Shown: positions 1-64,000 of the stretch, in pieces
How the letters are laid out: each line of letters starts with the position of its first letter
Numbering within the stretch: the stretch's first letter is position 1
Source: Diphasiastrum complanatum
Taxonomy: Eukaryota > Streptophyta > Lycopodiopsida > Lycopodiales > Lycopodiaceae
Direction of reading: 5' to 3'
DNA length: 64,000 nt
Assembly (NCBI GenBank): GCA_029204225.1
Contig: CM055102.1
Coordinates: forward strand, 27,320,922-27,384,921
Translations under genes and position numbers: made by a program
The notes under the pieces: model-generated
What the model was told of the DNA's origin: nothing
Databases searched by the model: none
Seen by the model: the letters and a program-made list of their open reading frames with translations, nothing else

Positions 1-704
1 ACTAGGATGCCACCTAAGGAGCTCTCTTGCTTCTTTAAGAGACTCCCTCTTTTATTTGGTGTTATTTTGGTTTGTATGACAAGTGGCCAAATAAATTATA
101 TTGATGACATGCTTTATGTATCATGAACGGACTATTAAGAATTTACTTTCAAGAACAAATTGGAAAATGAAAGCAAAGAATAATCGAGACAAATGCTTGT
201 TCGAGGAGAAGCAAAATAATAATAAAGTGATGGTTGAAGGAATTAGGATTGGTGAGCTCTACGAAGTCCCTATCAATTTTCAGCTTATCAATTGATCATG
301 TCATCATCAATCAAGTGGGCAAGAATTATCCAAAGCTCAATGAAAATAGGGGCAAGAAAATTAACAGTAGGTAAAAACTCCAAAGCTTAAAAACAATTCT
401 AGTTGTTTTGAATCCAATAGTATGACATAAGAATCAACGAGACTTGGTAGCTTCTAGATTGGTAGAATTCAAAGGAGGACTGACTATTAGCATCACAAAT
501 TTCTTGAGAAAACATTTCTAGTCGAGAAGTACTTTCCTCATCTAAATTCTCTATTAAAATCAAAGGGTGTAGAGAAAGAGGGGAATAAATGATGGGGAAG
601 TTAACTCAAAAAGGACACCATCCTTTTTTTAAAGACAAGCAAAAACCTTTCGCATGCGAGAGTAACAGATTTTTTCGCATCCTCAAACCTATCAACATAA
701 TAGA
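1..704. other. No recognised gene
   Basis: No conserved domain is recognised. A 64-codon plus-strand frame at 101-295 has a weak look of the pre-integrase segment of a copia polyprotein (a Gly-x-Arg-x-Gly-x-Leu-Tyr pattern), but it is too short to call. This is the left flank of the complete copia element that begins at 710. Confidence 0.5.
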
Positions 705-709
705 GAGAT
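705..709. repeat. Target-site duplication GAGAT, left copy
   Basis: GAGAT directly precedes the left LTR and is repeated at 6233-6237 directly after the right LTR. A 5-bp duplication is usual for copia integrase and fixes both ends of the element. Confidence 0.9.
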
Positions 710-959
710 TGTCAATAATCAGATATGCAACATCAAACATTCACCAACAAGAAGGCGGAAGAAGAACACGCACTATCACTTTGTCACACTATCTCATACA
801 AAATGTAAAATGTACGAATGAACCCTGAACCCTAATAGAGAAAGAAAACCTACGAGTAGACTAATAGACTAGCCTACGGCTAATGACAGTTGGTCACAAC
901 TGTCAACATTAGTGTACATCGTAAACAGTAACAATGAAGTTTATCATTGATTTCTAACA
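710..959 (-). repeat. 3' LTR of copia-1
   Basis: 250-bp LTR with TG...CA ends. On the minus strand it begins TGTTAGAAATCA and ends TATTGACA. It is preceded on that strand by the polypurine tract at 960-970 and pairs with 5983-6232. Confidence 0.95.
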
Positions 960-970
960 CTCTCCCTCAA
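960..970 (-). other. Polypurine tract of copia-1
   Basis: Minus-strand TTGAGGGAGAG lies directly against the LTR start, the position where plus-strand DNA synthesis is primed in LTR elements. Confidence 0.85.
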
Positions 971-978
971 TGATAAAA

Positions 979-1551
979 TTATTCTTCTATTCCTAATAGA
1001 GTACGAAACCTCTCAAATTTACATCTACCTAATGACTTAGTAAAAATATCTGTCATTTGATCTTTAGATCTACAAAAAACAAGATCAATGGCTCCATCAA
1101 GAATTTTCTCTCGAACAAAATGGTAGTGTATTTCGATGTGCTTGGTTCGAGCATGTAAAACTGGATTTTTGGCAAGGTAAATGCACTTTTGATTATCACA
1201 AGATATAGTAGTCGCATCCACCTGTGGTTGACCTAAATCCACAAGCAATCTTCGTAACCATACCGCTTCTTGTGTAGCATTGTTGAGTGCTCGATATTCA
1301 GCTTTCGTCGATGATATGACTACTATAGGTTGCTTTTTGCTGCTCCATGAAATTGTAGCTGTACCATAACTGAATGTATGACCACTGGTAGATTTTCTGT
1401 CATCAATATTACTAGCCCAATCGACATCTATATAACCTACCAACATTGGCGCTTCAAGCTGATCATACTTCAAACCAAAATTCAATGTCCCTCGAATGTA
1501 TCTGAGAATACGTTTAGCAGACTTCCAGTGTGCTTGACTAGGATCTTGCAT
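979..1551 (-). pseudogene. RNase H segment of copia-1 pol
   Basis: An open frame of 190 codons covering the copia RNase H region. Family landmarks are visible: ADW-like Tyr-Ile-Asp-Val-Asp-Trp near residue 40, a DDRKSTSG stretch, SSTKAEYRAL with the catalytic Glu, a DNQ motif, and an ARTKHIEIHYHFVREK tail. The frame ends 19 bp before the polypurine tract, so this is the natural C-terminus of the polyprotein. It is split from the reverse transcriptase by a frame change near 1560-1593. Confidence 0.9.
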
Positions 1552-1592
1552 ACTAATTGACTAACAACATCAACAACATAAGAAGTATCAGG

Positions 1593-2754
1593 TCATGTGT
1601 GTATCAAATAAATCAAACTACCCACCAGCTGTCTATACAGATAAGCATCCACTTTCTCAGATTCATCATATGCAGTAAGCTTCATGTTGACATCCATAGG
1701 TATACTCAAAGGCTTACAATCCTGCATATTAAACTTATAAAGCAAATCTTGTGCATATTTGCTTTGTGTAAGAAAGACCATGTCTTCCTTTTGCCATACT
1801 TCAATGCCAAGACAATAGTGCATCAATCCTAGGACAGTCATGTCAAAAGTATTGGAAAGATTTGATTTGATTTCATCGATTAACTTCTCATTACTTCTTG
1901 TAATAATCAGATCATCCACGTACAAGACAATGAACACTATATGTGAATCTTCTCTTAGAATGCAAAGATTAGGATCAGCATCACTCTTTACCATTCCTCT
2001 TCATTTGAAGTGTTCATCAATGCAAGAGTACCATGCCCATGGGGCTTGCTTCAATCCATAAATGGCACTCTCTCCCTGGCTCAACAAATCCTTGAGGTTG
2101 TACTAAGTACACCTCTTCATCCAGCACTCCATTAAGAAAAGTAGATTTAACATCCATTTGCTGGATCTTCCAACCATAGAAAGCAGAAGTAGCAATGATA
2201 GAACGTATAGTCACCATCTTAGCTATGGGCACAAAGGTTTTCTCAAAATCAATACCTTCTTGTTGCTTAAATCCTCTCGCAACCAACCGTGCTTTGTACT
2301 TGTTGAGTTGCCCATCTGTTCCATATTTGATCTTATAAATCCATTTGCAAGTGATAGGCTTCTTACCATCAGGTAGCTCAACCAAATTCCACGTCCTCTT
2401 TTTCGATATGGCTTCCATTTTTGTTTATATAACTGCACGCCACTCCTTGTGCTCCTTTGCTTCATCAATTTTTTTTGGTTCTTGAGCCTTGAGCACAGAG
2501 CCCATCAGGGCTAGATTCATCTCTAATCTTGCAGGAGGTTTTCGATTTCTACTTGATCTTCTAAGCTCTCCCTGCTCACTTGATTCGGGAGTATCTCCCT
2601 TATTAGCATCACTTGTTACTGACAAGTACCACTTAGGCACTCTCCTAGGAGTCTCATTATTAACCCTGTCTTTTTCCATTGGCTCTTCCATATGGACACC
2701 AACTTCTTCCTTCACTTGCACTTTCGCTTTATCATTAAAGGGATCAATTGTCAA
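1593..2754 (-). pseudogene. Reverse transcriptase and upstream linker of copia-1 pol
   Basis: Three adjoining minus-strand frames cover the linker after integrase (2425-2754, ending in an RRSSRNRKPPARLE stretch), the RT palm and fingers (2017-2418, with TWNLVELPDGKKPI, NKYKARLVARGF and DVKSTFLNG) and the RT core with the catalytic YVDD box (1593-1994, VLYVDDLIIT). The breaks between the frames are frameshifts, so no full-length enzyme is made. Assignment is secure because the order of motifs is that of the plant copia family. Confidence 0.9.
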
Positions 2755-2804
2755 TTTTATCTAGTCATTTTGACCCATCTCATCAAAAGTAGCATCTTTG
2801 GAAA

Positions 2805-3530
2805 TCACGATCTTTTGTGCATCTGTGTCATACATCCTGTATGCCTTGGCTCTTTCATCATATCCAAGGAAAATACACTTAACAACTTTTGCATCCAACT
2901 TCTTTCATTTTCATCAGGCACATGAGCGTAAGCATCACAACCAAATACTCGTAAATGAGAAACATTAGGTTTCTTTCCAGTAAAAGCTTTGTAAGGTGTC
3001 TTACCCTCCACGGACTTAGTAGGACACCGATTCAAGATATAAGTATTTGGCAAACCCTTGCTCTTAAGCATTGCCCTAGCCATCTCCACAATGGATCTGT
3101 TTTTCAGTTCTGCAACTCCATTCTGTTGTGGTGAATAGGGTGTAGTATTTTGTCTCTTGATCCCCTGATCCTTGCAAAAATTTATAAACTCTATTGAAAA
3201 ATACTCACCGCCACCATCTGATCTGAGGGTCTTAATATAACAACTTGTTTGTTTTTCAACTAGAGCCTTGAACTCTCTAAACTTGGCAAAAGCATCAAAT
3301 TTCTTGCTCATGAAGTAAATCCAGATATGTCTACTACAGTCATCAATAAATGTGATGAAATAGTAACAACCACTAATGGACCTAGTTTGTATTGGTCCAC
3401 ATAGATCACTATGAACAAGATCAAGAATGCCGTTGGCTCTTCTTGCTCCATCTTTGGGAAATCTCTTTCTATGATGTTTTCCCAAAATGCAACCCTCACA
3501 AATTTTTCCTTCAAAAGAAATATCAGACAA
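2805..3530 (-). pseudogene. Integrase of copia-1
   Basis: A 241-codon frame holding the end of the zinc-binding domain (Cys-x2-Cys followed by GKHHRKRFP) and the RNase H-fold catalytic core: first Asp in DLVHSDLCGP, second Asp in LRSDGGGEYFS, and Glu in the PQQNGVAELKN segment. The copia landmarks HLRVFGCDAYAHVP follow. A frameshift near 2890 cuts off the C-terminal region, and the N-terminus is separated from the pre-integrase segment by another break. Confidence 0.9.
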
Positions 3531-3671
3531 TCCAACAACTAGATTACCTCTTTATAGGATTTGCAAGCTTTGAGAACTAATATGACCAAACCTTTGATGC
3601 CAAAGGTCACTTCGACTATCAACAATGCTTACCATAGCTTGAATAAAAAATCTCGCATTCAATTTATAGAG

Positions 3672-3980
3672 TCAATTCTCGTGGACTCTAGCTCCTGTAG
3701 CAATCACTTTGTAGTGATTCTTGATGTCCTTGACAAGACATTTGTCGCTGTCAAACTCAACCTTGAGTTGTTGATCAGCCATCGTCCCAACAGATAGTAG
3801 ATTGTTAGCTAAGTCACGTACATATTGCACATTGCTTATCTGCTTTATCTTCCCGTTGGCTAACTTCACTGGTACCACTCCAACTCCTTTAACAGATAGC
3901 AATTTGCCATCAGCTTGTCCAACTTCATCACCATTGTTAGTTTCCTTGAGTTCTGAAAACCACTCTTTCCTTGAAGTCAT
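3672..3980 (-). pseudogene. Protease to pre-integrase segment of copia-1
   Basis: A 102-codon frame with the typical copia sequence between protease and integrase: VKGVGVVPVKLANGKIKQISNVQYV followed by LANNLLSVGTMADQ. The active-site region lies just upstream at about 3980-4020, where a frame change precedes a minus-strand reading resembling Trp-Tyr-Ile-Asp-Ser-Gly. Internal breaks make it non-functional. Confidence 0.75.
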
Positions 3981-4216
3981 GTGCTGGATGCACCACTATC
4001 AATGTACCAGGTATCCTTGGCTTCATCACTTGTCATTAATGTTGTAATGAACAATTTTGAACTTTCACCTATATCATTTTCATATTGATCATCATCGTAG
4101 TGATGTTGATCAGTATAATTGTCTTCATAATAATAGTCATCAAATTGATGTTGATCAGCATAATTTCCCGCTTGCTAGTTGTCTTTTCTTTGTTCCATCT
4201 CCTTCTGTTTCTTGAA

Positions 4217-5054
4217 GCATTCATGCTCCCAGTGGCTAGGTTTGTTGCAGTACCTACAATTTCCAGGTTTATTCTTGAGTAGCCTCGTCCTTGATCTCGA
4301 CCTTGATTCCAATTGCCTCGATTCGGACTATCATTTACTTGCTCATGAAATTGTTGAAATGATCCCCGGCTTGAGTTTCCTCCTCTTGATTGATACCTTC
4401 TCCTCTAACTGCAAGAGCTTGATCATAGCTCCTGTTACGATGATTCAAGTTCTCTTGACGTTGCTCTTCTTGCAAAAGCAATCCACCTAGTTCTTCATAG
4501 GTTGGAAGATTTTCTCTTGTGGCTATACTCGTCACAAACATCTAATGTGAGTCACTCAGACTATTCAATGTCAATTGCACGATCTCACGATCTTGTACTC
4601 GCTCTCCAATTGTTGCTAATTGGTCACGGATCTCTTTGATCTTCAGTATGTGATCGACAATAGTTGCACCATCATCCATTCGCAATGTATGCAACTTCAT
4701 CTTCAGAAATAATGTTCGAGATGTATTTGTCGTTTCAAACAATGCCTTCAGTGTATCCCATGCTTCTTTTGGTCCTTCTGAATCTGAAATATAGGAAATA
4801 ATTGCATCTCTAACTAGTAAGTTGATGACATTCTGGGCTTTCCGTTTTCTCCTATCAAATGTCCGCTGATCTTCTTCAATCACTGGCCTTGTCTCTTCAC
4901 CTGTCACGATCTCCCATAGCTCCTTTTCCATCAAAATGGTCTTCACTTTGAATTTCCAAACTGCATAGTTGTCAGCACCTTCCAATTTGCTTGACTCATT
5001 AAGGACACTCTCGCTTATAGTTGCCATTACTGGATAGATGAGTCTGGACCACAA
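4217..5054 (-). pseudogene. Gag of copia-1
   Basis: The frame 4542-5054 starts 17-20 codons before the family-typical gag beginning (KLEGADNYAVWKFKVKTIL) and carries the UBN2-type gag core (AWDTLKALFETTNTSRTLFLKMKL, LRMDDGATIVDHILKIKEIRDQL). Its reading continues through a stop into 4335-4541. Farther on, at about 4217-4275, a CCHC zinc knuckle CRYCNKPSHWEHEC can be read. The natural start is probably the ATG at about 5027, after Pro-Val. Several stops make it inactive. Confidence 0.85.
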
Positions 5055-5086
5055 AATTTATCACACCACCTAACTGTAATTTTTTG

Positions 5087-5335
5087 GATGTACACCTGAT
5101 ATCGGTATGACACGCGGGTGCATGACTGCTCGGGATTCTCTTTAGCTTGCGCGCGTGGATCCAATATTGGTACAGGTATGCGATATCGGTATGACGGGCA
5201 GAACCGCTCAGTATTTTCTTTACCTTTGGCACGTGGATCCGATATTGGTACAAATATGTATATCTATACGCGCGGATGTACGACTGTTCAGGATTTTTCC
5301 TACCTCTGGCATGTCGATCCGATATTGGTACTAAG
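5087..5335. repeat. About 80-bp tandem repeat, three units, in the copia-1 leader
   Basis: The segment GATCCRATATTGGTAC recurs at about 5155, 5235 and 5316, giving a period near 80 bp. Each unit also carries a Gly-Ala-Cys-Thr-rich stretch ending in CACGTGGATCC or similar. The array lies between the primer-binding site and gag. Tandem repeats in untranslated leaders are common in plant LTR elements and may tune transcription or packaging; that role is inference. Confidence 0.85.
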
Positions 5336-5592
5336 AAAATGAAAAGTAGAGAGAATATAAGAACTTTCAGAGGGAATATTCTAGATTCCTCACTACGACG
5401 TGGCGACTACGCTGTCTCCTCTTTGCAAAGATTTCGAAATGTGTGATCGTTCAAAGGACAAAGATCAGTAATGTGAAAAGTATGAAGCCTCCTAACTCTG
5501 AATGGCAGTACTAGACACTGTCTAGTGTGATTTGCGATACCCCAAATAGACAAATGAGAGATTTCTTGGCAAACCTCTCACACAAATGGCAC

Positions 5593-5796
5593 TTTTCACA
5601 ACAACTAGAAAGTATTTTAAAAAATTTCCCCCCACTCAACAGATTTTCAATCTGTCTGATACTGCCCTGGCCTTTCTGATGCCTTCGGGACTATGCTTTT
5701 CACAACAACTAGGAAGTATTGTAAAAATCTCTCCACTCAACAAATTTTCAATCTGTCTGATGCTGCCCTGGCCTTTCTGATGCCTTCAAGACTGTG
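5593..5796. repeat. 104-bp tandem duplication in the copia-1 leader
   Basis: The sequence beginning TTTTCACAACAACTAG at 5593 repeats from 5697 with few differences, followed in both copies by CTGCCCTGGCCTTTCTGATG. Period 104 bp, two units. Non-coding leader sequence. Confidence 0.85.
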
Positions 5797-5970
5797 TCTT
5801 CATTCCCCACTAATGATTCTAAGCTCCAAACCTGCAAAATACACCAAAAAAGGATTTCTTCCAGCCGTTTTTGTCTCTCCAAGCTTTCACCTCCCATGAA
5901 GGACTTTCTCAATTCATTGTAGAGCCTGTGACAAGTTGTATCCATTGATCAGGCACGTAGGACTATCACT

Positions 5971-5982
5971 GCTCTGATACCA
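5971..5982 (-). other. Primer-binding site, initiator Met tRNA, copia-1
   Basis: Minus-strand TGGTATCAGAGC directly follows the 5' LTR. This is the sequence complementary to the 3' end of plant initiator methionine tRNA that most plant copia elements use. Confidence 0.95.
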
Positions 5983-6232
5983 TGTCAATAATCAGATATG
6001 CAACATCAAGCATTCACCAACAAGAAGGCGGAAGAAGAACAGGCACTATCACTCTGTCACACTATCTCATATAGAATGTAAAATGTACAAATGAACCCTG
6101 AACCTTGATAGAGAGAGAAAACCTATGAGTAGACTAATAGACTAGCCTACGACTAATGACAGCTGGTCACAACTGTCAACACTAATGTACATCATAAACA
6201 ATAACAATGAAGTTTATCATTGATTTCTAATA
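5983..6232 (-). repeat. 5' LTR of copia-1
   Basis: 250-bp partner of 710-959. Its outer end reads TA instead of TG on the minus strand, a single transition that would damage integration ends. It is followed by the primer-binding site. Confidence 0.95.
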
Positions 6233-6237
6233 GAGAT
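6233..6237. repeat. Target-site duplication GAGAT, right copy
   Basis: Identical to 705-709. The pre-insertion sequence would have read through GAGAT into the AT-rich DNA before the copia fragment at 6279. Confidence 0.9.
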
Positions 6238-6278
6238 TAATGAAGATACTTTTAACAATGCTCAGAGGATCTCTATTT

Positions 6279-6990
6279 TTAATATATTTCATGTAGACTT
6301 CCCCCCCAATCAATGATCTTTCCATCATGAAATCTTATGTACAATGATGGATCATAAGAACTTAAAACAAAGTTGATGGAGATAAGAAAAGAGTTTAGCC
6401 TAGAGTACCATGCTCTAGGTGCTTGCTCAAGTCCATAAAGACTCTTTTTCAAAAAACACACTTTTTCTTCATGCTCCTCCTTGATGAAGCCCTCGGGTTG
6501 CCTCATGTAGATATCTTCTTCCAAGTAGCCATTGAGGAAGGCATGTGTAACATCAAGTTGAAATAGCTTCCAATTGAAAGTAGTAGCAAGGCTAATGATC
6601 AATCTTATTGTAACTAGCTTAGCCACAGGAGCAAAAGTTTCATCATAATCAATTCCTTTGGTTTGCAAGAAACCTTTTGCTACAAGCCTAGCTTTATACT
6701 TATTTATTGATCCATCTTGATTATACTTCAATCTATACACCCACTTGTAATCAAGTGGTTTCTTCCCTTGAGGAAGATCAACAAGTTCCCAAGTACGATT
6801 CTCCATGAGAGCATCATACTCCACTTGCATAACATTCATCCAACTTTTTGATTTACAAGCATCTTCATAGCAAGTTGGTTCATCGAGCATTGAAATAAGG
6901 AAAGTGTATGAAGTAAAAGATAAAATGCCTTCCCTTTGATCACCTTTGCCATCTTAAGTGAGCCTCAATGGCTCGGCTCTTGATCTTGTG
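6279..6990 (-). pseudogene. Copia reverse transcriptase fragment (copia-2)
   Basis: A 203-codon frame (6279-6890) matches the RT N-terminal half: NRTWELVDLPQGKKP, SINKYKARLVAKGFLQTKG, DVTHAFLNGYLEEDIY, SLYGLEQAPRAWYSRL. It stops at HDGKII, before the YVDD box. Upstream similarity continues to about 6990 (an Arg-Ser-Arg-Ala-Glu-Pro-Leu-Arg-Leu-Thr-like linker), so the piece is cut at both ends. It is a close relative of the element at 58.8-62.8 kb. The copia-1 insertion begins just beyond its 3' end. Confidence 0.85.
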
Positions 6991-7650
6991 GATCGAAAAT
7001 AAGTGAATCATAGATGTAGTAGTTAAAGTATACACGCTTTTCTAAGTCTTATTCTTTAATAAGCAGCGAGCATTGAGCATTTTATACTATTGTCTTCTGT
7101 CTATTACAATCTTTGATATGAGTAGATTTGTAGTAATTTTGAAGTCTAAGTTTGTATTTCATTTCTACAATTTTCCAAAATATTGTTTCATAGCAACTCA
7201 GAGAAGGTAGAGCTATTGAGTGGGACCGTTAATTGTAGGATTAGTGTGAATAGAGAAGTTACCTTGAAGGCTTTACACAAGTAGCATAGAACCAAAAATA
7301 ATGTATATAAAAATGTGTGCAACATCAATACAAAACCATGTGTTTTCTGTTGTGTCTTGTGCCCTATTGATGAGTTGAGTAATAGTCATCTCTTTGCTCT
7401 AGCTTGTATTGTGAATCATCAAGGATCATCTTGAAGGTAGAAGTCTATCTACACTACATGTCTTATCTCTCAAGTAGCATAAAGATTCAATTTCTTTTGC
7501 AACAGATTCTTATAGATTTTGTTGATCCTTTTTTGTTGTTGTGAAAATACATAATTTTGGACACCAGCATAGTGCTTCTACATAGCAGTGATCAAATTTC
7601 AATTGATTTTAATTTGCATTGGTCACATTTTATCTATTCTACGCAAAGTA
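6991..7650. other. AT-rich spacer, no gene seen
   Basis: No frame or repeat is recognised. It could contain a worn LTR or leader of the plus-strand copia relic that follows, but no paired LTR is visible. Confidence 0.4.
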
Positions 7651-7656
7651 CATTCA

Positions 7657-8760
7657 TTATGTCAACAAACAATGCAAGTCCAGTTTTGGAAAGTCGTGAT
7701 AGATTGTCAGCTTCCAATTATTCATATATGAGGATGCGTAGATGTTCTTCTTCAACTAGGGGCTTGACTTCTTCAAGTACAAGAACATGCAAAGTTTGAT
7801 AGACGATCTAGAGGAGCTCTTGATATTATTAAAATGAATGTATCTAATGATCTCTCCTCAAGGAGATTACGAAAGCTATTAGAGCAAAGCATGCATGTGA
7901 TAAACTCCAAATGATTTATGAATCCAAGAATACTTCAAGTATGGTGACCTTGAGGACCCAAATTAGTCAAAGTTATATGCTTGATGATGAATCTGCTCAT
8001 GTTTACTTAAAATCAAATCTCATGGTGATGAGCTAGATTGTATTGGTGATGCTATCGAAGGAAAATAACTTGTACAAATACTCCCAAATGGCTTTTGACA
8101 AGGATATAAAAATTTGGTCCAAAAGCATGTTTATCACCTTCATTAATGTTCTTAGTAGATATAATTGGGTATATCTTCTAAAATGAAAGCACAAGTGTTG
8201 AAGACCTTCATTCATTTCAAGTTGATGGTGGAGAACCAACTCAACAAGAAAATCAAGACATTCAGATGAAATAATGGTGGTGACTTTATTTCAAAGGGTT
8301 TTTGGAGATTTTGTAGCACTCATGGGATTCAAAGCCAAATCTCATACCCAAGGATCCCAAGGACTCTTCAATAAAATGGTATTGCCGAGAGGAAAACAAA
8401 AAAAAAGGACTTTATGTGAATGTGCTATAGCTAATAAGTTGTTAAGAAAGCTACTACATAATCTTGTAATTTTCTTGATGGTAAAATGCCTTATGGAGTA
8501 GATTTGAGTGTAGGCCAATCTTAAAGTGTTTGATTGTACATGTAATGCACAGATTCCTTCAGAGGGTATATCTAAAGAGAACACTTATTGTAAAATATGC
8601 ATTTTCTTGGATATAGCAACAAGAGCAAATCATCCTAAAGTTTATGGTCCAAATTAAATACTTATTGCAAGTATAGTTGTTATTTATTTTTATTATAGAT
8701 AAGTGATGGACATTTTTTGTCAAGAGGTGAGAGTTGGAATTATTCATTACATCTTAGAAA
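7657..8760 (+). pseudogene. Degenerate copia relic, gag to integrase (copia-3)
   Basis: Broken plus-strand readings, none longer than 80 codons, still follow the copia order. 7657-7800 has the gag start (Ser-Arg-Asp-Arg-Leu-Ser-Ala-Ser-Asn-Tyr-Ser). 7830-8110 has gag-core traces (Met-Asn-Val-Ser-Asn-Asp-Leu, Ile-Tyr-Glu-Ser-Lys-Asn-Thr-Ser, a Asn-Leu-Val-Gln-Lys stretch). 8150-8510 has integrase traces (VENQLNKKIKTFR, then NGGDFISKGF, NGIAERKTK). About 8610 has the LGYSNKSK segment. Protease and much of integrase are deleted. It is very old. Confidence 0.65.
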
Positions 8761-9555
8761 TAGGAGTTTGGAACAGCTATGATACTTTATTGTGTCAAGC
8801 AAAATCTTTATGTTGTATTAAGAAGTTTAAGATGGATAACAATGCCCATGGAGGTGAATTGTACATTTGAAAAGGGAGATAATGAAGCATTTTTTAATAG
8901 CATTACTCCCTATAAAAGAAGAGATCTATAATTGAGAGAGAAGAACTTGGATTCTAAGGAGAATGTGAAAAAATATGCAAATGCCAACTACATGTTTAAA
9001 TCTCAATCTTTATTAGGAAATTAATTTTAGGGCTAAGAGCCATGAATTTAGACCTCATTCTTCATTAGAATGTCATTCTAAGAACGAGAGCCACATTAAA
9101 CGGATGGTAGAATCAAAGGGAAAAATTGTGGGAGTTCATCAATGGAGAGGTAGACCTAATGCTACCTCTTCTCTATATATGATCATCATCAAGTTTGTAT
9201 AAGCTTTTTTGGTGGCATTGAGTTGGTTTGAAAATTATGCTTTGTATTCCATCTTTTGATGTATTTACCTCTTGATTTGTCATCTATGCGAGTGATAGCC
9301 TATTATCCTCAATTAAATATCAAGCTCGTTTATCTTGGATACATTTCTTTTTTTTATTTCATTGAATTTAAAAATTCATATTGTAGCTCCATGTGTGCCA
9401 AGAGTTCCCATCATAGAACTTGGAAATCTCTATGTAAAACTTTCACTTGACCTTATTGGACTGACTACCAAATACTTGTCAGAATAGTATGTATAATAGA
9501 TTGTGAATATTACTTACTTCAATACCCCTCCTTAATAATCAGTTTATTCTCACAA
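8761..9555. other. Spacer, possibly a worn LTR
   Basis: No gene seen. A TATA-like CCCTATAAAAGAAG at about 8908 would fit the U3/R boundary of a plus-strand LTR behind copia-3, but no partner LTR is found in the window. Confidence 0.3.
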
Positions 9556-9930
9556 ATATTCATCAAAGATTGAAAACATTCAAAATTCCAAGGTATCAAC
9601 AACTTGCTCATTGGTAAACCAGCTCCACTTCTTAAAAATTGATGTTTTCATGAATGTAGTAGTGTGTCTCAATGTTTTTAGTATGAGCAGAAATACCAAA
9701 TTCTTAGAAATCTGGATACAACTCTGTTTTATCATAATAAATGGTGGTTGATGCATCTTGAGGAACCTCTAGCTTCTCAAATAGTCTTCTCAACCAAAAA
9801 CTTTCACATATAGCATATGTGACACAATCAGACTTAGGTTCAGTAAAAGACAATGTTATTGTAGCTCGTTTCTTACTCTTCCAAGATATAGTATAAGAAC
9901 TAGGTAGAAAACATACGCTGAATTATAATG

Positions 9931-10075
9931 TCTCGGTTTGGCATTTTGCGAGTAAATTTTCTACGAGTTTTCCTCCAAAATTGCAAGTTTTTCCTTCCAA
10001 AAGTGCGAGTTTTGCGAGTTTTTGAGGAAAAACTCACAAAACTCGCAGAAAATTTACTCGCAGATTGTCAAAACC
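9931..10075. mobile_element. Foldback / MITE-like inverted repeat inserted in copia-4
   Basis: Left arm about 9935-9976 and right arm about 10026-10075 are inverted copies sharing TGCGAGTAAATTTTCT and GAGTTTTYCTC. The whole is about 145 bp and could fold into one hairpin. It interrupts the RNase H reading of copia-4, so it arrived later. No clear target duplication is visible, and no transposase partner lies nearby. Confidence 0.65.
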
Positions 10076-10661
10076 CCTCAATCGACACCACAATATCCAT
10101 GAAGAAAAAGATTAGTAGAAGTTGAACATTCAACTCCATAGTTGAAGGTTTTTTGAAGATATCTCAACACACACTTGGCTATTATCCAATGCAATTCCTT
10201 TGTGAAAATAAATTAACTAATCACTCTAACTACATAGAAAACATCAAGACGAGCAATAGTCATATAGATAAGGGATCCGATCAAATATTTGAATAATGTT
10301 TTGTTTACTCCACTTTCATCATCAAAGCCATAGTTGTAGAAATTGAATTACAATCAAGCAATTTTTTGAAGCTATGATTGTTATGATAATGCCAAACTTT
10401 AATTTGAAGACAAAAGTAATGTTCACCAAATAATTTCATTTCACACTCAAGAGAGACTGTCTTAATATATTCAACAAATTACTACTACTTTCAACAATAA
10501 TAAGGTCATTAGCATAAACAACGAAAATAAATATTTCACCATCCTTATGTATGATTTAAAAATTCACTTCTCAACAAATAAAATCTCGATAAATATTCAT
10601 GAATACAAGAGTACCAATCTCTTGAAGATTGCTTTAAACCATACAACACTTATTCCTCTAG

Positions 10662-10801
10662 GATGCCGTTAAAAAATGCAGTTTTAAAATCGGCAACACG
10701 CCAATCAAAATGAGACGCTATAGCCAACACAGATGCCATTAAAAAATGTAGTTTTAAAATCAGCAACACGCTAATCAAAATGAGACGCTATAGCCGACAC
10801 A
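10662..10801. repeat. 70-bp tandem duplication in copia-4
   Basis: The segment starting GATGCCGTTAAAAAATG at 10662 repeats from 10732 with about five differences. It duplicates part of the reverse-transcriptase region (the DVK-x-AFLNG area) and breaks its frame. Confidence 0.9.
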
Positions 10802-11610
10802 CAACATATAATATTCATCTTAGCAATTGGCAGCGAATATTTTTTCGATACATTCCTTTTGAACATAACAGTTTGTTAAAAAAGTTGTGTTTTGTGCTTA
10901 TCAGGAGACCACTCAAATTTATATTTCAACTTATAAACCCACTTAGCTCCAATTAACTTTTTTATCTTGAGGAAGATCCACAAGATCCCAAGCATCATTC
11001 TTCGTGATGGATTCACATTCTTTCTACATTACCTTTCTCCAAGATTTATGCTTAGGTGCTTCATAAAATGGTGGTTCAGATACTATTAAATACAACAATG
11101 ATTCGCATTATTCTTTGGTTGTCCTTTTTCTTGAAACTCTAGTTGATCCTTGTTTAGTTCATTCAGGTTGTTCCAAAAACACTATTTTTAACAACTTTGA
11201 AAAACCATTTTTAAAACTTTTCTACATATGTAGGTTCCATTGAATCAAAAGCATTATTTGAGTCAACTTGAGATACTATAGAGTAGATATGACATCATCA
11301 CTGGCAGGTTGACTTTTAAAATCAATAGAACGAGTAAACTCACTACCTATCTTATTTCCTTTGTCATCCACATGTTTATTTGATTGATCAACTAACACAT
11401 TTTCCTTTGTCAAATATGGCATCTCGAATAGTAATTATCTTTCTTGAGTTGGGATCAAACAACTTATATGACTTGGATGTTAGTGAATATCTAATAAAAT
11501 GCAATAATATGATTTGGATCAAGTTTTCTCCTAGTCTCAACATCACGAATATGAACATATATAGTACATCCAAAACTACTTAGATGACCAACACAAGGCT
11601 TATGACCAAT

Positions 11611-13405
11611 GGGGAATTAATTGAGTTTTAGAATTGAACTATAACAAGGCAACGGGAAATTAGTTGAGATTGTAAAACATTCTCATACTATAATAGAGCA
11701 ACTAAGGAGATCATTGTAGAAGAGTCAACTAGCCCTAATAAGCAAGAAATGGTTAATCTTATTTGTGCTTAGTGAAATTATGACAATTCTCTTGGTAGTA
11801 ACATTTACAAAAAATACAATATTTTTTATTGTGTTTTGCAAATTACAATGAAAATTGAACTACATTTAATATTTAACTTCTAACATTTTATAAGATTTCA
11901 AAACAAGTAATTGCATCTCTTCTTCTACGATTTCAATTAGTTAAAAATTTTGGGCCTTCTAAATAATGCTTGATTTTTAGAAAAACTAACATTTAATATA
12001 GAGTTTAGTTATTTATTTTTTTAGTGCTAGATATGTGAAGTGTATTTCATAATTTTGATTATGATTGTGTGATTTTTATGTTTCTTCGATACTTCGTTCT
12101 CACAACTTCATTTAGTTTGACTCTTCAACCCTTTTTATAGCAATCTAAAATTCTAGAAGGGTCAAGATATCTCCTTTCTTTAATCTGTCATAAAGTAAGT
12201 AACTGATTTATGGTTTAAAATGCTCCTATTTCAAATCACACAAGCACGAGGTAACACTTCAAGCTAGCTATTCATCAAAAACACATGAATCCATGAAATA
12301 GCCTCTTTCTTGCCCTCTAGGTTTGTTGCTCTATTCAAGCAAATAGATTAGAAAACGACTTGTGCTTTGGCGCACACAAAAATTTACAGAGAGTACAATA
12401 TCATGAACTTCTTGTGTACAATAGACTTAGATGAGGAAAAAGATAATAAGTTACAAATGTAATGTACAAGTAGTTGGCAAATCATTTCTAACCTCTACGT
12501 TGCTCCGTCTTATTTAGAAAGACCTAAACAAGGCAAAACGTTGAAGGGAATTGCTTTCCATCACTATGATATCCTTTTGTTGACTTAGTTCTTAGGACTT
12601 GTCTCCCGGTGCATATGGAACGCCCCTGCTTCAAGAAGTCCTACAGACAATAAAACATGTGTATCAGCAATTTAAGTTTCATACATTTCGATCCGGAAGT
12701 ATCTCTAAGGTATTGTCAAAAGGACATCAACAACTTTGCAATAATTGACTCTATCCAGAGAGTTTCCATAACAGCTTTAAATGCAACTATGTTGGAAATG
12801 TCAAAAGCACATTGACAACTTTACAATTCGTAGTTGATTTTAATGCCATGATGAAGTTTTTTGTATTATCTTGTATGTCCTTCCTACGAGCACAAGAAAA
12901 ATTTAGCTCCGAACCATTATTCGAAGAAAGCGCATGTCAACCATTAAGCTCATGTTGGAGCTATTCCCTCTTGTATGTTCACATTTTTGTGCAATTTATT
13001 GAAGTAACTAAAACGTCTCACCTCAAGTGATGGAAAGGAAGTCTTTGCCGAAAAGTCACTGTTTGAAGGACTACGGTGAGTTTTAATTACAGAAACAAGA
13101 TCCTGAACTTCAGCAAAAGCGGGTATGTTCAACTTCAAGGATATCATTCGAAAGACAGCTAAAACCAAGCCATTCACGCATACGAAAATAGGGCCGCATG
13201 CAAATATAAACAAAAAAAGAGTTGCTTGATGCATTAGTAGGATGTAACTCGAAGGTCAGAATGGAACAAGCAATGGATTTACCAAGCAAGATATAAGAAC
13301 AGAGAAAGTGTGAGCAAACTTAAGATGGATGAAAGAAAGACACTTTACAAACTTGGAAGCAAGCAATTGAGCATGAACGGCAAGACAAATAATCGCAAAC
13401 AAGAC
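11611..13405. other. AT-rich spacer and probable DnaJ 3' flank
   Basis: 11611-12480 is AT-rich with no frame or repeat recognised. 12480-13405 is less AT-rich and probably holds the 3' untranslated region and downstream DNA of the minus-strand DnaJ gene. A 94-codon minus frame (12950-13234) begins with a hydrophobic stretch but has no known relative, and I do not call it a gene. Confidence 0.4.
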
Positions 13406-13966
13406 TCACCAGCATTGATCTGTCTCCCAGTTGCAGCCGGCCCTCCATTCCCCCCGCCAGTTTCTAAATGCCATCACATCTCTGGAGCCAGAAGCTTTTT
13501 GTATTTGGTAGTCATACAGAGCTCTTGACTCTGGATCTTTCAAAACACTGTAAGCGTCGTAAGCTTCCATGAACTTCCTTTGGTACTCCTCTAGTTGATT
13601 TGGAGATGCAAGATCTGGATGAAACGCCTTCGCTATCCTTCTGAATGACTCTTTTAATTCGTTGTCTGTGACGTCCTCTGGTACTCCTAAAACATTATAG
13701 TGAGTTATGGACCTCTTTTCTTGCATAGTCATCCGTGCGCGTCCCTGTGTTGCTTGCGCAGGGCATAATCTTGGTTTTTGTTGCCACCAATAACATGCAC
13801 CCGAGTTTCGACTTACCTTCAGATGTCGAAAATCCCTAGTCTTCGCAGATGAAGCGGCTGATTCTATTGAGCAGCAGGCGGCGCTCTCCGGGCATCGGAA
13901 GAAGAAGAATTGCATTGGCAACGGGCACTGGATGTGTCTCAGCAAGGAAATAGCAGCCGTTTCCAT
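13406..13966 (-). CDS. Small plastid-type DnaJ (J-domain) protein, DnaJ11-like
   Basis: 186 codons in one exon. Residues about 89-153 form a J domain (HYNVLGVPEDVTDNELKES, then HPD at 116-118, then the DPESRALYD helix-IV end). The J domain recruits Hsp70 and stimulates its ATPase; HPD is the essential contact. There is no Gly/Phe-rich region or zinc domain, so this is a class III (C) J protein. The C-terminus NWETDQCW is, from memory, that of the small plant DnaJ11 group, which argues that the TGA at 13406 is the true stop although a donor-like GGTGAGT overlaps it. Residues 1-80 are Ser/Ala/Arg/Cys-rich with few acidic residues, as in a chloroplast transit peptide. Met80 or Met82 are possible alternative starts. 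It is the only intact host gene in the window. Confidence 0.9.
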   Translation of the reverse strand: METAAISLLRHIQCPLPMQFFFFRCPESAACCSIESAASSAKTRDFRHLKVSRNSGACYWWQQKPRLCPAQATQGRARMTMQEKRSITHYNVLGVPEDVTDNELKESFRRIAKAFHPDLASPNQLEEYQRKFMEAYDAYSVLKDPESRALYDYQIQKASGSRDVMAFRNWRGEWRAGCNWETDQCW

Positions 13967-14061
13967 TTCAGAAAAAGCACATATCCGGTTTCTTGTTTGG
14001 TTTATCTGTGTTCTAAACCTTGCACAAAGAACCTAATCTGATGTTTAGCTTTTGGGCTAAA

Positions 14062-14068
14062 TTATATC
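14062..14068 (-). promoter_or_regulatory. Possible TATA box of the DnaJ gene
   Basis: Minus-strand GATATAATTTAG lies about 95-100 bp before the start codon, a plausible TATA distance. No transcript evidence is available, and AT-rich matches are common here. Confidence 0.3.
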
Positions 14069-14210
14069 ATCATTATGCGTTTTTGATACATTACAGATTG
14101 TAGTACCATAGCATAAATGCGAGCATTTCACTTATCTCGTTACGCTCTGGAATTTATCTTCGAAAGTGGATGCTGTGGAGTGAAAATATTCCGTTTCTTG
14201 ATCATAAAAG

Positions 14211-14312
14211 GTGCAAAAACACGTAAACGTATATCCGCTCCAAAGTGTAAAAATACGAAAAACGTAACCGCTCCAAAAGATGAACAAACACGAAAACGTA
14301 TCCGCTACAAAT
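14211..14312. repeat. Three degenerate 34-bp repeats upstream of the DnaJ gene
   Basis: Units start at 14211, 14245 and 14279. Each contains an A-rich stretch, an ACG-x-AAACGTA core and CCGCTMCAAA. They lie 245-346 bp before the DnaJ start codon. The repeated AACGT cores could be regulatory, but this is inference. Confidence 0.7.
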
Positions 14313-14795
14313 TGTTGAGACAAGTTTCAGCACCTCAGATCCATTTCAGCATCGTTCAAGATATCAAAGACAGCAAAGCTCCTGCTCTCTTCTCACCCTA
14401 TCCAAGCCCGAAAACCACAGATCCGTACTGGTTTCATGAAACCGCGCTTCCTTAAACCCCAAAAAAGATGAAAGCATCTGATAGTCCCCAGATGCAGTGC
14501 AATTACATATACTATTCGAGATGCATATGAGCACACAGACGGTGCAGAGCAGATGCTTTTTCTGTGGCGTTTCTCCCTCAGATAAAACTAAATCCAGGAA
14601 TCTTGTGAAATCAAAGCAGATCTTCCCAAAATTAAACCAGATCCTTCACAAAATCAATCAGCAGCAGCAGCAACAGCCAGAGTCAGATATGGCTGGCGGA
14701 AGCGATCCAGGATCCTTAATTTCATCGTCTTTCCTTCTCCTTCACGATCCTCCTCAGTTTATCATCCATTCTGAGCACCCCTGCATATCTCTCCT

Positions 14796-14805
14796 GCCAC
14801 GTGGC
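14796..14805. promoter_or_regulatory. G-box palindrome GCCACGTGGC
   Basis: A perfect 10-bp palindrome around CACGTG, the classic plant bZIP/bHLH site, about 830 bp upstream of the DnaJ start. It could also serve an unseen plus-strand gene. Confidence 0.4.
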
Positions 14806-14873
14806 GCTCATCGCCTGGCTGGCGCTTACATGTCCAACGCGGCAATTGGATGGGTGGGGTGGGGGCGTGGTTA

Positions 14874-14883
14874 TGACACGTCA
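14874..14883. promoter_or_regulatory. ACGT-core site TGACACGTCA
   Basis: A bZIP-type ACGT element 70 bp from the G-box. Clustering of two ACGT sites is typical of light- or ABA-responsive plant promoters; function here is inferred only. Confidence 0.35.
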
Positions 14884-14909
14884 TCAGGTGGTAGGAGATC
14901 CCATCTAGT

Positions 14910-14934
14910 GGGGGGGGGGGGGGGGGGGGGGGGG
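14910..14934 (+). repeat. Homopolymer run of 25 G
   Basis: 25 consecutive G on the plus strand, following a G-rich stretch (GGGTGGGGTGGGGGCG at about 14851). Such a run can form intramolecular quadruplexes and is unstable in copying and sequencing, so its length is uncertain. It creates a false poly-Gly in the overlapping frame 14497-15042. Confidence 0.9.
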
Positions 14935-15120
14935 TTCATACAGGGAGCATGGCCATATCTATATCACCTAATTTTCATTAAAACAATAACATTCATATTA
15001 AATAATGCCATTGTGAGGCCAAATTCAAATTCAACTTACTAATTTTATTCTTGTATATTATATAACCTAGACAAGCTAAAAAGATCTCATTTGTTTTTTT
15101 TCACAAATGATGTGATGTGT

Positions 15121-15237
15121 TGTAATTCTCAACTCTCAAAGTACGAAGGACTCATTGGTTGTAATTTTCAACTCTCAAAGTCTAAAGAGTTCATTACATG
15201 TGATTTTCAGCTTGCAAAGTACAACCAACTCATAAAT
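15121..15237. repeat. 39-bp tandem repeat, three units
   Basis: Units start at 15121, 15160 and 15199. Each reads TGTRATTYTCARCTYKCAAAG followed by a variable end and TCAT. Period 39 bp. No coding potential. Confidence 0.85.
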
Positions 15238-15281
15238 GGAGTCTTGAAAATGAAGCTCGAGCCTCCCATATGTTAACGCGC

Positions 15282-16190
15282 TAGGCCATTCTTGTGTAAG
15301 GTGGCACAAAGTTGAGGATTCGCGGTGCTGGAGGCCCCACATACTCAAGCTCTGTACCCAATCTTTGCCATATGGCATGCAATCATGTTGTGGGTCCCAC
15401 AGTGAAGCGGTAGGCCATTTTTGTGCCAAGTGGCATGAATTCATTGATCATAGATTATTGTTGGCCCCACATGTTAAAGTTTTATTCTAGGATTGTTCAA
15501 TGTGGCAAAACATAATTTACCCAATCTTTTTCGCATTACAACAATGTCTATTCCTTTCTTAATAACTTATGTGCACTCTGAACAATTTACGACTCATGTC
15601 TTACAATTTCTAGAGCTAAATCTTTTGTTCATTTTTAGCTTTGCCATGGTGGCTACAAGCGATAAGCTGTTGTGGAGACTTTTAACGCTGTTGTGGAGAT
15701 TTGTTAAAAGTTGCGCTGTCACTCTCACTCTTAGGTGCATTTGAGCATTAAAATGAGTTTTTTAGATTTGTTAATTCTTACAAAATGCAATCTTCATTTC
15801 AATTTTCAAAATTTTAATGATTTGAATTTCCTATGCAAGGCAAAGCTTCTTGTGATGTATAGATATCTCACCTTGTTTTTTCTCTCATCCTATTGACTTT
15901 CCTTTCTTTTTGTCTTGCATGCATGGTTTGTATCATTGTTGGACCCACACAACCAAATACAAGGTAGATAATGCTTTGCAAGAGTTGGCGTTGACGACTA
16001 CATTCTATCCCATTGGTGCTTGGCTTTTTATGTATGGTTCATATTGATGTTGGCCCTACATAAGCACATAATAATATGCTTGAAAATTTTGGTTTAGTTG
16101 ATCAAATCTCCATACGCTACATTCTTTTGTTTTGGAGCTTGGCATGGCATGAATGATTTATGTCATAGTTGACCCTATGAGGGAAATTAG
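15282..16190. repeat. Degenerate repeat family, period roughly 110-130 bp
   Basis: The block TAGGCCATT-YTTGTG...GTGGCA...GGCCCCACAT occurs at about 15282 and 15410. A related block, GCATG-x-ATGGTTYATAT-x-ATTGTTGGMCCYACA, occurs near 15921, 16026 and 16140. The shared end TTGGCCCCACAT or similar links them. This looks like an eroded satellite or an LTR with internal repeats. Alignment is needed to define the unit. Confidence 0.5.
15493..15744 (+). other. Open frame of unknown status inside the repeat region
   Basis: 83 codons, rich in Phe and Leu, with no motif. It lies between blocks of the degenerate repeat family, so it is probably chance. Listed only so that this stretch is described. Confidence 0.1.
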
Positions 16191-16416
16191 ATGGCTGGAC
16201 AAAACATTGTTGGTGATAAAATCTCAATAGCTCAATTATGGTAAGGTTTTGGGACCAAATGCAAGGCTTACTTATTTGAAAAATTTACTAGGGTGTTTCT
16301 CACATAAAGTCTTAGGGACCATATTGCATAGATAGTTATAAGTCATGTATAAAGTATTTGAAAATTTTTTGGCAACATACTCCAACTAAATCGAGTTCAT
16401 GCACAAAGCTATTTCA

Positions 16417-16860
16417 TCAAAAAATCACTTTACAACTTTGTGGAACTTTATAATCTAAAAGACAACATAGAGCAAAACTAATGTGAAGAGTGGCCAAGTT
16501 TCCTAATAAATTGCCTCCAACATTACACAACCCAACATAGTTGTAAGCCATAGAAACCAAATCACCATGAGATGACAACTTTGCTAGATCCTTCAAACAC
16601 AAACTTGACCTGATATTTTCCATATCTATTGCAATTAACAACCATTTCAAAACATGGCAACTATGCTTGGGCACTCTCCAATGTGACTGTGGAAGAATGT
16701 AACCCACTTTGCATCTAAGTGCTTATTTAACAAAACCAATTCTCTAGTATTAACATTGGCTATTATGTTGTAATGAGTAAGTAAATCTTTCGATGATACA
16801 CAATCCTTGTCTAGACATGCATTCCTTTTGCTATGGATCAACATAAACAAACACGTTCAA
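16417..16860 (-). pseudogene. Possible pentatricopeptide-repeat (PPR) relic
   Basis: Two overlapping minus-strand frames (16647-16850 and 16417-16707) read as decayed PPR repeats. One run reads LLTHYNIIANVNTRELVLLN followed by KHLDAKWVTFFHSHIG, which tracks the PLS-type pattern LL-x-MYAKCG-NV-xx-ARLVF...VTW-x-SMIG. The next gives LCLKDLAKLSSHGD, like VLKACA-x-LSSL-x-xG. A frame change lies between them. PPR proteins bind organellar RNA. The assignment rests on pattern alone. Confidence 0.4.
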
Positions 16861-18640
16861 TCACATCCTCTCCCTTCAATAGATGTCTACTGATCAAGAG
16901 AGAAAGATATGCTTCCCACCATATTAAAACTTTGTTGGCATACCATTAAGACCATGCGCCCTATCCTTACTCATATGGCAGAAATCCCTCTTCAATCACT
17001 CTATCTCAAAGGGTAATTAGAGGTTCCGTAGCTTCTTCCTCAACTAGAACTTTCTATGTACAATAATAAGACTCCCAAGAGATGGCTCCATCTCCTTTAA
17101 GATCTTGAAGTTATTGAATTTTTTTTTAGAAAGTCTCCTAAAACTATCTAATTTTCCTAGCTTATCACGTTTATATTAACTTCATAATGTTCTTTATTTA
17201 TTATTTTTTCTTCTCAAAATCATATTGTCCTTTTTAAGCTATCTAAGATAGAAAGTATATGGAGGTCACCATTTTGTGCATAATGTCCTACTCTGACTAC
17301 TCAAACCATTCAAGAGTATAGACACATCTTCTTTGTCTCAAACTCTAGGTGCATAAACTCCAACTAGCCAATATTCTTAGGGAAGGACCCTAAGGAAGCT
17401 TTCATCATACAAAGTTGATTTAAGTACATGAGTTAGTCTATGTCTACAATATAAAGTTGATGTAATTACTTAAGGTTAGGCTTTGTACATGGTTAATATT
17501 TGTGAGCCTTTTGACGAGCCAAATTATAGTATGTGCATGTGTTTTTCATCTCGTAGTTAACATGTAGTTAGCATAAAATGTTTTATAATTAACTTGACAC
17601 CTGGAATGGTTCTATCAAATCTAGTAGAGTGGCGAAAGTCTTTTCTCAATTTATAGTATAATAAAAAAGAGCTGCATCTCCTCTCCATATAGTTCATGGA
17701 TTTGCAGGTATCTTCATACACACCATTTTGAGAAAAAGTTGGGTGTACTATGCTCAAGTGAGCTCTTTCATTAAAATACCATCCATTGGTACTGAACCTT
17801 TTGATTGTAATATCAATTTTCTCTCAATTTGTGCTTTCAATGTAATGTCATTGGTATGAATATTTATTCTTAGTGGATTACAATGTGATTGAATTTTTTG
17901 ATCATCAATCCAACAACAACACACATTTGGAACTATATCGTAGAAGGAGATTTGCTAATTTGCACTCATGCGCACAAGAAACACTATTAGAACAGAGTAT
18001 CCTATGTGGGAATTGCAAACATCACTAGACATCTCCAATTATTATCCAGGTCACTATGATAATAATCCAAAGTGTGTCACTCTTTTTGAGTTGCCATAGA
18101 CATTATTCACAAATTTAATAGATGGTCATAATTTTTCTTTTCAAATTTTTTATTCAAATCATATGATCAAAAAACTTTCTACCACATCAATAGTAACTTT
18201 TTTAAAACATTTATGAACAAACTTACGTAACAAAAACCGCAATAAGTGGTTCTAGTTGTGGAAAACATATTTTAGCCATTGTTTTGAACAAGAGAATGTT
18301 AAGATTCACCAATGATAAGACCTTTGGTTAAACCATTAGAACTAGAATCTGGTTTAAATTTCCAAGTAAAACACGATGACATTTGTTTTGGGACTTTGAC
18401 CTAAAAAAGAGTAATCTTTTTTGGTGTTTTTTAATGGTCCTAGTTCTAGGCCAAAATCATGGATTTTTTTAATAAATCTCTAAATTTTGTTTTTTCAAAA
18501 AATCCAAAAAATGCATATTATAAATAAAGAACTACAAGTTTTTTGTTGCAAACTTCATAAAGCCATCATAATTACAAATGAAATAATAACTCGAAATCCC
18601 ATTGAAATACAAAACAACTTAAATTATATTTGCACATTCT
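16861..18640. other. Spacer, no gene seen
   Basis: AT-rich with short frames only. An imperfect inverted pair (ATTAGAACTAGAA near 18340 and CCTAGTTCTAGG near 18434) is the only structure noted. If the 18.6-24.7 kb module is a transposon, its left terminus should lie here; I could not find it. Confidence 0.4.
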
Positions 18641-18645
18641 TTTTT

Positions 18646-21600
18646 TTAAAGTACATTTTCTAAGGAATTTTCACTGATGCATCTCAATTCAGAACTTGAC
18701 ATGTTCTCAACACTCTCGTTTTCAGCTGATGAAGTGGAAGACCCATCTTCGTCATCAGAGTCAACTGACATATCTTCCTTAGAATCCGTGTCTAATGTTG
18801 ACAAAAAACCTTGTAAATCAGCTTTTCTCTGTTGATGATGAGTGGAGGATGATGGTTTTTCCAGTAATCCATGTCGTTCTTTCAATATAGGTATAGTTGA
18901 CTTTCGTAGATGATTGGTCATTGTTAATTCAAAATTAAATGCCAAACATCTACATCTTGTAGATTCAAATCGTCGACTCTTGGTTGATTTTTTGGCAGTA
19001 TCTTTCTCTTGCCCTTTGGATCTACTTGCAACATTGTGAGTTCGTACCTTCCCAAAAAAGCATTCGTTGAAGTGGTGCGCAACCAATGGACATGTAGTAC
19101 TTTTGTTTGATTGCTATTTTGAATAAGACTAAGTACTTTGGCAATCCAAAATGGATGTCCTCCATTGTTTTCTGAAGCTAGAAGTGGAACAAGGCTTCCA
19201 ATTTGGATTTCATTCAAATCACCACACCATTTCATTTTTGCAGCTTTTACACACCCACATAAATTTCACGTTCCTCACCTTGCACAAGCTGCAAGAAATC
19301 ATTATCTCGAGGAAGATATGAAGTTTCGACAATTGTAGTTGATGTTCCTAATTTATGAGGCCAATGAAATTTTTCAGTTGTTGATGTATGTTCGAGATTG
19401 AGCAAATCGATTTTTTGTTCCTCGAAAAAGTCCCAATGTTGATCAAACTCATCAAAAAAATGATAAGCTGCATGAATATCTGATTCCAAAAAATATAATG
19501 AGGGAAATGGATCAATCTCACGATGTTCTCTTTGCGCCTTTTGTTCTTCTAGCAAGAACTTCAAGGGAGACAACACAACAATCTTGATTTGAGTCGATGG
19601 AATACTAAGCAAAAATCGAACTCCTTCAAGAGGTAGCCATGAAACTGAATCTGAAAATAGTTTGTCCCATAATAATATAATGTCTGATTCGTTACATTTG
19701 ATTTTATACTAGTGTTGAAAGCTAATATCATTAATATTAGCTACGCATTGCTCTGTTTCATTGGACGCCTTAACATAATCACGAAAATCATATGTGTATC
19801 TGATTAATGACACGTTTGGCTTTGGCACATACGATTTCTCAACAATGCTTTGAAGCCTTGGTAAAGAAAATGCTTTCTTGCGTCTCAACCTCTTAGAAAA
19901 GCAACTAAACATTTGATCAATTTGATCGTGGGCTACCAACAAAAATCCTATTTTTATTTTTTTGAAATTCTTTTCTCCACTAGCATGGACAAGTATGCCA
20001 AAACAGTTTGGTTTTTATTTTTCCTAGCAGTGTTGTCAAGCTCCAAATAAAGTATTTCTGGAAGATTTTCACCAAATTCGCAAATTATCTTATGTACAAT
20101 GGTGATCGTCAAATTTGGATCGTTTCGAATATTGGGATAATTAAAAAAGACCTTGGACTCTCAAGTGCCATTAAACACAAGTGCTCCAACGAGATGAACC
20201 TGAATAGAATCTGCCTCGTTCAAATTTTTGGGCACTCTGACAAAATGAGACAACATTGTTTTCTTCTGATCCATGCCATCAATAACAAGGCCCAGATATT
20301 TTTGTGGATATTCCAAACATTTTTTTTCGATGCTTTGCCAACTTTTGTCTTTCAACTGTTTGTTGATCCCTATGCAGTTGAAGAGCTTTTGCAGCATCCA
20401 CTAAAAATACAATGATTCACTTATTTAATAGAATAAAGATCATACCATAATGATATTAAAAAAGATTGCAACTTAAATTTTTTCAAAACAAAAAGTATTA
20501 AAATGAAAGACAAATTTGATTAATATTTACCTTTCTCATCATTGGTCTTTGCAAGTTGTTTTGTAGACTTTAAAAACTCGCAAGTGGAGCATACTGTCAT
20601 TCATGTTTTTTTAAAAATATTTATCAGTCCAAAATCTCTTTTCCAAATTCGAAAAAAATATGAAACTCGAATATGGAACATTTTTTGTTTTGGCAAACTC
20701 TTTGTACATCAAAAATAATTTTAATTTTGTAAAATTATCTAGCAAGTGAGAATATAAGAAATTAGGCAATTTCTCTCCATGCACATCTATGAAATGTTTT
20801 AGCCAAGCAGTTGTATTTAAAGCATCTGGAGAAACAGTTCGACCTTGTAACGATCCCGTAATGTTGGGTCTTTCTGAAGTCGTGCATGCATTCGTTGAAG
20901 CCGTGAGTTTCCGATTGCGTGAACTGCTTTGTAATCTTTGCAACAAACCTCCAAAGCATTTAAAAAATACAAAAATGAGTTTTGTCCAGCCTCACTGTTA
21001 CACACAAATAGTAATTTCTCTCATCCTTACTTCGTAAAAAGAAGTTTGATCTTAATTTTTCAATTTTTCTGATACTCAGCTTTTGCAAACAACAGGATGA
21101 GCAGCAAATAATATTCTGTATCTTTCGAATCTCAGATTTTGTAATCAACTGTTTTTTACGATTCGTTAAATCAGGTGAGGATCTCAAGTCTCTCTTGTAT
21201 TTTTCTTTTTGTTTGGAGTCTGATCTATAAATTGAACTTGTAACACTAGTAGGTGCTTGAACTGGTTGATAATGTGTTAGAATTTCATGACTCGAAATTC
21301 TGGCTCCAACCTCAAAATGTTCTGGACCCTCAGAAGGTTCTAAATTTTCAACGAATATAGGCCTTTTAGATTTAACACAATGAACATCACTTTGAGAAGG
21401 TCTCCTACGAACATGAGGAAAGCTTGAACGTTGCGGATCAACAGACTTACGCAGACTGTTGATTTACTAGAATCAGTAACTGAGTTAATTGAAGCTTTTG
21501 ACTCATCACTCAACGATTCAACTTGTTCAAAAAAACAATGTTCTAATTGTGTAGAGCTTGTATCTGAAGAGGAGGACAAGGTCGAAAGATTTGACACAAG

Positions 21601-21824
21601 TTGAGTTACGGACGTCATTTCTTGAAAAGTACTTGCGTGAGGAATTTCAGAAGATGAACGGGTAAATGATGATGATGTCACATCATTTATGAAAATATGT
21701 TGAGAATCAGGAGTGACTTTATAGAAAAAGCTTTCATTGGAAATATCAGATGAAGATGATGCACTTGTTGCAACGTATTGAGTTACAACTACTGGAATAG
21801 AAGAGGTAGAACTACTTGACATCG
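18646..21824 (-). pseudogene. Decayed DUF7869-type gene, possible transposase
   Basis: Minus-strand frames in several registers form one long protein. N-terminal: Ser/Thr-rich, 21340-21822. Then a Cys-rich segment (ICCSSCCLQ, about 21100). Then a conserved middle domain at 20611-21005 (CKDYKAVHAIGNSRLQRMHA; GRTVSPDALNTTAWLKHFID) and VCSTCEFLK (about 20577-20600). A GT-AG intron follows at 20401-20530. Next come IDGMDQ (about 20269-20283), LDNTARKNKN (about 20016-20040) and VAHDQIDQMFS (about 19911-19936). The C-terminal PFWIAKV...VHWL domain (about 19050-19160) and acidic tail end at 18646. I recognise this order from the family called DUF7869, whose spaced acidic residues suggest an RNase H-like, DDE-transposase-like core; that reading is inference. 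At least five frameshifts and a TGA at 20161-20163 inactivate it. The usual GHTHDxID motif is shortened to AHDQID. Confidence 0.65.
20401..20530 (-). other. Predicted intron in the DUF7869-type gene
   Basis: On the minus strand the coding reading ...AKTNDEK is followed by G|GTAAATATT. A pyrimidine-rich end ...TGTATTTTTAG leads into VDAAKALQLHRDQQ. 130 bp, AT-rich, typical plant GT-AG intron. Confidence 0.6.
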
Positions 21825-22079
21825 TAACCTTAAAAAATATTCTAACTATGTACTTATGCTAAGCATAGACCCGTTAAAATAGTTAACACATAAAATTGAA
21901 TGTGCTCCACAAACTTAACTGCAACCTATGTTGGTCATAGAACAAATAAAAAGCTATGTGAACCTCAATAGATGGAAACAAGAAAAACAACTAAATGCAA
22001 ATGAGCAACAAGCCTAGAAAGTAACTGGTTAATTGAAATTTCCAATGGCTACCATGCCTTAAATATTGTTTGGCAGCAT

Positions 22080-22134
22080 CCTTAGGGTTAGGGTTGACCC
22101 AAGAGTAGGTTTAGGATTAGGTTTAGGTTTGGAC
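22080..22134. repeat. Telomere-like short repeats
   Basis: TTAGGGTTAGGG and then GTTTAGGATTAGGTTTAGG, degenerate forms of the plant telomere unit TTTAGGG, between the first palindromes. Too short to be a former telomere. It might come from break repair or be chance. Confidence 0.5.
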
Positions 22135-22147
22135 GGTCCCGGCTTAG

Positions 22148-22260
22148 ACTCGAGGTCGGCGTGACGTGAGGTGAGTCGTGGCAATTCGGCCCCGACGCAA
22201 GCTCGAGGTCGGCGAGAAGTGAGTTGAGTCTCATGCTCCAAATCGGCGTGAGGCGAGGGT
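22148..22260. repeat. GC-rich direct repeats
   Basis: CTCGAGGTCGGCG followed by GA-x-GTGAG-x-TGAGTC occurs at 22149 and 22202 (53 bp apart), with a shorter copy at 22243. This is the most GC-rich patch of the divergent intergenic region. Confidence 0.7.
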
Positions 22261-22566
22261 CTGGAAAAAAAAATTATTTAAGGACCGTAGTCCAAGCATA
22301 ACTCACCTCATCTGTGAATTCAGAATCACACATGCTGCCAGAGCTCTCGCTGCGACAAAGTCACGGATTTTTATAGTATATTGCATACGTTCTCGCTCAC
22401 ACATTTCTTGACGGTAAGATTATTGTCATTTTTTAACTTTGTTCTATGCTTAGCATGGGTACTAATTTTTTGCATTACTAAATATTCAGGTTTTAGCTAG
22501 TGTTCATCTTCTTAAAACTTGGGTGACCTATGCTCAGCATAGGTGGCTGCACGAGTCCTCTCCTCT

Positions 22567-22938
22567 AACCTATGTTGAGCATAGGTTGTGTTCGGGTCCT
22601 AAGTAACAACCTATCCTCAGCATAGGTTGTCGGCGAGATGTTTCTATTCTTACCACATTTTGACCTATGCTGAGCATAGGTTGCATCTCTGGTCCTCTTC
22701 TAACCTATGCTCAGCATAGGTCGTTACTTGCGTGCTCTAGTCCTACCTATGCTCAGCATAGGATGTCTTCGCATGCTGCTTGCTAACCTGTGCTTAGTAT
22801 AGGTTAGAAGAGGACTAGAGATGTAACCTATGCTCAGCATAGGTCGATAGGTGATAAGAATAAAAACATCACGCCGACATCCTATGCTGATCATAGGTTG
22901 TTACTCAGGACTCAAACACAACCCATGCTCAACATAGG
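22567..22938. repeat. 372-bp long inverted repeat built from palindromes
   Basis: The left arm (22567-22720) and right arm (about 22785-22938) are near-perfect inverted copies, matching in the palindromes and also in the spacers (for example TGTCGGCGAGATGTTT against its inverted partner TGTCGGCGTGATGTTT). Copies of CCTATGCTNAGCATAGG in it lie at 22567-22587, 22608-22628, 22663-22682, 22702-22721, 22745-22762, 22785-22805, 22825-22844, 22881-22897 and 22922-22938. The copy at 22745-22762 is the exact centre. The DNA could extrude as a cruciform. It lies between two divergent genes, so it could act as a shared operator, transposase-binding array or replication/recombination site; the function is unknown. 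Confidence 0.9.
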
Positions 22939-23049
22939 CTGTTACTCGTATTTTTTCCGTTTTACAAGGCTTAGTCTTAGAAAAGTGAAACTTTTGAGAT
23001 GTTTTAGTAAGAAAATGTGTTGAATTTTTAGTTATGATTTTTAGAGATG

Positions 23050-24661
23050 TTTCACAAAAACTGCTTGTCTATTTGAAGTTTTCTAGGGTTGCCGATGGTC
23101 AACTTTCTTTGGCAGAAATGAGAAAAGAATTTTAAAGGTAATAGTCATAATCTAAATATTTATTTTCATGTTACTTTTTGTAATAAAGTGATTTTCATGA
23201 TTTTGTTGGATTTTTAACAATTATACTTTTTAAATGCAGGCATAAATTATTTATGAAAGTTCAAGAAGCCCTTGTGATAGGGTTAAATTGTCAAGATTTC
23301 GAAGAGTGCTAGAGGCTTTATCCTCTGAACAGCCAAAATGAATCTTTGAGTCCATTTCTGATTTTGTTTAGAGACATGGTATTTATTTCACCCATGCTTA
23401 GCATAGGTGCTTATTAATTGTTTCTTTTTTATATTTTATGTCTCCTATGCTAAGCATAGTTTTTTATTTATTTAATTATTTCTTTTTTATACTTTAAGTC
23501 TCCTATTCTATTTTATATTTTATGTCTCCCATGCTAAGCATAGCTTTTTATTTTTCAGTCTCCCGAAGATAAGAAAAACAAAGTCCTTCCAAGGCAATTC
23601 AAGAGACATATTCTGAAGACAAAAGTAGAAAAAAGGAACAGGGAGAGATTAGCACGGGGTGAGACCATTGCGGAGGAGAATCCATTAGAGACCTACCTTC
23701 CCAAAGGTGTCGATGATCAACCATGTTTTTACTTAGTTGAGGAGGACGATTGTAGAGAAATTTCAATTTCTTTTACAAAAAAGGCCTTATACACTCTACA
23801 TTGTCTATATACCATATGGATTTCAGATGAAGGAATAATTAAATGACGATTCTCCCTTCAAATTCACTGAAATCCATAGTTTCATGCAGGGTTTTCTCGA
23901 GTCACAACTTCTCCAATTTGGAGAGTTGTTATTTTTCATTCTTCTTGGCAGTCAGCTTCAATATAGAAAGCTCTACTAACTTTCTAATGCGGGAATAGAA
24001 AATGCTGTGTGGTAAGTTTTAAGTTCCTGAATTATTAATTCATATTTTAATTCATAATTATATTTTAAATTTTTTATTTTAAAGTTAAATTTTTAACCGT
24101 CGGTTATTATTCTTTGGATAACAAACGCTCGATGCTTCATTACAACATTTCCAGACTGACAAGTTTTGGAAACTTGTTTCAGTATTCAGCCGTGATCAAG
24201 AAATTAAAGAATCCAATGACAGGTTCCGTGGCTTGTCCCTACCAAAAGTCACAACAATTAATTAATCATTTAATTGATATTTTTTCTCATCCAACTGATT
24301 GAGTTTTGGATTTATTTAGCGGTAGCGGCACTACGAGCGCATGTGCTGTTCAGAAAGATAGACATGTTGCTACAATAGATTTAGATTCTAAACTAGTTGA
24401 TTTTGTAAAAATGAGAATGAAATCTCTTTCAGTTTTGTCAAATGAACTATCTGAGGTGGGAAAGAGTTTAGATAGCGAGGATTCAGTAATTCCCTTGTCC
24501 AAGGAATCTCAGCCTCCTACTAGCAGAAAAGTAGGCGATATAGGAGAATTTGCTGATGTCTTGGTTCAAGATTATAATGTGGTTACGGTAGTCGAGAAAA
24601 CTGTAGAAGAGGTGCCACTTGAAACTATAGGGCTACTCAAGAAAAAAAAAAAAAAGATGTA
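23050..24661 (+). pseudogene. Decayed beta-class DNA methyltransferase (N4-cytosine / N6-adenine type)
   Basis: Four plus-strand exon-like blocks are joined by three GT-AG introns (23138-23239, 23379-23558, 24012-24084). The first gives KLLVYLKFSRVADGQLSLAE and the second VQEALVIGLNCQDFEEC. The third is a Lys/Arg-rich block, SPEDKKNKVLPRQFKRH onwards. The last block (24085-24661) holds the strongest match: PYQKSQQLINHLIDIFSHP, a stop, then VLDLFSGSGTTSACA and HVATIDLDSKLVDF. This is motif X plus motif I, the S-adenosylmethionine loop FxGxG, of N4/N6 DNA methyltransferases. Motif I at the C-terminus means beta class; a Thr-Thr-Ser-Pro-Ile-Trp reading near 23897 may be the remnant of catalytic motif IV (SPPY/W). 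The TGA at 24300-24302, a TAG near 23311 and frame changes in exon 3 make it a pseudogene. An Asp/Glu/Val-rich tail ends in poly-Lys before the TAA. Confidence 0.7.
23379..23558 (+). other. Predicted methyltransferase intron carrying three palindromes
   Basis: Donor GTATTT after ...FLILFRDM, acceptor TTTTTCAG before SPEDKKNK. It contains the palindrome at 23391-23408, 23444-23459 and 23528-23543, so the repeat family extends into the gene. Confidence 0.6.
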
Positions 24662-25890
24662 AATGAACTCGATGATTTTTGAGAATAAAAATTTTCTTTT
24701 GTTTCAGAAAATAATTGCATTTATATTTTTTGAAGTATTGTGTTTTGAATTTTTTTTTATTGATTTAATGTTCTTAATTTGTGTTTTAATGATTTAAAAT
24801 TAGAAATTTGAAACTTTTAAAATTTTTTAACATTGATAATCATTACCAAAACTAAAATTGTAACGATTTGTCAAGTTTATAATATTTTAATTTTGGATGT
24901 ATTTTTATAATATTTGTTATAAAAAAAAATATTGTTAGGAACTTAAAGAAATGAAAAAAAAAAATTCAAGGTGATTTAAATATTTTCACAAATCATTTAA
25001 TTTTGATTATTGTAAAGTAATTTCATTTGAGTTTATTTAATGTTTAAATATTCAATGAACTTACATAGGTATAAGTAAAAATTTTAAAATTTTTAAAATT
25101 TTAAAAAATAATGATTAAAAGTTTTATTTTAATTTAAGAAATATTTTTTTTGATACAAGATTGTAATTCAAAAAACTTTTAAAATTCCAAAAAAAAAACT
25201 ATAAGTTTTGTTTTAAATAAGCAAAAAATATGTTCTAGTTATTTTAGTGGTTGTGTATCTAATGATTTTATTTTAAATAGTATTATTATTTTATATAAGC
25301 TAATTTTAAGTTATTTATGAAAATCTATTGACCAAATTTTTGTAGGTTGAATTATTTTCTTGCAAAATACAACATTTTTTTAACATTACAATATATTTAT
25401 TTGAAGTATTTTAAATTTGGATACTTTTTAAAAAAAATTAAAAAATTTGAAAAAAATGGGTCTCCATGTCATTTCTCTTTTTTTTGGTCATCATGTTATA
25501 AGTATTTTTTCTTAGCAAATAAGTTCGATATAAGAGATAGTCTCTCAAATATTTTGCTAATAATGAAGTTGCCATTAATAAGCTGTATAAAACAATGTTG
25601 ATGTGCCGTATTTCAAATTTCTAAATATGTCGTACAATTTTTACTATTTACTATTAAAATTTAGCAAGTCATAGAAAGATATTTGCACCAAATGTAGAAG
25701 TGAAAATTGGTCAATACAATTATGGTCCATAATACAAAGTAAATAGTCATCAATAATCAATTCATAGAAGGACTACACACCATGATCATAAGTACATTGC
25801 ATAGATAATACAAGATCGAGGTCTAAGAAGAACATGTCCATGACATTTTTATGTTAGAAGTACATTGGCAAAGCCAAATTATTAAGCACA
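24662..25890. other. Very AT-rich DNA, no gene seen
   Basis: Long runs of A and T, no coding frame of note, no palindrome copies. It is expected to hold the methyltransferase 3' end and the right terminus of the module, but no inverted terminus is visible. Confidence 0.45.
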
Positions 25891-25898
25891 AGTACTAT

Positions 25899-26120
25899 AA
25901 TGCTTCTTGGTTTCCAAGGGGAGGCTCGAACCTGAGACCAAAGAAACTTTGGATGTCAAGCTAACCAACTAAGACAACCCCGTTGGTTATAAAATGGAAT
26001 CAGCTTCACTAGAAAGACATTCAACAATAAGTAATGCTTCTTGGTTTCCAAGGGGAGGCTCAAACTTGAGACCAAAGAAACTTTGGATGCCAAGATAACC
26101 AATTGAGCCAACACCCTTGA
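25899..26120 (-). mobile_element. Two tandem tRNA-derived SINE heads
   Basis: Two copies about 134 bp apart (25899-25986 and 26033-26117) read on the minus strand as RNA polymerase III promoters. The A box is TTGTCTTAGTTGG in copy 1 and TGGCTCAGTTGG in copy 2. The B box is GGTTCGAGCC in copy 1 and AGTTTGAGCC in copy 2. A GGGG...CCCC acceptor-like pair and an CTTGGAAACCAAG hairpin follow. No tRNA anticodon arm is convincing, so this is a tRNA-related SINE rather than a tRNA gene. A 46-bp spacer separates the copies. Confidence 0.55.
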
Positions 26121-26209
26121 GTAACAATAAGTAATGAAAGAGCAAGGGTTAAGATGAACATTTCTATGACAATAATACATACAAAAAAAGTTCAAAGAAT
26201 CATTTTCTA

Positions 26210-26475
26210 CATAACCTAAACCTTGTGGTAGATCGTCGATAATCACCTTTTCAATCCACATCAATATTGACTCAAATCTCACATAGATTCTCCTATCTTT
26301 TGTATACTACACCATAATTGGAAGTGCCCATAACATACCTCAAGATGTGCCTAGCTACCTTCCAATTCTCTTCAATAGGTGCTACCATAAATTACCTCAC
26401 AAGACCAACAACATAGCATATGTATGGTCTAATCGTGGTGAGATAGATCAAGCTTCCTGCCAGCTGAATAGAGCC
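26210..26475 (-). pseudogene. Copia RNase H fragment (copia-5 relic)
   Basis: The minus-strand reading AGSLIYLTTIRPYICYVVGL, then WKVARHILRYVMGTSNYGV, is the copia stretch between reverse transcriptase and RNase H. A SINE pair directly follows. Short and broken. Confidence 0.7.
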
Positions 26476-26519
26476 GACCCAAGAGCCAAATTTACATATA
26501 AAAAATCTTTTCAATATGA

Positions 26520-26830
26520 TATAAGAGAAGGCTAGAGAGGACCTAGCATTGGTCCAAGTATGGGCCCTAGGAGAATTGCAAAGAAAAAGAGCACCAACAA
26601 AGTTAATATTGTCGATAAAATAGTCCTAGGCTATTTTTTCAACAAAAGAAATATGACGGGCCATTAAGGGGATGAGATACCTATTAAAGTCACCAAAAAG
26701 GATTGACAAATGGGACCTAAAAGGAGACATGGACCTCCAAACATTAACGAAAATAATAGAGGAACAAGAGGCATAAATGCTGAGAATATAAAAGGAAACT
26801 CTAGTTTGGACTTAGTTTACTGAAAAAGAC
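26520..26830 (-). pseudogene. LINE endonuclease relic
   Basis: The minus-strand reading SIIFVNVWRSMSPF...LFGDFNRYL...DYFIDNINFVGALFL...AHTWTNARS matches the exonuclease-endonuclease-phosphatase domain at the N-terminus of plant LINE ORF2: the GDFN catalytic box, then a Asp/Asn-Leu-Val-Asp-like helix and YTWTN. One TAG interrupts it. No reverse transcriptase follows. Confidence 0.6.
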
Positions 26831-26939
26831 AATTTTTGCAAAAATCTAGCCTATCTTTGATCTAGGCTAGGATTTTTCTAGACAGAGGGGACCGTAAATG
26901 CACCTATAGTAGGCGATCATTTTTGGCATGCTCATTGAT

Positions 26940-27505
26940 TGTTGGGGTTATTCCCAACATAGAGCGAATAAAGAAAATGAGTCAATAAATGTGTTGCGAG
27001 GGCATGGCTTCCTGCGTGTATAAGTCCATGACCCAAGGAGCACGCAAGGCGAATGTAAATAGAAATAATGGACTTGGGCCCCTCGTAATTAAAATAAAAC
27101 TTGAGGCCCAAAGTCATTTTAAACTTAGAAGTTTATTATTTTAGAGTTGAGTCCAACTTTGGACTCACATGAATCTTGTGATTTCTAATGTACTTTTTGT
27201 GGACCCTTGGATTAAGTTGGGTCCAAGATGAATGGATAGGATCAATGTGCATATTAGCCAATAGGATTTTGGGGCAAGGGCCTTCTCCATTTATAAAAAG
27301 GCACCATTTGTACTCTATTTTTCATGCTTAATAGAGAGGAGGAGACTCTACCATTTTGGAGCTCAGGCATTCTCATTTGCTAATCACTCTTGCTTGTGCC
27401 ATTGTTGTGGATTGCTTATTATTTCCATTTTTCATCTTTTTGTTTATGCTAGTTAAAGTTTCTCCATAAGCAATGACATTGAGCATTTCAGCTAACCTCC
27501 ATCTC

Positions 27506-27592
<87 letters not shown>

Positions 27593-27795
27593 CTACTCTC
27601 TCTTCCCTTTCATAAAAATCATGATGAATGTTAGTTTAATGAGGTTGGGTGAGTAGTGTTAGTGGTGCTAGTGTTAGGAAAAAAGTAGAGAACTATTTAA
27701 AAGTAGCATCTATTGATAGTTAGGCACCTATCCAGTGTTCTAACCCTTGTTGACAGGCGGGAGGGCTACTACGACACGAGACCATCGACCATACA
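26940..27795 (+). repeat. Tat/Athila-type LTR (Ty3/gypsy)
   Basis: Begins TGTTGGGGTTATTCCCAACA and ends ACA just before a gypsy primer site. A TATA box (TTTATAAAAAGGC) lies at about 27291, fitting an LTR promoter on the plus strand. A TC microsatellite occupies 27509-27588. No second copy of this LTR is seen in the window. Confidence 0.6.
27509..27588. repeat. (TC)40 microsatellite
   Basis: 80 bp of uninterrupted TC, inside the putative transcribed leader of the LTR at 26940-27795. Confidence 0.95.
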
Positions 27796-27796
27796 G

Positions 27797-27814
27797 TGGC
27801 GCCGTTGTCGAGGA
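27797..27814 (+). other. Gypsy primer-binding site
   Basis: TGGCGCCGTTGTCGAGGA differs by two bases from the TGGCGCCGTTGCCGGGGA site of Tat/Athila elements, as I remember it. It directly follows the LTR end. Confidence 0.75.
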
Positions 27815-28867
27815 TAGGTTTTCAATAATTAGTATAGCTGCATTTTAGTTATTTCTTGTTTTTTAGAGTAGTTTTAGGTGGAGGGTGGAGGAGGCCCTGA
27901 ACAGCCTCTAAGGGCTTGAAATCCAAACCAAAACCTAAGAAAACCCCAAAAAAGAAAACACACCAATCTACATTTTGGAAGAAAAAAGAGCCAAAATTTT
28001 CATCAACTTTTGTTTTCTCCAAAACCAGTGAGAGATAACCCTCGCACAACTAGCAGCAGCTCCAGGGTATTATCCCAGACCCGCATAGAAGCCTACCAGA
28101 GTTAGTTTTAAGCAGATTGCAAATTATATGTAGGTTGTACATTATTATATGCATTAGATTATTTGAAACAGAAGGAAATGGAATTTTATGAGTATTATCA
28201 AGGACAAATTGATTATTGGAGAAGACACTATCAATTTGACCTATGCTGGTCGAAGGAAGAGTCAAATTTTGCAAGGTTCAACAGAGAGAACATGTTGCAA
28301 GGTATTGACGTCTCTTATCTAGAGCTGTGGGAGCTGTATGCCAACTGGGAAGCTGGTTATCATGTTCACTATGAGAATGTTGTCTGATGCATCAAAAAAA
28401 GAAGAGCTTATAAAGACCATGCGAATTTTGTTACTTATTCAGTGACACACTTTGGCACTCTTATCGGCCATGTCCTTACAACAATGCAGAGTCTTTATTT
28501 GGATGGCTCCTTTGTCCAGACAAATGCTAAGCTGCTGAAAAATGTTATACAGAAGATTTTGTTGTTGCAGCTTCTGTGTATAACAGAACCTTCTTGAGAA
28601 CATGTTTTGCTAATCTGGGCAATCATGTTGTTGGTCAATTTCGTGAGGCCAAGAGAAGGAAAATTGAAAGACAAATTCATTTAGATGAAAAGCTATCTCT
28701 GAGATTACAAAATGCTCTAGAGTGATGTATACACATTGTATATATATTCAAGTAAAGACTTTTTATCTTTCATGATTGTTCGAGATCCATTATGGAATGT
28801 GTTGAAGAAATATCTTTTCTTTGATGTGTTGCTAATTTCGATTGTTCGCGAGGACGCTTCACATTTG
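27815..28867 (+). other. Short internal region of an LTR element, contents unrecognised
   Basis: About 1 kb between the primer site (27797) and a polypurine tract (28868). A 74-codon frame at 28163-28387 (EFYEYYQGQIDYWRRHYQFD...) is followed by readings in other frames up to 28725, with no gag, protease or pol motif. It could be a non-autonomous element that kept only its ends. Confidence 0.4.
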
Positions 28868-28880
28868 AGCGGGGGGGATA
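28868..28880 (+). other. Polypurine tract
   Basis: GAGCGGGGGGGATA stands directly before TGTAATACCC, a normal LTR start. Confidence 0.6.
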
Positions 28881-30960
28881 TGTAATACCCTATTACATGC
28901 ATATTTTTCTTAAATTACTAATTTGTGATTCAAAACCCCAGTCAACCTACTCAACTAATGAAGATAACCACCAAATATGAAAAAATATCTAATGGTCGCG
29001 ACAATGACAAGTTATTCAAAGATATATCAAAGATAAAGAGGCCTAAATAAATGTGACTGAAGAAAGGACTATAACCTGAAGGGCAATTATGAAACGACAT
29101 GAACCTTAACAAGAAGGCTAGCCCTAAGAGCAAAACATTCCAGAAGATGCATTTATTACGCCTCAAGCAAATGTTGCAACCTTCCACGTGCCTGCTTCTC
29201 ATTGGAGCAAAGTCACTTGACAAGGATGCCACCTAGGAAATTGAACACTTGTAATTTTCCTATTGGATGGAATTAGTTGATTAAATTAAATAAGAAACGG
29301 CATATTGGTTACTAAAGAACTACGTACTTTTGCACTCGTTCCCTATATGTACACCACTTATGCTTCAATTCAACCACCAAGTTTTTCAAGAGATCATAGA
29401 GAGAGTTTGAGTCTTCAAGTTTTCCCTTCTCTCTGCTTTCATAAGCCCTCTGCTTGCTGAATACTTATGTTTTTGACAGTTGGTAAGCCTCACCTTGTCG
29501 GATGTGCTTGTGATTGTAACTCTGGTCAGACACTTCTTGAGCCTTGATATTGTCGTATGCGAGCAACTGTAAATTCATTGCTAAGATTGTCTTAAAACTC
29601 ATTGGTTATTTGATTGCCTGTGTGATCTAATAATCGATTGCTTGGAACTTAATTGTCATGTTAACAATTGGAATCACTGTTCCATTACACTGACATATAT
29701 CCAGACTTATACATCCTAAAGCTTGCTCTGTGTTGTTGTGAATCAATACTCTGAAATTTGCATATGGATACTCGTGCAATTTAACTCAGTAGTCAGTCGT
29801 TCTTTTGAATGAGTACTTTCTGTTGTTGAGGACAGTTTGTCGGACTACATTTGGATTGTGCTGAGACATTTGTATGTTTTTTTGCCTTGGTTTATCTGAT
29901 GCAACATACCTCGCTTGTCTGACAAACTTTATTAGGTGCACAGACTGATAGATCAGTCTGGCTTATTAGTCAGATACACTAATCAATAATGCAACATGTT
30001 CGATATGAGATTAGTCGGCATCAATATCTTTCACTTTTGTATGTTTGAAATCACATCTTAACCAGTGTTACTGGTTGCCGATACTTCTAAATGTCCGTTG
30101 ACAACGAACTTTTAATCCAAGAACAATAAATGAGTTAAAAACATCTAAAATTACAATAATAAGCAGTCTCTTTGGGGAACGACAATCTTTTATACTACGT
30201 ATCCTTACAATTAAGATAAGTATAACGTGACAAGTATTGAGGGCTTTATACGTTGTATGATTGTATCTCGTGCTTTCTTTCTGCTTATTATTTTCGGGTT
30301 TACGCTTATACTATTGTGTGTTAAGTATAATCTCTATGGTTCAATTAAATGTTATGGATTACAACGTGATGAATGCGCATTTCAGTACATAGATTTGCTA
30401 ATCTAAATTAGGCTGCAACAAGCATTTTGAGGATTTCTATACATTACAACTATATGTTTATTGATTTGATGAGTAGGATATTTGGTGTTGTAAAACTATT
30501 TCGAATCATTGTTCATATAACATCGAAACTATACAGATTCATTGACATGGCTTGTGTAATTAGTAATAAATCTAATTCGAGACAACTCTGATCATGCACA
30601 GATGTCTGCATGAGATAAGTAGATGCATTGGAACTTTGTGCAAATTGAATAAACATTTAAACTTTGAATGATGGGCAGTATTGGCTGCCTGATAAAACAT
30701 ATATTGATGACCAGTTAATTATCTATTTCACTACGTAAGACCTTTTCACTTCCCTTGCTTGAAAAAGAAATTACGATTCTTGGGAATCTGCTAAAAGTAA
30801 AAGGAGAATTTCGATGGACTAGGCGACATGAGACTTGTTATCATAATATTGTAACAGCAATTGTGAACTATGTATGGCCATAAAAGAACGTTGAAATAAA
30901 AACAGAATCCAACCAATGTAAAGATGCAGTGATAACAAAATCTTGGCATTTATGTATATG
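28881..30960 (+). repeat. LTR starting at TGTAATACCC, right end not resolved
   Basis: Follows a polypurine tract, so 28881 is read as a 3' LTR start. A TATATGTA near 29342 could be its promoter. The sequence runs on without coding content to about 30960, and the CA end and target duplication could not be placed. It does not match the LTR at 26940, so the two may belong to different elements. Confidence 0.4.
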
Positions 30961-30972
30961 TATACAAGATTA

Positions 30973-31275
30973 TTACATCAAAGAGATTCCGTGGTACAAC
31001 GTCATGACTAGATTGTATACATAGAGACTTGCGTAGATTATCAATGCAATTTTTAAAATTTTAAATGCTGGTAACTCTTGAAGCGCCGGAGTCATAGTCT
31101 CTGAGAGAACTTCATCTGGCTAGGGTTCTCGGGAGGAAACCTCTTCAACATTTACAAAATAATTTACGGGAGGAGAACCTTCGAATGTAATGTTGGAATC
31201 TTCATTAACATCCAGTAACATAATTACCCATCTTCGAATAAGTCGACCACCTCTGGCTATAACGCGTTTAGCCAT
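30973..31275 (-). pseudogene. Unknown 101-codon frame with a membrane segment and one stop
   Basis: Reading from the ATG at 31275, the frame is open to the TAA at 30973 except for one TAG at 31120-31122 (codon 52). The N-terminus is basic (MAKRVIARGGRLIRRW). The C-terminal part carries a hydrophobic helix, ILKIALIIYASLYVYNLVM. I do not recognise it. It lies antisense, just before an LTR-like start at 31321, so it may be an accessory frame of a retrotransposon rather than a host gene. Confidence 0.3.
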
Positions 31276-31739
31276 TTTGACAGATACAGAGGAGTGAGCA
31301 CAATGAGCAGAAGGTCGAATTGTAATATCCTATGAATTCTATGGATTAATGGTTGGATTTATAGAGGAAGAGTTATTAATTCTAGATAAGTCTTTGAAGA
31401 TTTGAATTCATGTGATTACTCTTTTTGATAAGACCTCATGACACCTTAAAAGACATGAGTAATTATGAAGTAAAGATACTACTCGCGTGTACGAAACCAG
31501 TGACATATGCATCCATGTGAACTAAAAATCGAATAAGTTTGATCTTGGATCGGAAAATTCTGACCTGACGAACTCCGATATTATGATTGAATATTTAACA
31601 TCACTTCTTCTGTATTTTTATGTTGGAAAATCAAGAGTGGAAAGATTGACGAGAAAGACAGAGAAAAGTGCGAGAAGAAAGACGGAGACATCGAGAAAGA
31701 GAAAGAGAATTAAACTAGGATTCAGATACTTGTACGGAT

Positions 31740-32675
31740 CGAAGAAGGAAACCCGATACCAAGGAACCTCCTTTATCAGAACCCGAATTTGAAAAGGGAA
31801 AATCATCCAGCCCACCCCATTCAGATAAAGGTGATGGTGAACAGGACAATATAGCGGCTCCAAGATCAACTTCCTCCAAGATTCGGTATGACTATTTTAA
31901 GGGAAAATCCCCTGAGGATGTTGATAGTTATGTGTTCCAATTCGAGTCAATAGCGGTCAACAATAAAGAAAGCCTGGATGCGGACAAGCTAAGAATTTTT
32001 TCTGGTTCATTAAGGAAGGAGGCGAGAACTTGGCTCAATCAGATTGAACCAGCCTTGGTTTCCACTTGGACTGACTTAAAGAACCAGTTCTTGAAGCAAT
32101 TTCGAGAAATTGGATATTCCACTCGGATTTTTTCTCAATTAAATTCAATAAGAAAGAAGAAAAAAGAGTCCTCACGAAAATATACGAGAAGCGTTAAAAA
32201 GCTTATTGGTCAATTGACAGGATAATATCATGTCGCTATGCAGATTGAATGGTTCTTGGGAGGGCTACCTAAAAGAATAGATCAGTACTGTAGGCGCCCA
32301 GGACCAGATACACTGGAACATGTTATGTCAACGACTAAGAATTATGAAACCTCTCGAATATCTAGAAGTTGTAGATCTATTAAACATTCTTCTTCTAAGA
32401 AGAAAAAACATGTTTTGTCGTCTTCAGATGACTCAAATAGTAGTTCTGACTCGGACTCGAGTTATTTTTCGAGTTCTAGTTCAGAATCAAGCTCTAGTTC
32501 AAGTGAAGATGAAAGATTGAAAAAGCAGCACATCAGACATTCTAAGGATTGTAAAAAGAATGAAGATTCAAAAAAGTCTGAACATAAGCAGAAGAGCATA
32601 TGGAAGAGAGAAGTATTGGATTTAAGTAAGAAATTCGATGAGCTCAAAGATATATGCTATTGCGTTCTCGATTGA
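31740..32675 (+). pseudogene. Ty3/gypsy-type gag
   Basis: A long plus-strand frame, readable from about 31740 (EPPLSEPEFEKGKSSSPP) to 32675, interrupted by a single in-frame TAA at 32223-32225. It has the retrotransposon gag domain (SGSLRKEARTWLNQIEP, TWTDLKNQFLKQF, then GGLPKRID). In place of a zinc knuckle there is a Ser/Asp-rich tract (about 32400-32520) and a Lys-rich tail. No start codon is visible in the frame. The capsid-like protein would package element RNA. Confidence 0.7.
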
Positions 32676-35584
32676 TCGGAATGATGGCGTCCACGCGAGT
32701 TTGGAAATCACGAACTAAGATACCTTATGAAGAATGGTGCATAGGTGCAGAAGTATTCAAGCTAAGCGATATAAGATATGTTGTAATGCTGACGGATGTG
32801 TGCAACAAGCTTATTGATGGCATACGAATCAGAGGGGAGTCGTGTTTCTTTACTATTAGAAACCAGACTCTCAAGTTAACCTTAGATATGTATGCAGAGT
32901 GCTTCAAATTGCTGACCACTAAAAGTGTGCGCAAAGGTAAGAAAATTACGGACTCTCAAAAGCTTGCACATTGGTTCGACGTATTGTAGGGTGAAGCAAT
33001 TATCTACCAAGATACAAAGGGATACAAGGTGACATATTTCAAAGATTTTGGTTGGTGTTGCATTCATTAAGTGGGAGAGTGATATTATTTTTGGTATTGA
33101 CAATAATCCGACCATCTCTCCCTGTAATCTTACCTCATACAAATTTATGAAGGACAAGAGGTGAACTTGGCGGAAATCTCTCTCTCTTGTTATTTCTAAA
33201 AGCTACGAAAAAGCCATAGCTAACAAGATTCTGGGGAGCGCAGCTGAGCTATATAGCAGTATACCTAGGCCTCCTCACTGACGAAGAGAAGGAATTGTTG
33301 AAAAAGGATGACACAAAGAACCTGAAAAGTATGTATGACGTTGGGGAGACAAGCGGTAATACGCAGGATCAACATAATATCATAGATGATGATCGAACGG
33401 AATCTGACACAGAACCAGATCAGTTGGATGACACTACCGCTCCTACTCTATCCTTAATCGATCATATGCTGCAAGATCCGGAGACGGAGGAAGAGCTAGC
33501 CATGGATACGTCACCTAATACGGGTACCATGGTGGCGATAATCCGATCCCCGCAGAATGAAACTGCAAAGGAAACTACTGCGGAACCATCTTTTCAGACA
33601 ATTGATGAGCCATATTTGAATGAAGAAGACAAGAAACCAGAAACTTGAAAAATGGTTGGTAATTTTGATGATTTATCTGACCATACGTTATATCCAGTCC
33701 CGCAGAACTTGTTTCATCTACCCTCGAAGTAGCGAATTTCATAAGAAGATAGCAGGCAGAGGCTGAAGAACTGCAAGCCCTAAAGTTTAGAGTTAAGCAG
33801 CAGCAGAGTACTATTTCGACCCTAACAATTTCGGCCAAACGAGTTACTGAGCTTCAAGTCGACTTAGCAAAAAGTAAACTCGAAGTTGCTGACCTAACGA
33901 AGGAGAGGTTGCAACAAAAACTGTTGATGACTGAGTCACAAAGAGCTTACGAGGAGCTAAAGGCTGATCACGCAAAAAGGCTGATCACGCAGCAGAAAAG
34001 AATTTAGTGTTGTTAGAACAACATGTGCTCAGACTTCAAACTTGAAGCTGATGAAGGAATTACATGATATTCGACCTAGAATGGAAATGGCTAAATCATT
34101 TCAGGAAGAGCGTATGCGGTTCAAGGAAGAAGCATTGAAAGCCCAACTCGAAAACCAGAGTCTTCAAACTTTCTTTGCGCCTGTCACTTCCGAAAAGGGA
34201 GGCATATTGGTAATTAAAGCTAAATTCGAGAAATACAGGGCTGAGACCATTGAAGTTTTTAAAGCAAAATTCTTGGATCCTGTTAAGAAGGAGAATGATG
34301 CTTTATCTGCTATGATTTTTCGAGAAACTGAAATGGAGAGTCTATCGAGTTCTAATGATGAGGAAGAAGCAGAGTCAGTGACCATGAGCAAGTGTTTATT
34401 GCAAAGGAAAGTCGAGGAGTTGCAGTTGCAGCTAAACACCAAGGCTATATAGACAGATAAATCTATGCAGACCTTGGAGCTTTGGGCCGAGTTTTCAATG
34501 ATGGAGAGCGAGATTCAGAGATCCATCGATTACGGATTCGGATCAGGAAATTTTTCCAGACCAGCTGCCTGCTCCAACAACCCATAAGGGGAAGAGTGCA
34601 GGACGTTGTCGAGCTTAACCAGGTATTGGCCAACACGATTATACATCTAAAGAAACCATGTCCCAGTTACGAAATCTAGAACATCTTAAATCTAGAACAT
34701 TTGTGGATGTTGGAGTATGCTTTTCTTCCTAGCATAAAAGGCTATTCGAATGACCAATGACATTCAGTGTGGAGTGCTATTGAGTTTTTAAATATGGGGA
34801 ATAAGTTATCTATAAAAGAACAAGGGTGTTTTGTCCCGGGCAATACTTCAAGGTTATTTCATAGTTGAAAGGCCCGGACTTACCAAAATGTCAATTGGTA
34901 GCTCCTCAATCTATGCTTTGGAATATATTCGAATAAAAGAACTTAACTTTTTCAGAGAATCGGACGAGACTTTAAAAAATCATCATCACCTGAGTTTCAC
35001 TATTACAAGAAATACAAAGGAGTTTGATGTTCGGAAGAATTTAAAGAAACCACGGATATATAACCTAATTGACTATTATTATCCGAACATGTGGAAACTG
35101 TACATTAAGTGAGAATAATTATTCCTCATATTTTGAATAGCTATCCATGCTCATGAAAAAATGAGAAGTTCATCTTGCACATCGGTTGTGGATGACTTAT
35201 CAAATCTCTGATCTGGCGGGTTTTATTTGTAGAAGTATCTTTGTTGTGCAGATAATGTATTCAAGATTGGGCTACCTTCCTCTTACTAAGGAATTCTACT
35301 TATCACATATATTGAGGAAGGGCGGTGCAACTCAAACGGGCGATTATGTAGTATTGGTAAAAGATTCATCTTTTCTTAAATTCAGATTGAACTCCAAGCT
35401 AACTGAAAATGATCAAGGTGATGCTAGAGATTGGATGCCTTTTTGTAACTTAGAGTGTGAATTTTTGTACAGGCTACATAAAAGATGCTGCATCCATTGG
35501 CGGAAGACACGATACAATGAGGAAAGCTACTCGAGATACCTAGCAAGTCTACAACCCGACTTCTTCGTCATCAGAGAGACCTGA
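32654..35584 (+). pseudogene. Non-pol coding region downstream of gag, unknown product
   Basis: Plus-strand frames at 32654-32989, 33295-33648, 34042-34452, 34482-34679, 34831-35112 and 35186-35584 follow gag where protease and polymerase are expected, but none has pol motifs. 33295-33648 is strongly acidic. 33790-34452 is a heptad-rich coiled coil (KELHDIRPRMEMAKSFQEER; KCLLQRKVEELQLQL). The last block has a basic Cys-rich end. Frame changes separate them. Possibly a non-autonomous gypsy derivative with an acquired structural protein. Confidence 0.4.
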
Positions 35585-35587
35585 TGA

Positions 35588-35604
35588 AGTTGAGGGCGAA
35601 GACA
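35588..35604 (+). other. Polypurine tract of the gag-bearing element
   Basis: AGTTGAGGGCGAAGACA directly before TGTGATAGCCC, which is read as the 3' LTR start. Confidence 0.45.
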
Positions 35605-36594
35605 TGTGATAGCCCACATGATCACTCTCTATCCTTTTTATATATGTTTGTAATTAGAGTTTATGTTTATTGATGGTAGATAGTGATGGGACAAGGGAGA
35701 TAGAAGAACGTGAATGGAGAAGAGAGCAGAAAGATTGCGGAACAGCTCTCCCGTTCCAATCAGTTGCTAGATGCAAAAAGTCTAATAGAAAGCTTATGCT
35801 AAATATAATCACAACTTTAAGTGTTCTAATTGCCCAATAGGATCTTAAAAATTAATTCATACTCACAAAAACAAGAGTATAGTCCACCGAAGAGATTAGA
35901 AATGGTTTGTGTGTGTGGTATTACTGAAAAATGGATTCAATGTGAAGTTTGGTTCTGAAATAGATGGAAAGAGCAGTATGATATCGCGAGTTCAGGCGTC
36001 AAAGATAGCCATCGTCTAATCAAAAGTGAAAGAGTCGTAGACGTCCGTGTTCTGATCAGAGTAAACAAGCACGATCAAAAAACGATGAAGTGCATTCAAT
36101 CACAATAAGCATTCATCTACGTTATACACAGATAAAAAGCATGTTGTTGCTATATTACATTGAAGCACAATAAGATAGCAATTACAACCAAAATGGCGAT
36201 GTAACTGGGAGGCTCAAATCATACGTCTCATGGACGGAGCATCACGTAGAATGTGCCTGGATGATCCATTTATATATTGCATCCATGTATTAATCACAAT
36301 AAATGTCTGTCATCTAATTAGGCAAGCCGTTGTACTTGGAAGTATTGGCTTAAGATGACAACTATATATAGCCAACCCGTAGGGAATGTTGACGTGGACG
36401 AGGACGCTGCAAATTCTCTCACTTCGTATTTTATGGGAAGTGTCTGCAACGTTCCTCGTTGAAAATAGAGGACTGTCGCTTTTTCTCTCTCTTCATGATT
36501 TTGCGAAAAAGTCGACAGTGCCCTTGAAAAGGCGACAATATCCTTTTAAAAACCGATGGTGCCCTTAAAAAAACGACACTATCCTTTAAAAAGC
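35605..36594 (+). repeat. 3' LTR-like sequence of the gag-bearing element
   Basis: Starts TGTGATAGCCC after a purine tract. A TATA box (CTATATATAGCC) lies at about 36361. Its last part (36470-36590) has repeated AAAA-x-GCGACA-x-T segments also seen near 43010-43260 and 46990-47160. The right end is unclear because a gypsy LTR abuts at 36595. No matching 5' copy was found. Confidence 0.4.
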
Positions 36595-36791
36595 TGTTGA
36601 AAGTAAATCTTGTTTGGCTTGAGATCTACTCACGATGTCGTGTAGTATAGCAAAAGCTTCAAACGAAACTAGCTGCGGCTAACTAATAATTAACAAATAA
36701 AGTATGCCACAAATAAACCAATGAGAAGGAGGCAAGAGAAGGTCTGAGCACCTTCCCTCAAGCTATGCACCTTCCCAAAGGGAACACAAAT

Positions 36792-36840
36792 GAAATAGAG
36801 AGATATTCTCGAAATAGAGAGATATTCTCAAAATAGAGAG
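36792..36840. repeat. 19-bp tandem repeat, 2.5 units
   Basis: GAAATAGAGAGATATTCTC at 36792 and 36811, then a partial copy to 36840. Inside the gypsy LTR. Confidence 0.9.
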
Positions 36841-37179
36841 CAAGATAACTTAATCTCAAAAGTGTTGTTAACATGGCAAATATCTCTCCTTTTATGGCAA
36901 GGAGGGTCTTTCATAAGTATCCACTAACTTATGGGATTAACTTATTTCTAGCCTTTCTAGAACTTCTAACTTAGGACTTAGAACTTCAAAAAGTTTCTAA
37001 CTTACGAAAACTTAAGACAAAGTTTCTAATCTTAAGTTTCTTAAGTCTAAGTTCTAAATCTAAGTTTAAGTTATTTTATTATTTTAAGCTTCTACTCATG
37101 GACTTACAAAACACATGCCATGGTGAAAGTTTATTCACAGATACTCATACGTGGACTTACAAAACACATGTCACGGAGT

Positions 37180-37198
37180 TTATATATATATATCTATA

Positions 37199-37239
<41 letters not shown>
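37180..37239. repeat. (TA)n microsatellite
   Basis: About 60 bp of TA with one TATC interruption near 37191-37200, close to the outer start of the gypsy LTR. Confidence 0.95.
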
Positions 37240-37241
<2 letters not shown>

Positions 37242-37252
37242 CTCTCCTAACA

Positions 37253-37266
37253 TTTTCCCCTTCCTT
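37253..37266 (-). other. Polypurine tract of the gypsy element
   Basis: Minus-strand AAGGAAGGGGAAAA directly before the LTR start. Confidence 0.75.
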
Positions 37267-40200
37267 ATTGGATTGAAGGTCCCACACCAATCGAAGCTTT
37301 TTCGTCTTGGATTTTTTGAGCTTCGTGGAGGTGAGATTGTTGCTGTCGGGATTGGTAAATTTTGTTGCTGATGTCCTCCATCATTTGCCATCGTAATTTG
37401 TTAAGGAAGGGCATGGGTTTGTAGTATTGGAGCATACCCTGTAGAAAGTTGTGGATTTTCCATAACTCCACCATATCAACGCGTAGTGCCGAAGTGAGGG
37501 CTGCGCGATAGTAAAGCCTTGCTATGTTGATGTGGTCGTCTTGCGTTCGCAATAGTTTGTTGATATCAATTGCTATTGGTGATAGCCCTTGATCCCAAAA
37601 ATCCTTGAGTTCTGCCAAGAATGCCACCAGGCCGCAATTGTCTGCAAAATATATTTTGATCTTGGTGACAAGAAACGGTCCTCGCCGCGCTACCAGATAG
37701 TAGTATGGATTGGTGCGCATGTAGGAGGGCGCTTCAAGATACCGTGCCATGGATGTTTTGCTCTGTAGCAAGAGCTGATGGTGCCAGAGTGGTTATGGAT
37801 CCAGAAGCTTGACGGCTTCCTTATGGGTTTGGCACTGGTCCAGATCTGGTAGGATCTAGCCGCCGCACTCTTTTGTGGTTGGATTTTTCTTGGCAAATTC
37901 TTGAGATGCACGCAACTCCTTGCTCGGTTCAGTGGGCGTGATTTTGTGCCGAATGGTTGGTGCTTCAGCTGCAATGGCATGTTCAGTTTGTGGATCAGGT
38001 TTAGGGGATAGAGGAGGTGAAGGGTTAGCTGTAGCAATTCTTTGAGATTCGGGAGAAAATTGGCGTTGGATGAATGGAAGGTTAGTGGTGTCGATGGGAT
38101 TAGAAGTGGAGGAAGGAAAAAGATAGTGTTGGGAGCCGGTACCACCAGAGCCCTATGAATTGGTTGGTACTAGAGCTCCTTGCCCTTGGGTTTGGCCTTG
38201 AAATGACGAGCCTTGAGCAGTAGGTGGAGGCTGCTGGAATCCTGCTCCATCTCCACCATCTGATCCATCAAACTAGTGTCCGGAATCATTAAACTGGGCG
38301 TGCTCTGCATGGACAGAAGACGTTGACTGGATAGCTGCCTTTAGCCTTTCTTCCAGGGTGGCGATGTGTTGGTTAAGAGTCTCGACGAAAGCAATATATG
38401 ATTGTTGTAGTTTAGTGTGTTGCTCCGTTGTGGCTTTCAACTTTTGGGCCAACGTTTGATAGGCCACCACTGGAATTGGAGTTCCCTCGGGAATAGTTGG
38501 TGGTGCGAAATCATTGAAATCCACCAATTTCAACTGTTCCTTCATAGCGGAACATGCGGCTTGTGCATATGCTATAGCCTCGTCCCTTTCGGCTGTAAGG
38601 TTGTCTATGACGGTTTGCATGTTGGAGATTTTCAGTTGGAGCTAGTTCTGGAGGTGGTTGAGCATTGCTTGCTGTTGTTGATTATAAGTGGTGAGGTTTT
38701 GAATTTGTTGCTGTTGTTGATTGCTTTCCGCCTCCAACCTTGCTTTTTCTTTCTGAAGATCCGCCATAGCGCCATCATCAAATTGTCTCATGGTGTATTG
38801 TCCCCCTAGGGTGCCGAATAAATTATATTGGAGCTCATTCACCAACCATACCGCTTTTTGGGCTGCAAGGGGTAACTGTTCCCAAGGGCCAATGTCAGAG
38901 ATAGTGTGGGTATAGTTAGGATACGACATCGGATTATATGGGAGAAAATATGGAATTGGCCTCCTTGGATTTGGAGAAAAGACAGGGGGTGGTGATTGAG
39001 GGATGAGAGGGGATGTTGGTGGGGTTGATTGTTTTATGAGATGTAGTGAATGTGGTTTTGACAAAATGTGTGGATCGGAGGAGTCGTGATGGTGGTGGAT
39101 GTAGTCTATGTTAATAATTGCAAAACAAAATCATCTACATTGACTGCAGAGTCAAGTAGGGTGGAAGATTGTATAGGGGAGGGCTTTGGTGGAATTGTGG
39201 AATCAAAGCTCGTGTTGAGTGTGACTGAGGGGGTGGATGTGGTGGCAAATGGTGGGGGTGGTGGTGGAATAGTAGTTGTGATAGCAAGTAAGGAAACTAG
39301 AGCTGTGGAAGATGGCTGACTGGACAGAACCACGCCCACGGAACTAGAACCGGAAGCGCCTGCATTGAGTGAACTGCCTGCTGCTGCTACTGCTTTTTGA
39401 CATTGTTGGGCCTGGTGGAGTAAGGCCTCCTGTTGTGCTAGGATGTCCTTTGGGACTTAAGAGGGTTTCAAGCTCCCACCAGATTCAACATACTCTGTCC
39501 CTATATCACTGGATAAGATATCATGGGAGATGGTGTCATTCGTGCTGATGAAACAAGTTCTGCTGTCGGTTGTGGGGTGGCTCGCCTTTTGGTGTTCGGA
39601 TAGACGTCGTTGAGCTCTTTGATAGCAGCGACGACTCGATGTCCCAACTGTTTGGTGACCAACATGTGGAGGAGATATCTACATTTGGTGGTTGGTTTCT
39701 TGGCTTTTAAGGCCCCGCATAACTTGTTTGATACCTTTTCCGCCCACTTGTAGTTGTGAGTGAGATCATCCATGGTGAGGGTCAAGAAGAAGAGATCGTT
39801 CGGTGGGATGCGCTCCATTTTGACTGTATGGACCTCGACCATAGTGACTAGGATTTCTGATGCTGCCTGGAGATGGGGATCTGTGAGAAGGCGAATAGCT
39901 ATCCCATCATTGGTTTGGGCAATGATTTTTTTGTCCTCCATTAGAAACTTGGTGAAATATTTGGCATCATAACTAGTACCCTTGCCATGGATCGTCTCTC
40001 CCATATTAGGAAATCCAATACTTTGTAGGTGCTCGGGAGAGTTGTTGATGAGGGTATAACTACCGCTCTTAGATGCGATTTTGAACGTTTGGAACTCATC
40101 TGAATAGGTTGAGTAGGCAGCTCAAATCAAACTCTCGCTCTGCTGATCGAGGAAGTAAGTAAGATTAAAGCCAATGTTCGTAAGAATATCCTTGGCTAGG

Positions 40201-40481
40201 ATAAGTTGCTCAACATTATTTTTGATAGAAATCATGAAAATGTCCCATGAATAGGGCTTAGGGGCCTTTATGACGGTGGTGAGAGAGCAATGAGTTGCGA
40301 GAGGCCATGATAGCAGTGATTCTAGATTGTTCGGAAAGTTTTGAAAATTCTGAAAAATTTCAGCATGAACTTGGTAGCAGGAATCTAGAATGAATTTGTG
40401 GAGAGGATGGAAGAGGCCTATATATAGACTTTTTTGGTCAAGAATTTGCAACTTCACCCAAAAATCGTCCTCAGTGTCCAC
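37265..40481 (-). pseudogene. Extra reading frame of the gypsy element, downstream of integrase
   Basis: About 1,070 codons in sense with pol. 40481-39501 is one frame with a single TGA; after a change near 39300, 39064-37265 runs in another with about five stops. N-terminal half: mixed globular sequence (SLYIGLFHPLHKFILDSCY; KMERIPPNDLFFLTLTMDDL). Middle: Pro-rich (SPPPVFSPNPRRPIP), then Gln-rich coiled coil (QKEKARLEAESNQQQQQIQN, KLKATTEQHTKLQQSYIAF). C-terminal: PYYYLVARRGPFLVTKIKIY and a helical end. The place is where Athila and SIRE carry env-like genes, but I see no clear signal peptide or membrane anchor, so env is not supported. Product unknown. Confidence 0.5.
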
Positions 40482-40970
40482 GATTTCCTAGTGAGGTTTG
40501 CAAATTTCGAGGCACTGTTCTAAGGGTTGGCGAATTCCTATAAGTGATTTTTTTGTACAAAACTGAGATAAATGGCTGATAGTACAAAAACGGATCTAAT
40601 CAGAATTCATGGAGATGACAGAAAAATCATGGAGATGATTCTGATGCTCAATGAATTTGCTATGAACTCTGTCAGGGAGGATCTGATGCAGAAAACTAAT
40701 GTTTTTTATTCATGAAAAGTTTGTCTCTAAGACAGAATTTGTGGAGGTCAAAAATGAATCGTGCATACTGAAAAAGTAGTTGGGCGAATTCTATCTAAGG
40801 TGGTTGTGAGACATTGTTATGAAAAGAATGATTCCTATGGTTTGCTCAGAAAAAGACTAATTGGATGTCTGATCTGATGATATCTTGATGTTGTGAAACA
40901 AGAAAACATGGCAAAAATGACAAGTAGGCAGGAAATAAAACTAAGGAAGAAAAATTAGGAAAGAAAACAA

Positions 40971-41938
40971 CTAATACATATCAAGATAAAAGCAGGGCTC
41001 ATTGTACTTTCTCAATCGACTCCCATTAACCACAATGTCTAGGATGTCGCCTTGGAGGGTTTGGAGTTGTACATGTCCAGAGGCAAATATTTTTTGGATG
41101 ATATAAGTTCCTTGGCCAAAAAATTTGAGTTTTCCTTTAAAAGCTTTAGCTTGGTATAGCAGAATCTTATCTCCGATTTGAAACTCTTTGAGTTTTAAGG
41201 ATCGATCATGGCATGTCGACATTTGTGGACTTGTTGAGCATGGATGCTGATCCGTTGTGTTTCACATAGTTGTTCCAGATGAAATAACCAGTTTGCTAGA
41301 GTCTGTTGATTATCTAGCTCCAGGTTATAGGCCACTCGAAGGGATGGGATATGGAATTCTACAAGCATAACGACTTCTTGGCCATATACTAGCTAAAAAG
41401 GGGTTAAGCCTGTAGCTCGCTTTGGGGTAGTGTGATAGGCCCATAGAGCAGCATGAAGTTTTAGTTCCCAATCGGATAAGCTGGATTTGACGGTTTTGGT
41501 GAGAACGCCACATAAAATTTTGTTTGTGGATTCCGCCTGGCCATTGCATTGTGGATAATATGGGGAACGTTTGCCATGTACCACAAAAAATTTGGTAGTG
41601 AGGGAGATGATAGAGGGTATTTCACCTTCAGTAAGACAACGTCGGATAATTCCATCTAACCCTTGTTTGTAAAGTTGGCCTGCAATTAACGTATAAGGTT
41701 TGGTTTTGATGCCCAATGCACGTTGTTCGGGTTTAGATAAGGATAGATCCATCTGTCCTGAAGTTAAATATTCTGTGATTTCCTTGGCCCAAACAAGTGT
41801 AGAATCAACTTGAAATAAGATGGCATCGGGTAAATCATCGTTGACGCCATGATCTGGGGTGGGTAGGTTAGGGATTTGAGATAGATGGTCCACTAAAAAA
41901 ATGTTGAACTCCCTTTCGAACAACGATCCTAAACTCAA
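40971..41938 (-). pseudogene. Integrase of the gypsy element
   Basis: 41393-41938 begins after RNase H (FLVDHLSQIPNL), runs through the segment before the zinc finger (GQLYKQGLDGIIRRCL), then jumps by deletion to the end of the catalytic core (YYPQCNGQAESTNKIL with the catalytic Glu; ELKLHAALWAYHTTPKRATG). 40971-41222 is the C-terminal domain (FQIGDKILLYQAKAFKGKL). The two catalytic Asp residues are missing, so it is inactive. No chromodomain is seen, consistent with Athila/Tat rather than chromoviruses. Confidence 0.85.
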
Positions 41939-42366
41939 ATTCTCGCAGTAACAGGATCCATCGAGTGATACAACCAGTCGTGGAAGTCTTGTTGATGAGA
42001 TATAAGAGTGCTTGATGATCAGTGAAGAAGGTAATGGCGAAACTTCTGAACTGCATATACCATTGCCAATGCTTCACGCTCGGTAGTGATATAATTGACT
42101 TCAGCAAGTATCAATTGTCTATTGAGAAATCAAATTGGATAATCCTTTTTGAATTCTCCCGGTTGGGTGAGCACTGTTCCAATGGCATACTTGGATGCAT
42201 CGATATACACATGGAATTCTTTGGAGTAATCAGGAGCCCGGAGGATATATGCATTGGTAAGGGCTTCTTTGAGTTGATGAATGCGACACGTCATGTTGGA
42301 AATAGGATAGATAATAGTAGCGGAAACTTCCTAGTTCCAATGCATGACTATGCCTATCAAAATTGA
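41868..42366 (-). pseudogene. RNase H segment of the gypsy element
   Basis: FFTDHQALLYLINK (the DH-x-AL motif), then GCITRWILLLREFEF and IVVRKG-x-QH are the typical gypsy RNase H end. Upstream, 42107-42300 has frame-shifted earlier RNase H sequence. It is cut off from RT by the inserted LTR-like DNA. Confidence 0.8.
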
Positions 42367-42369
42367 ACA

Positions 42370-43440
42370 AAGCAGTATTGATGGGAATCACGTATAATCT
42401 TTAGCAACTAACTTTGAAATTGCTAGATACAAAGTGATTACGTAGCCAAACATGAAGTATTGAATTCTCAGAAAATTTCTATCAGTTACAAAGGAAATAC
42501 AAAGATGCATGCATTCTGACATATATTGAACGCAATAAAGGATAATATCGATTCAGAAAAACAAAATCAGATGCTAATGAGCGCAAAACAATAGCGGATA
42601 AAAATCGCGCACTCTAAGTTGTCTCTGAGTAATTGCGGATAAGTCTGATAGTAAGTAGCTATGTTGATATGCAATAGCGCAATAGCAACTCTAAAATATA
42701 ACTCTAAAAGACTGAGCTAGAATGCTCAAGAGAGTTCAAGCTTGAAAGCTTGACAGAGAGCTAACTACAATACTTGCTGATTGATCTCTTCGATCATTTT
42801 CTAACTTGAAATTGTATGAATATGAACAATTATTTATACTAAGAAATTAGGTCGTCAATTGCAATTGCCAGTTGGCTTATCTCCACTAGCATCCATCCGG
42901 TTCCTTGTCAATGATTATTGATAAGCGGTGGAAATTGGCCGTAAAGCGTATGTCTGCATAAATGAACGAAACTGTCACTTCTGTAGAAATGAACTAAAAT
43001 AGCCACATGCGACACTGTCGCAAAAATGCGAAAAACGCGACAATGTCAGGATTTTTCATAAAAGACGACAGTGACCTTAAATCTCATTTAGGGTTGTCCC
43101 ACACTTTGTCACAATCATTTCCTTAGCATTTGAGGCTCTTTGGAAAAAGCGAAAAATGCGACACTGTGATTTTACATGAGATTTCTGTCAGGCAAAAAAT
43201 GCGAAAAAGGTGACACTGCATTTTTTTCAACGGGATTTCTGACAGGTGAAAAAGGCAACATTGTTATAAACTTCGTGTATTGCTGCAGACTGTAAAAACA
43301 CTTGTGAAACTACAAACTGTGGAAAAACACGAAAAAATCCGCAGAACTAGATAAACAACGGATGAAGATTAAAACCGATTATTCGATTAGCAAGAAGGAG
43401 AATAATCCAACACATCAGTCCATTTGGGAACAACAACTAC
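42370..43440 (-). mobile_element. LTR-like insertion in the gypsy pol region
   Basis: About 1 kb of non-coding DNA between RNase H and RT. On the minus strand a LTR-like start TGTTGGATTATTCTCC lies at about 43415, and a TATA-like CTTAGTATAAATAA lies near 42835. It carries repeated GCGACACTGT segments (43010-43260). It may be a solo LTR; its left end and target duplication are not resolved. Confidence 0.45.
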
Positions 43441-43448
43441 TTTGTAGA

Positions 43449-44520
43449 TTAACTATGCGTTATTAGCAAAGTCGAAAATAAAGCATCGATAGTAGTTGGC
43501 GTGTCTAAGAAAAGAATACACTTCGTGGATGGATTTTGAATGATGATAATCTTTTCTGAGTCAGTTGCGATGTTATTTTTTGAGATGATATGTCCTAACA
43601 CAATATTGTGTGTTACCCAGATCTGGCATTTTTCAGGGTTTAGGGAGATGTCGAATCGTTGACATTGGATAAAATATTTTCGAGGAATGGGTGGTACAAC
43701 ATGGAGGATCTCGTCATCGATTTGAAAGATTGTTTCCTCCTCATAGAGATCCCATGGATAATTTGGTCGTCTGACACGATAGAACTTAGTATCAGGTTTT
43801 TCGACCGCCACCTTAGCAACTGGTTCCACTTTGGATGCATGTTGCGGGAAGGCCTTGAGTGGAAGTGCTTCCATGTAGTTGAGGATTTGAATATCAGAAA
43901 TGTTTAAATCGTCTGGGCAATTCTGAATTCGTAAGACATTCTCATCATCTACGAATAATTCTTCTGATTCATCAGTAGGTAGCCATGCAACGTTTAGCAA
44001 CTCATCATTGTGTAGAAAAATATCAATAAAATTGATATTAATGATAGGTGTATAAAGATTTATATCAGTAGATTTAACATAATGACCTTTTTCGTGGCTG
44101 GACTGATATGGCTCAAACACTGAATTAGTGGTTGAGGATCCCTCGTCATGAATGCGTGCAGGTTTGAGTTTGCCAGATGAATCAATGGTGACAAAATTGT
44201 CTTGATTTTCAAAGGTGACTTGGCCTTTGCTCCAGTCGTGAACTACTCGTGCATTGGTGAGCCATGGGCGACCAAGTAATAACTCATAGGAATAGGCATT
44301 ATTGGGAATATCAAGTACTACTAGATCTACAAAAAACTTTAGACCTCCTAGTTTGATTGGCATTTGCAGAAGGAAACTGGTAGGTCGAACCACACTTTGA
44401 TCAGCCATCTTAAGCTGACAAGTGGGTTTGGTAAGCTTGTCTCTCAGATTCTATTCTAGCATGAGGGCTGTGGAAATGATATTGACACATGAGCCACCAT
44501 TGAGAATAGCTAGGACTTCG
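43449..44520 (-). pseudogene. Protease and RT remnant of the gypsy element
   Basis: Active-site region at about 44470-44520 reads AILNGGSCVNIIS, where Athila-type proteases have Asp-x-Gly-Ser/Ala-x-Val-Asn; the catalytic Asp is Asn. The 319-codon frame 43449-44408 continues with LGGLKFFVDLVVLD and the LLLGRPWL flap end of retropepsin. It then passes into a linker. After a deletion of most of RT it ends with SLNPEKCQIWVTHNIVLGHI, the RT C-terminal landmark. Confidence 0.8.
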
Positions 44521-45568
44521 CGAGATTGACGATCGGGTTGCCCCGTTCACTGAGTGGATTGGTGAAGTGTAATGACATTTTGAGCATCTCATCAAGGGTG
44601 GTGGTTTCAGTGGATTGAATCTGGTATTTCCATTTGCCAGCATGCTTCCATAGAACATGGAAAGGGAGAGTGACATTGGCTTGCAGTAAATCCCCCAAGA
44701 TTTCAGTACCTTCAAGGGCTTTGCTTTCAAAAGGCTTGTGAGGTACTTTATGGGAGGTGGAAGCTTGTTGGTCGGCATTGCCAATTTGCTGGCGATATTA
44801 ATGATGCAGTTGAATTTCTTCAGATGGGTGAGGATAAACTATTGGGGTTGAGTCTTCACTTGGAGGGATAGCATGATGCTGAGTTTTGTTGGGTGCAAGT
44901 GTAGGGGCTTGTCATTGAGTTTGTGTCCGAGTCAAGACCCATGCCGGATGAGTTTCAACTAACAAAGTTTCTACTTGCACTGAACAGACAAGAGTAGCAG
45001 GTTTTGGATCATGATGGGCAATCCTTCACGTGATGTTCAATACCGCAGTTTCACAAGCTGGAGAAAAGCGGAGTTTATCTGGGCAGCGAATACTAGGATG
45101 TTTACCTACACAGAAAACATCCTTGTATTGTTGGGAGTTGATGCGCAGCAAATACAGTGTGGTTTGGATCGTACGTTTGGGCATTGGGGTCCACTGCTTG
45201 GGCACTAGGATTATATGTATAATAAACAACTGTCTCAGTGGGGTACTGCTGTTGAGTATGGTCTTGCACATAGTAGGTTGCTAGATCGATAGTATTGGGA
45301 TCAAGATAATGTACAGCTTGTTGTGGAGCAGGTTGGTTAACGACAAACTATTGACGTGGTGGTTGGTACTGATTTGGTGCAGTTGGTTGTGGCATAGGCT
45401 GTTGTTGTGGAGGGTAGCTGGAAAATGGTTTCGCAGTTGAGCGCATTAATTAGCAGTATGATGTTGTGAGCAGATTGGACACCAGACATTTTCTCTTGTT
45501 GGAAAATATTTCTCAGCAATTTGTTTCATGGTGGTTTGGAAATCGACAGTGAGTTTATCCATATGAGA
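44521..45568 (-). other. Gag-protease linker of the gypsy element, poorly preserved
   Basis: 44410-44784 is open on the minus strand in two registers and matches the region before protease. 44785-45568 holds short Gln/Tyr-rich frames with no motif I can name. Treated as decayed linker. Confidence 0.4.
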
Positions 45569-46242
45569 TTATTGAGCTTTTTGCCAGGTTTCCATTTGAT
45601 GTAGAAGTTCAGAAGATTGGGCAACATTTTCAGACTTCGGGTGATTAAGACGGTCGGGATTCTTAGATTTCTTTTCACGATGGTCTAAGTCATCGTCGGA
45701 ACCTTTGTCTTCTTCACAGATAGCATCAATCATTACATATTTAAGTTGATCATAAAGGTCAACTGGTTTTAGCTCTCGGCGGACGTTTTTAGGCAATCCC
45801 ACCAAGAATAATTTTATGGCCATTCGTTCAGTGATGTTTTCGTCAACGCATTCGACCTTGAGACGTTTAAAGCGCTCAATGTAGTTTTGAACAGACTCGT
45901 CACGACGCATTTTGATATGGGTAATTTGGATGAATGGGCTCTGAGTCAGTTTGGATGGTTTGAAACGCTTTATGAGGGCGTCTTTGAGAGTGGTCCAAGA
46001 AGCAAGATCAGGATTTTCGAGGTTAAGATACCGCTCTTTGTTGTTCCATAGAGTACCATGGGGAATAGGTGAAGCTTTTCAGTCTCAAAGGTATCTCCAT
46101 AGAAGTGGCATGCATTATCAAAGTCTTGGAAAAATCAGATTGGGTCAGATTCTCCATCATACTTTGGGACATCAATATGTGGAATTCTTCGTTCTAGTTG
46201 TGGAGCTGCCGGATTGAAAGATTCAGCACAGTCTCGAGACAT
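45569..46242 (-). pseudogene. Gag of the gypsy element
   Basis: Starts at the ATG 46242 (MSRDCAESFNPAAPQLERRI), followed by YDGESDPI, a TGA at 46135-46137 where the family has Trp, and FFQDFDNACHFYG. A frameshift leads to 45569-45910 with the gag core (SVQNYIERFKRLKVEC, then FLVGLPKNVRRELK). An acidic and Lys-rich linker follows. 45337-45550 may contain the zinc-knuckle region but is too broken to read. Confidence 0.75.
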
Positions 46243-47183
46243 GATGCAATATGAGGAATAGAGTAATAGTAGGGCAGTACTGTACTTGGCCAAAAGTAAA
46301 AAAGAGCAGTTTTCTTGCAGAATGGAGAAGTTTGGGTAAAAATTGAACTTTTGTGCAGTAATAGAATTTGTGGATAGTGAGATGAATCCAATGCAGTACT
46401 CGCGAATTCTGACAAGGAGTGCTTTATGTCAAAATATTGATTTTTTTTTTTATGTTTTTTTGGAAAATTTTTATGGATAGAATTCGCAGAGGGTATAGAG
46501 AAATCGTTCTCATTGTGGGCAATTTTGTCGTATGACTGGCGATTTCTGATACTGAGGTTTTGCTGACAAACAAGGAAAATAGTGAAAAAGGTGATTTTTT
46601 GACAGAAAACAGGCAAAATCTGTGAGATAGAATTCGCGGAGCTGCTGGAGGGTTGATCTTTGATAGATCTAGCCTCATTGAAGCCGACAAATTTTAAGAC
46701 CAAGATTTGACTGGAAAACAGTGGATTTTGATAGTATATCAGGGTGTTTTCACAGATTCTGGACAGGGTCAAAATTCGTGGAGGTGATAAAATGGAAGGT
46801 TAGGGTCTGTTATGGCTGTAGACAGACCGACGAATTTTGATATACCTGTTTGGTTGAAAAAAAATGTCACTTGGGTCACTTCTTTCAAAGAAAATGCCCA
46901 AGTTGACACTTTGTTGTTTCTCCCCTGGTTTGATAGGTTGCTCTGCAGCCCGTTGAGGACTTGGAGAGAAGTCTCATGCTGTGGTTTGAAGACAAGTGCG
47001 CTTTTTCGAAAAAAATATGAAAAAGCCAACACTGTTGCAAAAAGTTGAATTTTATGAACTATACTAAAGTGTCGCTTTTTGAGAAAAGCCGACACTATGT
47101 AAAAGATAGTTCATTTCTGCAGACTGTAGCGACACTTAGAGTATTTCTGCAGACTGTTGCGACACTTAGTGTATTTCTGCAAA
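46243..47183. other. Leader of the gypsy element and flanking repeat DNA
   Basis: The minus frames 46194-46772 and 46769-47095 are long but lack motifs and overlap the gag leader; I do not call them genes. 46990-47160 has AAAAGCGACACT-type segments shared with 36470-36590 and 43010-43260. A 30-bp repeat starts at 47117. Confidence 0.4.
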
Positions 47184-47215
47184 TTGTTGAAAAAGTAATG
47201 TAAATCTGCAGACTT
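47117..47215. repeat. 30-bp tandem repeat, three to four units
   Basis: CTGCAGACTGTWGCGACACT... starts at 47117 and 47147, with worn copies at 47177 and 47205. It runs into the LTR of the next copia element. Confidence 0.85.
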
Positions 47216-47419
47216 GTTCTAAATGCTAGTTCTTGGAAGTCCTTGAAGACGACCAAGTCTTCAATGACTTCAAGAACTTAACATCTGAACTTGACATTAT
47301 GACAGGATTGGTTACCCTTTGTTGGAGATCAGCCGGAAGTCCGTTGTAGACGTTCTTCAAATAATTTGGCTATCTAAGTTGTGATTCCAAGGAGACAACT
47401 GCGGGCTTAATTTCCAACA
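47184..47419 (-). repeat. 3' LTR of copia-6
   Basis: 236 bp. Minus strand begins TGTTGGAAATTAAGCC after an AAGGAGGAC purine tract (47420-47428) and ends TTTTTCAACA at 47184. Confidence 0.75.
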
Positions 47420-47432
47420 GTCCTCCTTAAAG

Positions 47433-48634
47433 TCACGGTTGGTGCCTTTGTATCTTCGTCAAGTTCAGCATGTTGAAGAACTTCTGATGCTTGATCCTAG
47501 GAAGTGCTTTGGTGAAGATGTCTACGACTATTTTTGTTGTGGAGAAGTATTGAAGGATCACTTGCCCTGAGAAGACTTTCTCCCGAATGAAATGATACTG
47601 AATTTCTATGTGCTTGGATTTGCCATGAAATCTACATAACATAAAATGTGATTTAGATTTCCCTGAATATATCTCATCACTTTCTTTAATGCTATCCAAT
47701 GAGAGATCCTAGGACTAGACATGAATTGACTTAACATGCTTACAATGTATGTTAAATATGGTCTAGTACACAACATTGCATACATCAAAGATCCTATTAG
47801 TGAATGATAAGGGTACTTCGCTATGTCGAGTTCTTCACTATCAGAATCAACACAAGTAGGTTTAGTCAATAGTATACTTGGATCCATTGGAGTATCAATT
47901 GGTCTGCAATTAGACATATGAAATTTTTTAAAAATGCCTTTTAGATATGTGTGTTGGCTAAGATAGATCTTCTTCTGAAGTCTATTTCTAGTAATGTGAA
48001 TTCCTAGCAAAAAATGGACAGCTCCTAAATCAGTCATGTCAAATTTCTTTGACAGATCACTCTTAGTAGTGTGCAGAAGAGAAGTGTCGTTAAAAAAAAT
48101 AAACGCATCATCTACGTAAAGAGCTATGTGAACTAAAGTGGTGCGTATATGCTTTGAATAAACATTACAGTCAACTGAATTGTTTGCAAATCCCAATTGA
48201 ATGAGATAGGAGTTGATTCTATCAAACCATGCTCTTGAGGCCTGTTTTAGACCGTAGATTGCTTTGTGCATCTTGCACACTTTGTGCTCTTGGCCTTTGA
48301 CTTCGAATCCTTACGCTTGGAAGGTGTATAACTCATCTTCGACATTGCCATTGAGAAATGTTGTCTTGACATCCATTTGATGCATTTCATGGTCTTTCAT
48401 GGCTGCTAACGCAATTAGAGTCTTGATTGACTGCATTTTGATGACATGACTGAAATTTTTTTGATATCCTTTAGCCACCACCCGTGCTTTCCATTTAACA
48501 ATGGAAGCATAAGAGTTGATCTTCTTCTTGAAGATCCACTTGTTGTCGATAACTCTCTTGTGAGAGGGAAAGTCGACCAGTGTCCAGGTCTGGTTCGTCA
48601 AAAGTTCGCTTTTCATAGCTTCTTGCCACTTCAC
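47433..48634 (-). pseudogene. Reverse transcriptase and RNase H of copia-6
   Basis: 48311-48634: RT start (WQEAMKSELLTNQTWTLVDF; VKWKARVVAKGY; MDVKTTFLNG). 47606-48280: RT core with YVDD (VHIALYVDDAFIFF) and the stretch through GSLMYAMLCTRPYL and LKKVMRYIQGNL. 47433-47699: the RNase H end (KHIEIQYHFIREKVFSG). The central part of RNase H is deleted. Confidence 0.85.
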
Positions 48635-48669
48635 AGCATCCTTGGAGTTAATTGCTTCGGCTAGGCTTT

Positions 48670-49622
48670 CTAGTTCTTCTGATGAAGTCCAGAATGATTG
48701 AGGTGTACCGTGAGGACGTTTGGTTGACCAAGATGTGATGATGCTTCTTCTTGAATTTCTCCAGATCTGTTTGAGCTAGCTTGGTCTAGTCTGATGACAG
48801 GTACTGTCGGCTGCTCGGCTTCTGTAGCTGTAGCTGCAGGTTCTATAGAAGGAACATCATCGTTGGAAGAATCCATGCTACATAAAATAGATGAAATGAT
48901 ATAGCATCGTTTATCGATGGTTGTTTAAAATCATAGTATATATGTTCTTGAAATATTACATCCCTAGAGACAAATACTACATTGGTGGATGGATCGTAAA
49001 CTTTATAAGCTTTATGTTCATCAGGATAGCCAATGAAAATATATTTATTTGTCTTATGATCCAGCTTCTTCCTAAGCTGTTTAGGAATGTAAACAAAACA
49101 TATACAACCAAAAATTTTTAAATGGCTGACACTAGGCTTGTGTCCATGCCAAACTTCATAAGGAGTTTTATTGTTGACGGCTTTGGTGCTGGATCTGTTC
49201 TGTAAGTAACAAGCTGTGGTAGTAGCTTCTGTCCAGAACTTCGCAGGTAGATGTGATTGATGTAGCATGGATCTGGATGAGTTGAGAAGAGTTCGGTTCT
49301 TCCTTTCTGCAATCCCGTTTTGTTGAGGTGAATAGGAAGTGGTGAACTGTCTTCTAATACCATGTTCAGCCATGTAGTCAGACATGTCGTTAGAGAGGTA
49401 TTCGTTGCCACCATCAGTTTGGAGTGCTTTCACTTTTGTAGACATTTGTGTCTCAGCCATGGCCTTGAATCTCTTGAAGCATTCAAAGGCTTCAAATTCG
49501 TGCTTAATGAACAAGACTGTAGACCATCTAGAATAATCATCTATGAAAGTGATAATATAGATTGCATATCCTAAGGGCGGAGTTGGCATTGGACCACAAA
49601 GATCGCTATGTACAAGATCCAA
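48670..49622 (-). pseudogene. Integrase and linker of copia-6
   Basis: 48843-49622 (259 codons) holds the catalytic core: Asp in MDLVHSDLCGP, Asp in LQTDGGNEYLS, Glu in QQNGIAERKNRTL. FWTEATTTACYLQNRS, HLKIFGCICFVYIPK and FIGYPDEHKAYKVYDP follow. All three catalytic residues are present. The frame then runs out of register; the linker continues in 48670-48876. The N-terminal zinc domain lies just before 49622 in broken frames. Confidence 0.9.
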
Positions 49623-49930
49623 TACATGTTTTGTTTTGATGGAATGTGATTTGGGAAACTTGCTTCTAGAGTGCTTCCCATAGATTCATGATTCACAAAA
49701 GAAAGATTTGCTATCCAATAAAGAAGAGAAATACAATCCATCAACTAAATTATTACAACGCATATAAGAAAGTGATCTTGTATTCACGTGTCCAAATCAA
49801 CTATGCCATAGAATAACATTATCGTTTACATTTTCATGGGAGATACTAGCTAATGCAACTGAAAGAGGAGGAGTGTGAAGAATTGTCAAAAATTGACAAA
49901 TCTAGCTTGATCAAAGACCATGTAGAACAT

Positions 49931-50485
49931 TGTAAATATTGTGTATAATTGGGTTCCACACATGTAAGGCCAAGATGCCACGTGGCAACCCACTCCTAAT
50001 TTAGGTTAGGTCAAGTCAAGAGAGTTGGCCATGTCTATTTGGTGGTCATCCCTACTTTATAGGACCTACACCTAAGTTTAAGGTGAAATTTTGACCAACT
50101 AGCTATCTACCAAGCATAACTCTAGGATCTAGGCTAGAGTTTCATTTTAGATAGGAGAGTGAGTTAACTTCCTTATTACATGCTGGAAATCCACCTAAGT
50201 TCAATAAGGAAGTCGAATTTGCTATGTATTCCCTCTCTCCATAGTGAGAAGATAGAAAATTTTTGGAGCTCATTGGCAATCTCAAGCTAGTTCACTATGT
50301 ACACTGAGTTTTTGTGATCCAAATGAAACCAAATCAATTTCTACTTGTTTCTCAGGTTGAAGGCCATACTACAGCCTGTAGTACTTTTTTGTGTCTAGTT
50401 TTTTGATAGATTGTTAAGCAAGCATCCAATCACTCCGGTGGATCTTTTGTAAATCCATTTATGGTCCTAAAGTACAGCACTTTCA
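49931..50485 (+). repeat. 5' LTR of copia-7
   Basis: Begins TGTAAATATTGTGT and ends ACTTTCA. It contains the palindromic G-box GCCACGTGGC at 49977-49986. It lacks an 85-bp stretch found in the right LTR. Confidence 0.85.
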
Positions 50486-50487
50486 CA

Positions 50488-50499
50488 TGATATCAGAGC
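50488..50499 (+). other. Primer-binding site of copia-7
   Basis: TGATATCAGAGC, one base from the initiator Met tRNA site TGGTATCAGAGC, two bases after the LTR. Confidence 0.8.
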
Positions 50500-50918
50500 C
50501 AAGTACAAGAGCATAAGCCATTGATCTAATGCAAATCCATTTTTAGCAAGTTTTGGTGTTAAAACTAGTATTGAGAGGGCAAGCTAGAATCTTGATTTTG
50601 GTGAGGAGATTTGATCCCAAACTTGGTAGGGGTCCAAATCCGCCACATGTGTGGGCAACTCTGAACCTGCATTAATGCATGGCATTCATTTGATCCAAAG
50701 AAATTCAATTTGTGAGCTTTTGATGTAATTTTTGGTGGAAATCTTAGGATAAGCTACCAAGATTGAGTGCCATTGATTAGATTTGACATAGGATCATGAA
50801 GTCAAATTAATCTAGGCTGAAATCAGGTCCTCTAAACTTGTTTTACAGGTCTTGAAAGTACATCAAAAAGTGTGAGGGAGATTTAGTCATGTTATTGTCC
50901 AAAAATAGCCAAAATTGA

Positions 50919-51266
50919 CAAGATTTGATTGTAAGTACATTTCACAACATCTTATCTTCATTCCAACTTTGTGAGGGAGTGCTAGAACTGAGATTATAAG
51001 TCCATTTGTTGGATTAGAAATCTAATTTGAGTGAAAAACTACAAGAGAGAGGCCTTAGTGAGTTTTTAGAGACAATCAAATTCATTTCTTGGCAAGATTT
51101 GTTTGAAAGTAGTTTTCACTTCATCTTATCTTTATTCCAGCTTTGTGAGGGAGTGATAGAACTGTGATTATAAGTCCATTTGTTGGATTAGAAATTAAAT
51201 TTGAGTGAAACACCGCAAGTGTGAGACCTTTGTGAGTTTCAAGTTCAATCAAATCTATTTCTTGTT
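50919..51266. repeat. 174-bp tandem duplication in the copia-7 leader
   Basis: CAAGATTTGWTTG starts at 50919 and 51093. Both copies share CATCTTATCTTYATTCC and GTCCATTTGTTGGATTAGAA. Confidence 0.85.
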
Positions 51267-51283
51267 TGTAGAAGTCACTAGTA

Positions 51284-52264
51284 AGATGGGATATGCTGGA
51301 GCATACCTTCTAGAAGCTAGTGAGAGATTGAATTCTACAAATTATGCTATTTGGAAGGTTAGGATGGAGTCACTCTTGGTGCTCCAAGATCTTTAAAGAT
51401 GAAGATGAACCTCTAGGTGCACAGGAGTTAGCTAGATACAAGAAGAGATCTAGGCTTGCACTTCATTGTGTGAAGATGAATGTGAGCAATGATTTGTTGA
51501 GAGAAGTATCAGCATGTACTAGTGCTAAAGAGGCTTGGGAGTCTTTAAAATCAATCTACAAATCTAGCAACACTTCTAGAGTTCTTATGCTTAGAAATCA
51601 GAATTTGCAAAGCATGAGGAGAAGTGAGGAGAGTGCACATGATTATGTACTCAGAATCGAGTCTCTAAATAGGGAGTTGGCTTCCATTGGAGAGAAGATT
51701 CATGATGGAGAGCTTGGACAAATTTTTCTTAATGGTCTTCTTTTCTTGAGAAGACACCATCAAGACTTTGCAAATTTGGTCCAAAGTTTTGCCATCCAAG
51801 ACACTTTGCCAACTATAGAAAAACTTTATTGTGTATTAGTGGCTGAAGAGTGTAGGATGCTCCATGCAAAATCTAGGATGAGCTCCTTGTCTTTGCATAA
51901 TGGTGATGAGAAAGCCAATTTCTCATTCAAGGGCAAAAAGAAGACCAATGGAAAGAAAAAGCATCCAAAGGAGGCCAAAGAAGAGGATGATGCATCAAGC
52001 TCAAAGGACAAGTCAAAGCAAAAATGCTTCTTTTGTGGAAAGAAGGGGCATTATGCATCTGAATGCTACAAGAGGCTAAGAGCACAAGTGGAGGAGGACA
52101 AACAAGGAAACCTTGCAAAGGAGGAGGAGGAGGATGAAGTAGATGTATTCTTGATGGCATCTACATCCTCACCAACAAGCAATAGCAATTCAGGAGACAA
52201 TTGGTGGATCGACAGTGGGGCTAGCTCCCACATGTCTTGTGAAAAGGACTTTTTCTCAACCTAA
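51284..52264 (+). pseudogene. Gag and protease start of copia-7
   Basis: The natural start at about 51286 gives MGYAGAYLLEASERLNSTNY; a frameshift at about 51390 moves to the 306-codon frame 51344-52264. Gag core (ALHCVKMNVSNDLLREVSAC, KSIYKSSNTSRVLMLRNQNL), a Lys-rich stretch, zinc knuckle CFFCGKKGHYASEC (about 52027-52068), and the protease active site WWIDSGASSHMSC (about 52203-52240) are all present. It ends with TAA where Gln or Ser is expected. One frameshift and one stop are the only lesions. Confidence 0.85.
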
Positions 52265-52345
52265 CACTCTTTCAATGCTTCTAAAAAGTTTGTCTTTACT
52301 GCAAATGATGAAGAGTGTAGGATAGATGGTGTTGGCACCATCTCT

Positions 52346-53437
52346 TTGTGTCTAGAATCCTCAAAATGCATGGATCTAGAAAATGTCCTTTATGTACCAT
52401 CAATCACCAAGAATATGCTTAGTGTTGGTCTATTCTTAGAAAGTGGTTTGGATGTCCACTTTAAGCATAGTGTTTGCTTCATCTTGAAGAATGATGTTTG
52501 CATTGCAAAGGGATTTAAACATGGAAGATTGTTTAAGTTGGAAGCTAGTGTTGCATTTGAGTGGGTGAGCTTGGCAAATGAGAAGATCACTCAAGAGGAG
52601 ATCTTGGCGAAGTGTGATCTTGCTTGCATTGAGGAGGAGCATCAAAAGGAGGAAGATCTTGAGGATCAGCCTCAAAGCATGAGAGTTCCAAGGGAGTCCT
52701 CAATGACAATGGTCAAGTCATCAAATTGCATGCAAATTGTCCATTCAAGTGTGCATCTTGCAAGGGTGGTGAGCATTGGAGAGTCTACTATCTTTGAATA
52801 CTTTTTGGAAAGTATTAGTAGACATGAGGTGACTTGTTTCTTACCTTTAAGATCTATGGTATTTAGTACTCTTTATGACAAGACAATGAAATTAGATGCT
52901 ACATCTGTTGTTGATAAAACAATTTCATTGGATAACTATTTTTGTAATAGTTTGAATAGAGTTATAGAAGATGAAATATCATTTGTATTGGAAATCTTTG
53001 GGTCCACATGCTTTGAGCATGATCATTCCAATGTAAGGACCAAAGATTATCCTATTTCAATGATAGGAATAATGGTAGTGTTTTGCTCTTCAAGTAGAGA
53101 TTGTAGAATCTATTTGTTTTCCATCAAACAAGTTGTCAATGGTGGAAATGTGATCTTTCAAAAGTGGAAGAATTGTAAACTTGAAGAAGCACCTTTGGAT
53201 CAACACCTTATTCAATTCATTGTTGGTTTGGAGTCAAGTCAAGTGGAGGAGCAAGCTCAAGACCCAAGGACTCCAAGAAGGACCTTGAGTATCAAGATGG
53301 AGCCATTGAGGCTCAATCATATGGATCAAGCAAGGCAAACAGTCTTTGACAACAATGTGTATGCACTTAATAGTTTAATTGATGTATCTTCAAGTGCACA
53401 AAATGCCTTGGAATCCATGGCTTGGCATGATGTATAG
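52346..53437 (+). CDS. Chimeric 363-codon frame of copia-7
   Basis: Uninterrupted. Residues 1-75 are the copia protease to pre-integrase segment (DLENVLYVPSITKNMLSVGL, KHGRLFKLEASVAF). The C-terminal 65 residues match the copia linker before RT (DPRTPRRTLSIKMEPLRLNH, then ALESMAWHDV against the SKSHVWRDAM of copia-8). The middle, about residues 95-290, replaces the integrase and has no motif I know. TGA-free over 1.1 kb among decayed neighbours, so it is young or was maintained. Status as a made protein is uncertain. Confidence 0.55.
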   Translation: MCLESSKCMDLENVLYVPSITKNMLSVGLFLESGLDVHFKHSVCFILKNDVCIAKGFKHGRLFKLEASVAFEWVSLANEKITQEEILAKCDLACIEEEHQKEEDLEDQPQSMRVPRESSMTMVKSSNCMQIVHSSVHLARVVSIGESTIFEYFLESISRHEVTCFLPLRSMVFSTLYDKTMKLDATSVVDKTISLDNYFCNSLNRVIEDEISFVLEIFGSTCFEHDHSNVRTKDYPISMIGIMVVFCSSSRDCRIYLFSIKQVVNGGNVIFQKWKNCKLEEAPLDQHLIQFIVGLESSQVEEQAQDPRTPRRTLSIKMEPLRLNHMDQARQTVFDNNVYALNSLIDVSSSAQNALESMAWHDV

Positions 53438-53614
53438 TTTTTGAAGTGTGCTACATGACACATTTATGAAACATCTTGTAAGAGATCCTTTAAGAGGTGA
53501 TCCAACATAAATTCCAAAGAGAGATACAAAATTGGATTGAATCTCCACAAAGCATAAATAATTTATCTCTCTAATCCAACTCAAAGCATCAATGACACAA
53601 TTTTGACTCTCTCT

Positions 53615-54255
53615 TGTAAATATTGTGTGTAATTGGGTTTCACACATGTGAGGCCAAGATGCCACGTGGCAACCCACTCCTAATGTAGGTTAGGTCAAGT
53701 CAAGAGAGTTGGTCATGTCTATTTGGTGGTCATCCCTACTTTATGGGACCTACCCTAAGTTTAAGGTGAAAATTTGACCAACTAGCTACCTACCAAGCAT
53801 AACTCTAGGATCTAGGCTAGGGTTTCATTTTAGGTCAAGGAGAGTGAGTTAAATTCCTTATTAAATGCTGGAAATCCACCTAACTTCAAGAAGGAAGTCG
53901 AATTTGCTATGTATTCCCTCTCTCCATAGTGAGAAGATAGAAAATATTCGGAGCTCATTGGAAATCTCAAGCTAATTCACTATGTACACTGAGTTTTTGT
54001 GATCCAAATGAAACCAAATCAATTTATACTTGTTGCTTAGGTTGAAGGCCGTACTACAGCCTATAGTACACGCGTGTGAGCGCGGATTTCAATGTTTATC
54101 AATGCTTTTGATTGTTAATGCTTGTTGTTTGTCAAATTGCCAATCTAGATCAACTTTTTTGTGTCTAGTTTTTTGATAGATTGTTAAGCAAGCATCCAAT
54201 CACTCTTGTGGATCTTTTGTAGATCCATTTATGGTCCTAAAGTACAGTACTTTCA
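53615..54255 (+). repeat. 3' LTR of copia-7
   Basis: 641-bp partner of 49931-50485, with GCCACGTGGC at 53661-53670. An extra stretch of about 85 bp (about 54068-54152, beginning ACACGCGTGTGAGCGCGG) is absent from the other LTR. Confidence 0.85.
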
Positions 54256-55490
54256 TAGAGAGTATGTAAAGATTTTCAACTCTAGTGCATGAGTAGTATC
54301 TTTCTCGGATATTGTACACTGCTCAAATGAGAAAGTAACAGTGTAGCCCTCATCAGTTATCTTAGAGACTGATAAAAGGTTCTTTGATAGCTAAGGAACG
54401 TGAAGGACATTGGAAACACAAATAGATAGATTGTTGCTGAATGTAATCTTGACTGTCCCTTTGCCTTCAACGCGTATGGTGCTGGAATCTCCGAGGTAGA
54501 TGAATTGATCTTTGTTGTAAGCTGCATACTCCGTAAATCATTCCTTGCGAGAGGTCATGTGTTGGGTAGCGCCGCTATCCAGGTATCAACTATCACAGTC
54601 TTCATTGCTACTGTTGTAAGCCATTAACAAGTGTGTATCTTGTTTCTTGAATTCTGTTGCGTTGGAGGAGTCTGGCTGTTGTTGCTGCTATTGCTTCTTT
54701 GCCTCGTTGTAGATGCAGATGCAACACTTCTTGATGTCATGATTGGCTCTTTTGAAATATCTGCAGAAAAGCTTCTTGCGTGATCCACCATGCTCACCTT
54801 GAGTGTGAGGCTTCTGTTGTTGCTATTGCACTTTGCCTTTGGAATAGTCTTTCTTTTTGGTGTACGGGGCCATGGATTTGTCTTTGATGGACAGGCCGCT
54901 GGCCTTTCTCCGCATTTATTCTTGAAGAAGATGACCGATCACCTTTTGAAGATGAGGACGGGTTATGTGGAGATCATCACCACAAAGTGTTCATATGAAT
55001 TTGGAAGAGAAGAAAGCAAGGTCATAACGGCATCATCATCTTGAATAGCACACCCTACAGCTGATAACTGATCCATTAAATATTCGAAGTTGTTGATGTG
55101 AGAAGTGATGATAGTAGAATCAGACATGCTAAGAGTAAAGAACTTCCTTCTAAGATGTAATCTAGTGGTTACATCATGAGTCTCATAGAGATTTGATAAC
55201 AAATCTAATGCATCCTTAGAGGTTTTGCATGTGATAACGTGGGATATTTGGGAGTCGGCCAGATTGAGTGTGATACATGCTAAGGCCTTTTGATCTTTGA
55301 TCTTCCATGCCTTTTCTTGATCACCAACTCTTGGTTTCAGGTCAACACCTTCTACTACATCCCAAAGATATTTATCTATCAGCATCATCCGGAGTTTTAA
55401 CTTCTAGATGTAGAAGTTAGAACCATTGAACTTGTCAATGATTCTAGCCTCGTTGGATAATGACGAAGAATTACATTTGTTGATGACTAG
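54256..55490 (-). pseudogene. Gag and protease remnants of copia-6
   Basis: 54963-55388 carries gag: MMLIDKYLWDVVEGVDLKPR, HVITCKTSKDALDLLSNLYE, then VMTLLSSLPNSYEHFV. The true start lies upstream, at about 55480 (NEARIIDKFNGSNFY). A damaged zinc knuckle, CRYFKRANHDIKKC (second Cys is Phe), is at about 54720-54775. Protease/pre-integrase scraps run to 54256. Confidence 0.8.
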
Positions 55491-55594
55491 TTAATCATCT
55501 AGTTTATTACATAATATATTTTTCACTAAGTAATAACCAGAAATTTGATCCTTGTGGGGAATGATATCTTTTATATTGCACAAAACATAGAAAA

Positions 55595-57667
55595 TCGAGT
55601 TCAATGAGTTACGACACGTGCAGAGAAAGAAACTGGTAAAATGATCAAAGCCCTGAGGTCCAACAATGGTGGAGGCTATATCTATCTCTATTGAATTCAA
55701 GGAGTACTGCCAAAGCCAAGACATTGAACAACATTTCATCACTCCCTATTCGCCCCAGTCTAACGGCTTAGTCGAGAGGAAGAATTGTACCCTGGTCAAG
55801 TCAGCTAAATGTATGCTGGCACAGACATCATTTCCAAAGAGTTTTTCTGGCCTAAAGCTGTCTCCACTGTAGCTTACATCCAGAACAAATGTTCTTGACT
55901 AAGTCCCTCTTAGGCAAAACACCCCATGAGGTTTGGATAGGATCCAAACCTTCAATGAAGAACCTACGAGGATTCGGTGCATCGCCTACGCGCAAATCCC
56001 GAAGGAGACAAGGAAGAAATTTGACTTCCAAAGTCTAAAGACCATCTTGATCGGTTATACTTCCTTCGACAATACCTATAAGTTGTACAACTCCGATACT
56101 CAACAGATTTTATTCAACAAGGATACTGTTTTTATCGAGAATCAGTTCATCGACTTCGATGGAAAAGGTAAAGTTCCATGTGAACAAGAACCAAACATGG
56201 TCATGATTGGTCAAACCTCCTGCCGGCAACAATCTTATCGATTGAAAATGGGTCTTCAAGATCAAGTATAAAGCTGACGAGAGTATCGACTGAAGGAAAC
56301 CCTGACTAGTAGCCAGAAGATTCTCTCAAATCCCAAACATCGACTACAATGAGACTTTTAGTCCAGTAGTCAAACATTCATTGATCAGAATCCTCTTATA
56401 ACTTGTTGTTGTGGCCGACCTCAAAGTACATCAACTCGAAGCACAAACAATCTATATGAATGGAGTCATCGAAGAGAACAGCTGCATGCTACAGCCTGAG
56501 AGATACGTTCTCAAAGGTATGGAGAATCATGTCTGTAAACTCCATGAGGCACTTTACGACTTGAAACAATCAACAAGAGCTTATTTTAGAGAATCAACAC
56601 ATTCCTTATCCAACATGGTTTTCAACTAAGCACTACCAATTCTAATGTCTATTTCAAGTTCATGCAACATTCCTTCATTATTATCACTTTGTATATCGAC
56701 GATACATTGCTTTTTAACAACAGTACCGATCAGATGAAGGATGCTAAACAACTGCTATCCTTTGAATTCGACATGACCGATCTGGGTGAGGCTCATTGCT
56801 GTCTAGGAATTCAAATCCATAGAGATAGAGAGAGACAACTGAATTACATTACTAAATAAAAGTGTCTTCATAATACTCTTATCAGATACAATCTGATTAA
56901 TTGCAAAGAAACTCACTCACCAATGGATCCAGGCACAAGCAGGAGAAGGAGCAAATGAGAGAGTATCTGTATCAGTCGATACTCGGCTCTCTCATGTATG
57001 CAATGGTCTGTACAAGTCCTGACATTGCTTTTGCAGTTAGCTCATTAAGCCAATTCATGGCTAATCCTGACATCATACATTGGAAGGCTCTTATCAGAGT
57101 CATGAGGTACATTCATGCTACAACGGACCTGTGCATCCGCTATGAAAAAATCGACAACGACAATCTTCATCAGTTAAGTGGATATTTAGATGCAAGCTGG
57201 GGAGGAGATGTAGATACGTGTAAATCCACATTTGGATTTACATTCTTCTTCAACGACGGTCCTATCTCCTGGAACAATCATAAGCAAACCTCTATTGCTC
57301 TCTCATCCACAAAAGCATAATACATTATTGTCTCTCAAGCTATTAAGGACACAATTTGGTTGAGAAATTTACTATCAGATATTAGTCTGAATTAGTACAC
57401 TCATACAATTATGCTTTGTGTTTATCAGAGTGACATTGCCTTATCAGCCAATCCTAGATTTCACTCTAGGAGTAAGAACATTGAGATTTGATATCACTAT
57501 GTAAGGAGTAAGGTTCTTGACAAAGAGGTAAGTTTAACGTACTGTCGGACGCAAAACATGATCGCAGATGTGTTTACAAGTCTTTGGGCATTGATGCACA
57601 CAACAAATTTTGTGCATTGAATAGTCTAAAGATCAAGGCATTCAGGATCGAGGTTAAGGGGGGGGGG
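55595..57667 (+). pseudogene. Copia fragment, integrase to RNase H, with purine tract (copia-9)
   Basis: Plus strand. 55640-56271: integrase core second half (RSNNGGG-like start, FITPYSPQSNGLVERKNCTL with the Glu) and IPKETRKKFDFQSLKTILIGYT. 56290-56860: RT with QLEAQTIYMNGVIEENSC, ALYDLKQSTRAY and the YIDD box (ITLYIDDTLLFN, Val to Ile). 56901-57580: RSILGSLMYAMVCTSPDIAF, then DASWGGDVDTCKS and SSTKA. Many stops. 5' end missing; abuts copia-6 near 55590. Ends in AGGTTAAG and ten G (57658-57667). Confidence 0.85.
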
Positions 57668-58130
57668 TGTTGGATTTATTCCTCTACTCTCCTACATCCT
57701 ATGTTAATCTAGTTCCATTCAGCGCAGTCTATAGCAATACTCTATTATCAAAGACATGCAAGAGAATGGCAGTCCGACTTGTCGAAGTCACCTGACTTGT
57801 CAGAGTTGGCCGACTTATCGGAGAAGACTGACTTGGCTGACTTATTGGAGAGTCTGACTTATCGACTCAACTGACTATCGTCGAGAATCGTCAAACAACT
57901 ATCTCAACTCCATTGATTATCGACAGCGACGTGCTCGACTCCGAATAGTCGAAGCCTTCTCACTCCCACTATTCATTTTCTGAATTCAGGACAATGATTG
58001 ATTGTACTAATCAATCTACAAGAGTTATTGGTTGCCAAATCAAAGGATTCATCAAATTCTATTGACTAGATCTTGATCTAGAAGCAAATCACTAACTATT
58101 TAGCAAGGTCAATGAATGTAATAGCAAAAA
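57668..58130 (+). repeat. 3' LTR of copia-9, right end unresolved
   Basis: Starts TGTTGGATTTATTCC after the G-rich purine tract. 57775-57868 has four to five eroded units of an 18-20-bp repeat, CYGACTTRTCGGAG. The CA end lies between about 58010 and 58140. Confidence 0.6.
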
Positions 58131-58836
58131 TCTAGCAAGGGCGGCCTCACATGTGTGGAAAATAGTCACTGTACGGACTGTGACCAGAGAGCAAAGTACA
58201 ATAACATATGATAGCATTCCAAGCATAAAATCACAATTCTAATGTGGCAATCTTAAGCAAATTGCATAGAATGGAAATGTCTCATCAACTTTTCATTAGA
58301 ATTGGTGATCTCTTTATAGATCAAGTGCAAGGATGACATGTATACTGGTCTAGCAGGTCTTCACACGTGTGGGGCGTGCCACATCATGTAGATCCACCAA
58401 TAGGAGCAAGATATGCCCATAGATCAAAGTTGACTTATCCTACTAGTAGCTAGAATCCAAATGCTAGTCTCCACAAAAATAGGAATCTTTCCTATAAAAC
58501 AGGATCTAGGAGAATATGTACATCTTATGAAGTACATCCAGATCCACACGTGTGAACAACATCTTGACATGTGAGCATGTGAGCATTTACTCATTCACAT
58601 GAAAGTGCAAGCTAATTACAAGGAAATTGACCAAAATGACTTTTTTTTTAGATTTAGTCAAAAGTCAAGATCACACTTGTGTAGATTTATCTAAAATGAA
58701 TCTAACTATATACAAGTACATTTTCTACTTCCTTTCACACATGGAAACAGGCTCCACACGTGTGAGATCTCAATATCAATCTAGATCTCAAGATTAACAT
58801 ATTACATCAACCAAGTTAGAAGCGACAATTTCAACA
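58130..58836 (-). repeat. 3' LTR of copia-8, left end unresolved
   Basis: Minus strand begins TGTTGAAATTGTCGC at 58836 after a purine tract (ATTGAGGAGGAG, 58837-58848). It contains three copies of the palindrome CACACGTGTG (58362-58371, 58545-58554, 58755-58764). The far end was not fixed. Confidence 0.6.
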
Positions 58837-58843
58837 CTCCTCC

Positions 58844-59417
58844 TCAATTATAACCTGGTAAATCCAATGTACATCTATCTACAATTCCAAGAGCAAATCT
58901 TAACTTGAAAAATGGATCTTTAGGCAAAGGCTTGGTTAAGATATCAGCTATGCACTCGGATGATGGCACATGATGAAGTTGTACCTCCTTGGATTGCACC
59001 TTCTCCCTCACAAAGAGATAAGCTATCTCAATATGCTTTGTTCTAGCATGGAAGATAGAATTTGTAGCAATTTGTTGAGATGCTTGATTATCAAAATAGA
59101 TGCAAGGGATCTCCTCGGCCTTCATCACTTGAAGCTCCTCCAAAAGTCTTCTTATCCAAAGGAGTTCTTTTGTTGTTGAAGTCAAGGCCTTGTACTCGGC
59201 TTCACAAGAAGAAAGAAAGATAGTATCTTGCTTTTTGCCAAAGCCAAGATATCACTCCTCCACAAATGAAAGTAGCAAATGCACTTATGGATTTTCTATC
59301 CATCTTTTCACTTGCAAAATCCAAATTAGAGTATGCCCTCAAGTGCAAATTAGATCCTTGATAGAGAATGCCAAAAAATCTGGTAGAAGAGATAGTGACT
59401 AAGTACTCTTTTGGCAC
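58844..59417 (-). pseudogene. RNase H of copia-8
   Basis: 59202-59417 holds RAYSNLDFASEKMDRKSIS. 58844-59185 holds TTKELLWIRRLLEELQ, CIYFDNQASQQIATN and RTKHIEIAYLFVREKV, ending LDLPGYN just before the purine tract. A frame change near 59190 removes the conserved SSxxAEYxA Glu region. Confidence 0.85.
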
Positions 59418-60849
59418 TTTTCCAATGATGTATTAAAGGATCTTGCATGTGTTGACTTAATTTGCTTACACAAAAACTCAAATCTAGTCTACTGATTGTC
59501 AAATAGATTAATGAGCCTATAAGCTTTCTAAAGAGTGTGATGTTCTCAAATGATGCTTCATCATTATCATTAGAAACTTTAACAACATGCTCCATAGGGG
59601 TGTCAATCCCTTTACAATCTTTCATGCCAAGCTTTTCAAGAATGGAAGTAGCATACTTTGATTGACTTATAAAAGTGAAATCGCTACCTCTAGAAACTTC
59701 TATTCCAAGTATAAACTTAAGAAGTCTTAGATCTACCATCTTGAATTCACTAGACAATGCAACTTTAACTTTTCTTATGTCTTCACCATCATTTCCTGTC
59801 AATATGATATCATCAACATAAAGAACCAATATGATGATCTTTCCATCATTACACTTGATGTACAAAGAAGTTTTATAATAACTAATCACAAAGCCAAAAG
59901 AGTAGAGATAGTTATGCAACCTAGAGTACCAAGGTCTAGGTGCTTGCTTAAGGCCATATAGGCTCTTCTTCAAGTGGCAAACCTTGTCTTCCTCTCCATC
60001 CTTGATGAAGTCCTCGAGTTTCAACATGTATATCTCCTCCTCCAAGAAGCCATTAAGAAATGCATTGGTCACATCCATTTGAAAGAGATCCCATTTGAGC
60101 AAAGTAGCAATACAAATGATCAATCTAATAGTTACAAGCTTTGCTACAAGTGCAAATGTTTCTTCATAATCTATGCCTTTAGTTTGAAGAAAACCTTTAG
60201 CAACAAGTCTAGCTTTGTACTTATTTATAGAACGATCTTGATTGTACTTTAATCTATAAATCCACTTACATGCAAGCTTCTTTCCATGTGGAAGGTATAC
60301 AAGATCCCAAGTTTGATTATCTACTAAAGCATCAAACTCTACTTTCATTGCATCTCTCCAAACATGTGATTTACTAGCATCTTCAAAACTTGATGGCTCT
60401 TCAAGCATTGTGGATAGAAAGGAGTAAGAGGTAGTAGGATTTGAGTCTTCCCTTTGCTTTCCCTTCTCAAGGTAGGTAAGCCTTGATGGCTCGGCCTTGT
60501 TCCTTGTAGATCTCCTTGGCCCCTTTGGCTCTTGAGATTCATCCTCCAAAAGCACATCTTCATGAAGATCCTCCTTGTGTCTTGCAAGATCTTGGACACA
60601 TAGAGGATTAGATGCACTTGAATAGATCTTGGAACATTGAGATTCATCAAATAAGACATCCTTACTAATTTTTACTTTCTTTGAAATAGGATCAAAAGTC
60701 CTACAATATTTGCTATTTTCACTATAGCCAACAAAAATTCCTTTGAAAGAAGTTGCATCCTCTTTCTTTCTAGTTTCCAAAGGAATGTGGACATAACAAA
60801 TACATCCAAACACTTTCAAATCTTTTACATTTGGCTTATTGCCATACAA
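59350..60849 (-). CDS. Integrase tail, linker and reverse transcriptase of copia-8
   Basis: 499 codons without a stop, the longest frame in the window. Residues 1-80: integrase C-terminal region (YGNKPNVKDLKVFGCICYVH, GIFVGYSENSKYC). 80-150: linker (SQEPKGPRRSTRNKAEPSRL). 160-490: RT with DNQTWDLVYLPHGKK, SINKYKARLVAKGFLQTKG, DVTNAFLNGFLEEEIY, SLYGLKQAPRPWYSRL and the catalytic YVDD (ILVLYVDDIILTGND). GVDTPM-like KGIDTPMEH and LIGSLIYLT follow. RT copies element RNA into DNA. All polymerase landmarks are intact, but it lies inside a broken polyprotein, so it is not a stand-alone gene. Confidence 0.85.
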   Translation of the reverse strand: MYGNKPNVKDLKVFGCICYVHIPLETRKKEDATSFKGIFVGYSENSKYCRTFDPISKKVKISKDVLFDESQCSKIYSSASNPLCVQDLARHKEDLHEDVLLEDESQEPKGPRRSTRNKAEPSRLTYLEKGKQREDSNPTTSYSFLSTMLEEPSSFEDASKSHVWRDAMKVEFDALVDNQTWDLVYLPHGKKLACKWIYRLKYNQDRSINKYKARLVAKGFLQTKGIDYEETFALVAKLVTIRLIICIATLLKWDLFQMDVTNAFLNGFLEEEIYMLKLEDFIKDGEEDKVCHLKKSLYGLKQAPRPWYSRLHNYLYSFGFVISYYKTSLYIKCNDGKIIILVLYVDDIILTGNDGEDIRKVKVALSSEFKMVDLRLLKFILGIEVSRGSDFTFISQSKYATSILEKLGMKDCKGIDTPMEHVVKVSNDNDEASFENITLFRKLIGSLIYLTISRLDLSFCVSKLSQHMQDPLIHHWKSAKRVLSHYLFYQIFWHSLSRI

Positions 60850-61543
60850 GGCTTGATATGGTGAGATCCCACCAATGGCACTACTTGGAAGCCTATTACA
60901 TAAATAGTTAGCACGTGTTATGGCCTCTTCCCAAAATTATATGGGTAGAGATGCATCTAGCCTCAAAGACTTTGCACACTCACATAGGCTTCTATTTTTC
61001 CGCTCGGACACCCCATTTTTTTGGGGGTGTAGGAACATGTGTACTCTCTTTAATGCCATTACTCTCATAAAAATCTCTCATCTTATTGGAGAGATATTCT
61101 CTTCCATTATCACATCTTAGAACTTTGATGCTAGAACTAAGTTGATTCTCAATAAGAGATTTAAACTTTACAAAAGCTTCATATACAAGGCTTTTCTTTG
61201 GCAATAGATCTATCCAAGTATATCTAGTACAATCATCTATGGAAGTCACATACATTAAAGCACCTCCATTACTTTCATGAGAAAAAGACTGTACATCAGA
61301 ATGAATGAGATCTAAAGGAGAGGTAGATCTTGACAAGGATCTCTTGCAGGATGTCTTATGAGACTTTGCAAGTCCACAAGCCTCACACCCTTTGCCACAT
61401 CTTGAGAATGATTTGGGGAGGCCGAGAGCAATCTCCTTGGAGGCCATAGATTCCATTGCTTGAAGATTAGGAGGGCCTAATCTTTTATGCCATAGCTCCA
61501 CTTGTGTCATCTCCTCCCTAACCATGGCCACATTAGCATCCAA
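60850..61543 (-). pseudogene. Pre-integrase and integrase core of copia-8
   Basis: 60992-61543: zinc-binding His-His-Cys-Cys segment (ELWHKRLGPPNLQAM, GCEACGLAKSHKTSC), first Asp in LDLIHSDVQ, second Asp in KVLRCDNGREYLS. A frameshift in an A/T-rich homopolymer (about 61015-61025) falls just before the catalytic Glu segment, which reads GVRAEK in the wrong register. The rest of the core continues to 60850. Confidence 0.85.
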
Positions 61544-61555
61544 CTTAAAAAGTCT

Positions 61556-61980
61556 TTAGTGCTTAATGCCACTAGTTGTGCACTTATCACTTTTCAAGAT
61601 GGAACACACTCTATTCTTGAAATGTACATCTAGTCCATTATCCATCAATTGTCCAACACTAAGCAAATGTTTAGTAATGGTTGGAACATACAAGACATTA
61701 TCTAGATCTATCTTTTTAGATGATTCTAAGCATAATGGAATAGTTTCAATACCATCCATTTTACATTCTTGATCACTAGCGGTGTAGATAGATTTCTTAA
61801 AATCATTACAAGAAAGTAAAGTAGAGAAAAAATACTTGTTAAATGACATGTGGGAGCTAACCCCACTATCAATTCCCATCTCTCTTTGCTTGATGTTGGA
61901 TTTGATGCTACCATCAAGGATGTGTTGAAACCATCCTCTTCCTCCTCCTCTTGTGCAAGGTTGCCTTGATCTTCATTCAC
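61556..61980 (-). pseudogene. Protease of copia-8
   Basis: 61556-61879 reads IDSGVSSHMSF (active-site Asp-Ser-Gly) then DLDNVLYVPTITKHLLSVGQ. The gag-side overlap 61726-61980 has the acidic AQEEEEEDGF linker. One frameshift joins them. Confidence 0.85.
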
Positions 61981-62019
61981 TTGTGCATTCTTCTTTTTAA
62001 AGCATTCAAAAGCGAAGTG

Positions 62020-62819
62020 TCATTTCTTTCCACAAAAGAAGCACTTTAGCTTGGCTTTATTCTTGTTCTTCCCTTTGGAGGTAGATCCACCATCCTTGAC
62101 CTCGGCCTCCTTGCCTTGGTGCTTCTTGAATGGTTGGGACTTCTTTTTGCCTTTGGATGTGAAATTTGCTTTTTCATCACCACCTTGTAGTGACATAGAT
62201 CCCATCCTAGATTTGAAGTGTAGAATCCTACTCTCCTCGGCCACAAGTACATTATGTAACTTGCCAATGGTTGGAAGTTGGTCTTGGATGGCAAATATTT
62301 GAACAAGATTGGTGAACTCATCACCAAGTCCATTCAATATGACTTGTACTAGTTCTTTATCTTGGATTTTGTCTCCAATTGAGCCCAATTCTTTGTTTAA
62401 AGATTTGATTCTTAGGACATATTCTTGTCCACTTTCTCCATTTCCCTTCATGCTTTGGATTGATTCCTTAGCATGAGTACTCTAGAGGTGTTGTTGGATT
62501 CATAAATGTTCTTTAGTGAATCCCAAGCCTCTTTGGATGAGGCACAAGAAGCTACCTCTTTCAAGAGCTCATTGCTTACATTCATCTTTAAGCAATGCAA
62601 GGATAATCTAGCCTTATTCTTGTATTTCAATTGTTCTTGAGCTCCTTGAAGTTCTTCCTCAACTCCAAGAACAATATCATAGAGGTCATGGATCACAAAT
62701 AGTGATTCCATCCTCACTTTCCATATGGAATAATTTGTGGATGTTAGTCTCTCACAAGATTCTAACAAAAATCCACCCATGGAAGACATTATGAATGGTT
62801 TGCTCTTTAAAATGCACAA
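62020..62819 (-). pseudogene. Gag of copia-8
   Basis: 62448-62819 begins 11 codons before MSSMGGFLLESCERLTSTNY and holds the gag start and core; 62020-62451 continues after a frame change at a homopolymer-free site (VLMLRNQS / MKGNGESGQEYVLRIK). It ends at the zinc knuckle CFFCGKK, where one stop interrupts before the His-x4-Cys half. Only two lesions. Confidence 0.85.
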
Positions 62820-64000
62820 AGATCTCTGAATATGAATGATCTAAGATAGACTTCTAGTTCACTAAGAAGCTTCTAGTCTTGTCCCTATCAAACTAGCCCA
62901 AGCTTGAATGATGGTGTAATAGATCCACTCAAAATTCCTAGCAAAACACACTCTCAAAAAAAAGATATTTTCGCAACCATGAGATTAACCATAAGTTTGG
63001 GATGTAAATTGTGATGAGAGAAGTAGAAATTTAATACATGGATCACATTGGACTTGTTAGTATGAGACATGAGAAAATGTGATTATCTAGAAACATTTTT
63101 GGACTAACCCACGATACAAAAATGGAACTTTTTAAATAGATATATTCTTTAAGGATCATGTGGAACAAATGGTACAAGAAAATATCAAAATTACTAATCC
63201 CAATGTGTTTCAAGATGGAAGTAAACTTTGATCATACGATTGAATTTGGAATGTTTGTATAGGATCAACCTTATCTTAGATTTGAGTACTAGAATTAGTG
63301 AGAGGTTGATTGTTTAAATGGAGGAAATTATGTTGTTAGAGATAAGTTGGGCTGGAAAACTCATGAGGGTGAATATGTTCTTTGTCTCAAAGATTTCCCA
63401 CATATGTTATTTACTCATGACGAATAGAATTTATTGGTAGTCGAGTTACAAGATTCTCATTGAGATATGTGAGTAACATATGCAGATTTTGGAGGAATCT
63501 GCAAGATCTATGGATATGTTTATGTACATGATCATAGTGAGATTATTCTCATATGTGCATGACTGATCTTGTTGAAGCCTTGTTGCTAGGTTTATCTAAT
63601 GCAACTTAAACTAGTCAGTGAACATAGACATACGATCACATATTGTTCAAGAACTATTACTCGGAGGTTAATGAGTCTTTTCAATGAAAAATTAACATAT
63701 TAACTTAAGAATGATTCAGAAAAGGATTTGAATGCAGTGTTATATTAGTGGCCTACACCTAGACATTTTGAGATCTTTGAATCACCAATAATTAACTTGA
63801 GTAGCTGAATTGCTCTTGAATAAAGTTAATTTTTGAGACAAGCAGTGTGAATAGAATTCACCAAAAACAGTCATTTTAAACATATTTCTTTTGTAAGTCA
63901 CATATTCCGTAAGTCATTAGGATTTATTAGTAAGATTATATGCATAGATTATATGGAACTCTTGGGAGTAGAGTTTGCATAATAGACTCGATTGTTAGTA
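62820..64000. other. AT-rich flank, no gene seen
   Basis: No frame of 60 codons, no LTR pair, no repeat recognised. If copia-8 was once complete its 5' LTR has been deleted or lies beyond the window. Confidence 0.45.

What the first reader, a model, noticed from the sequence alone, without database searches (positions are those of the whole stretch)
18646..24661. Divergent two-gene module: DUF7869-type gene and a DNA methyltransferase around a palindrome array
Seen: a decayed minus-strand gene and a decayed plus-strand gene start on either side of a 1.2-kb region rich in one palindrome. The right gene ends in motif X plus motif I of a beta-class N4/N6 DNA methyltransferase. The left gene has the conserved order of the family I know as DUF7869, with spaced acidic residues suggesting a nuclease or transposase fold. 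Known: eukaryotic selfish elements such as DIRS sometimes carry a DNA methylase. Inference: this is a dead DNA transposon or similar element whose own methyltransferase marks its own palindromes, to protect it or to control transposase. I know of no description of this pairing.
Basis: partly seen in the sequence, partly recalled or inferred. Interest (0 to 1): 0.9.

Follow-up and report, generated by a model that had tools for sequence, protein, structure and literature searches.

The report
Plant jumping gene carrying DNA methyltransferase
This stretch is a dead copy of a repeated family of plant jumping genes that carries two genes, a probable transposase and a bacterial-type DNA-marking enzyme, around a cluster of palindromes, which suggests a DNA parasite that writes chemical marks, perhaps on itself.

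Summary
Window 18370-25497 is one 7.1-kb unit: a decayed copy of a DNA transposon family in a 1.745-Gb genome that I take to be a plant. Other copies share both ends (11-bp inverted repeats, AACAYGATGAC), sit at different places with 4-bp target duplications, and reach 8.3-8.8 kb. Their two genes are divergent around the palindrome array, so the pairing belongs to one bounded element.

Left gene: DUF7869 (E 4e-49 in a better copy), the only transposase candidate seen. Right gene: a multi-exon gene ending in a beta-class N6/N4 DNA methyltransferase domain (Pfam E 5.6e-13; nearest solved structure CcrM). The window copy has lost its first ~1.9 kb. Both genes show signs of past purifying selection (dN/dS 0.31-0.67).

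The palindrome CCTATGCTNAGCATAGG has 2141 exact genome sites (reversed-pattern control 0). In L047, L012 and the window it lies between the genes and in inferred introns.

That the enzyme marks the palindromes is inference; the layout recalls Arabidopsis VANC motifs. Against an element-private mark: 3 of 11 palindrome regions lie in unrelated sequence. DUF7869's fold was not confirmed, no outside genome could be checked, and the genome-wide DUF7869 census did not complete. New variant of a known kind.

The parts
18370..25497 (.). whole transposon copy, 7128 bp
   Evidence: both ends correspond to the ends of L012, L002, L045, L047, L048 and L049
18366..18369 (.). left target-site duplication GTAA (right copy 25498-25501 reads ATAA, one mismatch)
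   Evidence: exact 4-bp duplications at L002, L045/L048, L047, L049
18370..18380 (+). left terminal inverted repeat AACACGATGAC
18646..21822 (-). decayed left gene, putative transposase (Ser-rich N-terminus, Cys-rich part, DUF7869, C-terminal part)
   Evidence: homologue in Riccia sorocarpa (P0001) at 3.1e-88
19709..20014 (-). DUF7869 core segment (profile 87-161 of 192); the LDNTARKNKN stretch lies just upstream in another frame
   Evidence: E 2.1e-17; nearly whole domain in L012 at E 4.1e-49
21853..21869 (.). palindrome site just 5' of the left gene's presumed ATG
22443..22938 (.). palindrome array between the divergent genes, 11 sites with up to 3 mismatches
22569..22938 (.). large imperfect inverted repeat within the array (arms 22569-22721 / 22786-22938)
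23076..24662 (+). remnant of the right gene (methyltransferase gene); first exons lost in a deletion at ~23080
23391..23544 (.). three palindrome sites in an inferred intron of the right gene
23800..23835 (+). decayed motif IV region (IVYIPYGFQMKE; most other copies IADIPYGFQMKE or IANIPY)
   Evidence: D or N followed by xPY in 25 of the 26 sequences in which the region was found (41 sequences scanned); the window is the exception
24228..24410 (+). methyltransferase motif X and motif I (VLDLFSGSGTT at 24303-24335)
   Evidence: motif names recalled
25487..25497 (-). right terminal inverted repeat (GTCATCATGTT on the + strand)

Best explanation
A cut-and-paste type DNA transposon family. Shown: 11-bp inverted ends, 4-bp target duplications, dispersed copies, two divergent genes. 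The DUF7869 protein is the probable transposase, because no third gene is apparent in the 8.5-8.8-kb copies L012 and L047 and because it carries conserved, spaced acidic motifs (inferred). The second gene encodes a beta-class amino-DNA-methyltransferase, most likely an N6-adenine enzyme by its DIPY/NIPY motif IV (inferred, rule recalled), which selection maintained as part of the element (supported by dN/dS). Most likely mechanism (inferred): the palindromes packed into the element's promoter region and introns are recognition sites that concentrate an element-encoded protein, the methyltransferase or a partner, on the element's own control DNA, where methylation counters host silencing or tunes transposase expression. 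Separate odds: transposon family carrying both genes, about 0.95; methyltransferase acting on the palindrome regions, about 0.4. The confidence field is for the two together.
For: Common ends and target duplications: exact 4-bp at 4 of 7 independent insertions with both ends read, AATA, TTGG, TTCC, AAGA. At least part of both genes, divergent around the array, in 4 of 11 palindrome regions of contig C1 and in 5 of 7 loci chosen by the methyltransferase (L045 and L048 share flanks, so 4 independent). 40 scored methyltransferase-end matches of 1164 first-look candidates. DUF7869 E 4.1e-49 and N6_N4_Mtase E 5.6e-13 in better copies; CcrM and RsrI are the nearest solved structures by sequence. dN/dS, ratio of means (median of pairs): methyltransferase last exon 0.52 (0.53), 32 copies; exon 3 0.31 (0.33), 6 copies; DUF7869 exon 0.49 (0.66), 5 copies; left gene end 0.67 (0.68), 6 copies. 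Palindrome: 2141 exact sites, reversed-pattern control 0; the 12 sites with up to 4 mismatches in L047 lie 5' of the left gene, between the genes or in two inferred introns; site columns 89% identical against 79% outside.
Against: No binding or methylation data. The palindrome also occurs in L001, L004 and L006, which show no similarity to the element. In the element copies palindromes decay mostly on one arm (142 arm pairs with one side changed, 4 with both), so symmetry is not visibly restored. The 89/79 contrast is biased, because site columns were picked by their match to the motif in L012. Structure models of DUF7869 are poor (mean pLDDT 33.4 and 36.2) and the fold search found nothing significant. 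No protein relative of the methyltransferase gene was found (both searches limited), so its pairing outside this genome is unknown. dN/dS pools decayed copies, and three of the four exons rest on 5-6 copies. 2 of 7 methyltransferase loci have no left gene (L043, L044). Promoter CpG observed/expected is 0.72-1.02 on 17-26 CpGs, but the array itself is 0.33-0.61 and the other fetched loci average 0.58, so CpG retention gives little support.
Confidence: 0.5

Rival explanations
1. The palindromes are binding sites of the DUF7869 transposase (transposition or autoregulation), and the methyltransferase acts elsewhere, for example on sites that block the transposase or on host DNA.
For: Sites lie in the shared promoter region and just 5' of the transposase gene's presumed ATG. 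The motif is symmetric with a free centre base (C 38, G 28, A 26, T 25 of 117 sites), as expected for a dimeric binder.
Against: The sites are internal, not at the ends, and also lie in inferred methyltransferase introns, where a transposase has no obvious need of them.
Confidence: 0.25
2. The palindromes are sites of a host factor or a shared regulatory motif used by several repeat families; the transposon borrows it for transcription.
For: 3 of 11 palindrome regions on C1 (L001, L004, L006) are unrelated sequence; in L001 the array lies beyond a gene with an RPE65-type domain.
Against: The other 8 of 11 regions align with the element, and dense arrays recur at the same place in it.
Confidence: 0.2
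3. The large inverted repeat is a hairpin source of small RNAs, or simply a by-product of inverted duplication, and the palindrome has no protein partner.
For: 153-nt arms, 88% complementary, strong single-strand fold.
Against: Sites also occur in inferred introns and 5' of the left gene, away from the inverted repeat; sites are somewhat better conserved than the sequence between them (with the bias named above).
Confidence: 0.1
4. The element is non-autonomous: both genes are cargo and another transposase moves it.
For: The DUF7869 fold is not proven.
Against: The ORFs of 90 aa or more in L012 and L047 leave no obvious third gene, and the DUF7869 exon shows signs of past purifying selection (5 copies).
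Confidence: 0.08

Closest known systems
TET/JBP-carrying DNA transposons of fungi (KDZ, Plavaka, EnSpm and others; PMC12730594, passages seen)
   Same: DNA transposons with a gene for a DNA-modification enzyme beside the transposase gene, within one transposon
   Different: that enzyme oxidises 5-methylcytosine; here it is an amino-methyltransferase of bacterial type; the host is taken to be a plant; transposase family and ends differ
VANDAL/VANC anti-silencing transposons of Arabidopsis (PMC5735166, passages seen)
   Same: short motifs multiplied upstream of element genes and in their introns; an element-encoded epigenetic regulator
   Different: VANC causes loss of methylation and binds another motif (YAGTATTAY); here the second gene is a methyltransferase and binding is unproven
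Retrotransposons with DNA methyltransferases: DIRS with Dam-like adenine enzymes, DNMT-bearing elements of dinoflagellates and charophytes (PMC5890265, passages seen)
   Same: selfish elements that carry a DNA methyltransferase
   Different: retroelements; cytosine-5 or Dam-like enzymes; here a DNA transposon and a beta-class CcrM-like enzyme
Bdelloid rotifer N4CMT (PMC8885841, passages seen)
   Same: bacterial-type permuted N6_N4_MTase with introns in a eukaryote
   Different: a host gene that deposits 4mC at transposons, not one carried by a transposon
DUF7869 proteins (Pfam PF25273; Riccia sorocarpa P0001 and two JGI proteins)
   Same: homologous to the left gene, 36-39% identity
   Different: no paper in the library names the domain; whether a methyltransferase lies beside these genes is unknown

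Membership tests
cut-and-paste (class II, terminal inverted repeat) DNA transposon | terminal inverted repeats shared by copies | tested here: met
   AACAYGATGAC-type ends, some with mismatches, at both ends of 7 independent insertions (window, L002, L012, L045/L048, L046, L047, L049)
cut-and-paste (class II, terminal inverted repeat) DNA transposon | fixed-length target-site duplication | tested here: met
   4 bp exact at 4 of those 7; window 3 of 4 bases; L046 fits 4 bp (shifted by one) or 5 bp; L012 lies in a TC microsatellite and cannot be decided
cut-and-paste (class II, terminal inverted repeat) DNA transposon | DDE/D transposase with RNase H fold | tested here: inconclusive
   two poor models give the strand/helix order expected of that fold with acidic residues at IDGMD and LDN; Foldseek 0 matches at E <= 0.001; profile search of PDB sequences gave one chance-level match (E 0.11)
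DUF7869 (PF25273) | profile match above gathering score | tested here: met
   63.8 bits in the window, 167.2 bits in L012, cut-off 26
beta-class N6/N4 amino-DNA-methyltransferase (PF01555) | profile match above gathering score | tested here: met
   49.8 bits in L047, cut-off 26.7; the window piece alone reaches 21.2, below the cut-off
beta-class N6/N4 amino-DNA-methyltransferase (PF01555) | motif order IV, then X, then I (order and names recalled) | tested here: met
   the IADIPY exon precedes the exon with motif X and DLFSGSGTT in L047; both motifs seen across copies
beta-class N6/N4 amino-DNA-methyltransferase (PF01555) | methyltransferase activity and target base | not testable with these tools
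   no biochemical or modification data held
VANDAL/VANC type anti-silencing element | MuDR-type transposase and VANC homologue | not tested
   used only as a functional analogy
Zisupton (KDZ) transposons | 8-bp target-site duplication (PMC12730594) | tested here: not met
   duplication is 4 bp

The most novel reading that the evidence does not exclude
A DNA transposon lineage built on an undescribed DUF7869 transposase has captured a bacterial-type adenine methyltransferase and uses palindrome arrays as its docking sites, so that about two thousand palindromes across a plant genome, also in other repeat families, form a transposon-written 6mA (or 4mC) layer.
Probability: 0.2. Interest if true: 0.92.

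Novelty: new variant of a known kind. Interest (0 to 1): 0.76.

Why it matters
Reports of N6-adenine methylation in eukaryotic DNA have been disputed (start of the abstract of PMC12695648, listing). A transposon that carries its own amino-methyltransferase, with signs of past purifying selection and with candidate target arrays, gives a defined place to look: native long reads over intact copies. It adds an enzyme type to the epigenetic tools captured by DNA transposons and gives the orphan domain DUF7869 a likely role.

Tried and rejected
Protein search with the window's joined right gene: none of 1899 candidates at E <= 0.001. The L047 right gene, region 230-760 only: none of 7514 at E <= 1; that region ended 20 residues before DLFSGSGTT, which begins at 780 (checked), a weakness of mine. 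Viral contigs for DUF7869: 181 pattern matches, none confirmed. Genome contigs for the methyltransferase exon: 35, none confirmed. Phages: 183 records with weak matches, 25-32% identity in the 10 shown. ParB-like reading of exon 3 (LGGIHNLQAW...): recalled resemblance only; the exon got no supporting match in Pfam, PHROGs, NCBIfam or PDB sequences. Fold search of a low-confidence model: no match at E <= 0.001; weak RNase H-fold rows (Argonaute, RuvC) are not evidence. Site spacing as helical phasing: the copies are related and the spacings mixed, so no claim. CpG retention as a sign of escape from silencing: too weak. Papers: DUF7869 and PF25273 in none; the listings show none that by title or shown abstract describes a DNA transposon with an N6/N4 methyltransferase; most subscription papers are not held.
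Full report
What is there. I take it to be a plant, from my reading of its ORFs (copia-type retroelements) and from the best protein relative of the left gene, in the liverwort Riccia sorocarpa; this is inference. Stop-to-stop frames and three-frame readings show a decayed minus-strand gene from about 21822 to 18646 and a decayed plus-strand gene from about 23076 to 24662. ORF 19709-20014 matches DUF7869 at E 2.1e-17; ORF 24303-24662 matches N6_N4_Mtase at E 3e-4, below the family cut-off. Between them lies the palindrome CCTATGCTNAGCATAGG: 15 sites with up to 3 mismatches in the 64-kb window, 0.19 expected from shuffles. Part of the array is an inverted repeat with 153-nt arms.

It is one bounded, repeated element. 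The exact palindrome occurs 2141 times in the genome, clustered in the part listed; the reversed pattern occurs 0 times. One search lists only the first places; I fetched all 12 clusters listed, in 11 regions of contig C1. Eight of the 11 regions align with the element; L001, L004 and L006 do not, apart from microsatellite. A DNA search with the end of the right gene scored 40 of 1164 candidates, the 40 at 90-100% identity; I asked for 20 regions around these and got 7. Alignments to better copies stop within a few bases of window 18370 and 25497. The ends are AACACGATGAC and GTCATCATGTT, an 11-bp inverted repeat with one mismatch. Of 7 independent insertions with both ends read, 4 have exact 4-bp duplications (L002 AATA; L045, whose flanks L048 shares, TTGG; L047 TTCC; L049 AAGA), the window has GTAA/ATAA, L046 fits 4 bp (shifted by one) or 5 bp, and L012 sits in a TC microsatellite and cannot be decided. 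The longest copies measure 8545 (L012), 8272 (L045), 8661 (L048) and 8794 bp (L047).

The two genes belong together. With protein pieces from L012 and L047 as queries (E <= 1e-8), at least part of each gene lies divergently around the array in L002, L009, L010/L011 and L012, that is 4 of 11 regions picked only by the palindrome; one gene is left in L003, L005 and L008; L007 has the array alone; three regions are unrelated. L009 keeps only the end of the left gene, without DUF7869. Of the 7 loci picked by the methyltransferase, 5 have both genes (L045-L049, L046 keeping only a piece of the left gene; L045 and L048 share flanks, so 4 independent) and 2 have only the methyltransferase (L043, L044).

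The genes. In L012 the DUF7869 ORF scores E 4.1e-49. P0001, P0002 and P0003 are the only relatives found at E <= 0.001 among 6739 candidates, 36-39% identical. They share IVIDGMD, QLDN followed by ENK, and GHTH followed by ID. AlphaFold models of P0001 and P0002 are poor (mean pLDDT 33.4 and 36.2), yet both give the order strand-strand-strand-helix-strand-helix-strand-helix with the acidic motifs at the ends of the first and fourth strands, as in RNase H-fold transposases (the comparison is recalled). The fold search found nothing at E <= 0.001. I treat DUF7869 as transposase because no third gene is apparent in L012 and L047, not because the fold is shown. The right gene in L047 has about seven coding exons by my reading; splice sites are inferred, no transcripts were seen. 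Its last exon matches N6_N4_Mtase at E 5.6e-13, phage DNA methyltransferase families at up to 8.4e-11, and CcrM (6pbd) at 1.1e-6 and RsrI at 1.8e-6 among solved structures. The exon before it has IADIPYGFQMKE; a fuzzy scan of 41 sequences found this region in 26, with D or N at the first place of xPY in 25, the window being the exception; copies that lost the motif may have been missed, and some of the 26 are duplicates. DIPY/NIPY rather than SPPY leans to N6-adenine (recalled rule, not a test). The window copy lacks about 1.9 kb at ~23080, which in L047 and L012 holds the first exons, and about 90 bp at ~24094.

Selection. Mean pairwise dN/dS, ratio of means (median): last methyltransferase exon 0.52 (0.53; 32 copies, 489 pairs), exon 3 0.31 (0.33; 6 copies, 15 pairs), DUF7869 exon, first 170 codons, 0.49 (0.66; 5 copies, 9 pairs), left gene end 0.67 (0.68; 6 copies, 14 pairs). 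Pairs with dS of 0.02 or less were dropped, and copies covering half the exon or less were dropped: 2 of 8 given for exon 3 and 1 each for the two left-gene exons. All 32 given for the last exon passed. Many of these copies hold stops; decay pushes ratios towards 1, so the methyltransferase appears to have been kept under selection at least like the left gene.

Palindromes and mechanism. In L047 the 12 sites with up to 4 mismatches lie 5' of the left gene, between the genes and in two inferred introns of the right gene; the window and L012 show the same pattern. In an alignment of 8 arrays, site columns are 89% identical, others 79%; the site columns were picked by motif match in L012, which favours this. 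Of 117 sites the centre base is free (C 38, G 28, A 26, T 25), while 142 arm pairs are changed on one side and 4 on both: the symmetry decays, it is not being mended. Motifs repeated in upstream regions and introns are also how VANC targets lie in VANDAL21 (PMC5735166, passages). CpG observed/expected in the promoter part is 0.72-1.02 in four copies (17-26 CpGs each), against 0.49-0.66 in the genes, 0.33-0.61 in the array and 0.34-0.37 in the window's flanks; the other fetched loci average 0.58. That is compatible with less cytosine methylation in the promoter part, no more. My preferred reading is that an element-encoded protein docks at the palindromes and the methyltransferase marks the control region, opposing silencing or tuning the transposase. 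Against a private mark stand the three unrelated palindrome regions, where the variant CTTATGCTNAGCATAAG, changed on both arms, also appears (3 of 11 sites with an intact core).

Known systems. DNA transposons with TET/JBP dioxygenases (PMC12730594, passages), retrotransposons with DNMTs or Dam-like enzymes (PMC5890265, passages), and a bacterial-type N4 methyltransferase as a rotifer host gene (PMC8885841, passages) are the nearest. I saw no description of a DUF7869 transposon or of a DNA transposon with an N6/N4 methyltransferase in the listings; this says nothing of papers outside that library, and listings show only titles and starts of abstracts. In PMC12695648 I searched for a few terms only.

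Limits. The search of the own genome with the DUF7869 family did not complete; no other plant genome could be read; function is inferred.

Noticed in passing
L006 1738-2865 (+) (C1:12716100-12726000): A 376-aa ORF with a divergent core histone domain (Pfam Histone E 1.8e-22) and a long C-terminal extension, about 1.9 kb from a palindrome array that is not in the DUF7869 element.
   Followed up: partly
L004 about 4300-5120: Repeated units, by eye, that carry the palindrome and variants with CTTATG/CATAAG arms; unrelated to the transposon.
   Followed up: partly
L001 1866-3954 and 5017-5343: A palindrome array about 1 kb beyond ORFs of which the first has an RPE65-type (carotenoid cleavage dioxygenase-like) domain, E 1.5e-85.
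   Followed up: no
L012 about 796-947 and 9490-9569: This transposon copy is inserted in a long TC microsatellite.
   Followed up: no
L045 and L048; L026 and L027; L031 and L040; L034 and L036; L023 and L024: Pairs of copies with identical right flanks in the bases shown, so segmental duplications or redundancy of the assembly.
   Followed up: partly
window 979-7000, 47606-63000: Several broken copia-type retrotransposon polyproteins (my reading, not tested by a family search).
   Followed up: no
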